Assembly (NCBI RefSeq): GCF_000003605.2
Contig: NW_003119430.1
Location: 152,104 to 216,103, forward strand
Direction: 5' to 3'
DNA length: 64,000 nucleotides
Source: Saccoglossus kowalevskii
Taxonomy: Eukaryota > Hemichordata > Enteropneusta > Harrimaniidae
This document shows, one piece after another, positions 1-64,000 of the stretch. Positions within the stretch are counted from its first letter, which is position 1; each line of letters opens with the position of its first letter. A program made the translations under genes and the position numbers. Below the pieces are notes generated by a model that made no database searches, was not told where the DNA came from, and worked only from the letters and a program-made list of their open reading frames with translations.

Positions 1-3000
1 ACATTACTATGTTTGCATTAACAATAACATGCAATTAGAGTAGACGTAAGATCATCCAGTAAATTTACCGAACTGTTTGCTTTACACCTGATCGCATTGT
101 GTATACGAATAGAAAATATCCATTATTTATAAAATGATAAGTGAACAGAAAAAAAACAAGCCGAAGCGAATGAACGTTTTACAGAATACTAACAATTCAG
201 CAACACTGGAATAATTGTTTCTTTCGGCACATAAAACAAACTATGTTTTAAAAAGCGTATAATTGTAAAACTGTGCTAAGATAAAACAACCGGACTGTAT
301 TAGTACTTACTTTAACGGATTGCCCGTGTATCACTTGTCCGTCCTAGTAACTGCAAATGAACGTCTAGAAATCGGTACGGAATATATAAAGCAGGTAACC
401 ATAGAAACTACTGTGAGTCGATGTGATTGGTTTGACTGGACGTGGATAGTGATGTAAAAATAGCAACAAAATCTGAATCCATGGTGATTTTTGAAACGCA
501 ATTCTTTCAAAATTGGGAGAATTCACTCGATTTTGCAATTAATTGTAAGATCAACACTGATACAGCAGGGTTTGCATATGAAGCAACCGGAAATATATTA
601 AACGATAATATTTAGTAAGTGACACTAGTTGCAGTATTTTTTCCCATTACTAATGAAATGTCGTTCTGAATAATTTGAATGATTCTACCAAAAATTTAAT
701 TATTTTGTTGAATCTAATTCAACTCTTCTGGCTGCCTGATTGATGTTACTATATTACAATATCACTTAGTTGACTGAATTGCTGCCCCTGACACAGGACA
801 AAAGGTTGACGAGTGTTCTACTAACACAATTTAGACACGAATGAGTTTTTCAATTTATATTTCATCTGTGAGGTAATAACAGTGTCATAATAACAAATGC
901 ATGGGTGCATAATTTCAATTGAAATCATCTTCTTTAACTATAAAAAAAATCAGCTCGCATAGCGTTTGTCATAAGAGTTATTACAATATACTAATTTATG
1001 TGAACATTATCATAATGCCCACTTAACACTGTCAGCATCCTTTATTCTATGTTTTTGTCATATTAACTCATACCTTGCAAATAGAAGTGTGCATGGAATC
1101 ATGGGGGAAAACAGTTTACGATCTACTGACTTGCCTACGTGGGACAGCTGATGACAAGACCACATTCTAATTGGAAATGTGGAAACCCAGATGGTTTTGA
1201 ATTTTACCTATAAACTGGACAGTTGCGGTCTTTAATTTCATTGCGTACCCTGTGTTATTGCTGCGATATTGTAAGACAAGTGATACAGGCTACAACCATC
1301 ATTCTGTGAGACTTGTATGAACTGCACTGCGATCTCCTACTTTCAGAGTGCCCTCCAGAATAACAACGCTCCTATGCAAGCAAAACTCATGTATTTCTTC
1401 GTTGTTGTGTTGCAGAAACCATTGACTGTCATCCATTTCCACATCCTGAAACTCTGAGTTATCACCAATGCAAACTTCCCTTGGCAAACCCCTATTCATT
1501 CACTAACGAATGCGACTTTGGGGGAATCTTTGTTAAGGTCCGCAGGTGCTTGTGTTCGACCGAGCCTGGTTGACGCCAGGATAGCGCATTAAAATTGCAG
1601 AGAGATGGCCACACAGCCCTGTCATGTAGTCCCAAACATGAATATGACTTCTGTAGCAAATGCACTATGTGTCAGCACTAGCACTTGAAATTTGCACATA
1701 CAAAAAAAAGTCAGGAGAGACAACGGTGACATTCAATGTCCAGAACTGTCGCCTGGCACAAAAATATTATTTAAAAAAAAAAATATTTTAGTGACTTTAT
1801 TCATTGTATTTTTCCGTGCTTTATTTCTTGTAATTAGTTTGAGAGGTATTAAAGCCAGAAGCTTTGACTCGATATTTTGATGTATGTGTATTTCATCTTC
1901 GATAATATAGTCTTTCTACCCCATTCTATCAGTGAAAGAACCCCATATCTAGTGTGAGTTGTGTGGTTGGCTCTCAATAGCAACAAGTAGGCCTTACACT
2001 GTGACAAATATAGATACAGGTTAAGCAGACGGTAAATTTATAAATTTAATACTAAACTACGTAACGTGTCACATATTGATGATTATGATTAAACCGGACA
2101 CAGTGGCAACGTGTCAGTATTTTTGAAGCTGGCAGAAAGTACTCTTTTCTTTCTTTACATTTCATTTCACCAATTTCTTTTTGTCCATGTATTATTCACG
2201 CGCGAAAAAAAGATAAAATTGTCATATTTCTAATATCGAGTAGCGTATCCAATTTGTAGAGTCACACCATTATACAGACAATTATAGAAATATTGTGGAC
2301 GTTAATCTCTTTCTCTCCAAGATATAACTGCCATCATAATTAACTCATTAAACGCTCGTTGACACATGATTCGCGAAAAAAGAGTGGACATAAAATAACG
2401 AAGAGTCATTGCAAACTGACAGGGGATTGTGCTTGTCCCGTGGATCTTTGTGCATCACCAAATAATAAAGACGCACAATATGTACAATGGATGTAAAGAC
2501 GGTACATATACTAGGGTTGTATTCACATTTACTCCTACGCCAGTTTAATCTCTGACTTCCTCAATTACTGCTAGGTTGCTCACAAAAAAAGCAAATTATT
2601 GTCGCTTACAGTTGGTAACGCCCTGAAAGATGTTGTACAATACAATTGGCGGCTTTGGACAACGTCCCATCATAGGTTGTATGTTGCTATACAGATATGA
2701 TTGTTGTAAGATCATTGGATGAACATTTAAATAATACTAAAGTGTACAATAGTCAACCGTACATGTACAACATAATGGATATGAGTAAAACATAAAATGA
2801 ATAATGTAATACAATTTTTTTCTGAACTACAAGCTTGAATTACCGAACTGTGAATTTGAATAAATTGATGTCTGTTCTCTAAGTTCTCTCAAATCATCTA
2901 ATAAAGTCTCTTTACTATCTGTATGTTTGTATTCACGCATTTAAGCTAGTTGGCTGTCATTCAAACATGCCCGTTTTATATTTTACACTGTTGCTCACAA

Positions 3001-5022
3001 AATCCAGATAACAAAACTACTATTTGTACACAATAATTGTGACACTTTTGAAACAAAATATTATGATAATTTGTTCGCCTCATGATCAATTGTTTAGGTT
3101 AAATACCCGCCACTGACATTAACATTAAACGTCATTTATTCAGCTGCATATTGCCCAGAGATGACAGATTATCTTATCGGACTTACGTTTGTTATATATT
3201 GTGTGAGTAGTTGTTAACGTTAACAAGTATAGTTATTAAACCCTATCACGTCGTTCATTTATTGAGACTGTGACCACCACAATAACTCACTGTACCTTTA
3301 CTGAAAGATGAGTACTCTTCGTTTTCATGAGTATATGAATATGCAAATTGATTTACTAACACAGCTGTCCTTACAAATTCTCAATACTCAAAGCAGCTGA
3401 CATAGGGAATAAGCTATGTATTGTACATTGCAATAGATGTACATCGATTTCCCGTCTTAAAATGAATCACAATTATTCAATGTAACCCGTCTGCTCATTA
3501 ATTCAAATAACCAATGATTTTGAGTTAATCCTGAAAGAGCACTATAAAACGTGAGTGATTTACAGCATCAATTATTCTATGGTACACACCCGTCCCTAAT
3601 ATTACACCTGTGGCCCCCTGTAATCATATAACCGAATTTAATTTGCAAAAGTCATACACGAGTGCATTAATCATGATTGCTTTACCATTCAAAAATGTAT
3701 GTATACGTAAATTCCGCAGGTCAATATTCAATGTTCAAATATCTAATACACTGGCGTCATTTTGTTGTACTAGACAAATGGATTGTGTAATTCATTGTAC
3801 TGAATAACAATATTCTACATTAGAAAAAAATTTCATAAACGGGGTTGTTTTGTTGATGCGAGTGATTGACAACTTGCGCGACAGCCAACATATGCCTATC
3901 AATGTAATTCAATACTATCGCCGTTTACCTAAATATATATATGATCTATGGTCGAGTCACACACTATTTTATAAAGCTCTTAGAAATGTTTCCGTGAACG
4001 CCGGCGTACATCATTTACACGGGCGTTCTACCTCTTTGGATCCTACTAGTCGCTGAGCTCAATACGAATAAATAGGTTGCTCTACTAATGTAAAGTTCAC
4101 CAACAAAGGTCATGGGCGAACGATCCAATTACTCAAATAATTGCAAGATTGATATCACCCTGGTAATTCCCCTCGCACATTAGTCTTGGCTTGCATGGCC
4201 CAATAAGGTAGCATCGCAATCTATTCAGTAGTTGATCGGTTGCCATAGTGTCGTCATAGTGTCGAGTTTCACGGGGATTATAATTCATAATCAGAACAAG
4301 GACTGTAAATTGCTGTATATCACCGGATCATAGGTTAATCCCATTGTTATGTCAATACTCAGGTGGAGCAAACAATTAATCAACAAACTCACACTCCTTT
4401 AGGAATACGTATTATATACCGTAGAGTTGGAAATCAAAAAAAACACCGAGCGATCAGCAAATGTATTTCGTTTAATCCATATTTTATAGTGTGTTATTAT
4501 AAGCAATCGGTATCACATAACAATGCCAGCTGCATACATTCTTTTCAAAACATGTTTCCAGACCTTCAAAATCGACGTGGAACATCGATCCACAGCCTAG
4601 TAATTATCCACGAAATCCTCACAAGTATTAATTTACAGAAAATCTTCATTAAGAGATTATTAAAGATGCGTTTACATGAATGTAATTAGATAATAAAGGA
4701 CGACGGAGATGTCCGCAATAATGCACGAGACAAAGGCGAGCCCATTATTCAAGCGAACATCCCCATGTTCTCAAACAATAATTGGCAGTGCAGAGTCTTT
4801 TATTGCAATTATAATCCCATGGACTTTCAAAAAAACATTTATTTACGTGCAGCAGTATCTTGAGAAAAAAGGATGAAATAGTGTTATTAGCGCGCCACGA
4901 ACGCTATTTCTAATACACGTGAAAGTTAACGACATAAACACAGGTAAATTTCCAAATGAAAATGACGAGTTTGTTGTTTAAACTATCTACACAAATATTG
5001 GGAAACATTGATTGTTGACGAG

Positions 5023-5039
5023 TCACACACACACACACA
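5023..5039. repeat. (AC)n microsatellite
   Basis: A short perfect CA dinucleotide run, seen directly. Confidence 0.8.
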
Positions 5040-5755
5040 ATATTGTTTGTATGCTTGTCGATCCCAAATACTCCCTTGTTAATGTCAAGTATTACAATAT
5101 ACACGTGGACGTTCAATGTGACAGACAAACGTGTAAACAAAAATTAGAATAGCGACAGGTATATGGTATACGACAATAGGGTTTTGATCATTCAATAGAT
5201 TTACCTGGGATTTAAAACAAATACCCCCCCCCCCAAAGTAAAGTAACGCAGTTGTGATTTATCGGCTGCGCAGGTTGTCCTCATTTGACCTTTACGCGTT
5301 ATATGATTACATCAGTTCTAGTTTAGTAAGATTTCGCCACGAACGCTTTATTGGTTTGCGCAGTGATCGCAGACGTTTCTTAATCAGAACGAATAAGTGT
5401 GTGTTTGTTTTTTAAATGATATATACCAATCATTGAATGTTGACGGATCGCACACACATTTGTATATTAATGCATTCCGCTCGAGCACTGTCCAGATATG
5501 CTCTGATAATAGGGCTTACGTGGTGCGAATCGACCAACGAGAATGCGCGGTTACAGTTATTGGCAGCGCATTGTACCATACTATAATAACTCTTGGGCCT
5601 GTGTACCTTACATATTAAATGCGATATTGAATTTCTAGGGAATTACCTTAATGATGTTTCGAAAAGCGGACAGCATGCATTTTGAAGTACTGCAATTTTA
5701 AAACTGTGATCATACATAATTCAATTGGTTAATCATATAAAGGTTTAATGCAGTC

Positions 5756-5794
5756 GTATATGTATATGTATATGCATATGTATATGTATATGTA
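5756..5794. repeat. TATATG tandem repeat
   Basis: About six copies of a hexamer of the form TATATG with one TATGCA variant. This is a simple-sequence repeat with no gene nearby. Confidence 0.8.
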
Positions 5795-8700
5795 AGGTAT
5801 GCATAACGAATCCCATAAATAAATCCGGAGGTGAGAATAGTGTTTCTAAGTTCACTCTGTATATAACCATTAGCGAAAAAACTAAATTATAATCCAGTGG
5901 TCTTGGCGTAATCGAATTACATTGATTGAATAAAGTTCAATGTGTACATTACAGATTACAACATGGAAGTTATAACTATTTGAGCTGAATTAAATCACAC
6001 ATGACAGTAAGATTGATAATTATGTTTGCTATTGAAATTAAACCTGAATACGGAAAAAAAACTTACTAAATGTGTTGTGACCACCAATTGGTTCAGTACC
6101 TGTTTGTGAGATTTTGAGCAAAACGTGTCAGTGTACACCCATAAATACAGACAGTAATATCATTAAATCAGACGTCTTTAATTACTGTATTTGAATATAA
6201 ATAACCTCGGGTTAAAATCATCTATTAAAGACGATATATTATCTACAACATTCACAGTGGTCGGCGTTCTTAACATTGGGATATTTACAAATCGCTGAGG
6301 CAATCTACAGAACAAAAGTGCTTTTCTTTATCGAATTATCCTTCGTAGCAAGTGAACAGGATTGCACTTTTCCGACTTTCGTGTGCTTCCTTTTGTAAAT
6401 AATGACAGTAAACAACATAATATATTGACAAACTGGCATTAATTAAATATACACAAAATCCAGACAAAAATATAAATCCTTATGTATAATACCATAAGTC
6501 GTTGATAAAGCGACAAAAGTAAATGCCACTACTAAATTTATATACAAACATAATTATTACATCCAGGCTATGAGTAGCATACATTTTGTTGAAGACACTG
6601 AAAAAATACAACAATAAAAATACTGTTAACATACCAAAGAAAAAGTTTCGCCAAATCCACAAAAATTACAATATTTTGTGACTTCAAAAGAACAGTTAAC
6701 GTTACATATAAAGGCAAATAATTTAGTAATATTACTTCATACAGTATTTTTACCATATAAAAACCATATTTATTAAAGTTATTGTTCATACATAAGTTGT
6801 TGAACACACTGCATAGTTTGTAATTTAATTCAGCTTCTTCATAATAAAGCAAAAATATAGAGAATATAGCAATATATTTATTTGTATAATATTCTTGTGT
6901 AATCTGTAATTCTGAAAATTATTTATGGGTGCATAGGGAATATATTTCGTTATGAATTATTCTTAATATAAATTTCTGAATTTTTCTCAGTTTATTTTTT
7001 TCTCAAAAAACGAAAAAATTCACATTGTCGGAAACAGAAAGTCTTTTATTGTAGAGTTGGAGATAGTTAACTGACACTTTAAAATCAACTGACATGGCAG
7101 ATATTTTTCTATACCTAAGTTTAATTTAAATTCTCTAACAATATTTTTTTGGGCAAGTAATATCGAATGTAAATCTTGAATATCCATGTCCCAATATCGT
7201 TGTCTAAATAAATATAAAATGCATAACGTTCCCAACGTTTTCATTCGACCAATCTCCCCCGTTCCTGTACATAACCACACAAATTGTTCACCGTTCAGTA
7301 TTGATCCATTAATATGTAGTACTTATCAGTTATACGGACCGGTCAGTAACATTGCTAAGAGGCATGGCAAGTATTGCATAATGGCTACACAGCAAAATAT
7401 AAAGCGCACAAGTTTGCCTCTCGCAGTATCTTGTAACTATTTCAACTAATTAACGCCCTCCTTTACGAAACAAACATTACTTTCGTTTTTACAGTGTTCG
7501 CTTGAAAAGACGTAATTTTACTTGTTCGCAACGCAAGGTAAGAGTGTCTTCACAAAGTAGGTCAAATAACTTTAAAGCTGTATAAACGCCAACATATTTA
7601 TACGGGATAAGTTCTCTCGTGTGATTTTCAAAAAAAAGGATACCTAGATTAGATTCAAAAGACTTTTCCTCTCTCTTGGATAAACGTCTAAACGGAAATG
7701 ACGTAAATTTCGACGTTGTCCATTTGATAGTTTTGTGTAAACAACCAAATCTGTCGCTTTACGCAGAATTTAAAGAACTGTTGTACAAAGTTGCTCGTTT
7801 TACACTTACGGTGTAATTTGACGTGAAACCCACAGTTTGTCATTGTTTTACAATCTTATTTAACGGAAATCATGCATTGTGAATAGCAGATCCACTGAGT
7901 CGGCATGATAGATATCATTAACTTTTCATAAACCTTCTTCCGTGGCAAGTTTATAGCTCTAAAAATATACTGTAGAACACGTTAAAATAGCTGCATACAA
8001 TTTTAGCGGATTTGACGCTTGGCGTGAATTAACAGAATCTGGTCGACTATCTTCCTGTGAGAATATACTTTCTGTTAAATTAGCTGCATCTTGAATTAGC
8101 AAAATTACATATTAAATTAGATAAATTAGCTAAAATAACATGCTAGCTAAAAAGACATGTTTTACAGTGTTTATAATCTAACAATTAGGTATATTTAGTT
8201 GTGTGCATAATTAGGTGAATAGTTAAATAATAACAAATATTAAATAAATATCACGGTATGTTGCCTGCCCAAGGGATGGTGGTCATGACTACAATATATT
8301 GATCGAATATAAATCGCTATGTGTTATTTATTTTAACACATCGAACATACACCCACCATACACAACTACACCTGATATACATCTCTCAGACCTGCTCTAC
8401 AACACTTATATTAGAAGTATGCAATAATTGATTTTATGTATTATAACAAAGTGTGTTTTTTCCAATTCAATATTCCATTTTACTAACACCATTCGACTAA
8501 TACAATGCCGAGAAACAAAAAGAAAGCGAAGACGCCAATAACAGAAGAGGCAAGGTCAAATCTGCGTGTATTTATATGCATGCACTCAAACATACACAAA
8601 CATGAGTAAAAATACAAGTACAAATGACTTGAGTGAATAACGTTACGTTAAATAAATCATCCTGGATGACAAAATTAAACTACTCGTCTATGATTAAATT

Positions 8701-9368
8701 AAAAAAATTGCGTCATCGCTCAAGCACGCCAGTTAAGAAAAATTCTCCATAGTTTCTCAAAAACAAAAACAAAAAACGGTTACAAATGCAAATTGCAGGC
8801 GCTTCACTAAGAACGTTCACGGCAATGCTTTACTTTTAGATAATAACCACGTACGACAGCCAAATCGGCTCACGCAGTGCACGGCAAAAGTAAGAACAAC
8901 AATCATTGAGGCGTGCTGCTCCAAGTGATAACGCAACCGTAAAGACTTTTAAACGTTCGATTACAATCGATAAACCTCGGGACCCTTTAGAATTACCACG
9001 GCTCACCCACCATTCGCGCCAAACTCCGCACGTGTTGGTCTACAAGTCCGCTGGACAGGTGCACAACAGTGTTATTTGCTAAGGTATGCCGTGCCTTCGG
9101 ATTACCATCATTGGCTCAGTGATGAGGACAATTCTTTCAGTGTTCTTCGATCAGACGTGGTGTTGCCGCACTCGAGAGATGGGGAGAGAGAGAGAGTGAG
9201 GGACAGATCATACAAGTTCGTTGTTTCTCTTCTCCAGTGCAACGTCTCTAGAATGTTCCAGAATGTAAGCCAATGATTACAAAACTATGGAATTACATGT
9301 CAGATACAAATAAAAAAAATACATAAAATACTAACAATCAAAAGACACACAAGGTGAGCATAAGTGTG

Positions 9369-9384
9369 CCACTAGGGGGCGCTA
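9369..9384 (+). promoter_or_regulatory. Candidate CTCF-type insulator motif
   Basis: The 16 bases CCACTAGGGGGCGCTA match the core CTCF binding consensus of bilaterian animals (CCAsyAGrkGGCrs). They stand out in otherwise AT-rich DNA. Whether it is bound is unknown. A single motif could also belong to an unrecognised dispersed repeat. Confidence 0.35.
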
Positions 9385-12300
9385 TATCACAACACTGCAC
9401 ATTTTGCCGGGTTTCGGGAATGACTACATGTTTATAATCGAAAAATTATACATGGATTTGTATGACATTTTCAGCAGGAATATCAATCTGTAAGATTTTT
9501 CAATCACTAGTCGTCAAATAACATGTTATTGACAACAATTTTCAGGCAAGGGCTATAAAGCAATTTAATTTTGGGAGAGAACCGAGTCTGAATTTTATAA
9601 GAGATGTTTTGCCAATGCCTGATCGGGTCACTGTCTGATTCCCCTAGTACACTAGTCAAAACGCAACAACAAATTATTATAAAAAGTGTGTACAATCGCG
9701 TGCAGGAATTAGTGAGGATATGTAATTCGCTTCTATGATAAAGGCTTGCCTTCCCAGAATCGCCTCTATTTCATAATGGTTTCGAAACTATTCAAAATTA
9801 GTATATGTTACTATTATGTGTCAGATTGAATCGTCAGTCAGCCATTCTTGAAATATGCTAAACAAAAAAGTTTTATCGATGATTACGTGAATAATATACG
9901 ATACACCAAGCACATTTGTGTAAAGGTAATCGATTGAAAAAAAATCATCCTTTGATTCATTGCGTGGAAACCTAATCATCACAACAACTTGCAGTATTAT
10001 CCCGATAAAGGATTGCCGATAATATATTATTCATTCAAGTATTTCCACTTGTAATTACAAAATACACTTAAAACCTTGATGAGATAATCCGATTATGAAT
10101 AAACCGATAATTTGTTGCATAATGAGTTGTTAATTTTGCATGGCACACACAAATATTACATTCTTTTATTTTGTTATCAATCGACAACCACGAGGAGAGT
10201 TCTATAACTTTTATTAATGCATTCATGTGTGTCGCCGAGAGAGTTTCCAATCTTAGTGCTGTAAGATTGAGAAGGGCTGTAGAGGAAATTGTATGTATGT
10301 ATGATAATCTTAGATTTGTCGCAGTATTTCATTAACAAATATAAATTGAATAACTTTTTACTGAAAGGATATTAGCATCATGTCGCTTCGTTTGATAGTA
10401 TATGAGTTGTGTATAAAAGACACGGTTCAACTCGAATTAACTATATTGAAAGTGTAATATTAAATATTTTTAATTACCTCGACGTCAATAAGCTCACATA
10501 ATATTCGGCATACAAACGGACAACTACAGTTGTTTTTTTAAACGTGCATTGATTCTAATATAATAAAGTGATTGAACAACTCTCTACATACAAAAATATG
10601 TATTCGATTGTATAATCGTAATTTCAACGATCAATTCAGATTTTATATATTAATTAGTGAAAAACATATCAAACTACTAACCATATTCTTTCAATATTTG
10701 TACCACAGGTATTTTATTTTTATAGCAAAAAAAATAATTAATAAATCACGAGGTCAGATGCTATTCCACACGAACAATCCTGTTCATGACATCACTCAAT
10801 ACTCGTGTTTGTGGGTTCTTTTAACCGCCACAAACAGGGCCACATTATACTTCTCAATAAATAACCGAAACCGAAAATAGTATAAAATATAAATATTTAG
10901 TCCCAAACACTATTAATAATAATAACAATAATAGTAAATATTACAACAGCCTCCGACATTGTATATATGAGATGGTAATTTTACCGGTAACAGATGCCAT
11001 GGTCGTTGTAGTCAGTTAGCGGTGTTTTCCATCAAGATGACAATCATCAATTTTTCTGTTTGACTCCCAAAACAATACAGGCTTGGTATGAACACAACTC
11101 AGTTAATGCCTTCAATCCTCGACCTGGTAAAGCGCTGTTGAATAGCTGTTTTTTACCTATATTTACGTCTTTTTGTATCGAGTTGAAGTTTTGCTCGTCT
11201 TTATATTTGATAACATCAATGCTCGTTTGGCGATATAGATCATTACTGTCACAACATTCAAAGCCACCAGGCATTTCCCCTAACCTGTGTTCACACTGAT
11301 ATCATTTCTTAATTTCCACGCCAAATTTTGCTGGTTATTTTCGCGGTTTAAGATTCGTGATTCGCGTATGTAGCAGTGAAAATATAAAATGCCTAAAAAC
11401 AAAGCATGTTATTTTCATTTAGTACGTCATACTGTGACACCATCATTTCTTTTCAGTTTCCTCATCTGTGACATTAAGTGTTACTTATGTAAAAATAAAA
11501 AAAATGGAATTATTCTTATTATTGAACAGCAATACCTTGTTTTGTAAAATGTGTTTAGTTCAAGTTTAACTCGAATGACTCGAATGTATATACTACAGAA
11601 TGAGAACAGTAACCTACCTAACAAACATCTCAAGTTGGTTGTTGAAGTACATGTACTTATTTCTTATTACTTCCTCTCCTGATATTCATGGCACGTAATG
11701 ATAGGCATAGCAGCGTGAAGCAAGGGCACTCGACGCTAATGTTCTTTCAGACATTCAACAGAGATTTGCACGTAATCTGTCGCACGAGATACACAAGAGG
11801 TGATCTTGAAATACAATTATTTGTATCATAGATTAGATTCCCCTGGGTAATACAGATGGCACTATTACGTATTGTTTAATTAAACTCTGGCTTCGAGGCT
11901 TTTGTTGTTATTAGCTATTTATAAGTTATTCTTATATCATTTACAGCCAGAAATAATGTTGTTGGCGCAATCGGAAAAAAAATATTTCTAAATATTTCAT
12001 CTTTGCTCCGATAATTTCAACGCGAATTTTCATATTATATTTTCTAAATCAGTATATGAAAAATAAGAAGATAATACGCTTACACAGATAAACGAAATCA
12101 CTGGCGCTACGCACACTCTTCCTGTGCATACAAAACGCCAGAGCATCTACCAGGCAGACATTGCAATTCAATTTAAATTATTATTAGCGGGAGAAAAAAA
12201 TTCAAAATCTAAAAAGAGGGTGAATAATGTTCAATATTTTGTACCAGTGTTTAAACAAAGATTACTGGATATTGATAATCAGAAATGAAGAAAATAATTT

Positions 12301-14916
12301 ACTCAAAGGTTATAATATAGTAAATTCACGTTTATATTTCAGTATAGATTTATATTTATATTACAGTGGTTGACAATATGGCATGAGGCATGATAGCATA
12401 TTTATATATCATTTTAGGTTATCGACTGACAGACAACTAAATAATGACAGAACTGATACAATTAAAAAAATACCAGTCTATAGAGAGCTGATATATCAAT
12501 ATATCGCCGTTTTTTTACTATCACCTGCGCCCTCACACACAACTATATTTCGTGATGCACATTTATCACCCGTATATAGAGGGCGATACAGGGTAAATGA
12601 CATTTTTCAAAATCATTTCAAGGATGTATTATGCAAAGGCAAAAATAAAACACGTTTTTTAACACTATTGTTTGCTTGATGTGAATATGTCAGCTCGCTG
12701 AATCTAAGCGCAGCATAGTTGGTTGGGTTGCTGCTCACAATGTAGTACTCCATCTATTTCTCATATTACGCCCAAGCAGTATTGACATGTATACATTATT
12801 TTACAGTGGTGTGTCGGGTAACTGACAAATAAATATTTAAATATGTTTATTATGTTAAAATAATTTGTTTCATAATCATGATTGCTATCAAATTAATAGT
12901 AATTTAGGATCGTCCCATAAAAAGATGTTTTAACCAGTATACATTATCTTGCACTGGGACAGTCTAGATCTATTAGAATAATAATGTGACGAAACTGTTT
13001 TATCAACTTGTTTGCCCAGTAAAAAAATATTAATAGTTATGTTCATAATACTTGGCTGACTGATTCCGATGCACATGACTTGGCAAGAATTATTCAAATA
13101 AAAAAGAAGAAAATTAATACTTTATTGTTCACCTCATAGATGAAAGTCACGAAATAACACATTATAAAGTTAGCGGCATGGAAACATTTTTTGAACTATA
13201 TATTTTCGGAAATAATTTCGAGTCATTTTTTTGCTTAAAGGATTAACTTAATTCAGATGTTGCGACAGGTTGAATTGCTTCCGGTCGCACTCAACCATAA
13301 ATTGTGTCCATACAAAAATTGAAACCAAATTCATGGGACGATTTTGTCAACATAAGAAAAAGACAAAAAGTAAAAAATTACAAATACATTTAAGACATGT
13401 CGTTATGTGGCTTACTTTTTTAGAAAACAAATGTAACATTTTAAGGTAAGTGATCTTATTGAATATCTGGCAATGTCGATAGGTGAATTGAACTATCGTT
13501 TTGAGATTGTCATATAAGTTAATGAATGAGTACAATCGATTGTACCCCGCTCCCCGGCTTCCTGAAAATATGTCATAAATACATATTTTTCTTTTTTTAA
13601 TTTAAACAGCTCCAACAATATCACCATATATTTGACACTATGTGGAATCACCTGCTTCAAACATACAATATATGATAAACTGTATATGGCTATTATGTTT
13701 TTCCAATACCAGGAGACAAACTGAAAGACATCAGATTCTATCCAAAACATGGAATTCATAAAGCAATACGTATCTGAGTCGAGGACTGATTTTACAACTA
13801 CACAGAGAGTCTGAAAAATAGAATGTTATTAGTTAGCCTCATACGTCTAGCGCTAAAGTCCTTAGGAAAATACAAAAAGCAACTCTATATGCAACTTCAA
13901 TCCTCTTTTGTTTTATCAACACTTCGATTATCAAACATATTCGACGATAAGTATTATATTATTTTTTGAACTTGGTGAAGGAATTTGAAGCCCATCCGAG
14001 CGGACTTTGTTTTCCGAATTGTACTTGAAGCGAGCACAGATTGCACCAAATACGTGCAATATGCTTGTACTTAATAAGCATTTATCCACAAAACAAATAT
14101 ATGTCTAACATATCCATGGGACTCCATAACGTACTTGTTTCTATCCTATAATCACATTGCATGATTTTGACGCACGCTCAAATGTATGTATTACATCATT
14201 AAAAACTCGAAACAAAATTTTGAGTTTACTTTCTGGTATCAACTTATCGTTTATGTAAATTTACATTGTCCCCGGTCAAGTAATGTAGTATTAGTTAAAG
14301 TGCTTTGATGTACTATTATTCAGTTAACTGTACTTGTTTTTGTTTTGTATATTTGACTTGAAATCGAGTGTAACCATCTCATAAATATTAGACAACACAT
14401 TACACACACATTTGTACCTGTCTTATTGGCTTACCTTCTCGGCGTGAGTTGTTAATCAAGTAATTTAATTTTTTTAGAAAAGTTTTTCATGTGCTCCCTC
14501 TCACCGACTCAGAAGTTCAAATGTTCACATTGCCGTTGTAATGATAAAAAGTCCATAAATGTAGCTATACGGCCAGATTGTTCGATTAGACATCCCGATT
14601 TCCTTAAATTAAATATCTAACCATTTCATAGTTTCCAATGTTGTATTGGTTTCACACTAAATAAATTCGAACATTCTAATATTGAGAAATATTATTTTCC
14701 ACACACAAGATTACATAACATAATATGATTGTATTATACATATGTTATTGTAGTACAGACATCATTACATTACATCAATTCAGAATTATTGAAACACTAC
14801 AATAATAACCTTACAGCGACACATAACCCATTGTTTTATCGATTACGGTATACATTATTTGAACATTGCATAAACCTTTGATACAATCAATACTCGATTA
14901 GTTGCATGAGGTAGAT

Positions 14917-15791
14917 TTAATCGTAATAATCGTCATTCTCGTTATAGAGGAATCTTTTCTTTGGGTCTTCATATCCATTATCTTCGTCGTCGTCAATATA
15001 TTGATCGTCCTGAGCCTCTAGTGCACGTCCCTTGACTCTTCTACGCCTCACACCAAACCTCTAATGAATGAATGAATGAATTTATAAATTTATGGAATAT
15101 AATTTTTAGAATATATTTAATTGAAAATTGAATATAATGTTTGAAGCATTGTAATAATTGTAATTAATCAAAAATAGTTATCAAATAACGTGGTTATTCA
15201 TATTATATTATAGCAAAAACTAATACAGCACACAACACTTTTTACTTGTAACCGTTGTAAAATAAAAATGAACCAGCATACAGCGATTATAGATACATCG
15301 CACCCGGATTTCAGCGTTTTCGTAGTTTATTATAGTATTACACACGATTTGAGCATTGATAACACATTCAGGTTCACTAATGAGACGCTGCAGAGGGCAA
15401 TATTTGTTGGCGTCGTTCAGCAAACGAATATTATTTATTTGCAATTTCTTAAAAGATTTTATCCTACTGTACGTTATTCACGATTGAAACATAAACACCG
15501 GAAACCGTGATATATCGTCTTTTTAAATACAGGTTACATAATTAAAAACACGCTCTGGACGACGTAATCGGGCAACTGAAATGCCGGTTAATATAATACA
15601 ATGTTTGATTGCACGGAGTGTAGCGCTTTAAAGTGAAAATAAATATCCAGCCGCGGATTGTTAAGCACAGGGAAATGTACAAGTGACGGAACACAAAACT
15701 TACAAATACTTACACTAGCCGCTTCAAATGTACATAACTCCGCCAAAAGAATCCCAATAACGAGGAAGAAAATAAGTAGTTTGCTGTTCAT
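14917..15791 (-). CDS. Small secreted basic/acidic peptide precursor, gene A (spliced, 73 aa)
   Basis: Coding exons are 15714-15791 (26 codons from ATG) and 14917-15060 (47 codons plus TAA). The intron 15061-15713 has a GTAAGT donor and a TTAG acceptor in phase 0. The first exon encodes a signal peptide (MNSKLLIFFLVIG and so on, ending FEAAS). The second encodes a 47-residue product that starts RFGVRRRRVKGR, with seven basic residues in twelve. An acidic stretch follows (IDDDED), then a basic triplet KKR before FLYNENDDYYD. There are no cysteines. An acceptor TTTCAG at 15805 just upstream of the ATG shows a 5'UTR intron. The start was chosen because the longer upstream frame begins at a non-ATG codon inside that intron. 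Paralogues C, D and E have identical segment lengths. I do not recognise the family. A host-defence or signalling peptide precursor is possible by layout only. Confidence 0.8.
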
Positions 15792-16802
15792 TGTGGAAAT
15801 TGTTCTGAAATACAAAACAATTAATTAAGGATTATATTTGTAATACTGTGATAACAGGAATAGCAGTAAGGCCACCACAACTTACATGACATGTTATCCA
15901 GGATATACTTATATTCCCGAAAACCCAAGAATTATTTGGACGTTTGTTTTTACCACTAAGGATGTATTCAAAAAGAGATAAATAGTATATAAACCAGTCC
16001 ATGCAAACCGATTTGCCGCATTGTTTTCATGGCTAAATTCTATAGGAAAATTGGCTCGTATGTAGAGAAACGCGCAGTATCGAGGTGTATACCCGCCTTG
16101 TAATTTGGTTAACACCTGTATTAGTAACACATAAAGTGTGAGTATTACATGAAATAGTTATCGTATCCCTGCGAACATGTTAACGGGAATTAACAGCTAT
16201 TTTCAGGGCCGAGGTCTGATGAAAGTTCGACGACTTTTACCCCATCAAAGTTGTCGTACGATAATGAAGTTATACAGAAAATTGACGAGCTTTAAATGTA
16301 TTTTTTCCGCAGGTTGTGTACTATCAAAACATACATGTGTCACGTAACTTATTTTGTATGGAAGAACAATAAGCGAATGACAGGACCAGACAAAGACACC
16401 TGTATTATCTCACCTGATACATATATGTATTATAGTGAACTACATAATGTATTCAACCACCAATCTCTTTACCCAGCATTTGGATTATATTGGAACACAC
16501 ACTTTTATGAAAACACTCCACTTAATATTACATGCAGTCAGTTTTCAACAAAGAAACAGTTCCTTCCTAGTAAATGAGAATTGCTCAGAACAACGAAATC
16601 AGTAAACGCGGTCTGTTTTGAACAACAATGAGCATTGTTCTAGTAAATGCTGACACAGGATGCGGAACTAGAACTGTCGATATCAAAAGTTAGCACCATA
16701 CTTAGAACAATGAAGCAGGAAACAAAGTGTATTATGAGTTGCGTTTAACGCATTAATATATTATACATATAGCCTAATCAAATATCACATATAGCTGCTT
16801 AC

Positions 16803-16861
16803 CTGTGTATACGCCTTGTTCAGAATTAAGATGCCCTGTATTGATCGAAGTGCTATATATA
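16803..16861 (-). promoter_or_regulatory. Candidate promoter and noncoding exon 1 of gene A
   Basis: On the minus strand a TATATATAG box begins at 16861. A CA initiator-like start lies about 29 bases below at 16832. A 30-base putative exon ends at 16803 in CACAG followed by a GTAAGC donor. This would splice to the acceptor before 15804, an intron of about 1 kb. The arrangement parallels the TATA, start, short exon and donor order of genes C, D and E. In unit B the same place survives but its donor reads TTAAGC. Confidence 0.5.
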
Positions 16862-16995
16862 CATTTCTTTTCAGTACTGATAAAGTGATTGATCTCCTTA
16901 TCAATAATCTTGACTCATCGGCAATTGATTTTGAAAACATTGACTGATTGTTACTTTAGATAGAAACATTGTGATTCATGTGAAAGAGATTCAAG

Positions 16996-17137
16996 TTTTA
17001 ATTAAAATGCAAAATAGTGAAATACCTTGGAAGAAGACTTTGTTAATTGGTAATGATGCACAATATTCATGTGACAAACTTGAACATGATGCATTAGATG
17101 TAATCTATTTCACTCATCTGTACACGTGTGGAATACC
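16996..17137. other. Block unusually conserved between units A and B
   Basis: This stretch matches 23055-23196 with only a few substitutions, while flanking duplicated sequence is much more diverged. In unit A it lies in an open frame containing MQNSEIPWKKTLLIGNDAQY. In unit B a single-base insertion breaks that frame soon after LIGN. It could be a lost coding exon, an enhancer of the peptide gene, or chance. I do not recognise the peptide. Confidence 0.4.
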
Positions 17138-17680
17138 GAATCATACACACTACCTATTATCAATCAACTCGGTTTCCTTGGAAATAGTTTTTGAAAATAT
17201 GAACAGAATAATTATATTTTTCGTAGTCTTTCGAACTAAGACAACAAGTAAGTTTAGTCCACATTATGTTTTCAAAGGTGGAATAGAATGAAATACATAC
17301 ATCGGCATACATTGAGTTCGAACCTCATTTGTTTGCACTTAAAATTATTTTCTGCTTAGAAACATCAAAACTAATGATATGATAAATTAATAATGATGCT
17401 AATAAATTATTGTGGGCAAGAAAGTAGCAGGCATTTCACAAGCACTGTTAAAGTGACTAAGCATGCTACTATGATATCGTATACATTTTCTGGAAGCTTA
17501 TATATGAGCAAAGATAGATTAACTTACGGTTATTTCGATATTGTGTTTTTGTGACTACTCTAACTATTGATTGTAAGTGGAATGTGACAGATATAGAAAA
17601 ACCGAGACGCGGTCGTTCATCAACAACGTTACGAACAGTCATGTGCAATCGCCAGGTAATTAGCGTTACTGAAAATGATA

Positions 17681-18864
17681 AGCCACCATATTTTCAATTG
17701 CGATCAGATCACATTTCAGATTAATACTTGAGATTTGGGTGGTAGTGCTCCGCTGTCTGTTGAAAACTTGACAACAAAATATCGACGTTGGAAGCACTTT
17801 TAACTGGAAATGTCATTTTCGCCAAGGAATTACCTAATTTCGAAGTAACAGTTAATGTCTATAAGGCAGGGAGTTTTATAGCTCGTGTATGAACGATGTA
17901 ACTTAATACCCCCGAAATAAATTGTGTGTTCATCGATATTGATACTTTTTGATACACCAGAATGCCACAGTGTGCCCTATTAAGTTTATTTTATTGTAAG
18001 CTTCGCGTTAAAAAGAACCCATTCTGGGTGATCAATTTTGGATAAACTGACCCGTGCCCATTCCTACAATATACTGGAATGTATTGTCGCTATTTTTGCT
18101 GAAGGAATGATTCAGTAAAAATAAAATACTGTGAATATACCCTTTATTTCTATAATTGACATTCAACTCATCAAAATCACTGACATGTAAATTCTGTACA
18201 AAACACACAATACACCTTTTCAGCGAAAATTATTTCCAGCTGAATTAAAGTATTTACAGTATCTGCTTATTGAGCACAACAAACTCAAATATCTGCTAAC
18301 ACATATATGTAATGAATATTCATCTATTCATTGAATTATGAAATATCAGCCACTATAAAGTATATTGCCGATAATCTATTGCTGCTCATTTTTTTATCGA
18401 CGCGCGCTTTTTATTTTCATTCTTGAACTTGTATCATGTTCACTCACTATGTAGATTGTAGTTGAATGTCGCACTTGTATATATAGATCTGATGTACTTC
18501 TCAAATGGACTCACCGTTTAGAATTTTCTGACATATACACCATGTTCAGATTTAACATGATTCATAATTATGTCACTTATTTTTCAGACTTCATTTGAAG
18601 CAAATGAATAAAAAGGCTTATGTTGCCTACGTTAGGATTAATATATAGTTTACCATGGCGACTAAGATTGTCTTTTAACAAGTCATGTTGATGTGCATCA
18701 TGAAATTCATTTTGGCGGTCAAAATAAAGCGAGGATAATTGGGAAAAGTTAGTTACTCGTAATTAAGAGATTTCCTCTCATTGATGGTCTTCGCAACAAT
18801 ATTTGTTACATATATGCTGCAAGATAAATCCGCAGCCCTTTTGACGATAAATATCTGTATTCAG
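17681..18864. other. Spacer between duplication units A and B
   Basis: AT-rich unique sequence. No frame, RNA gene or repeat could be supported here. Confidence 0.5.
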
Positions 18865-20331
18865 TCCTGATATTCATGGCACGTAATTTTATGCATGGCA
18901 GCCTGAAACAAGGGCACTCGACGCTATTGTTGTTTTCACGTAATCTGTCACACGAGATACACAAGAAGTGCTCTTGAAATACACTTGTATGTATCATAGA
19001 GTAGATTCCCCTGGCTAATAAAGATGACACTATTACGTATTGTTTAATTCAACTCTGGCTTCGAGGCATTTGGCGTATTAGTTATTAATAAAAAATTCTT
19101 TATCATTTACAGACAAAAGTATTGTTGTTAATGCAATCTGAAAAAAAAATATTCTTAAAAGTTTCATCATTGCTCTGATAATTCAATGTAAATTTCATAT
19201 ATTTCGCAAATCAATATACAGAAAAAAAGATAATAAGTTTACACACATAAACGGAATCACAAGCGCTACCTACACACACTCTTCCTGTGCATACAAAACT
19301 GCAAAGTATCTACCAGGCAGACAATGCAAAAAACGCCCTCAATCCAAATTATCGCAATCCAGAAACGAAAACGACAAACCCAAGAAAACAAAACAGCAGA
19401 CAATAGATATAACGAGTTACAAAAAACATTTCAAAACCTGAACCAAGGGTGCATAATGTTCAATATTTTATTCCACTATTTGAAACAACGATTTCTGGAT
19501 ATGCATATTCAAAAGTGTCTAGATTAGTTTAATCAAAACTCTTAATATAGTAAATATATAAATTTATATTGGGACATGATAAGTACATTACAGTAGTTTA
19601 AAATGTGGCATGAAAGCATGCTTATGTCATTTTTAGAATACCAGCCTACAATTAGAGAATGTAAACTTATAATAACTAAATATTGATAGAACTGATACAA
19701 TTTGTATATTTTGTACCGGTAAACAAGTTGAAGATGAATTTAATTTTTGTCTGGTATTGTTATTTTATAGAGAGCTGCCATGTCAATATATCGCCAGGTT
19801 CTTTACTATACAACCAACAAAATATACATTTACATTGCGTGTCACTTCAAACTGTCAAACAGTAATAAATACAGTCAGTTTGTTATCCATTCAGTCAGTC
19901 ATACAGTAATACAGTCAGTCAGTTGTTAGCCGACATAATAGGCGCAGAAAAGATTACCTCCACCCACGCCATATATGGTATTCGTCGTCCGCGAACCGCG
20001 AACAATATAGTCTAACAACTCACCTGCGCCCTCACACGCAACTGTATTTCGTAACAAATTTATCACCCGCACATAGAGGGCGATACAGGAAAATGAAAAT
20101 ATCCAAAATCATTTCCAGCAATGAAATCACAGTGTGCCCGTCATTGTACATGTATTATGTAGAGGGCGATTCTTTGCTTGGTGTGAAGATTTCAGCTCAC
20201 TAAATCTAAGAATAACAATTTGGTTGGGTTTTTGCTCACAATGTAGTATGCTTCACTATTTCTCAAACGCCCAAGCAGTATTGATATGTGTACATTAATT
20301 TACATTTGTGTGACTGGTAACAGACATATAA

Positions 20332-20349
20332 ATATAATATATATATACA

Positions 20350-20421
<72 letters not shown>

Positions 20422-20838
20422 NNNNNNNNNNNNNNNNNNNNNNNNNNNNNNNNNNNNNNNNNNNNNNNNNNNNNNNNNNNNNNNNNNNNNNNNNNNNNNN
20501 NNNNNNNNNNNNNNNNNNNNNNNNNNNNNNNNNNNNNNNNNNNNNNNNNNNNNNNNNNNNNNNNNNNNNNNNNNNNNNNNNNNNNNNNNNNNNNNNNNNN
20601 NNNNNNNNNNNNNNNNNNNNNNNNNNNNNNNNNNNNNNNNNNNNNNNNNNNNNNNNNNNNNNNNNNNNNNNNNNNNNNNNNNNNNNNNNNNNNNNNNNNN
20701 NNNNNNNNNNNNNNNNNNNNNNNNNNNNNNNNNNNNNNNNNNNNNNNNNNNNNNNNNNNNNNNNNNNNNNNNNNNNNNNNNNNNNNNNNNNNNNNNNNNN
20801 NNNNNNNNNNNNNNNNNNNNNNNNNNNNNNNNNNNNNN

Positions 20839-20932
<94 letters not shown>

Positions 20933-20939
20933 TATATAT
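20332..20939. repeat. (TA)n microsatellite enclosing an assembly gap
   Basis: Alternating TA runs lie on both sides of N positions 20422-20838. The gap is almost certainly unresolved TA repeat. The apparent long frames through it are poly-Ile/Tyr artefacts. Confidence 0.9.
20422..20838. other. Assembly gap (417 N)
   Basis: A run of N inside the TA repeat. Confidence 1.
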
Positions 20940-21815
20940 AATATAGTGTTCATTATTCAGCACTGGGACAAACTACTAGGATACGACATTGTACTCAATA
21001 AAAATACAAACTAGTGCCATCAAATTTATTTGTGGGACGAAACTCAAAAGAAAAATAGTTTTTGGTTATACTAATTCCGATGCACATAAGCTTCCTAGAA
21101 TTATTCAAAAAGCAGAAGAGATAATTAGAACGTTATTGTTCACCTCACAGATGAACGTCAACAAATAACACATTATAAAGTTAGCGGCATGGAAACATTT
21201 AACATTTACTTAATTTAATTTTTACTATATATTTTCGTAAATAATTTCAGTCATTTGTTTGCTTAAAGAGTTAAATTCAGATGTTAAAATCATAAATGGC
21301 GTTCATCATAACATCGAAACTTATTTTATGGGACAAATTTTAGTCGAGGACTAACTTTACAACTACAAATGCATGATTTATTTTTTGTGATGACTAAACT
21401 CACTTACTAAACTCCTACCAACAGTTAGATTCCGCGCGAACTTTGTTTTGTTTTCTGAAATGCACTTGAAGCGAGCACAGTTTGCATCAAATACGCGAAA
21501 TATGCTTGTATTACTGTTTTGCTCTATGATATGGTCGAACCCCGATATCGTTAAATTAGGTATCTGATCATTTCATATTTTCAAAGTATGTTTCATACAA
21601 GATAAATTAGAAGTTATTATTGACGAATATTATCTTGCACACACAAGATGATATAGCGTGCATAGGGCTGCTCTATGCATATATTACTATACGACACGCA
21701 TCATAACATCAACACAATTACAGCGACACATAACCCATTGATTATGGTATATTTTATTCAAACATTGCATATACTTTTGATATACTTAATACTCAATTAT
21801 TTGCTTAAGCTTGAT

Positions 21816-22892
21816 TTAATCGTAATAATCGTCATTCTCTTAATCTCCGTCGTCGTCAATATATTGATCGTCATGATCCTCTAGTGCACTTCCTTGTGAT
21901 TGCCTATTATACGCCTCAAACCATACCTCGAATTAATGAATGCATGAATGAATGAACGTTGTATTCAATATAATTCCAATGAGATGTGTATACCGCATAT
22001 AAAAGGAATAACTGACCGCAGTAGTGAATATATACCACTGAATTTTGACCTCTTTTGTTTTAAATATAGTTATTAGGCACAAAAATGACATCAAGGCACT
22101 CAAAATATGTGATACAGCACCCGAAACATGTTATTTGCAATCGCTCTGAAACTAGCATACAGATATATCGAATGGTAGCTGCGACACTGCGACACTGCGA
22201 CAATCATTTATTAGCGTCGTTTGCGTAATTTGGAAAATAATATTTGTTTGTGATTGTAGTTGACAGAAGAATTAAATCCTACTGTGTGTTACTCGCGATT
22301 GGGACTTAAACACTGGAAACCGTAGTATAACGTCCTCTTTACCACAACAGTATTTCCGAAATCCCACTCTTTTTTTAATTTGCTGCATTACATCACATAT
22401 CAACTGTTAGATCATTTAATACAATCACCATGCAATCACACAGTTAGTCGATTTAGAAATCGTTGTTTCGAATCGAGGATGTTGCTGCTAAAACAAATGT
22501 TCTATATTTAAATAGTAAGGGGAGAAATCACATGAAAACAAACTCGTTTATAGAACACTCCGCTTAATAGTAAATGCGGACAGTTTTCAACACAAAAATG
22601 TATTTTCTCGTCAATGGGCATTGTTAAGAACAAAAAAAGAGTACCTTCGATAAGTACAATGCTTATCTGAAATAAGCATCATATTTAGAAACAATATTAA
22701 TTAACACGATACAAAAAGTAGTAAAAATTGCGTTACCATACATAAATTAGGTTAATATATCGTAAATATTATATTCTGAACTAATATTCTGCTCTGATAT
22801 AATAAAATAAATATAATAAAACTGTTCAAGGAATATACTACATCGTATATCGATGCTTAACTGTGTATAGACCCTGTTTTTCAAAATCAAGA
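21816..22892 (-). pseudogene. Decayed copy of the peptide gene, copy B
   Basis: The last exon survives at 21816-21928 with clear similarity to gene A. It begins RYGLRR on the minus strand and ends in the shared code for NDDYYD. A net five-base insertion shifts the frame into a stop after about fifteen codons. A roughly 36-base segment covering the NGYEDPKKRFLYN region is deleted. No signal-peptide exon exists between 22340 and 22540, where unit A has about 760 extra bases. The first-exon remnant (22861-22892) has its donor GT changed to TT. Four independent lesions make this a pseudogene. Confidence 0.75.
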
Positions 22893-23870
22893 TGTACTGT
22901 ATTGATTGAGGTTCTATATATGCATGTCTTTACTGTACTGAAATGGAAAGGTGGTTAATCTTCTTATCAGTCATCTTGACTCATCAGCAGTTGTTTTTTG
23001 AAGAAATTACCCAATTCGGATAAAATCATTGAGATCCAAGTTAAAAGGTTGCGGTTTTAATTAAAATGCAAAATAGTGAAATGCCTTGGAAGAAGACTTC
23101 ATTAATTGGTAATTGATGCACAATATTCATGTGACAAACTTGAACATGATGCATTAGATGTAATTTATTTCACTCTTCTGTGCACATGTGACATACCTAG
23201 CCACACACTACTTATTATCAATCAACTCGGTGTCCTTTGGAATTGTTGTTATGGATTATTTTTTAAGTTCGTTTGAACTATAATAATACAGTTTTAGTCC
23301 ACAGACAGTTACACGCAGTCTAATATGAAAAGATATATATGAATGATTTCATATACATATTGTTGAGTGTAAGACAGAACATTGGTACATTATGACCAAT
23401 ATTGAAAGATGGAAAAATCATATGACCCTGCAAAATCAGATTTGTTACATGAGTGTTGTAATATAACACTGCTTCACAGCTTTGAGGTGGCAACAGCGAG
23501 TAAAAATCATCCGTGATTCACACATTTTTTAAACGTTACTAAGCATGCTGCTATGCTAACGTATATATTACTTGAAAGCTAATATACGCTAATATAGACT
23601 ACCTTACGGTTATTTTGTGCATTTGTGACTAATCCGATCGTTCGAACAGTGACCAGGTCACGTTAGTGACTTGCCTATGCACTCCTAGCCGCATAATTAC
23701 GAAATTAATGAACATAATAAAATATTTTGGCAACTACACCAATTAGATTCATAATAATTTTCAGTCTATATCTTTTGTTTAGGGATACATGCTGCTATAG
23801 ATATTTCTTTACAGGTTATACAGGTTATTCTTCAGTTATACGCTATTCAATCGATATTTGTTTTTTTTAG

Positions 23871-24284
23871 TTCAGGATATATTTTGAATAAATGAACACA
23901 ATGTTCATTTAAAATCATTTGACAATTGTAGAATTTGTTTACAATTGTTACTAATGTAATATTATATACACGGTATTAAAATTATATATCAGTAGTTTAG
24001 TCAAATGGCAATTTAGTCTGTCCAGTATATTCAGATATTATTCAGCAAGCGGATGCGCTCTGCTATAGTTATATTGGCGTGATTCAGAGTGAAAACAAAT
24101 GTACACAACGTATAGACTGACAATTTATTGAGGGCAGCATACCAACACATTTGGCATTCCTATTATATCCAATTATATATTGTATATTTCCTTTTAGAAT
24201 TGTGGTTCTAAACCAGATGGTGAATCACTTGATCAAGACAGACTAGATTACGATAATGCTGAAGGCAAATCAGTTCACGATTAA
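23871..24284 (+). pseudogene. Divergent relative of the peptide gene, copy F (last exon open, start broken or missing)
   Basis: After a CTTTTAG acceptor, 24198-24284 encodes NCGSKPDGESLDQDRLDYDN followed by AEGKSVHD and TAA. The DQ-R--YDNAE core matches DQERREYDNAE of gene C, and G3 and K5 align with YSGPK. The RRSKGR basic block is missing, the tail is shorter and a cysteine is present. AATAAA follows the stop at 24327. Upstream, a TTTTTTTTAG acceptor at 23861-23870 and ATGAACACA at 23892 recall the start of exon 2, but a stop follows after six codons. Either F is a pseudogene or its signal exon lies elsewhere and is not recognised. Confidence 0.5.
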
Positions 24285-25987
24285 GACGAAATGTATTGAT
24301 ATTGCCCATATTACAAACACAACATTAATAAATATTTAATTATATGCTTGTGCACAAATATTTGCAAATATTGAGAATACATTACTATACAGTTCTATTT
24401 CAGGAACCCAAAATTCGTATGATTTCTGGAAAAACAGTAGTCATTTGATCTGCAAAACCCATTATTTGTTAATCTGCTCGTTATGTTTATAATTATATCT
24501 CTGATAAACATATCATATACACAAATGTTTAACATGTTTTTCTTCATTTTTCTTTCTACAATCCATAACACATCACCCTTGTACATTAATATTGAAATTT
24601 TCAACAAACACAAATGCTCATATAAACTTTCATATCCAGAACCAACAAGCACATACCCATATATATTTAAAATACAAGTAGTGTTACCTCTCTTATAGCG
24701 TATGATAATATAACATTCAATAAATTTATAACACGATTAATGTTTTCACATTCTCGGTGGCGAAGGCCAGATACCTAACTGTTTCATAGACAATATACTA
24801 ATAGTGATTTTTGTGATAAATAGCAAACACAATTATTCAATGCCAAAATAATTTCTCAAGATTAGGCTACTCTAATCACATGTACAGGTTTGATTACAGA
24901 TATACACAGATACTTCCAATTCGGCAACTAGCATCCTCCTTTCATCAGCATAGGCTGTGTGACTGCCTAATAAAATTAAATCATTCATGAACGAGTGGTT
25001 TCTCATCTCTCATTTTAAAGAAATACAAAGCTTGGTAAGTGAGATGTAGGTTGTTATTTTTAAAACTTCTTGTTGTCAAGATGAAATTACTATAAGAAGT
25101 CAGCCCTATCAGAAAAACTCGCCGGGTGGCGCGGATATTTCCAGCGGTTCACTGACAGTGTTTTGTGTTTCACACACGAAGTGAAATTGAACGGAATCAA
25201 CGCAAGCAGTGAATTGTATTGACAGCGAGTGTGCCTGTGTGTGACATTTTAAGAGTTATCGGACGATGTGTAGTGAACAAATTGTTCATACATTAATTAT
25301 ACTTGTTTGAATACTCAATTATTACCATTAACTTGTACACATATTCAAAAAAATTAAAATCTGAACAAATCTTAGGCCCAAACAAGGTATACGATGTCAA
25401 AGAATTCGAAAATGTAATACTTTATGCCAAGACGACAGACAATCAGTGTCGACATGGAGCTTAACAAATCTGTTATCTTTCATCTGCACAACATGTTTAT
25501 ATTTGACAGGGTTTTTTTCAAATATAAATCTGAGACATAATTGCTAATTGTATACTCCGACTTAAAATATGTAATAATATTATGTGAATGTAAATTATTT
25601 GACTGAATCTTGAGAAGAGATTCTATCTGGAGGGAGAACAACTACAAAACCTTTAAACCGAAACGTAAATCCAGAGCGTTTTCCTCATAATATCTTTATA
25701 TATTTAGAACTGTTTACTGCCTTTTTATATAATTAATATGATTCATCACGAGTTTTAATGCGTATAACTGTTAATATGCATTGGCTGGTACTCGAAGTAT
25801 CGTTAATATGATGTCCAATTGACCCATTTAATTTAATTTATTGCATTGCATTGTCATTTATATTTCGACCGAATAAATCATTTTCCAATACATTTCATTA
25901 TGCACGGATTACATTCCTGTTATATTCATCTGGATATTTGCGTTATTTAAGAAAACGATTAATTGAAATTGTGTCACTTTATTTTCT

Positions 25988-26060
25988 TATATAAACCGTG
26001 TATTAAACGAAACAGTCATCACTTCGGGAATTGCTACGCCAAAAACTCATATCTTTAATT
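25988..26060 (+). promoter_or_regulatory. TATA promoter and noncoding exon 1 of gene C
   Basis: TATATAAA at 25988 is followed 30 bases later by a TCATCAC initiator (predicted start A at 26018). A 43-base exon ends at 26060 before GTAAGTATT. The same spacing and exon length recur exactly in copies D and E. The 3' partner is the TTTTTTTCAG acceptor ending at 26252. Confidence 0.7.
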
Positions 26061-26287
26061 GTAAGTATTACAAATACGTTTATTATCTGCATATGTCCCT
26101 ATATATAGTATATAGTTCACATAATAATTCGACAACGTCTGTGTTCAAGTTCACAGTTAATATACAAATATATTAATTTTATTATTACTCTATGAAGTTC
26201 TAGTTATTTTTTTTTTCCATTTGCTATAATTGTCAAATGATGTTTTTTTCAGTACCATTATTTTGAGCTTTACAAGTACGAAACAAC

Positions 26288-26878
26288 ATGAACGGCAGAA
26301 TCTTATTTCTTATTTGTGTGATTGGAATACTAATTTCAGAAACATTCACTATCGAAGCAACATCAGTAAGTACATGTTATGTGTCTCATTAAATGTGCAA
26401 ACGGATGGTTTTTGCCTTGAATAAGAAATATATGTCTAATTTGAGCATCGATAATAATACACCATTAATGTTTAATGCCAGGTGGACGCAAATATTTGTA
26501 TGTATCCAACTCCCAACAATTGTATGTATGTAATGTAAGTTCAAGTTAACATGCTGCATGTATTCAACAATTTTTAAATCGATAACAATTCCATAACTTA
26601 ATTTTAGTTTGACATTATCTATATTGTGAACTAAATAAATAAGTGGATGACTGACTGACTGACATTACATTCACTATTAAATCACGTGATACAACATATT
26701 AAAATCTTAATGCTATGTTCATTTTATTCTATAGTACAGTGGACCCAAACATAGACGTAGCAAAGGACGCTCGTTTGATCTGAATCAGCTTGGCGATTCA
26801 AACGATCAAGAAAGACGAGAATATGATAATGCTGAGCGAAGATTTGCTCAAGATGAAGACAACCATCAATTCGATTAG
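26288..26878 (+). CDS. Small secreted basic/acidic peptide precursor, gene C (spliced, 73 aa)
   Basis: Coding exons are 26288-26365 and 26735-26878. The 369-base intron has a GTAAGT donor and a CTATAG acceptor in phase 0. Exon one gives a 26-residue signal peptide (MNGRILFLICVIGILIS, ending EATS) with small residues at -3 and -1. The 47-residue remainder starts YSGPKHRRSKGR and continues through an acidic, glutamine- and asparagine-rich part. It contains YDNAERRF and ends NHQFD. RR pairs at mature positions 27-28 and 35-36 could be processing sites. The ATG is the first after the 5'UTR acceptor. No canonical AATAAA is evident near the stop. The mature product is identical to that of gene E. 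Function is unknown. An antimicrobial-type or hormone-type precursor is conceivable. Confidence 0.85.
26648..26663 (+). repeat. (TGAC)n microsatellite in the gene C intron
   Basis: About four TGAC units lie in the coding intron of gene C. The equivalent in gene D (about 30335-30365) is longer and in gene E it is almost gone, so it is a length-variable intronic repeat. Confidence 0.8.
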
Positions 26879-27639
26879 TTGCGAACGCCCTATTATTTGT
26901 CATAGTACCACGGACGTTTGTGGTATTAATGATATGTTTATACATAATGTGACATTGAGAAATTAACTTATGGTGACTAAGTTTTTATTTGTGAATATAT
27001 AATTGCAAATAATCAGAATATATTGTTTATATACCATTCGTTTGTTTTATTTCTGTGCAATATGAGCTCCTCCTCCGTATTTCCCCCTTCATATGTTATG
27101 CGTATGCAAAGCATGGCCAGTGTCGTGTTATATAAAAATAGGCAACGAGGGCGTGGAATATATCGCGTTGCCAGTTTTACTATCGTAATTCAGTACGATG
27201 AGACTGAACCAGCATTTGACGTCAGTGTTTACTAGTGGGAATCTTGAGAGTCTGTCTCAAGTTTTGTGCGACACGTTATTGTGGCATCAATAACATTGTT
27301 CTTCCACCGGGGATAGTTGCTAAGAAACAAAAGTATAAATAAGAGTCAAAGTCCAGATTTGCACCCGCTTTGTCCAATATTCAGGAAATCTAGTGAGACC
27401 ACATGTTCCTATTGACTGGTGTCAAGCTGACATCACTCTTTTGTCCAAAAAGTGTTCTAAAGACAGGGCTAGCAACTATTTGTGATTATGCAATCGATTA
27501 CGTACAGCAGGCTATTTGGATCCCTACAATCTCCTTTGTGATTCACGACATGGGCTTCGTCCTGGGAAGTCTTGTCTCACAAATCTACTTCAGAATGTGA
27601 CCAAATTCATTAATTCTGGTTTTGCTGTGGATGGCCACT

Positions 27640-27945
27640 GTTCAGTTTTCTTTGATTGAGACTTAACTTTGTTTTTTTATTTTCATTAATGATTTTGAGT
27701 CAAATAAAATACCAATGCTTTGCATTTGTGCTGATGACACTTAGGTCCTAGGCTAAATAAAAATAATGATGGTGAGTTAGCAGTTTTACAACATGTAGAT
27801 GGTCTGCAGACTGACAAATGTTATGTAACACACATAGTTTTGCGTTTTGGTCACACAATTAACATGGTGAGCACAACCTTGGCAGTGTAGTATCATGACA
27901 TGCAACTAAATAAAAGTGGGTGTCATTATAACTGAGGACTTTTTT
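27640..27945 (+). mobile_element. Non-LTR retrotransposon reverse transcriptase remnant (unit C)
   Basis: One frame reads FINDFES, then about a dozen residues later CADDT followed by a stop and VLG, then ELAVLQHVDGLQTDKCYVT. This is the order of reverse-transcriptase blocks around the FADD catalytic box in LINE-type elements. Stops show it is dead. Upstream sequence from about 27400 is shared by all three units and may be more of the same element, but I cannot prove that. Confidence 0.65.
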
Positions 27946-28049
27946 AAACAAATAGCTTCTTTGGTCAACCTGTTTGTGACAACTGCACAACATCGCTAAA
28001 TGTTTGTCATGTTCAGCATATACTCAATGTTGTGAATTATGGTTCCTTA

Positions 28050-28572
28050 AGCCCCTTTCACAATTGGTGCCAAACAGACTACAACGGCTTGCGACTCGAA
28101 ATTTTTCCCGTTGTACGACTCGTTGTAGCCGTTGTACCACTTATTGTACGATCCAGATGCGACAAAATGGTCGCATCTCGGTCGGGAAAAAAACCGTGCT
28201 GCTCCGATATTTTGAGCGACTGACGCGATGAAAAATAATTGCACGACAGGCAGTACGAGTGTTGTGCGACTTTGCACGCCCTCGTAAGACCCCGAACGAG
28301 TGTTGCACGAGTATTTTCATGTCGTACGATGATGCGTCCTGTCGTACGAGTCCGTTGTACCACCCTAAGACTATTGGAAGACCTGTCTTGCCCCCTTTGC
28401 AACGTTGTACGATTTTTTTTCACCCCCAATATAAGCTCGAGAACTCCTGAGCTTTCATCCCAAATACGTACGATTTTATATATTGCTTGCGACTCAAAGA
28501 CAACACTTCTACAACAGGACGGAACAAATATTTTCGGAAGGCGCGAGTGAGGCGCCAATTGTGAAAGGGGCT
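28050..28572. mobile_element. MITE with TTA target duplication, PIF/Harbinger-like
   Basis: The element is bounded by perfect inverted repeats beginning AGCCCCTTTCACAATTGG and closing with the complement. TTA flanks both ends (28047-28049 and 28573-28575), the three-base target duplication typical of PIF/Harbinger transposons. It is 523 bases long, more GC-rich than its surroundings, and packed with GTCGTACGA and CGTTGTACGA motifs in both orientations. Overlapping frames up to 159 codons are by-products of this composition. It encodes no transposase and sits in the spacer between units C and D. Confidence 0.75.
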
Positions 28573-29633
28573 TTAATATTTCATCAAAAAAGAACTATCC
28601 AATATTTCTAAGCGAAGATGTCGATACATCATGGAATATTTGCATATACATGTATTAACTTATAAACAAACAGGGTTAAGCTGAAACAAAACCCTTGTTT
28701 CAGTTAGCCATGTTAAGTAAATGTTCGATCGGGATATACTATGCACTATCGTGATCTTGGATCATTGAATACAGAATGACTCCATTCATTTCTATTACTG
28801 AAATAGTGAAAATGAACTAGATAAACACACCAGTGCCATCATCACTCTGACAGATTGTTACAAGTCTATACAATTTGCTCTCTATTCAATTAACATTTAG
28901 TCGTACACATATTCAAAAACAAAACAAAAAAAACGTTAATCTGAACAAATCTTAGGCCCAGCCAAGGTATACGATATCAAATAAATTGGGATAGCGGTCT
29001 TCAAAAAAAAGTCGAAAATGCACATATTTATGGCAAGATGACAGTCATTCAGTGAGATAAGCTCCTCTCGACTTGGTCAACATGTTTATGATTCACAGTT
29101 TTTCAAATATAAATCTTAGACATGCTTAATTATATACTTTGACTTAACAGATGTAATAATATTATGTAATTGTAAATTATTTGACTGAATGTTCAGAAGA
29201 GATTTTATCTGGAGGAAAAAACGATTGTCTAGTAAGTCGTCAACAACACATTAAACACATCGGCTTGAGTCTGCACTGATTCAAACTAAAAAACCTTTAA
29301 AAGCAAACGTAAATACGGTGTTTCGTATTCCTCATAATATCTTCATACATCTAGAACTGTTTACTCTCTATCATTACACATTGTGCAATTCATCACGTGT
29401 TTTTATACGTATAACTGTTAATATGCGTTGGCTGGAACTCGAAGTATCGTTAATATGATGTCCAATTGACCCATTTAATTTAATTTATTGCATTGCATTG
29501 TCATTTATATTTCGACCGAATAAATCATTTTCCAATACATTTGCTAATGCACGGATTACATTCCTGTTATATCCATCTAGATATTTGCTTTACTTTAAAG
29601 AAAGATTCTTTGAATTATGTCACTTTATTTTCT

Positions 29634-29706
29634 TATATAAGCCGTGTATTATACGAAACAGTCATCACTTCGGGGATCACTACGCCGACAACTAATATCT
29701 TTAATT
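29634..29706 (+). promoter_or_regulatory. TATA promoter and noncoding exon 1 of gene D
   Basis: TATATAAG at 29634 lies 30 bases from the TCATCAC start (29664). The 43-base exon ends before GTAAGTATT at 29707. The acceptor TTTTTTTCAG ends at 29942. Confidence 0.7.
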
Positions 29707-29977
29707 GTAAGTATTACACATATGTTTTTTATCTGCATATGTTCCTATATATAGCATACCTTATAGACTGTTGGTATAATAATTCCACAGCATCTGTGTT
29801 CAAGTTCAGAGCAATTAATCTAAATACAAATATCATATTAGTTGCATGTCGTGATACTAAAAATATAACATTTTATTATTACTCGATATATTCCTAGTTA
29901 TTGTTTCCATTTGCTATAATTGTCAAATGATGTTTTTTTCAGTACCATTATTTTGAGCTTTACAAGTACGAAACAAC

Positions 29978-30581
29978 ATGAACGGCAGAATTCTAGCTCT
30001 TATTTGTGTGATTGGAATACTAATTTCGGAAACATTCACTGTCGAAGCAACATCAGTAAGTACATGTTATGTGTCTCATTAAATGTGCAAACGGATGATT
30101 GTTGCCTTGAATAGGAAATGTATGTCTAATTTGAGCATCGATAATTTTAAAATAATAGACCATTAATATTTAGTGTCTCGTGGACTCAAAAGTTCATATG
30201 TATCAAAATCCCAAATTGTATGTAAAGAACTTGAAGAATATAATTTCAAGCTAACTTACTGCACGTATTCCAGAACTTGGCAACTTTAGTTTAACATCAT
30301 CTATATTTTGAACTAACTGAATAAATAAAGTAGATGACAGACTGACTGACTGACTGACTGACTGACATTACATTCACTATTAAATCACGTGATACACAAT
30401 ATCAAAATTCTAATGCTATGTTTCTTGTATTCTATAGTACATTGGACCCAAACATAGACGTACCATAGGACGCTCGCCTGACCTGAATCAGCTTGGCGAT
30501 TCACATGATCAAGAAAGTCGGGAGTACGATATTGCTGAGCGAAGATTTGCTCAAGATGACGACAACCATAAATTCGATTAG
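29978..30581 (+). CDS. Small secreted basic/acidic peptide precursor, gene D (spliced, 73 aa)
   Basis: Coding exons are 29978-30055 and 30438-30581. The intron of 382 bases has GTAAGT and CTATAG ends and is phase 0. The signal peptide differs from gene C at two positions (F7A, I22V). The mature part starts YIGPKHRRTIGRSPDLNQLG and keeps REYD, AERRFAQD and the FD end. It differs from genes C and E at nine of 47 residues, including loss of one lysine in the basic block (K10I). Length, exon phase and promoter are unchanged, so it is likely functional but diverging. Confidence 0.85.
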
Positions 30582-30803
30582 TTGAGAAAGACGTATTTAG
30601 TGTCATGATACCCCGAACGTTTCTGGTATCATTAACAGTTTCATACATAATGTGACATCGAGTAATTAACTTATGGTGACTGAGATTTTGTTTGTGAATA
30701 TATGATTGCAAATAATAAGGATATATTGTTATATAGCATTCGTTTTTTTTTCTGTGCAATATGAGCTCCTCCTCCGTATGTTCACCTTCATATGTATGTA
30801 TGC

Positions 30804-30957
30804 GTATGCAAAGCATGGCCAGTGTCGTGTTATATAAAAATAGGCAACGAGGATGTGGAATATCGCGTTGTCCACACTCTTTCTATTGTAATTCAGTGTA
30901 TGCAAATCGTATGCAAATTATAACCAGTGCCGTGCTATATGAAAATAGGCAACGAGG
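30804..30957 (+). repeat. Imperfect internal tandem duplication downstream of gene D
   Basis: A segment of about 49 bases containing GTATGCAAA, CCAGTG and ATAGGCAACGAGG occurs at 30804-30852 and again at 30909-30957. Unit C has one copy near 27105 and unit E has one diverged copy near 34980. The duplication is therefore specific to D. Confidence 0.65.
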
Positions 30958-31439
30958 ACAATCGACGGAATACTTGTAATTCAGTACGATGAGAGTGAAC
31001 AATTATTTGACGCCAGTGTTTGCTAGTAAAATCTTGAGAGTGTGTCTTAACTTCAGGTTTTGTATGACGCCGTTGTGGCATCAATAACATTATTCTTCCA
31101 CCGGGGATAGTTGCTAAGAAACGAAAGTATAAATAAGAGTCACAGTCCAGATGCCCCCACCTGTTCCTATTGACTGGTGACAAGCTGACACCACTCATTT
31201 GTCCAAAAAGTGTTGATTACGTACAGCAGGATATTTGGGTCCCAATAATCTCCTTTGTGATTCACGACATGTGTTTTATACTGGGAGGTTTTGTCTCACA
31301 AATCTACTTCAGAATGTGACCAAATTCATTAATTCTGGTTTTGCTGTCGATGCCTATCTGCGTTTTCAAAAGTTGTTGACAATGAACTACATGTTTGCTT
31401 ATGTCGTAAACTCAATGCTCATGGTATAAATGTCTACTG

Positions 31440-32250
31440 CTCATTTTTCTTTTTTATTGAAGCTTAGCTTTGTTTATAATTTTCATTATTGATTTTGAGT
31501 CAAATATAATACCAATGGTTTCCATTTGTGCCGATGACACTTAGGTCTTAGGCTAAGTAAATAATTATCGAGAGTTAGCAGTTTTACAAAATGTAGATGG
31601 TCTGCAGACTGATAAATGTTATGTAACAAGCATAGTTTTGCGTTTTGGTGGCACAATCAACATGGTGAGCACAACCTTGGCAGTGTAGTATCATGATGCA
31701 ACTAAAAACATATGTGTGTCATTATCACTGCGGACTTTGAGCAGGGATACACTACCCTAGGAATATTGCGTTCAACTCTGATTATCATAACTTAGGAAGG
31801 CCATTGACGATAAAAACAAAGTGTAAAGGGGCACAATACAGATGATATGTGATCTGCATAATCTGAGTTATGAAGAAAGAATTAAAAAATGAGTTTGTCT
31901 ACATTAGATAGGCGTTGCAGACGTGGGAGCTGATTGTAGTCTTAAAATTCTATTATAAGCAGTGCAGAAGACTTTAGCTGAGAAGGATTTTTAGTCAGAA
32001 TATTTTGAATGATTGACAGTGTGCAAAGTACAAAGACAGTGCTTGAATTTTGAAAAAGAATTGATAAATGTATTTGTTTAATGACCTAAATGAATCAGTA
32101 TAAGTAAAAAATGGCGACTGGTTTCATTAAACTACGTACTGGCAAACCAACTTCTGCATAGGTTTGTCTCTAAACGCATGCTTTTCGGTTCATTTAGTCA
32201 TCTTTTTTGTACTTTTGTACTGCCCTTAAAACCTAATATTACATACATAA
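31440..32250 (+). mobile_element. Non-LTR retrotransposon 3' remnant (unit D and beyond)
   Basis: It carries the same INDFES and ADDT-stop region as unit C (about 31480-31640). Past the end of the C/D homology a further conserved LINE segment follows: CDLHNLSYEERIKK, then a GVADVGAD-like stretch and a LDKYL-like tail. This is the order of the thumb and C-terminal region in non-LTR ORF2 proteins (SYEERLKRLGLPSLEYRRxRGD in typical elements). In-frame stops and shifts show it is inactive. Confidence 0.6.
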
Positions 32251-32259
32251 AAATCTGTT

Positions 32260-34032
32260 GAGATTTCACGTTTTCCCTGTAAAAGGAACGCTGGTTGCTC
32301 CCTCTCTGGACTCCCTCCCCGCGTATACTAGTACTACCAACTCATACTACGTCCTCACGTGGTGACGCATGTCAAGCTATAAATGGCCATCAATACTCAT
32401 TTCGCCCAATCTCTCACTTTTATCGCATTTTAATCAACCGTATATGCTTAATTTCCGACCAAAAAACGACCATGTTTTATCCCTTTTTACTCACTCGCTT
32501 ATTAAAAACACTGACCGCTTGTCCAAACACTGAACACTGGCACATGAGTTGTCGAAATGGTTGTTTTAGTGCTAAAGTTTGAGGATTCGACGATTATTAA
32601 CCATTATTTAATTCCGAACGACACTTCCAATCCATCACACTTTTTATAGTTCGCAACGCAACTTAAACTATGATCTTATGTTACGTGAATGTTCCACAAC
32701 AAGCTGATAGAGCGGGACTGTGTACCGTTTGAATCCAGAGCTGCTACCTCATTTCAACAATATGATTATCGAAACATTTACGTGATAAAGGCAATGCTAA
32801 CTTCTTAAGGCAGAAAGCAGAGAAAGCAGGAAAATATTAATGTATTTTCCGCCCCCAAAAAAACAAAAAAAAAGATGCCATGGCCATGTATTTAAAATTC
32901 CAGCTAGCAGACGGGCGATATTTCTGGGTTCGCGCGGTCGAAAAATAAAGCGGAAATTATTCATCAAGCGGTTGTAAAATAAATGATCGAAAAGCAGAAG
33001 CGAGCAGAGATTGGGTGAAATTAGTGCTCTGCATTCAGGTCCTTTGTAAAAAATACAATCGGCCAAGATCTATCATTCTGAAGCACACCAAAGACAGAAA
33101 AAATGCAGTTTTGCATATTGACACCGCTCGTATTTTTTAAATGAGCCAAAACAAAACAAAAATGTTATGCTGCTTAAGCGAAGATCGATCGAAACAGACT
33201 CGTTTTGTAACTTTTAACGGCTACGTTATGTTGAAGATATCCAATTTCACTATTTGAGTTATCACCGAAGATAATGTACGAGATATTAAAAATCGGAAAA
33301 AGCAAAAAACAACAACAATTGGTTATGTGAAATTGATTAGCATTTATGTAGTCCAATCAGTACTGTTCTGTTGTATCTCGTCAACGGAAAGTTACAACCC
33401 GGACCTGCTCGATGATTATTATTGCAAATGTAATTTCTTTCTCCCAGATCAATGAATCCAGAATAAATTGGGTACGTTATTTTAGAATGATTTTCATTTA
33501 GTTTAACGTGATAAATAGTCTGATTTATCATATAGCATTACAAACAAAAGTCCTCGGAATGGGTCAGAGTACTAGTATACCCCAGACCACTCGTTTTGAT
33601 GAATGGTCTTGGTGTGGCTTGAGGATAAGAATAGAAAATGGATTCCGATGAGATTCCCCTTCCCCTTGGAAGAGTTGTATCCAGAAATTTTCATACGTTT
33701 GTGACAATTTTATGTATTATTAAAATTGCCCCCCCCCCCGGGGGGGATTCCACACAGCAATTTAACTAGTAATGCTGTTTGAATTATTAAAAATAGTTCA
33801 TCCGTCATTCCCTGTTCGTTTTTGCACAGAAATAAATCACTGATAATCAAAATTGATGAGCCCCAGTTTTGAAAGCCATACATAAACCAACACATTAAAA
33901 ATGGTTTTAAACATATCAAATTTGCTTACAGTAAATATATCAACAGATATGTAAAGGTGTAAAATACTGGTCCTTCGATGTTTTTCCTTCAAACCTCCAC
34001 AACTCATGCACAGCCACTATACACACTCCGTC
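32260..34032. other. Spacer between the unit D retrotransposon remnant and unit E
   Basis: AT-rich, no gene recognised. It includes a C11G7 homopolymer junction at 33729-33746, which may be an assembly weak point. Confidence 0.5.
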
Positions 34033-34175
34033 NNNNNNNNNNNNNNNNNNNNNNNNNNNNNNNNNNNNNNNNNNNNNNNNNNNNNNNNNNNNNNNNNNNN
34101 NNNNNNNNNNNNNNNNNNNNNNNNNNNNNNNNNNNNNNNNNNNNNNNNNNNNNNNNNNNNNNNNNNNNNNNNNNN
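34033..34175. other. Assembly gap (143 N)
   Basis: A run of N. It lies just outside the recognisable end of unit E. Confidence 1.
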
Positions 34176-34261
34176 TTGATAATACAATATTTGTTGAGAT
34201 AGTCATTAATAATCTGGAGGCTCTAATACTCTCAATAAATGGAACAAATAAGAGATGTGCG

Positions 34262-34470
34262 ACCAAAAGGCAAAACTGTGCGTGTTACATAACATTTGTC
34301 AGTCTGCAGACTATCTACATGTTGTGAGACTGTTAACTCTCGGTCAGTATTCACTTAGCCTAAGACCGAAGTGCCATCAGCAAAAATGGAAAGCATTGGT
34401 ATTATATTTGACTTAAAATCACTAATGAAAATTAAAAACAAAGCTAAGCTTTAATCAAAGAAAACTGAAC
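34262..34470 (-). mobile_element. Non-LTR reverse transcriptase remnant (unit E)
   Basis: The minus strand reads SIFADGTSVLG where units C and D read CICADDT-stop-VLG, so the ancestral box was FADDTSVLG. It occupies the same position relative to the peptide gene as in units C and D, showing that the element was already present before the duplications. Confidence 0.6.
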
Positions 34471-35244
34471 AGTAGACATAAGCAAACGTGTAGTACATTG
34501 TCAACAACTTTTGAAAGCCCAGATAAGCATCCACAGCAAAACCAGAATTAATAAATTTGGACACATTCTTAAGTAGATTTGTGAGACAAGGCCTCCCAGG
34601 ACGAAGCCCATGTAGGAGATTGTAGGGACACAAATAGCCTGCTGTACGTAATCGATTGCATAATCAATAGTTGATAGCCCTGTCTTTAGAACACTTTTTG
34701 GTCAATAGAGAGATATCAGCTTGACACCAGTCAATGGGAACAGGGAGTCTCACTAAATTTCCTGAATATTGGACAAAGTGGGTGCATCTGGACTCTTATT
34801 TATACTTTCGTTTCTTAGCAACTAGCCCCGGAGTTATTGATGTCACAATAACGTGCCACACAAAACTTGAGGTTAAAACGCACTCTCAAGATTCTCACTA
34901 GTAAACACTAGTTCAGGCTCATCGTACTGAATTACAATAAAAAATGTGTAGGCAACGCGATATTTCACACCCTCGATGTCTAGTTTTATATAGCACGACG
35001 CTGGTTATACTTTTCATACGCTCACGTACATATGAAGGGGAACACACGGAGGAGGGGCTCATATTCCACCCTAGTAAAACAAACGAATGATATATAACAA
35101 TATAATATGATCATTTGCAATTATATATTCTCAAATAAAATCTTAGTCACCATAAGTTAATTTCTAGATGTCACATTATGTATGAACATTTCATTAATAC
35201 CACAAACGTTCGTGGTACTATGACAAATAATACGGCGTTCGCAA

Positions 35245-35846
35245 CTAATCGAACTGGTGGTTGTCTTCATCTTGAGCAAATCTTCGCTCAGCATTATCGT
35301 ATTCCCGTCTTTCTTGATCGTTTGAATCGCCAAGCTGATTCAGATCAAACGAGCGTCCTTTGCTACGTCTATGTTTGGGTCCACTGTACTATAGAATAAA
35401 ATGAACATAGCATTAGGATTTTGATATTGTGTAGCACGTGATTTAATAGTGAATGTCAGCCAGTCTGTCACCTACTTACTTATTTAGTTGAAAATATAGA
35501 TGACGTAAAACTAAAATTAACAAGGTATGAAAAGGTTATCGATTTAAAAATTTGGGAATTTATGCAGTATGTTAACTTGAAATTATATACTTCAAGTTCA
35601 AATAAACTATATACAATTTGGGAGTTGGATACATACGAACTTTTGCCATGTGGCAGTAAACATTAATGTTCTATTTCAAATATCGATGCTCAAATTAGAC
35701 ATATATTTCTTATTCAAGGCAAAAACCATCCGTTTGCACATTTAATGAGACACATAATATGTACTTACTGATGTTGCTTCGACAGTGAATGTTTCTGAAA
35801 TTAGTATTCCAATCACACAAATAAGAAATAAGATTCTGCCGTTCAT
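35245..35846 (-). CDS. Small secreted basic/acidic peptide precursor, gene E (spliced, 73 aa)
   Basis: Coding exons are 35769-35846 and 35245-35388. The 380-base intron has GTAAGT and CTATAG ends and is phase 0. The signal peptide is that of gene C with I22V. The 47-residue mature part is identical in protein to gene C, although four bases of the exon differ, all silently. The intron and flanks differ more, with indels. This is what purifying selection on a functional peptide would give. The 5'UTR exon boundary at 35881 follows a TTTTTTCAG acceptor. Confidence 0.85.
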
Positions 35847-36071
35847 GTTGTTTCGTACTTGCAAAGCTCAAAATAATGGTACTGAAAAAAAGAAACATCA
35901 TTTGACAATTATAGCAAATGGACACAATAACTAGAACGTCTTAGAGTAATACTAAAATTAATATCGCTCTGAACTTGAATACAGATGATGTCGAACTATT
36001 GTGTCAACAGTCTATAAAATATACTATATATAGGAACATATGCAGATAATAAACGTATTTGCAATACGTAC

Positions 36072-36144
36072 AATTGAAGATGTGAGTTGTCAGCGTAGTA
36101 ATCCCCGAGGTGATGACTGTTTCGTTTTATACACGGTTTATATA
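36072..36144 (-). promoter_or_regulatory. TATA promoter and noncoding exon 1 of gene E
   Basis: On the minus strand TATATAAA starts at 36144 and the TCATCAC start is at 36114, again 30 bases away. The 43-base exon ends at 36072. The donor is GTACGT rather than the GTAAGT of genes C and D, which may weaken splicing. Confidence 0.7.
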
Positions 36145-39100
36145 AGAAAATAAAGTGACACAATTCAATGAATCTTGTTTTCAAGTAACGCAAATATCCA
36201 GATAGATATAACAGGAATGTAATCCGTGCATTAGCAAATGTATTGGAAAATGATTTATTTGGTCGAAAGATAAATAACAGTGCAATAAATTAAATTAAAT
36301 GGGTCAATTGGACATCATATTAACGATACTTCAAGTGTCAAAGGCAACGCATCTTAACAGTTATATATATAAAAGCACATGCTGAATTGCACAAAGTGTA
36401 ATTATAGAGAAAAAGAGTAAACAGTTCCAAATGTATAAAGATATTATGAGGAATACGAAACACCGTATTTACGTTTGCTATTAAAGGTTTTATAGTTTGA
36501 ATAAATCCAGCCTCGAGCCTAAATGAAATGAAAATTTGCTCACAAAAAGCAGTTGATGTTGTTGATGACTTCCTAAACAATCGTTTTGTTTTTTTCCTGC
36601 AGTTAGAATATCTCCTTAAAATTCAAATAATTTACATTCAAATAACTCGAAGTATACAATCAACCATTGTGTCTTAGAATATTTGAAAAACTGTGAAACA
36701 TTAACATGTTGTGCAGATGAAAAATAAACGATTATTTAAGATCAATATCAATCAGGTCGAGTGGAGCTTATCTCACTGATTGTCTATCGTCTTGGCATCA
36801 TTTTTTGCATTTTCGACTTTTTCTTGAAGACCGGTATCCCAATTTTATTAATATCGTATACCTTGGCTGGGCCTAAGATTTATTCAGATTATAGGTTTTT
36901 AATTTTGTTAAAATGTGTACAAATAAATGGTAATAGTTGAGTATTCAAACTAGTATAAATATTGTTATACGCGTGTGTGACTTGTCGTATGCGTATGATT
37001 AATGCATTCACTACACAGCATTCGATAACTCCTAAAATGTTACACTTCTCTCACTTACGTTCGATTCCACTTCGTTTGTGAAACACAAAGCACTGTCAGT
37101 GAACCGCTGGAAATATCCGCGCAACCTAGCGAGATTTTCTGGTAGGGCTGCCTTCTTATAGTAATTTCATCTTGACAACAAGAAGTTTTAAAATATATAT
37201 ATCTTACTTGCCAAGCGCTGTACGTCTTTAAAATGAGAGATGGGAAACCACTCGTTCAGGAATGATTTAATTCTATTAGGCAGTCACACAACCTATGCTT
37301 TTGAAAGGATGCTAGTTGCCGAATTGGTAGTATCTGTGTATATCTGTAATCAAACCTGTGATGATGGCTAAGAAAAAGCTAGAAGATACTTAGAGCGACT
37401 AAATTATGATATAAATCCATAGTAATCAACATAATGAAAACAAATAATAATAATAATAACTTCTATACGTAACGAAAGCCACGAGGAGGGTGTGGGGTTC
37501 AGTAATAACATACCATAAATTGATGTGTTGACTCGATTAAAGCCCAATCATAATCATAATGATTATCAACCTATCATATCTGGAATAGATGGCCATATAA
37601 ACTGTCGTCATCTTAAATAAATCTCTATTATGCAGATTCTCAATCAGTTACAATCAATACGAAATTCAACAATTAGTTAGACCATAATTGTTGGTTACTG
37701 TTGCTGTGTTATATCAAGACATAGATCAATAACCATCAATTCAATAGTGCATGCCTATATATGCCCATTCAAGATTTCCGCCATCATTTCAAATTGATGC
37801 AAATTAGGCTGTTTGAAATTAAGTATATGTATGCAAACTTACATACTGAAATTAGATTTATGTGAAATCCACATCAATGTTGTCACAAATCGGCGGTAAC
37901 ATGGTGGCCGCTTTTCCATAAAGGCAACGTCACTAGATGTGTGATATCAGTATATTCATTCGTTCAGTCGTTCAATACTATGCAGCTAGCACAATAATAT
38001 GCGTTAGCATGGAAAATAAAACGCATAAAGCTAGAATAAAGATATAAAGTGTGTAAAAAATACCATGAATTTAATTCAGTGGAACTCAATTGAAACTCAA
38101 TTATATAAAATTGTAATGTAATTGAGTTGTATTAAATTGTAATTATATTCCAATTCTATATAAGATGGCACTTTAATTCAATTCATTTCAATTCAATTCA
38201 CGTATTATGAATGGCGAATTGATTTAGTGGTGGCCGTTCACCTAGCATGCAGTTATCATGCTACCCGCTTGTCATGTACTTGTTTTACACTCATTAATGC
38301 TTATGTGGTGCTAGATATAATGATTAATGTAATAACGGGCATAGCTAAATAAAGCATTTGGCAATAGAGGTTGAATGTGAAACAATTCGGTTAATGAAGA
38401 CATAATACGTTAATTTCCTAATGTGCAGCAAATTGTCGGATAGACACATGTGAGGCACACCTCGGCTGTATTTAATTTACGTCAACATTGAGTAATACGT
38501 TCTGCAATATGAAAACTGTTTAAACACTCCGTGGTCCATTTCATATCACGTAATTTCATATAATTGTACTGAGTGGAGGAGATATGAATTGTTAACTGCC
38601 AAACAAATCATGAATATTCATACCCAACTGATCTTTACACGTGTGTACCTCTGGTTGTTCAGAGCGAACAAACGAAAATATTTAGCGTAGCAACTCGGAA
38701 TATATATAAATGATCTTTCTACGAATCTATGTCGAGAAAATACGATTAAAAACGATGATGAATACATTTAATGATCTCCAAAGTTCAACTGTGCTAGAAT
38801 TTATAATACAGTATACCCCGTAATTCACGCGTAATCCCAAAATTCAAATATGTTAATGTATGTTATGTTCCAAAACAAAAAAAAGTATGATATAAGATTA
38901 TATTTCAATATATTACTATTGTATGTTTTACTGCAATTATAGATTTGCTTGGTCTATGCGTAGTAGCAGTACAGTAATTGTACTTCAAAATACAAAACAT
39001 GGAAGCAGAATTTGCAATATAACTGTAGGTTATAATTAATTTGTGTAAATCGTTTTTTTTTAGGAAATTCGTGAAGACCAAAGTCAAATCGAGAAAATGT

Positions 39101-42100
39101 AATATTCGACTTTGTTTTATTATTTGCGATCGTTATCAGCAATATCATATTTGCCAACTCTTGAAATAACTAACATTTTATTCCTTTATAGTTAGATGTG
39201 TATCTCTATGGAGATATTCATACCCTCTGTTTGTGACGATTCACTGATTATACCGCTTGCTTCAATGGAGTGTTAATAGTAATGGTAAAATTATTGTCGC
39301 TTGAGTTGTTATATAAAGTCAAAACGTCATCAAATCTCACCCGCATCAATCAAAAAATCTTAAATGAAACTGAGGAATTATATGATATAAATGAATAAGA
39401 AAGAAAGAAACTGAAAACCGTCGTAATAGTGAATGAAAATAAATGAAATATAAAATGATAATTTTGTAATTTGTACAAACAATAATGGTAATACAAATTT
39501 AGCATAATGTAGTATGAATAACGATGGCTTAATACGACGAATCCATTCCAATACATAAATGCATATGTAGTAATGGGAATAATTATATTCATATGACAAT
39601 GGAACAGTCGATTTTATTAGCAATAAGAAAGATAACATTCAATATAGAATATTAGTGGAGATTTTGAATAAATGTATCGGTAGTTCCATTGCCTCGAATT
39701 AATGGCATAACATCGTAACAGATAAAGCTATATTGTAACAAACTGTCAACATACCAATGAATAAATGTTGTGCTTTTTAGTTACAGCAAGCAATGTGTTT
39801 TTGATAAATAGCGTTCTCGACTTCAAACTCATTTGGGATTGAACACATATAATACTCCTAGTTTTTTCCAATGGTATTGTTTGTCATGCTTTTGCAAAAC
39901 TGTTTGGTTAATGGAATTGTCTATACATGTGCTTACTGATTTTAACATGGTGACGTTTTCTGTGTTTGGAAACTGTATTGCATGTTATCACCAAACCAGG
40001 ACTGGGACCGAAAAAAGAAAATTTGACAGCTGCCTATATACAGAATTCCCACTGCCCATAACATTCATGTTATGGGTCCATCAAGCAAGCGAAACAAATT
40101 AGATTTCAAATGCCTGAGTGGGTGTATTAATAACGAGTGTGATTAATATATTGTGGGTGAATTACGAAGACACATTTCATGGCAGTCATCTTAGCGTCGT
40201 TCGACATGTAGCAGTCTACCGTGAACATCACGAATCAGATTGGATAGCACACAGCAGAGTATCTGCATATTATCAGCTTTGTACATATGCTTCGTACATT
40301 ACCTCGCCGGTTGCGGATGTTTTAAAAAGACGATATGTGATTTATCTATGTGTAGGACATGCCTTGACATGATGCAATTTAGCTAGTCATTAGAAAGCAG
40401 TACCATTTAGGTATCTCATACTATGGCCATTATCGATGTTTTGTATATGTTCTACGACATTGTAACTAAATGCAAAGAAACAAAACATAGTCACCTCATC
40501 ACTAAGTATTTTCACAAATATTAAACTTTATGATGTGGAGTTTGTTATGTAATCATTTCACAACATATCGAGGATTGTTTTTGTTTTTTCTTTCGAACGT
40601 TTCCGTATTATATTAGTACTCGGTAGAACTCATTTCTTTACGTCTGATTACCCTTCGGCATCTATCTGGTCCTCTGGAATTCTAGTTTTCTTAATGTAGT
40701 GTCATATTTTTGTTATATCATCAAAGCTGTCGAGCGGCGATAAGTGTCTATAGGTAACATCATATATATAGGATTTTCGCAATTTTATTCAACATATGGG
40801 GTAGTTTTGTAAAACATTCCCATTTTATGACAGATACATATTGTACAATCAAAAGGTTTCAATAGTAGATGAAAATAAAACTGTTCTTGTCAATGGTATC
40901 ATTCGCCCATGTCCACACGACGATTAAACAACACAATGTAACAACAATTCCTTTACACAGACTGCATTTCACAACTTAGGTTTACAGAGTGGATTTTCAT
41001 ATTTGTAAAAGGTACTTATCCATTCTTCCATACAAGAAAAATAGTTTTAAACATATATATACACAGTGCTGTGTCTAATAAAATGTATCACATCAGACCT
41101 CTACAATACGTCGTCAAATGCATTTTCTAACACGTACAAAAGCATAATTTCGAAAATGAAGAGCGCCACATTAGTTAATGACAAAAGTGTGAATACGTTT
41201 GTTTTAAAACAGAGGATTACAACGACAGAGGGCAATCTCATCCCCGGAGTTAATCAGGCTGGTCTAACACGAGTCATGTAGTTGTCACTTTTCCATTAGG
41301 TGTGATATTCCAGAATACCAACTCATTCAGTAATTTAACCGAACTGTACTCATTGTGAGTATGTACACATTTCTCGCGTATGTCGTTCACTGCTCACATT
41401 AATTTATTATACTTGCGATTGATACATCGTCTATGAAGCTACAATGAATCGATAAGTTACCGAAATCAATATGAAACGAACCATGATATCAGATGGAGTC
41501 TATTAGGTTACCAGCTTAGTTTTGAGTGTTATACCATATCACAACAAACAGTTAATGCTATCTGTGACCGTTCTACTTGGCTAAGAAGTCTTGCTCTTTG
41601 CACGTCGTCTGGCCGTCACCAACCGGGAAAGTGAGTGACAGTCACGGCTATCATCCAAGTGTGTCGGTAGTATTTAGTGTTCGATTTATAACAGTATGCA
41701 CCAAGTTTTATTTTTGTTATATTTAATAGAGCTGTACATGTACTGGTTTGCCTGCGTAGACTGAGAATTCCGCGTTTTTCAGCGTAATATAATGCGCGTA
41801 ATTGGCTATTTTGGATCAAATTTTCATTTTTAGTCAATCTGTGAGTCTGTTTTATGCCAGAAAAGTCATCAGGGTATCATTGAAAAGATTTGCATTCAAG
41901 ATTTCAGTAACATGTATGCTTAAAGTGGGGGAGTCGTCACATGTGCATACATCAGATAGTCATAGCGTGTCGTTGTTTACAAACACGGGTCTAACCATGA
42001 GCCTTTGCGTTTTAGCGTGTGTTGTTATCGTCGAGTGGGACTCAATTCCCGCGCGTGCGCAGGTGACGATCCTACCGCTTTAAGCCATTTTTCTTAATAT

Positions 42101-44979
42101 AAAATATATATTGTTATAGAACAAACTTATGTGACTGCCTGTAGATATTAATTGTCGTTTAAAAAATAAATAAAAATAAAACAAAGTCCATACAGAAGTA
42201 TATTATTAGTCAGTTCTTTTTATTGAAAATATAAAAAGCGATAAGTATTTATTATTTCTGACAACCATAGGAGGCGCTATTTCTATCCATTTTATCCGAC
42301 AGTGTTTGTATTGTATGACAGAGAGGGCGTACCTCATAGTTACGATCCGGCTCTTCAACCCATCAACGTGAGAACCAAGGCATACGCTATATTCAACTAT
42401 AGATGTGTGCACTGTGTATGCAAATTAAATGCAAATTGAATGATGTTTTGCAATAACAATGAGATTAGTATATGTGTTGTACTTTTGTTCTCCTTACATC
42501 AAAGAACACCGTAATATCTGCGTGTTGGTTATTCATTACATTTACACAAAATCGTACAATAAACTAAGTCATATTTCAATGCTGTACACACGTCTAACTT
42601 ATCGATATTGCTAGGAATGAGATAATCTTTATATTTCTCATTGAATCGGTATATGTGTTCCTAGAGACCACTTCAAAGTAAAATAAGATCATTTATCTAA
42701 CAGACTGGGAATTGGGATTTTACAGTAAGTTGCACGAGTAACGCACATTTCAAGATGTGATGGTTTCTATACGTATCAGCCGGGTTCAGTCTGTGAGCAT
42801 TGTGCGTGACTATAGAAAAACATAGCGATTGTCAAGTTCCCTGTATATTTATTTTGAAACCAACATTTTTAGACGTAGGTGGGCGCTACCTCGATACAAT
42901 AATGTTAAAGGACAATGACCAGGACGCATTCGACGGTTATATTAATTTTGCTTCAATATGCCCCTGTTTTCTGATTGGCGTGTATCTATGACGCGAACTA
43001 TGCTCCATACGCACTTTGTACAGATGCACAATAGTTGTGTGATATTGATATGTTTTATTTCTTTGTCAGCAAAAAAAGTTGAAACGTGGCTGAATCCAGA
43101 AACATTTAGTGTTGACTAGTGGTTTTTTATCAGCTCTCTAAACACTCGTCGCTGTACAAAAAGTGTAGAGTGTACTTTACGATCATTCACAGTGCGACCA
43201 TTTCAAGTGAATACTGATTATGTTACAGTTTGACTGTGTGATCACAAATAGGAGCAGGCACACTGCTTGCATGTGTGAGATGCATAAAATTTAGGGTTTG
43301 TGTGCAGCCATATTTCTAGAAGTTACAATGATGTTTGTAGTGGTCCCAGGAAGCTGGACAGAATAACATAGTGTAGTGTTATGCATTTTCCTTTTTAATG
43401 CCTTCGTGATATAGGTAGGTTCAAATCTATCAACAACAAAACTTTCAGAATTAAAAAATAGGTAAAACTGGTAGTGTATTGATGTGGAACGCACTATTTC
43501 AGCCAATGTAATAATACTGAAAGGTATTGTATTAGCAGGTGATTTATTATAAATACATTAAGCATTATTTAGTCATATAATAACATTTAAAATGTTTATT
43601 GCATGAAAATCGTTATTACATCCCACCAGAATATGTTTAGTGTTGTAATCGTATATACGCCGACCCCAATCATAGTTGTTAGTCACTGAATGTTACTTGC
43701 AATTCCGTGAATTGTGGCTTACACGTTTTCAATCACGATTTTACAGGAAATCTATTTCACAAGAATTATTTCGAGTGATAGCATGAGAAGCCACTATCGC
43801 TTAAGTACGGTTAGTCAGTCAATGTTGTCAAGCGCCACGAATTATTTTCATCCTTTCTGTGAATTGTGCTAATATATGTGACTCTTCCTTGTTTCTGGCG
43901 AAATAATAATGGTACCCGAAATGCATTACTGACAACAATTCATTCGTTGTTTTACAAGCAAAGGTAACATAATTTCACGGCTCATACGCTAATTCGTAAG
44001 AAATTAAATTTTTAACATTCACTATACGCAATCGCACTAAGCATATACGTGGCGTGTCTTCAAATCATCAATAATGTAATCACCGTTTGATGAATTATGT
44101 ATGTGGTTATAGGAAATAATACCACTAATCCATTTCACTGATTAGATCACTCAAATCAGAGACAGAAAGTCATTCTCTTGAAAAGTTCAACCCAATTTTC
44201 CTCCAGATATGTTCGACGTTAAAGTATATGTACTGAGAGGGTACCATCAAATGCTCTGCAAATGTTAAATTTTACGTGTCACGTTTGATTTGATTGCTAT
44301 TGCTTTTTATGTTTAATAACATGGATACTACAAGACGTAATAATGCTTTATCCATTCAACCAAATATTTTGAAACACCATCAATTGTTTTCAGGAGACTT
44401 ATTCGTTAATATATGGGTATAAACATCTGATATTAATTTTTCTCAGCGTTTTTTATAGCAATATTAACGCAATTGTGACCGGGAAAGCAGCTAGAGATAT
44501 TGTGCCACGTCTCCGTGTGACAGATTCCAATAATAATTTGTATAATACTAAAATTTAATAAATGTAGTACCTGGAGCAGATAAGGGCATATTTATAGTCA
44601 AAATGATGTAATATATAAACTATTCATTACATGGACCCATAATAACACTGATTTGTACAATCATTTACCTTACCCTTATTAACATAACTGCAAGGAATTC
44701 TCATTTCTGCTTACATAATGCTATACACAATTATAAAAACGTAGACATATTATGTATTATTTCGAGTAGAAGGATTGACATATAAGGATAAAATGTCACT
44801 GTTAACGAGAGCATATGGTCTTTCCTTTAAACATTATTAATACTTTTTCAAATCTATTACACATGAATAACAACACAGCATAACACAAAGTGTCAATATT
44901 ACCTTATAAGTCGTTCATTTTGTTAAACGTCACATATTGCCCATGCTCAAATTTGATTATAAATTGTATTCAGATTTTG

Positions 44980-45070
44980 ATCGTATATTAAAGTAAAGTA
45001 AAGTACGAACATAAAAATACGCAATACGCGATTCGAACCTACGACCTCGGTAAGGCGTCTCGGTTTGATA
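44980..45070 (-). mobile_element. Possible tRNA-derived SINE fragment
   Basis: The minus strand contains GGTCGTAGGTTCGAATCGCG, whose GGTTCGAATC matches the internal B box of RNA polymerase III genes. About 25 bases further is an ACTTT-type repeated tail (three units). No complete tRNA fold or A box could be found, so a decayed SINE is more likely than a tRNA gene. Confidence 0.3.
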
Positions 45071-46026
45071 ACATGATGTTATTTCAAATTGTGAAATTAC
45101 TGATGGACCGCGACTACCTAAATGAAGCTGAATTCCGTCAGCAGATACTCAAAAAGTAACATTTAATTTCACATTTATATTCATTTATAACATATTTTCC
45201 ATGAATCTTACATTAAATGACAATATATTCCAATGATATATCCAATTGAGCTTGATATTTTCTACAGATCTACTGGCCGTAACATTAAAGAGGTTGTTGG
45301 CAGATATAAAAAGGTTACATACGAAAGACACACGATAATCACTGATGAATTCGGTGTCAATTGTATGATTTGTTTTGTTATTGCCGATTATTTTTTGTTC
45401 CCGGACTTAAACGTTATCTATGACTTTTGTTCACATATCTACGGCTGGGTATGTTATTTCTACTTTACTTAACAATATAATGCACCCACTGGACATATCT
45501 GACAAATGGTAGTCAATGAACATGCGTATACTGGTTCTACTAGTAAATACATAACTAGGGTATAAAGAACTGATGAAAAATCATATTGTGCGTACATGAA
45601 GCAGATTGTCCAGACTGTAATACGAATTTACAATAATGATACTAACAACAATATGAATGAATGAATGAATAATTGAAGAACACTTTTGTTATAATGAAAT
45701 AAGTTTAACCAACATTGATTTGTTCACTATTTTCATATACATGTACGTAAATTATTCTAAAAATTCTTTTATAATTCTAAAAAAACGAGCTGAATAATTT
45801 AATTAATTTAAAAATTTAATATTATAATTTTTAAATGCATCAACCAATATATCTTAAATTTCATAATGCTATCTTGTTCACTAAGTAAATTCATCTTCTT
45901 AAGGCCGCAGTGCTGGTAATCTGCGTTAATTCCAATAAGCAAGTAAACAAAATGCTTTATACAGTCCATACGATTAGATTTTGTTTACATACGCGACACT
46001 TACGGTCACTGAATAACACCGTTTTC

Positions 46027-46051
46027 TCACTTAGCCGTTTTACCAGTGTAA
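46027..46051 (+). repeat. 25-bp dispersed repeat, copy 1
   Basis: It matches 50273-50297 with a single mismatch. The shared core is AGCCGTTTTACCAGTGTAA. The two copies lie on either side of the receptor gene. Confidence 0.6.
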
Positions 46052-46464
46052 ATTATGAATCAAAACATTATATATAGGCTGTATCGATCTGTTAATGATT
46101 TTCTAATTCTAGGACTTCTCGATTCCCAACACATCTAGGGATTTCACATGTCAACCAGATTTTAAATACATTATCTTTTCCATCTGATTTCTCATATGCA
46201 AAATCCTAATGCAAAGTGAGTCCGCACACATTAGGGAATGAGTAACCCACATCATCTGAGGTATCAGTCATTGTTAATTATTAGTAACATTCCCTTGAAT
46301 GTCCACGTGTCCAGAGACTACGATAACTCTCAGAAATATCACGCGCTTAGTGGTTCTCAGAATTTTTTTTTTTCTGAAAACAAGATTGTTATAGTAAATT
46401 TCCATGTAATGTATGTGTTCGAACACAGAAATTACACAATGTTGTGTATGTAGCTAATACATTC

Positions 46465-47571
46465 TCAAGTATTAGAAGGCGTGGATGTTACGTTCGAGAC
46501 CAGTGTGTTTGGTTTAGTAGAGTTATGAGTATTAGAACGTTGTGATGTACCGGCACTTGGGACTACTTGTGTGCTTGTGTTGAATGATGGAAATAAACGC
46601 ACAAACTCTTTTCTAAAGTTCTCATTGAAATACGCGTACAGAATGGGATTGATCCAACTGTTGCAGCAGAAAATGAAAAATGTTATGTTAAGTGGAACGG
46701 TAGAATAAAGAAGAGGAATGGGTGGTATGTCTGAGCTATACTTATAGTACATCTGTAAACAATGGTAGGGTGCCCACGTGACCATGAATTGTACAACCAC
46801 AAAGCTTAACATCTTAAGAGCTTTCTTTTTGCTACGTGTAGTCGAATTAGTTGGACTTTTGCCAAACCATAATGTTGTTATCATTATAGAGTACAGGATC
46901 ACTAATACCACGAGAGGTATAAGATAAAACACAATTAGGTCGATCAGCCGAATGTAGGTTTCTAAATCAATTTGATCATAAAGTACACCGCATTTGTATT
47001 CAATTGCAGTGTTGTTGCCGGGAGAGGAATATTTGGGGTTTAATCCCATAAAAATAAGTGGACCAATAGAGTACAATAATGATATAGCCCAAACAATACC
47101 ACATCCAATGAAAGCATGTTCCACGGTCACTCGTGGTCGCAGGGGTTGCACAATAGCTCGGTAACGATCGGCGCCGATGCATATCAGAGACAGCGTGGTA
47201 CCACAAAGGGAGCAACTTTGCAAGTAACCTACGATTTTGCAGAGAACGACATTGTGCAAAGAACTGAAATAACCCCACACCGCAACGTGTTGCGGGACAG
47301 TAACAAGTCCAACGAGAATATCAGAAACTGAAAGTGAAACTATAAATATATTTGTCGCTGATTCCCGTAGTTTAGGTTGGCGGACAACAGCAATAATCAC
47401 CCACACATTTCCACAGAGAATCATCAGTACGAATATAATTCCAAATATTAGAACAAATTCTTTGGGAGTGTCAAGAGCGTAGACTTTTATCCAGAATTCT
47501 TTTGTTTGAAGCGGGTCGACTTCAACGTCTTCTGTACCTACGGACGTAGTATATTCCTGTGTTGCTTCCAT
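46465..47571 (-). CDS. Rhodopsin-class G-protein-coupled receptor, peptide-receptor-like (368 aa)
   Basis: A single coding exon encodes a seven-helix receptor. Visible hallmarks are GN at 54-55 in helix 1, LSVSD with D84 in helix 2, C111 and C194 for the extracellular disulphide, and DRY at 135-137. W161 marks helix 4, P219 helix 5, TWAPY at 265-269 takes the place of the usual CWxP in helix 6, and NPILY at 308-312 is in helix 7. FRKEF begins helix 8. The tail is rich in Ser, Thr and Asn. N186 is a glycosylation site in loop 2. The ATG is preceded in frame by TGA nine bases upstream. A TTTGCAG acceptor ends about 35 bases upstream of the ATG, so a 5'UTR intron is likely. The ADRYRAIVQPL and AYFNENFRKEF signatures recall QRFP/NPFF/SIFamide-type receptors. 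The ligand cannot be assigned. Confidence 0.93.
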   Translation of the reverse strand: MEATQEYTTSVGTEDVEVDPLQTKEFWIKVYALDTPKEFVLIFGIIFVLMILCGNVWVIIAVVRQPKLRESATNIFIVSLSVSDILVGLVTVPQHVAVWGYFSSLHNVVLCKIVGYLQSCSLCGTTLSLICIGADRYRAIVQPLRPRVTVEHAFIGCGIVWAISLLYSIGPLIFMGLNPKYSSPGNNTAIEYKCGVLYDQIDLETYIRLIDLIVFYLIPLVVLVILYSIMITTLWFGKSPTNSTTRSKKKALKMLSFVVVQFMVTWAPYHCLQMYYKYSSDIPPIPLLYSTVPLNITFFIFCCNSWINPILYAYFNENFRKEFVRLFPSFNTSTQVVPSAGTSQRSNTHNSTKPNTLVSNVTSTPSNT

Positions 47572-47606
47572 GTTGGTTCAATTACTCACGGCACTTTTAC
47601 CTGCAA

Positions 47607-47625
47607 ATGAAACACAAGATTAATG
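47607..47625 (-). other. Probable 3' splice site in the 5'UTR of the receptor gene
   Basis: On the minus strand a pyrimidine-rich run ending TTTCATTTGCAG lies just before the exon that carries the receptor start codon. The upstream noncoding exon was not located. It may fall beyond the gap at 47748-47866. Confidence 0.45.
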
Positions 47626-47747
47626 GCTTATACACATTGTTAAAATAATTATCAATGTGTCCCATATATATATTTATAAATACATGCAAAAGATAACGAG
47701 ATAATGTAGCCGTTATGTACTGATAATTATCGCTTGTTTGATTTATC

Positions 47748-47866
47748 NNNNNNNNNNNNNNNNNNNNNNNNNNNNNNNNNNNNNNNNNNNNNNNNNNNNN
47801 NNNNNNNNNNNNNNNNNNNNNNNNNNNNNNNNNNNNNNNNNNNNNNNNNNNNNNNNNNNNNNNNNN
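47748..47866. other. Assembly gap (119 N)
   Basis: A run of N upstream of the receptor gene. It may hide promoter or 5'UTR sequence. Confidence 1.
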
Positions 47867-47967
47867 AAGGTAGTTTAAACTCATTTCATGACAGACCATC
47901 ATTGTATAGGTGACTTGCTTGCCCTGAAGAACACCAAACATGTGATATATCACATGACCATATAAAA

Positions 47968-47987
47968 CCACCCCACCCCACCCCCAT
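47968..47987 (-). promoter_or_regulatory. G-rich run with quadruplex potential upstream of the receptor gene
   Basis: The minus strand reads GGGGGTGGGGTGGGGTGG. It has three full G-tracts and a partial fourth, about 400 bases above the receptor ATG. It is a candidate regulatory element, or simple low complexity. Confidence 0.3.
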
Positions 47988-47999
47988 ACAAAAAAACCA

Positions 48000-50900
48000 C
48001 GTTTTGCAATCATTTGTACTACAACAGAGAAGGTATTTTAAGGTAGCGAGACTATTATTTGTGTTGAAAATTACGATTTTCACATTTATTTATTAATTGA
48101 TGAAATGCACTATAAACTTTCATCTGATAAAGTCAACGTAAACTAGAATGTCATGTAAGTTGGTTAAAATGTAGATTTTCTGAAGGGAAGCAATGCAGCT
48201 TCAGTAGTGTTTTCCAAAATCAACAACACAGGTTTAATCTGTGTGCCTATAAGTTTCAAAGATTAACTCAAGACAAAGCAATGTTAGGATGTGTTATCAG
48301 TAGCTATCTGACACACAATTAGTGTTTCCAAACATTTGAGTGGTTTGTCTCCGCCCCTGTTTATTTCACAGATTAGTCATTTGCATATGAATGTGTCAGA
48401 CACAAGGTCACAAAGCCACTGAAAAAAAATCATTGATTTTGGTGTTTTCATCTGCCATTTTATCAACTATAGCTATCCCATTCCTTTATTTTTTGGTTTC
48501 CAATAGCCTTACACATTTGGATGCCCCTACACATGTTAAAACAGACCTTGATCGGGAAAACAAATCGCTTGTGCAGATAAACAAGCTTGAAAATCTTTGC
48601 TGTGACTTCATTGACGTTTTCTAGGAGTTTGTGTTTTTCAAAATACAAGGTCTTTAACAAAAAATAACGTATATTTATTGTTGTCGGATTAACACCAAAT
48701 TTTCACAGCTTTAGGGTAACAATGAGAGGAACTTGAATGTGTCCAGACAAACTATTTCATGGATTGGAGTTGGGGTCAATGCGACTAAAACAGAAATTAC
48801 AATTCAGGACACTACTTTTCAAAACGCGTTGCTTGAATAAAACTGCCCAGACACATTCAATTTACCAGAATATTGAACAACTAGGAAAAGTGAAAACAAA
48901 ACTTCTTATCACCAGCATAAATGCGTAATTATTTTTTTTACAAAAAAAAGTAATTTTTCACTTTTGATTAAGTAACGCAACATAGAATGCAGATATGGGC
49001 ATGGCAAACACACCTTTGAAAAGCTTGAAGTCTGGCGATTCTAAAAATATCTACTTTCCTGGGTCTATTTGTAGTCGTTTGGTCCCAATTAGAAGATGAA
49101 AACAAGTATGCAAATAATAGTCCCGCTACCTTAACTGTATACCTGAAGTAGTAGCGTTTGCAAAGCGGCGTGAACTCTAATTGTTTTATTAATACAACTT
49201 AAAAACGTAGATTCAAAGATTTAAGTAGCAATTCTACCAAACAGTATATTTTTTGAACTCTGAAATTTGTTTTTTTATAACAATACAACTTTGACATGTC
49301 GATTTTCATCAGTGTTAACACAATCACCCAGATTGCGAAGTTATTTCGACAGGTTTTTCCGTGGACAAAGACACTGTTATAAATTTCAGAGCAATTCGTT
49401 TATTACGTTTTCCGTAATTTTGCAATCAACATACCAACGCTACCGAAACTACATAGACATTATCAACGGAGATAATAGGTGTGCGTGTTTTTGTTTTGTT
49501 TTTATTAAAACATCAGATTATTTCATCTACTATTTAATTTTAAAACCAGAGACTACGATCACATACACGTTTTGTCTAAATGTAGTTTTCTACTGGGTGC
49601 TAAAAAAAATTAACCACGGCATTTTCATCACAGTCGGCGTCGTTCATCAAATCAGTAAATGAGGTACCAAATGCACGGCTTCTAAGAGCTCTTTTAAGCT
49701 CATACTACCAATTGCCAATATATCACCAATTAGCGAGTGATTGAGTTTCGAGAGCAACCAAATACCCGGCGTACTGATTCGTTGTTCTGTCCAGCGCGTT
49801 GCTAGAAATTGCAAATGACAATGTGAACATACAAAACGGTTCAAATCAGTGTTAAAAGTGTTGGAAAAGCGACGCTCCCATATTGCCGCGTTAATTGATT
49901 TAAGTTCTAAGTAATTGCATTCGCTTCCCTGGCCATTACCGTATTATAGTTAGCGTACTTGACAGGTCGATAACATGTCAATGTCATTAAAACTCACATT
50001 GTTTGTATAGGCAGACTTCATGCGGAGTTTTATACCATGTTCACAATGTACCGAGCTGACTTATTGGCGCCAATTATTTTAGATAGACAAAGCTACCGCA
50101 TTTCGAATAAAACAGTATATATCAGTTTGTTCTAACAGATGTCAATTTGTAGAATCTCGGAGGACGTGCTTTCACTGTACTGATCTGTTTGTACTGATAA
50201 AATACAAATAACTATAATGATTTATGTCAGGGTATGTGATAACAAATACAATTTTTTAATTACTATTTAATATCACTCAGCCGTTTTACCAGTGTAATCA
50301 TTATTGTATATATATGATATATACATACATATCTATATATGACTTTGTCTGTGCGCTGTTTCGAAATTTCAATAATTTAAGTGTTTTTACTTTTCAAACT
50401 GATACTATGTTCTTATTTATGCTTTCCAAAAAATACAAAATCAGACACTAACAGTGAAGTATGAAAGGTTGAATCTGTTTGTTGTGGTGGTTGTCTAAGA
50501 AATAAAGCAGGGCATTTCACATGCGCCGTGTACGTCGCACGAGATCCATTTCGAAACATGCGTCGCGGCGACTATAGCATTTGTTTTAAGTTTCCAAACA
50601 TAATTATACATAGTAATACCATTATGGAAAGGCCATGTTTTTGGAAAAATAATAATGGAATTATTATATGTTCGTTATCTTTTTCTTTCGTTTATCCGCT
50701 AATAATTTTCCTCACTCTCTCACTATTCTACAGATTTGTAATTCGTTTAACCAACAATGTTAAACTTCTTACTTTGGTATAAACCTTAGAAAACTATTCT
50801 AACATCATCTTATGTGTTGATATTCATGTAACAACGTTAACGCAATCGCGAACTCTTACAAATTCTATAAATCTGAATCACCATTGAAACGTGTACAAAC

Positions 50901-53900
50901 TACGATAATAACACATTGGGGCACTGAATGAAAACGTAATATTTTCCCATAGACGGTTTTTCGTTCTTACACTACATGATCATTTATAGGTATAGTAATG
51001 GTGATATATATGTTTGAATGAATAAAAATCAGGGTCGACATCAGTTTCATACCTCTTAATCAGCAGGACTGTGGGAACAAATCTGAAATGGATCGGTATC
51101 ACGATGATTCCCTATGAAATCAATGACAAATAATTCCATGGAATGTTTACACAATACACAACGATTCACTTTGTAGAACACGAATCTTTCAATCTAGTGA
51201 AATTCCTATTACATGCACATTCGTATCAGAGTTAACTACTTGTAGTTGCCAAGACAACCATGTAAACGGCCCAACCCACCCAATCACATTGGTCTACGCA
51301 ATCCCACGCATTTTAATTAGGGATTCCTGAACGCAGATAATCTTTTTGGATTGACTATTTCATTTCCACGCATTACAAACACATCGTTTACTCATGTTCA
51401 TCGAAGTTATCACATCAATAAAGCTTGTTATATCGAGTTTTGGTTTTGTGTTGTACTGGGACGGTATCACAACGGGAGTCACAGTGTTAAAACGAATTGA
51501 CTCGACCCTTGTAAACAGTTAGCAACAGTGTAGCTCTGCACACGTGAGTAATACCAATATATATGTAGCGTATTTTTTATAATCGAAATAGTTCATCACA
51601 GTACACTTGAGTAAACAATATTCACTCAACCGAAGAATGAGACCCCGGCTCGTGTATCTTGTTTGGTCATATTTTGTTATATGAAATCAGCTTAACATCG
51701 GTATCAAACATGACCTGAAATTACAAAATAACCCTTTATACACTTCAGAGTCAGACTATAGCGTTTTGTTATATGGAGAGCTGGTTGAGCGTAAGAAATT
51801 CGACTTAAAATATCGATAAATGCCATATAACGCAAATCTTAGATATATATTACATATGTTCGGGCATGTGCAGCTGATATTCAGCTATTCATCACATTAG
51901 ACAATGTATTTTTTTATCAGATCTTTCTCAGACTGATGATTTATATCTGTTAATTTATATTCATAACATGCAAAAACTTTGCTCAATAATGCTGAAAATC
52001 AGATCGTATCGTCTATGAGTCGAAATCAGCAAACATGTTTGATTAGCACATAGATATTGAACACATTTATATTTCCCATGTATTTCAACTACTCATCATG
52101 ATTTACATAATGATATGTACGTGGTTTTCTTGCTGAAAGAAGTACACCGGGAGCATCTATTTTTTGAGAAACCTTAATGGACTGACTTAGCGATCAAATG
52201 TGAAATCCCGTTAGAATATATAAATATTTATGAGTTTTTTATCACTTGTCTTAAGAGCTGGCTGATGTGTCATAGGCTAGTATTATCCATGAGGCAGCTC
52301 CACAAATAAGTAATATCACGTTATAATCATTATCTTGTTATGACATGACCAATTATGAGAATCAAAACAAGAAAAATCCTGATTTTCCCTTATAAGTTAC
52401 ATACTAATAACTTAAAAACGGGACTACGTGCGTCAGTTGTCATACATTTGCAAAACTATCCCCTTCATAGCGATATTTTTTTTCCAAAATTAATTAGCAG
52501 TTATTGCACCATATGAGTAATTATTTTTACCCAGTTTGAAAATAAAGTATCGCAGCCGTAAAACGGTTGATTTTCTCTGCGTACACACACGTTCGAACAC
52601 ATTCAAATACTGTCAGACTGGTGACGTTTATCGTGCAAATCGCTAAACGTCACTCTGTGAATGATATGCACCATGAGCGTGGGATGATTACTCAGCGCGC
52701 TTTGCTTGTATCCAGATAGCATAATGCGTGTTACCAAAATCTCAATAAAACAAAACACGCATACTCATCTCTCATACTCCTCAAAAGTCTAGGGCAACGC
52801 CGAGGCGCTCCGTTATATGTATGAGTTATCTTGGCTCTTCGTTCAGCGACAAGCAGAAATACTTTAATATCGATATCAAATTAAGCGCCTTATCAAGATT
52901 TGTAGCCGAATACTCTTAATCCAACATAAGTCCATGTGGCTGCTCTTACTAAACGGAAGAAAAAAGTAATTCACTGCGGGGAATGTAGGAGAAGGCGTAC
53001 AGTAGATAGTTCATGTGCTTGATGTGGTTTTTGAAACAGTGCTAGGGTAGAACGGGCATGAATAGCTAGGTTAGCTGTGATCGTTCGATATCAGATTTAT
53101 TATCCAGGTGTGGTAATGTTCATTTATTCCGAGCTTTTGGCGAAAAACAAATGAACAAAACAGGGCAAAACAATTCAGTAGATCTACTGTCTTGATTATA
53201 CCATGTATTAATTTCGTCATTTCTACGGGCTAAGTACTGACGTTCTAACTCAGTTACAGAACCGATCACCGTTCATGAACTTCGATTACCTATTGCGACT
53301 AATCAATATAGTTACGTTTAGTGCCACCGCTATATTTACAGTTTCTGGGACTCAATTACTAATAACTAATTTTAAGTCAACTTCTTCACAAAGCGAATTT
53401 AGTTTTAGAGAATTTGAATTGACGTCATTGAAATCTGACATTGTAAGGTCACGCACCTTATCAAGATCAATTAAACATCATTACATTGTTTTAGGCAATT
53501 AATGTTTGTGACAATTATAGGACATTTCACTGTCGATTGACATTTGTAATAATCAACTAGACAGCAGAACAGAAACGTATTAAGTCTTCAGCTCCCAAAA
53601 TCGGGAGGTTTCGAAACAAATACAAAATATTACAACTTTGTGCGCGTGATAGTATAAGGCATATACATTGTTGACAAATTAAATTATATAAATATAAGTC
53701 AGACCCAAAATAGAATGTCCATGCGACAAGATCTGCATACTAAATAATTTCTGAATATTGTGAAATGTTCAAGGTTGCTCAGTGCGCAGCATTTCAGCCA
53801 CGTCGCCCGTAGCTTGACTTTGAGATTTCTTCTTAGCACAGGAAATTGTTCATTTTTTGTGTCACGTTATCAATTGGGGACAATAAATGAGATACTAACA

Positions 53901-54080
53901 TTTTCCGCACACTTACAAAATCAACTGTTTTGCCTCTCTGCTCACGAATGAGCCACTCAATGAAAAAACATTTTATATTTGAAAGACGGCGTCCCGTGGA
54001 ACTAACGTAAACAATTGAAGGGTCATCTCTAGCGGTAAGAACATATTTTTACCTCCACGTTGTTGGCAGAAAAGAATATT
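48000..54080. other. Intergenic DNA, no supportable gene
   Basis: AT-rich sequence with isolated short frames. The longest (49267-49662, 131 codons) begins at TTG and resembles nothing I know. The second 25-bp dispersed repeat lies at 50273-50297. Confidence 0.55.
50273..50297 (+). repeat. 25-bp dispersed repeat, copy 2
   Basis: Partner of 46027-46051, one mismatch. Confidence 0.6.
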
Positions 54081-54209
54081 AAAGGGCGACAGTCGTCACG
54101 CCGCGTCCTGTTCGATATGGGACTCATAGCGAGGTATACAACGCGTGTAAAATACATTGTTTATTTACATGAAATTCGAACACGCGCTGCGCGACGACCA
54201 CCGCGCTTT
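54081..54209. mobile_element. 129-bp inverted-repeat element (MITE-like), copy 1
   Basis: GC-rich in an AT-rich setting. The ends (AAAGGGCGACAGTCGTC and GACGACCACCGCGCTTT) are imperfect inverted repeats of about 25 bases. A second copy of the same length, with shared CTGCGCGACGACCACCGCGC and TGTAAAATACATTGTTTATT, is at 61475. It has no coding capacity. Confidence 0.5.
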
Positions 54210-57200
54210 CATTTATTACATTAAACAGAATGTGGTTTGCGTGCTTCATACAATGCATACTTCATAGGTGCCTAGAGAACTCGGATATGGCGTAGTTGAA
54301 TTTAAAAAAAAATATATATTCTCACACTGTTATTCGTAATACTTATCCCACATATTACATTTGAGGTATGCAATATATTGAATGTAGTGGGATCGCATTC
54401 CAGGTTAATAATAACATAATTAATTACGGCATATATGTCCCGAATTAGCTTTCTTTATACGATATTACCCGTTAGGTGTTATGTGTTTTGCAATACAAAA
54501 TTATATTGGAAAACATTATTCAACATATACCAATTTATGCAATATGTCTCTACAATTGACAAAATGAAAAATTACAGTTTTAGTTACACTTTGTCGTGTA
54601 CATGTAATTTTTAAATGTTTAACACATGAAAGATATATACAATGTATGAAAAGATTTCAGTAATTGTTATATGTTTATTTTGTTATCTGATTAATATATA
54701 ATGTTTATAATTATTGTAGTCATGTTTTTACTCAAAAATTAACGTTAATTTATAAAACAATAATTTCATATGCGGCGCATATAAGATAGTGAGAAGTTGT
54801 GATTTAAATAAATCTATCGAGCTCCCGAACACGCCATCTTAGTTATAGAGAATCACATACTATCCCGGTAGTATACGAAAATGAAATATTGAAATATTAT
54901 AATCAATACGACAAGATAATTAAAATACAGATATACATACACTCGCAGGTCTAGTTTCTGTAACATGCGTGGTAATATGTTGTATTTATCCACTGTTTCC
55001 CTTGTGTTGCGGCAAACTTGTCCAACCATACGAATTTCACATATATATGTATGCCTAGTATAGTAACCTTGTCATTTCTAATCACAGAATCACGTATATT
55101 TTTAGTATTGTGATATTTCTGCTTGGCTCGCTTTGTGTTAAAACCTCGTTGTAATAATTTTCCCGTAGAGTGAATTCGTGTGAGCTATTCGTAATTGGAT
55201 TTATTTAGGAGTGTGCCGGCAGCAGTATGTTAAAGCCGCAAAACATGTAATTTGCTAACAGCTACAAGTTGGCGTCTGTAACAAACTAAAATGTAAAGTC
55301 TTATAAGCGAATATTTAGGTAGTGAAGTGAATAACTTTTTAAATGTTAAACTATAAAATATAGCTGCGAGCAGAAAATATCGGCTGGGTGGTCTATTGTT
55401 ATCCTATTGTTATATAGCATTTCGAAATGGTTGCTATGGATTGTTAATTGACAAATATTTCTTTTTTACTCAGTATATTAACAATTCATGTTATGTTCAC
55501 CAAAAATGATGTTCTTTATTGGTTGCTTTAGGCGTTACTTTTATTACTAGGAACACACCCATTTTACTCCTGTGATGAATGTTCTGAATCATCTGGTAGC
55601 ATAACTGTCAACTAAATGTATTTTCTTGTAATAGCTTGTTCGCATACTACTGGGGGTCATGTGACCACCCTGTCATTCCCAACTCACGTACAAGGAAAGA
55701 ACATTATGGCTCATATATAATATTCTGTACCATTATATTGAAAAAGGAACATTTCAAGAAATGAACGATCCCAGTCTACCTGCTTAGTATCAAACTGAAA
55801 ATTATCAAGTTTGTAGTTTGCCAACAAACAAATGATTTTAAAAGTACATTTTCTACATATTCCCAAAAACAAAATAGTCACCCAAGATGGATTCATTTGT
55901 CTTTGACTTACAGTTCGAACTAATTTACATGAAAAGTAATCAGGAAATGTTGAGGGACACATTGTCTTGGTTCAAAACATAAATACAATTCATTGTTGAG
56001 ATACAAGTATGCAACTTTATGGTAAGAAATCCGCTATCACTATTTGTCCAGCTGGAGAATGGTTGTGTATGGATGTGCGCCAGAGAACTCAAATTATCTA
56101 CGCACTATTTGAAACTATTTGCACTATTAAAATGTGAAGAGAACACTGTTTGATGTAAAATATCAAGTAATTTACTTATGTATACACATGAATAAAGTGC
56201 ATAGCTTATGTTTATAAGGTGCGACTCGTCTGTAGTTTGCGGTATGACCGCGGGTGTACGGTGGTCGGGCAGCGGAACTTTTCCCAAGAATCGTCCAAAT
56301 CATGAAAGTGTTGTTATTATCAGATACTCAGTCCAAACTGACACGGATAAGTCTAAATAGTTAGTATAAAACGCTGATTAAACACAATACACCCGTAGGA
56401 CGTAGATTTAGACGGATTTGTTCATTCGTTATGCTCCTCTGTTTTCGCACAAAGATCTTAATTAATTTATTTATTTAAACACTTTTGGGGCAACCGTCTG
56501 ATTTAAACGACCACCATCGGTGAAAAAAGTCTCGTCGCTATTTCTGAGCAAAAAATACTTATTAGAGACTGTAGGTTTACCAAAATGAGAGATGAAAACC
56601 TTCTAGTATCGAAAAATTAACGATAATAGCCAGGGGACGAAGAAAAAAAAACATACTTTACCAACAAATAATTCATACATATTATATTCATTATGCTACT
56701 TTAATGACAAAATTGTGTAGATTACCTGGAAATATCATCAGATCAATCAGTAAATTGATGAGTAATAATAATAATTTAATCTATATTTTGCGGCACTTTA
56801 TTTTTCTAGATCTAGTCAAGAGTAGACAATACTTAGTTCAACTCATTTTTTAACTAAAACATCGAATAACTAGTTTTTGAAACGAAACAAATATTATTTT
56901 ATTGGAAAATAAAATAAAAGTTTTTTGTAAGTTCACTTTTAGTGTTAACAGAAAATACATAACATGTACAGGGGAAATCTGATCTGCAGTGAGATGATTG
57001 TTCTGAATATAGCATTCAACGAACTCGAGAATCGTCTCTAATTGATGTAGCCAAAGAAAAGAAGGATGGGGAAGCGTCATTAAGAACAGCATGACAATTC
57101 AGTTGTTGTTGCGTCTGGAAAGTCGTGTAATCAAAGGAATACAACTTGAGACTTGGGGCAAAGCATGGTATATAGACACCGGAGATGGTAACATATTGAG

Positions 57201-60200
57201 TATGAGGAACGTGCGTTTACCAACAGCTCAAAAGAAATATATAAATTGTCGAATGCTACATGATCTACTGCGGCGTAATTGAAGTATCACGATTCATGCA
57301 ACTTCGCATCATGATTGAATCACCACTGCCCTCAGCTAAATGTGATATCAGTGTAGGCTTGAAGACAAAAAAAAACTTCATTTATTGGAAAACGGGGACA
57401 CCTATTGTAGTTCCATGATTGCCGAATCAGACAATTCACCCTACCTCCAAGTGTTCGTACATTACATGTAATCTTACCGAATAACTGTAGCTTTATATTG
57501 CATTCAGCCAAAACGCGCGGGTAGCCTTTGCTATCGACATGTTTCGTTACATATGCCCTCTTGTAATCCATTAAAATCGTGCTGTCTGATTTCTTCCAAT
57601 AATTGCATCATAAAACAAAATTACTTAATTTTACTAAAACGCAACACTGGATAAAAATCAACTTATTGGTATTGTTATATCATAACATAGGCTGCAGCAA
57701 CAATAAAATATGTTGAATGCTTAGTTCAACTTCTCCGAGAAAATTATATCACACATTTACATACATTTCGTTTAATGTATTTATCAATTCATATGTGCAT
57801 GTCAGTTCAACCTTGTTTTCTACATGCACACATTATTCAGGGTTTTACAAATATCGAAGTGCGCCGGGTGTGACGCAAGTAAATTATATTGTTTAATCAC
57901 AGGGAAAAGTAAACGCGTGTCGCTTGACGATCGCCTCTATGTAAGGTAAATATAAAAATACATCACCCTATAAAACTATAGTTCATATAAAATTATTAGA
58001 TTACCGTTGCTGAGACGATGCTGGCGAATAGTTTTACATCCCTAGTTGTACAAAGCTGGTATAAATATATGGTAAATACCATCTCCAATCCAAGTTTATC
58101 GAGAGTACTTAACTAGAATTGCCCGTATTTTCCCTATTACAAGTTATTTGCAATAATTTCGGTAAAAATAATTAGAAAAGAAGACAATATACTCATTTAC
58201 ATGCTAATGGAATGGACTTACCAGCATTGCTTTTCGTCAGGATGTTGAACGAATTCTCCACTTCACTGACCCAAGTCTATGTATATAAAATAGGAAAAGG
58301 TGATTCAAGGTTAAATCCTAGGTGTAAATACATTCAGACATGTTGTAAGAAATGGTGACGACTGTTGACACTTTCAATAAAGGTGCGTATGTCAAAAAAT
58401 ATGGCTGATGATTCATATAGTGATATATGAATATGAAACTATATGAATAACTATATATAATTGAGGTATTCTGTAAATAACCCCGCCATAGTGTGGGAAA
58501 TGTGTTATTATGCCTATTACGTTGGATGTGGTAACAAATGTTTAGCCAAATATATTTCCTGCTATTTTGGCATTTCACCGTTACGTAAATTAACATAGTG
58601 ACAAACTAGTCACCCTCGTTTTAAAGAACCTCGCACACTATGTATTAATATAGCGTTTGAAAGGGTCAATTAAGGTTCAAGCAATTATTATACATGAACG
58701 GCATCAATCCAAAAGTGAATGTATCTGTTAACATATGACACAAGACCACGAACCAACTTTCTAACTTTTCAAAATAAAAAGTACACTGCTTCACGACAAT
58801 CGTACAAACTCGACATTATCATATGTTATTATTGAATTATTGTTCTTAACGCCTTGTTTGGTTATATATGACAAAAAACAAAAATTATAAAGATGTAATT
58901 CACGAAATAAAATAATAACAAATATAACCGCATGTGAAAATATTGTTATGATTTTCTAAAAAACACATTTAACAAGGTCAAAGTTTCACTGATGAATACA
59001 TTAGTGTGAATTGATTGCACTCAATAGTCTTACATATACAGTGCAATTAACACATCCATCACTTGTCCCAAAACAAAGTGAATTAATTGGACGTGGATTT
59101 AAATACCCTAATTTCATTCATCACTGAAAGTTGAGAAGACCGGTGATCCGATCCAATTACCACCAGTGTAGGACCCTAATACATAGATTCAGAACAAGGC
59201 TTCCCACTTTGCACTTTCCCAAACACTTCGAATGGATATAAAATGCGTGTCCAACGGAACATACACACGACATTGACTAATTGGTTTGTTTTCGTAGTAA
59301 TAATACAGATGCAATATACCTTGAAGACATTGCCACAAAGGCACACTACTAATATTAATCCTAACCTCGGAAACAATCAAAATTATGTCTACTGTAAAAT
59401 GTGTATTCAAATCAGGCTGTTTCCTTCCTTTTTTGAAAAGAAATAGTACACAAATTTGTTCTTTTCATTGAATTTCTCTGCAATAACGCAACTTTTTTGC
59501 CGCGGGCGTAACATTTTAAAGGATATTGAACAAATTAATATACTGTGTACAATAATAATATGAATGCAGTCAGACTTTTTGCAAGCGTTTTTGATCAGTA
59601 ATCATCGACGGGCTTCTAGAAATTGTATATTCAAAGTCAGATTAATATATACATTCGATAATTCGGTTGCGATTCTATTCAGTTCGAATGAATAACTACA
59701 AATTCCGCATTCAATGCATACCGAGGTGTGATAACCGGCGGAAATTTTCCTCTGGGCTACGAATAAAATAATTGGCGACACATGGAGCATGATCGAATTT
59801 TGTCACGCGCAAAGGATAACTCTCACGACATGCTCACTCGTAATTAATTGCCGAACATTTTTCCTGCCGCCTTTGATATTACGACATGTATTGCGCTATA
59901 ACTTGATAAGACGAATTCTGGACTGTGAAATAGGTACTAAAATAATCGTAAAATGTTGCGTGGACATGCAGTCTATTATGATAAATGGGTAAATAGTGCC
60001 TAGAAAAGGACGTCATGACTTATATGCATATGATTCTTCTCAAGGAGGGGACACATACAAATTATGTTTGTTGGATACATTCCTTACCTGTGTATTTATT
60101 TTGTTGCATCGAATGTGAAGCCAACGTCTGACAATACACGTTAAACCAGTATGATATAAGTAGTCATCCCTAAAGGTCACTGGTATGAAATTATTATATT

Positions 60201-61474
60201 GTGATATTCCAGAAATATTCATGAATAAAATTGACCTAAACTGATTCTGTGTCATCTGCAAAACATAATTCAGTTAGTAGTTCAACAAATCACAATATAG
60301 CGTAAATTGTGAAATGACGTCGACTATTTATCTAGGAAATAAGTGTTGTCAGTCAACTTGCAAAAATGAACAAATATTGTAATGAAAACTCTGCACAGAA
60401 CTGAAAAAAATTAGCTGTCGTACAACGACGTTTACATAAGGTCTTACAAATACTAATGGAATACAGTACCAGTGAAGTTCACAAGGGTTTCTCAGAAGAC
60501 AGTTTTAACCGTTATTCAGAAAAGAGCAGTTAAAACATACAAGGTCTACTGACAGACGACAGGTGCGATGGCGCCAAACAATAACTCGCTGGTGTATATT
60601 TTAATGTTCAAATATTCAGCAGCTGTGTGGAGCAGATACATTTGTATAGTTTTCAAATCTGAATGATTACGCGAAATATATCAAGCCACAATCAGATTTC
60701 CATCAGTTTGTACGGAAGTAGTTTGTTTCGGAATTGAAGTTATTAATAATTATTATTATTAAATTTGACGCATGCATGGTCTTGCGTCACACTAAATAAA
60801 AATAACGGGGAACTGTGTATAAGTATTCACTTATTTCACCATCCATTTAAAACTCTGTTTGCGAGTTTAAGAGAATTGGGCAATTCCATAGCGACATTTT
60901 ATCCCCAATAAACTCAAATTGACAATTTTTTCAAATTGACAAACAGCCAAATCTAGCTTCTTAGATAAAAAAAAAGTTTATTTGAGTATCAGCAGGCACA
61001 ACAAATGCGATTATCGTGATATTATCCACCTCAGTAACTAACGTACTGTTACATTGACAGCCAAATGTATAGCTCATGTGATTAGTATAATTCGAAACCC
61101 TTGAATTTTTTTTTTTCCAGTAACTCGGATTTTGCTCTTTTGGCAGACCAGCACGGACGATGTAGTATCGGTCGATTACATAAGTTTTTTATTAGGTATG
61201 TTTTCTGAAATGTAACCCCGATTTATATCATCGTCATACTATTTCCATATTATCGTCGTAACAATTTGCACTCGTACGAATTGCGGTAGCACATCTGCAC
61301 ATAATAAAACCGCAAGGTAAAATTACATCATCATTTGGGAGAGAATATTATTTTACCTATCACACGTATTATGAAAACAATAAATCTCACTGACCTCAAG
61401 CATTGTCCGCCACTTTGAACATAATGGAATAAAGTGGAATTTCAATTTCAGATAACTCATGGTAGTTTATGCTT
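54210..61474. other. Intergenic DNA, no supportable gene
   Basis: AT-rich. An ATG-initiated 63-codon frame at 57091-57282 was examined but has no recognisable similarity, no splice context and a stop shortly upstream. Other frames here also lack any recognisable similarity. Confidence 0.55.
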
Positions 61475-61603
61475 AAATGGCGGCAGTCGTCGTGCTGCGT
61501 CCTGTTCGATATGGGGCCAAATCGACGTATACAATGCTTGTAAAATACATTGTTTATTAACATGGAATTCGAACACGCGCTGCGCGACGACCACCGCGCT
61601 TTA
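61475..61603. mobile_element. 129-bp inverted-repeat element (MITE-like), copy 2
   Basis: Same length and orientation as the copy at 54081. Its ends match as inverted repeats at about 20 of 26 positions (AAATGGCGGCAGTCGTC against GACGACCACCGCGCTTT). Confidence 0.5.
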
Positions 61604-61848
61604 AAAATGAGCCAACAAAAAATGTTCGTATGATTGGCTACATGCAGTCAGAGATAAAATAACATCTCGCATGAAACGATTTCTATCTCTTTTCATGTGT
61701 TTAAGTATTCAGGTATTTTAAATGAGTTGTCAGTCCGAGGTTTGAACATCTTAGATGACAGTTCCGGCAGATTCCAATAGCATTCAGATGGGAATATTAA
61801 GAACATATATTCGCTCACTACCTTATCTGATGAAGAAATATACAACGA

Positions 61849-62112
61849 TCATTCATCTGTGTTACTTGATTTTGATATTGCACGAACGCTATTGATGAAT
61901 CTTCGTCTAGTTTGTATTGGATATTTATACTCCACAAGACATCTTTCTAGCAGTTTTCTCACAAAATCTGGTCGACGTACGGCCAAACGGTCATCACAAT
62001 TATTAATAACTATATTGACTACTATTGAGAACGTTCTAGATTGATACTGTGACATATGTATTGATTTGGTGGATGTTTTTCTTGAACAAATATATAATGA
62101 TTTCAATAACAT
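61849..62112 (-). CDS. Unrecognised open frame, possible exon or gene fragment (87 aa)
   Basis: An ATG-initiated frame whose second half is charged and protein-like (NCDDRLAVRRPDFVRKLLER, then CLVEYKYPIQTRRRFINSVR). A CAATCTAG before AACGTTC at about 62037 could be an acceptor, making this a last exon. I do not recognise the family. It could equally be a chance frame. Confidence 0.2.
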   Translation of the reverse strand: MLLKSLYICSRKTSTKSIHMSQYQSRTFSIVVNIVINNCDDRLAVRRPDFVRKLLERCLVEYKYPIQTRRRFINSVRAISKSSNTDE

Positions 62113-62354
62113 TTGTACTTTTGGTTTTGCTATATTATAAACTAATAAACCATGTTATAAAGTACACAAAGATATCAATCCATTGTCATGACGCGTATCT
62201 CTAGATATTTTGCAAAACAATGGAGGGAAAAACATGTTGAAATTATTATGTTAAATTTCGCATTGACAATATATTTGTCACAATTAAATATAGTAGATTA
62301 GTATTTGGATTTATTCTTATATTCAGCTGAACTATACAACATTTCGTTAAGTCG

Positions 62355-62775
62355 ACGAAATAATCTTGCTGGGAGCACGTACAGATACATTGATGATATC
62401 TGTTTTAGTTATCTTTACTTGATTTATCCTTAAGAACATACCATTAAAGACACAAACTGAGAACATGGATTCAACTTCATACCTTGATCTTGAGTTCCAA
62501 ATTAAACCTAATGGTTTAGACACTAAGCTGTATAACACGCATGGTGATTTCAATTTTGAAATTCCCGTATCTCTCAAGTAATATTCCCTCTGCTCCAGCT
62601 TATGGTGTATAAACGCCTCAACACGTAAGATAATATAGGTCATATGACGATTTACAAGAATGACACCTGACTAGATCCAAAGCCAGTTAAACAAGGCTAC
62701 TTGAAAGATATACTGGTTAAGACCTTTATAACGACTTTTGGAAGACATGAACAGATAATTAGCAAATTATCTTTT
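62355..62775 (+). mobile_element. Broken reverse transcriptase with YIDD box
   Basis: RYIDDI (62383-62400) is the catalytic box. Further on are LDLEFQIKPNGLDTKLYNTH then GDFNFEIPVS, SNIPSAPAYGV after a frameshift, and KQGYLKDILVKTF then GRHEQIISK. This order matches the C-terminal reverse-transcriptase region of a widespread invertebrate and fish retroelement family (KLYDKRDDFNF, NIPLSPAYGVYISQL, LLxQGY, FYGRHxELI). Several stops and frameshifts show it is dead. Its exact clade is unresolved. Confidence 0.65.
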
Positions 62776-63432
62776 CGCCTGGAACAACAGCTAAGACATC
62801 AGTGGTTCCTGATGATCAGTTCTATATACTGTCAACGGGGAACACAGTGATCTGCGTCCCATGGACCTAGCAAGCTCGACATTGTGTTACCTTGTAAAGG
62901 CACCAAACGCTCATCCTGTTGTGACATTCCTATACACTCAATATCATCTATCGACCTCAGATAATAATGTACAGGTTTTGCTGTGCATTGGTCACCCATA
63001 AGGAGATAATATCATCGATGTTGTCCTAAGTATCCAGGCCGAATATTGAGCATCGAATTATTTGATCATTGCTTATATCTGATATGATATTAATGTCATG
63101 CTACATTGTTTCACTAATGTGTGTGTATTGTGGGGGATGATATTAAGTCAATCCTTTATTTTCAAAATTCAAAGGTGGTAATCTGCGAAAGCGAAAGACC
63201 AGAATACAACAAATTAGCATATGGTACAAAATTTATACACATTTGACGACGGTAAGCAAAGACAATTACAGCAACATCAGCATTTGTGAAGCGGAATTCA
63301 AAACCATAAAAGGTGAACCATACAGATATGAGGGCGCAGCACATAATTCCATTCTATGGCGGCCATCAGTGTTTTATTTATTTCCATTAGAGAAAATTAG
63401 TATACCATTACATGTAATAGTCATTCAGAATT

Positions 63433-63810
63433 AATGCGTATCATATGCGCAATAACATGGAAAATAATAAATGCACATCATAACATGAAGGATGCACATA
63501 TTATGATGATCGCACTAATAACATTATGAATGCATATCGTAACATAGAGGTTACACAAAATAACATGATGAAGGCATATTATAGCATGCTGAATACACAT
63601 CATAACACGATGGTTGCATACTATATTATGCTGTTTATATACGGCACCATGTTGAACACACGCTGTTTAACAATAAAATGATTAATGCACACCATGACAT
63701 GATTAATTCACACCGTAGTATGCGGTTGCATCCAATAGCCTGATATTTGCATAGCAAAACATAAAGTTAGTTCACGATGTCATGAAGAATGTACATCATA
63801 CCAGTTGATG
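63433..63810. repeat. Degenerate minisatellite, about 21-bp period
   Basis: Roughly fifteen imperfect units around TGCACATCATAACATGATGAA follow one another. Units such as GCACACCATGACATGATTAAT and GTACATCATACCAGTTGATGA are recognisable. The right end overlaps the last codons of the receptor-like frame at 63767-64000. Confidence 0.7.
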
Positions 63811-64000
63811 AATTGACTAAGTATGATGATGTCAGTGAATATAAGAATTTTATGCTTTCCGTAAGAGCAGTGCCCCAGGTTGTCATTGTAATTAAATATG
63901 GTAAATAAAGCAACAGAAAACAAATGATAGTGACGTAAGCGACGAGCGGACGTGATGTGTCAAATATCAGGGGTAAATCTCTTCTCCACGGGGTCTTCAC
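63767..64000 (-). CDS. 3' end of a probable seven-transmembrane receptor (partial at window edge)
   Basis: The frame is open to the window edge (first visible codon GTG), so its start lies beyond. The 77 visible residues contain two hydrophobic helices. The first, VAYVTIICFLLLYLPYLITM, has LPY in the place of the helix 6 proline. The second, IKFLYSLTSSYLVNSSTGMM, precedes YILHDIVN and a stop. The layout fits helices 6 and 7 of a rhodopsin-class GPCR, but NPxxY is replaced by STGMMY and there is almost no C-terminal tail. It could be a diverged receptor, a decaying one or another membrane protein. Confidence 0.45.
   Translation of the reverse strand: MKTPWRRDLPLIFDTSRPLVAYVTIICFLLLYLPYLITMTTWGTALTESIKFLYSLTSSYLVNSSTGMMYILHDIVN

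Follow-up and report, generated by a model that had tools for sequence, protein, structure and literature searches.

Do the short open frames repeated along contig NW_003119430.1 of the acorn worm Saccoglossus kowalevskii belong to real genes, and if so, what might their products do? Mitochondrial code and gene order agree with this species assignment. In the window, the whole stretch of 64,000 nucleotides analyzed here and the reference for all positions below, A, C, D and E are four open two-exon coding sequences, each of 73 codons plus a stop. A 26-codon signal-like exon is followed by a phase-0 intron and a 47-codon exon that encodes no cysteine, and the four share GT...AG introns of identical position and phase as well as the same exon lengths. 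The coding exons are as follows.

15714..15791, minus strand: gene A coding exon 1 (signal, 26 codons), open frame with a GTAAGT donor
14917..15060, minus strand: gene A coding exon 2 (47 codons plus stop), open frame
26288..26365, plus strand: gene C coding exon 1 (signal), open frame
26735..26878, plus strand: gene C coding exon 2, open frame, 0 non-synonymous and 4 synonymous differences from E
29978..30055, plus strand: gene D coding exon 1 (signal), open frame
30438..30581, plus strand: gene D coding exon 2, open frame, 38 of 47 residues identical to C
35769..35846, minus strand: gene E coding exon 1 (signal), open frame
35245..35388, minus strand: gene E coding exon 2, open frame

The sequence-only reading of this locus had proposed three 73-residue precursors (C, D and E) and a diverged relative (A), with a 26-residue signal and a 47-residue cysteine-free product unchanged in length between A and the others; the coordinates, frames and exon lengths agree with that description. 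It is very probable that A, C, D and E are real secreted-peptide genes. The same cluster contains four relics, of which the exon-1-like G1 and G2 are absent from the earlier reading and are added here.

21819..21920, minus strand: relic B, exon-2-like and A-related, with an early stop and a stretch missing (tblastn within the window, E 3.8e-8)
24219..24287, plus strand: relic F, a partial exon 2, C-related (tblastn within the window, E 2.7e-4)
13055..13132, minus strand: relic G1, resembling exon 1 but interrupted by an in-frame stop; across 26 codons it shares 50% identity with the A signal
21075..21143, minus strand: relic G2, a G1 copy arising from the same tandem duplication, weak alone (E 0.36)

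The decay previously ascribed to B and F is borne out by the early stop and missing stretch of B and by the partial exon 2 of F, for which no exon 1 was found locally. A local search for an exon 2 of G1 found none either. G1 reached E 1.89 in the genome search, and across 221 aligned bases G1 and G2 share 77% DNA identity.

The claim of a clustered, duplicated family of predicted secreted-peptide precursors is supported, and the comparison of C with E adds direct and new evidence of constraint at the protein level. Only 1 difference was counted at about 171 non-synonymous sites, compared with 4 at about 48 synonymous sites and 44 at 359 intron positions (Fisher's test: non-synonymous vs intron 3.9e-7, synonymous vs intron 0.63). 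The two exons differ by 1.3% and 2.8%, and the coding intron by 13.6%. Exon 2, its acidic part included, has no differences at about 112 non-synonymous sites and 4 at about 29 synonymous sites. Because protein-changing differences are far rarer than those in the intron, C and E are maintained protein-coding genes, and purifying selection at the protein level is evident between them. Gene conversion alone is not favored as the source of the C-E identity since synonymous divergence is close to that of the intron, but the 3' UTR (12 of 161 positions different) and the 37 bp before the start codon are also less diverged.

The comparison of C with D is suggestive of protein constraint. Non-synonymous differences (13/169) against synonymous ones (8/50) gave p 0.10; against the intron, p was 0.043 for non-synonymous sites and 0.12 for the whole coding sequence. 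Exon 2 accounts for 10 of the non-synonymous and 5 of the synonymous differences. Replacements between C and D fall on 3 of the 12 basic-segment positions and 6 of the 35 others (p 0.67). Positions shared with A account for 2 of the 9, where 2.5 were expected. The divergence of A from the other copies is saturated.

Upstream of C, D and E, similarity extends to predicted promoter elements.

25988..25994, plus strand: gene C TATA box (TATATAA), read in the sequence and conserved in D and E
29634..29640, plus strand: gene D TATA box, aligned with C and E
36138..36144, minus strand: gene E TATA box, aligned with C and D
26253..26287, plus strand: end of the gene C 5' UTR, after a predicted 5' UTR intron, with sites read by eye

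Over the 31 positions of the TATA region (25980-26010), C and D differ at 2, C and E at 1, and D and E at 3. The predicted 5' UTR intron of C has its donor GT at 26061 and its acceptor AG at 26251-26252. In the 37 columns before the start codon there are 0, 1 and 1 differences among C, D and E, and the predicted non-coding first exon shows 7, 10 and 9 differences over 66 positions, approximately the intron level. The 501 bp 5' region of C, comprising the promoter and first coding exon, was found in at least three places in 572 Mb; the places listed are three, all in the window, which rules out a dispersed repeat or transposable element.

These observations bear on whether the open frames could have arisen by chance in sequence that is non-coding or derived from an element, or whether the locus could consist of pseudogenes only. 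The four relics and the diverging D (9 of 47 mature residues) are consistent with such an origin, as is low divergence that reaches 37 bp before the start codon and, in C-E, the 3' UTR; the protein-level constraint between C and E and the confinement to the window of all three listed places of the C promoter-exon region argue against it. We regard this explanation as highly improbable.

A belongs to the same family as a real but old relative of C, D and E. The signals of A and C are identical at 13 of 26 residues and their mature parts, aligned without gaps, at 13 of 47. All 11 shared mature positions claimed earlier stand, and the count is higher, with D24 and E26 also shared. In shuffle tests, 0 of 50,000 reached the signal score and 0 of 50,000 the mature score, and the latter result was the same (0 of 50,000) when shuffling was confined to residues 1-12 and, separately, to 13-47. 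By part, p was 0.00034 for residues 1-12 and, for 13-47, 0.001 by score and 0.053 by identity. Chance resemblance is ruled out by these shuffles, and shared ancestry of A with C, D and E is thereby shown. The higher conservation of the signal than of the mature part does not reach significance (A-C p 0.075, C-D p 0.31).

The earlier statement that the precursors match no named family held for Pfam, NCBIfam and solved-structure sequences. No family was returned by a Pfam scan of A, C and D or by a scan of A and C against the prokaryotic NCBIfam library; the one match among solved-structure sequences, at E 0.9, was taken as chance. Six peptide strings sought in literature text were not found. 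Five queries against the animal's own genome (C exon 2, A exon 2, DNA of the C 5' region and both signal exons) matched the window only. These queries are short-reaching: A exon 2 recovered A alone, C exon 2 recovered C, D and E alone, and neither recovered relics B and F, which local tblastn detects. The two exon 2 queries miss each other, and any member separated from its query as far as A is from C would therefore escape detection. A local tblastn across the cluster and its surroundings, 154 kb in total, revealed no additional member; its top unassigned match spans 13 residues at E 0.048. A single contig elsewhere gives three weak matches to the flank at 27150-27850. When 1,001 bases of the A region were searched, other contigs matched four short segments of about 70-100 bases, all inside the A intron.

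As to the product, hydropathy and an A-x-S end point to a 26-residue signal. The four to seven basic residues reported earlier for mature residues 1-12 were recovered (K/R = 7 in A, 5 in C and E, 4 in D). The charges of the basic front and the acidic rest are +7/-11 in A, +5/-7 in C and +4/-7 in D, and charge segregation alone, at any split, gave p 0.00075, 0.027 and 0.050, respectively. The order of signal, cationic and acidic parts, with no mature cysteine, is common to A, C, D and E. We favor, with a probability of a little over one in three, a locally expanded, apparently lineage-restricted family of processed secreted peptides with a role in defense. The signal would be cut after A-x-S, and convertase-type cleavage at basic sites (R7-R8, R12 and basic 35-R36) would yield a short basic N-terminal peptide, possibly with a C-terminal amide at residue 10, as G11-R12 occurs in all four. 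The acidic remainder may keep the basic peptide neutral and soluble until release. Use as a secreted cationic peptide of the defense type is our bet on function, with a peptide-hormone role next; host defense is placed only slightly ahead of hormone.

The proposed resemblance to cationic antimicrobial precursors stands for the order of parts, but two of the three distinct mature sequences fall outside helix limits. When the cationic-helix limits of PMC7387483 were applied to 18-residue windows, using hydrophobicity, moment and charge only, 0 of 8 windows passed in A, 0 of 8 in C/E and 3 of 8 in D. Hydrophobicity was below 0 in all 16 windows of A and C/E; the basic segment is short and has few hydrophobic residues. 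A Ciona control peptide reproduced the values printed in PMC7387483. In the rest of the precursor, windows within the anionic limits of that paper numbered 18 of 20 in A, 12 of 20 in C/E and 17 of 20 in D.

The Ciona candidates described in PMC7387483, which were screened from proteins of 50-100 residues with cysteine-containing ones left out, mostly have the order signal, cationic, anionic, and Ci-MAM, Ci-PAP and related linear cationic helical peptides share this precursor order with the acorn worm family. Their cationic segments are described as amphipathic helices, whereas A and C/E fall outside those limits and D within them; in that description they also lack basic motifs at the cationic/anionic boundary, which the acorn worm precursors have. 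Mussel myticalins, as presented in PMC5577615, have a signal, a linear cationic segment and an acidic C-terminal extension, form a multigene family with pseudogenes, frequently carry Gly/Arg expected to lead to amidation and have a first exon of 5' UTR only; myticalins and modiocalins, mussel linear cationic antimicrobial peptides, are characterized as lacking cysteine in PMC12294457. The part order, the Gly/Arg, the 5' UTR-only first exon (predicted here) and the occurrence of several genes with decayed copies are shared, a likeness drawn from description. The exon layout differs: one myticalin exon holds the signal, mature peptide and acidic start before a phase-1 intron (PMC5577615), whereas the phase-0 intron here separates signal from mature part. 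The acorn worm basic segment, of about 10-12 residues, ends at a single Gly-Arg, that of myticalins at Lys-Arg. The botryllin precursor is given as 158 residues (PMC9966394) vs 73 here.

Alternatively, these could be neuropeptide or hormone precursors whose small signaling peptide is either an amidated basic N-terminal peptide or a C-terminal 11-residue acidic one starting at F37, after basic-35 and R36. The suggestion of a hormone precursor with dibasic sites holds insofar as R7-R8, G11-R12 and R36-F37 are present in all four copies, and deuterostome neuropeptide precursors are likewise short and secreted, carrying dibasic sites and a glycine that may serve amidation. Conservation gives it no positive support: C and D agree at all six candidate processing residues, an outcome that chance alone gives with P 0.26, so these sites are statistically no better conserved than the rest, which weighs on the processed defense-type reading as well. 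Unlike those precursors, each one here carries a single non-repeated product, without a named-family match, and the genes form a local cluster. Neuropeptide genes do not usually form such clusters, with relics and deeply diverged copies, and this counts against the reading. A peptide-receptor-like gene lies at 46465-47571, about 10 kb from gene E; nothing was found that ties gene E to it. S. kowalevskii expresses PC2 and PAM (PMC10508912), which suits this reading and the favored one alike; of its neuropeptides named in PMC10508912, compared by name, none obviously matches. We consider a neuropeptide or hormone precursor unlikely. It also seems rather improbable that the 47-residue bipolar product stays uncut and is active in that form, for instance as a polyelectrolyte in mucus or in what glands secrete. 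The full-length conservation of C-E exon 2 and the absence of a family match would suit such a product; the several basic clusters that interrupt the mostly acidic chain, which resemble convertase cleavage sites, tell against it.

Hemichordates are echinoderm relatives, close to chordates. Among the listed papers that link acorn worms with antimicrobial peptides, none reports such peptides from hemichordates in its title or abstract opening. We tentatively suggest, while doubting it more than the processed defense-type family itself, that these are unnamed, hemichordate-restricted amidated basic peptides in acidic precursors, of a design reached independently of the mussel and ascidian defense peptides, with births and losses ongoing in one cluster. 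The constrained, clustered family provides a concrete set of four candidate genes for expression and activity work and perhaps represents one more lineage in which a basic peptide paired with an acidic partner arose separately.

The proposal of the sequence-only reading, that this region carries a clustered family of short secreted-peptide genes, is borne out and is strengthened by protein-level constraint between two members, C and E. The coding frames of all four precursors (A, a diverged relative, and C, D and E, a duplicated group) are intact and follow one plan.

Coding parts of A, C, D and E
Coding exon 1: 78 bases, then GTAAGT
Coding intron: 369 to 653 bases, phase 0
Coding exon 2: 144 bases, stop included

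Upstream of C, D and E, inspection by eye located a TATATAA box, a short stretch resembling an exon and ending at a donor (GTAAGT in C and D, GTACGT in E), and an acceptor just ahead of the start codon, which together suggest an additional non-coding first exon. The divergence of this predicted exon among the three copies is similar to that of the intron (7, 10 and 9 of 66 positions).

C and E are separated by about 9 kb and point in opposite directions. Their coding introns differ at 44 of 359 aligned positions, and their coding sequences at 4 of about 48 synonymous and 1 of about 171 non-synonymous sites. Since non-synonymous differences are rarer than both intron differences (p = 3.9e-7) and synonymous ones (p = 0.0087), with no such departure of synonymous sites from intron (p = 0.63), the pattern is one of protein-level constraint. 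In a second alignment, which spanned the whole unit, 49/361 intron positions differed, and the exons differed at 1/78 and 4/144. The low divergence need not all stem from the protein, because differences are also few in the 37 bases leading up to the start codon (0 to 1) and in the C–E 3′ UTR (12/161). D appears to be under looser constraint: against C it differs at 13/169 non-synonymous, 8/50 synonymous and 49/344 intron positions (non-synonymous p = 0.10 versus synonymous, 0.043 versus intron), and over its whole coding sequence (21/222) divergence is not significantly below that of the intron (p = 0.12). The test covers comparisons among C, D and E, A being too diverged; the gene status of A would follow from its open frame and homology. 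That homology with C is supported in both the signal (13/26 identical, z 7.2) and the mature part (13/47, z 5.7), neither score being reached by any of 50,000 shuffles.

Within the window, a nucleotide search with the A region matched a tandem copy at about 20–23.6 kb, containing the decayed relative B, and did not match C, D or E; A therefore split off well before C, D and E arose by duplication. Another two relics, one in each half of the tandem duplication (about 12.5–17.5 kb and 20–23.6 kb), hint at a sister gene once beside A and now lost.

Exon-1-like relics
13055–13132, minus strand: G1, with an in-frame stop
21075–21143, minus strand: G2, with an in-frame stop

The flanks of C, D and E (27150–27850, 30976–31648 and 34263–34963) were duplicated along with the genes. 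This flank also has three weak matches, all on contig C4223, which point to an old low-copy element. Within the cluster the assembly is interrupted by runs of N at 20422–20838, in a long TA repeat, and at 34033–34175; these gaps could hide another family copy. In the genome searched (572,110,611 bases, 4,830 contigs, the window lying on C1215), queries with the peptide exons and the 5′ DNA of C found no copies outside the window. The exon-2 queries missed the other subgroup even within it, so members equally distant may sit elsewhere. The cluster resembles a family undergoing birth and death locally.

A COX1 family search of the assembly found a single mitochondrial contig, C4830 (17,037 bases), on which the other genes were named by eye. 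cox1 lies on the strand opposite most genes, nd6 follows cob and is on the minus strand, and nd1 is preceded by an ND2-like frame. Judged by eye from known sequence motifs, AAA falls where lysine is conserved and ATA where isoleucine is; 11 frames contain 8 AGA and 0 AGG codons. A passage of PMC3121625 gives, for S. kowalevskii mitochondria, AUA as Ile, AAA as Lys, AGA as Ser and AGG as absent, with COX1 inverted and ND1 or ND2 transposed; among the seven table rows of that passage, C4830 fits only this species, which places the window in S. kowalevskii or a very close relative.

Pfam (peptides A, C and D) and the prokaryotic NCBIfam library (A and C) returned no family, and the four-member profile found a single, chance-level match among solved-structure sequences. 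Six peptide strings were absent from the literature text searched, and the titles and abstract openings of the matches listed for acorn worms and antimicrobial peptides named no such hemichordate peptide. Supplementary tables of predicted S. kowalevskii prohormones may hold an entry; by name, none of the neuropeptides given for the species in PMC10508912 (in part) is obviously one of these.

The order of parts is that of myticalin precursors (PMC5577615, in part) and Ciona precursors (PMC7387483, in part). Under the anionic-window limits of the latter, 18/20 windows of the acidic part pass in A, 12/20 in C/E and 17/20 in D. Three of its cationic-helix limits were applied, and these pass 0/8 windows in A, 0/8 in C/E and 3/8 in D; the A and C/E results count against a membrane-active helix.

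R7-R8, G11-R12, R36 and F37 are common to all four mature parts, F37 being preceded by R35-R36 in C, D and E and by K34-K35-R36 in A. Basic sites are expected convertase cuts, and glycine ahead of arginine can give an amide. Cleavage would free a basic product, predicted as YSGPKHRRSK in C and E (K/R charge +4), YIGPKHRRTI in D (+3) and RFGVRRRRVK in A (+6), and G11-R12 could leave a C-terminal amide. The C–D comparison does not show special protection of these candidate sites, with 2 replacements at A-shared positions (2.5 expected, about chance) and six unchanged processing residues (chance p = 0.26). We tentatively place a defence-type peptide with this full processing first, at a little over one in three; a hormone precursor, and equally a secreted product left uncut, are each less likely and rank behind it. 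Outside the cluster, the minus strand at 46465–47571 carries a rhodopsin-type receptor gene (368 residues, intact, in one exon; Pfam 7tm_1, E = 3.8e-48), which among solved sequences is closest to neuropeptide FF receptors and galanin receptor 1.

On the sequence comparisons, A, C, D and E are a real family of genes for predicted short secreted peptides, and two or more members are under constraint.
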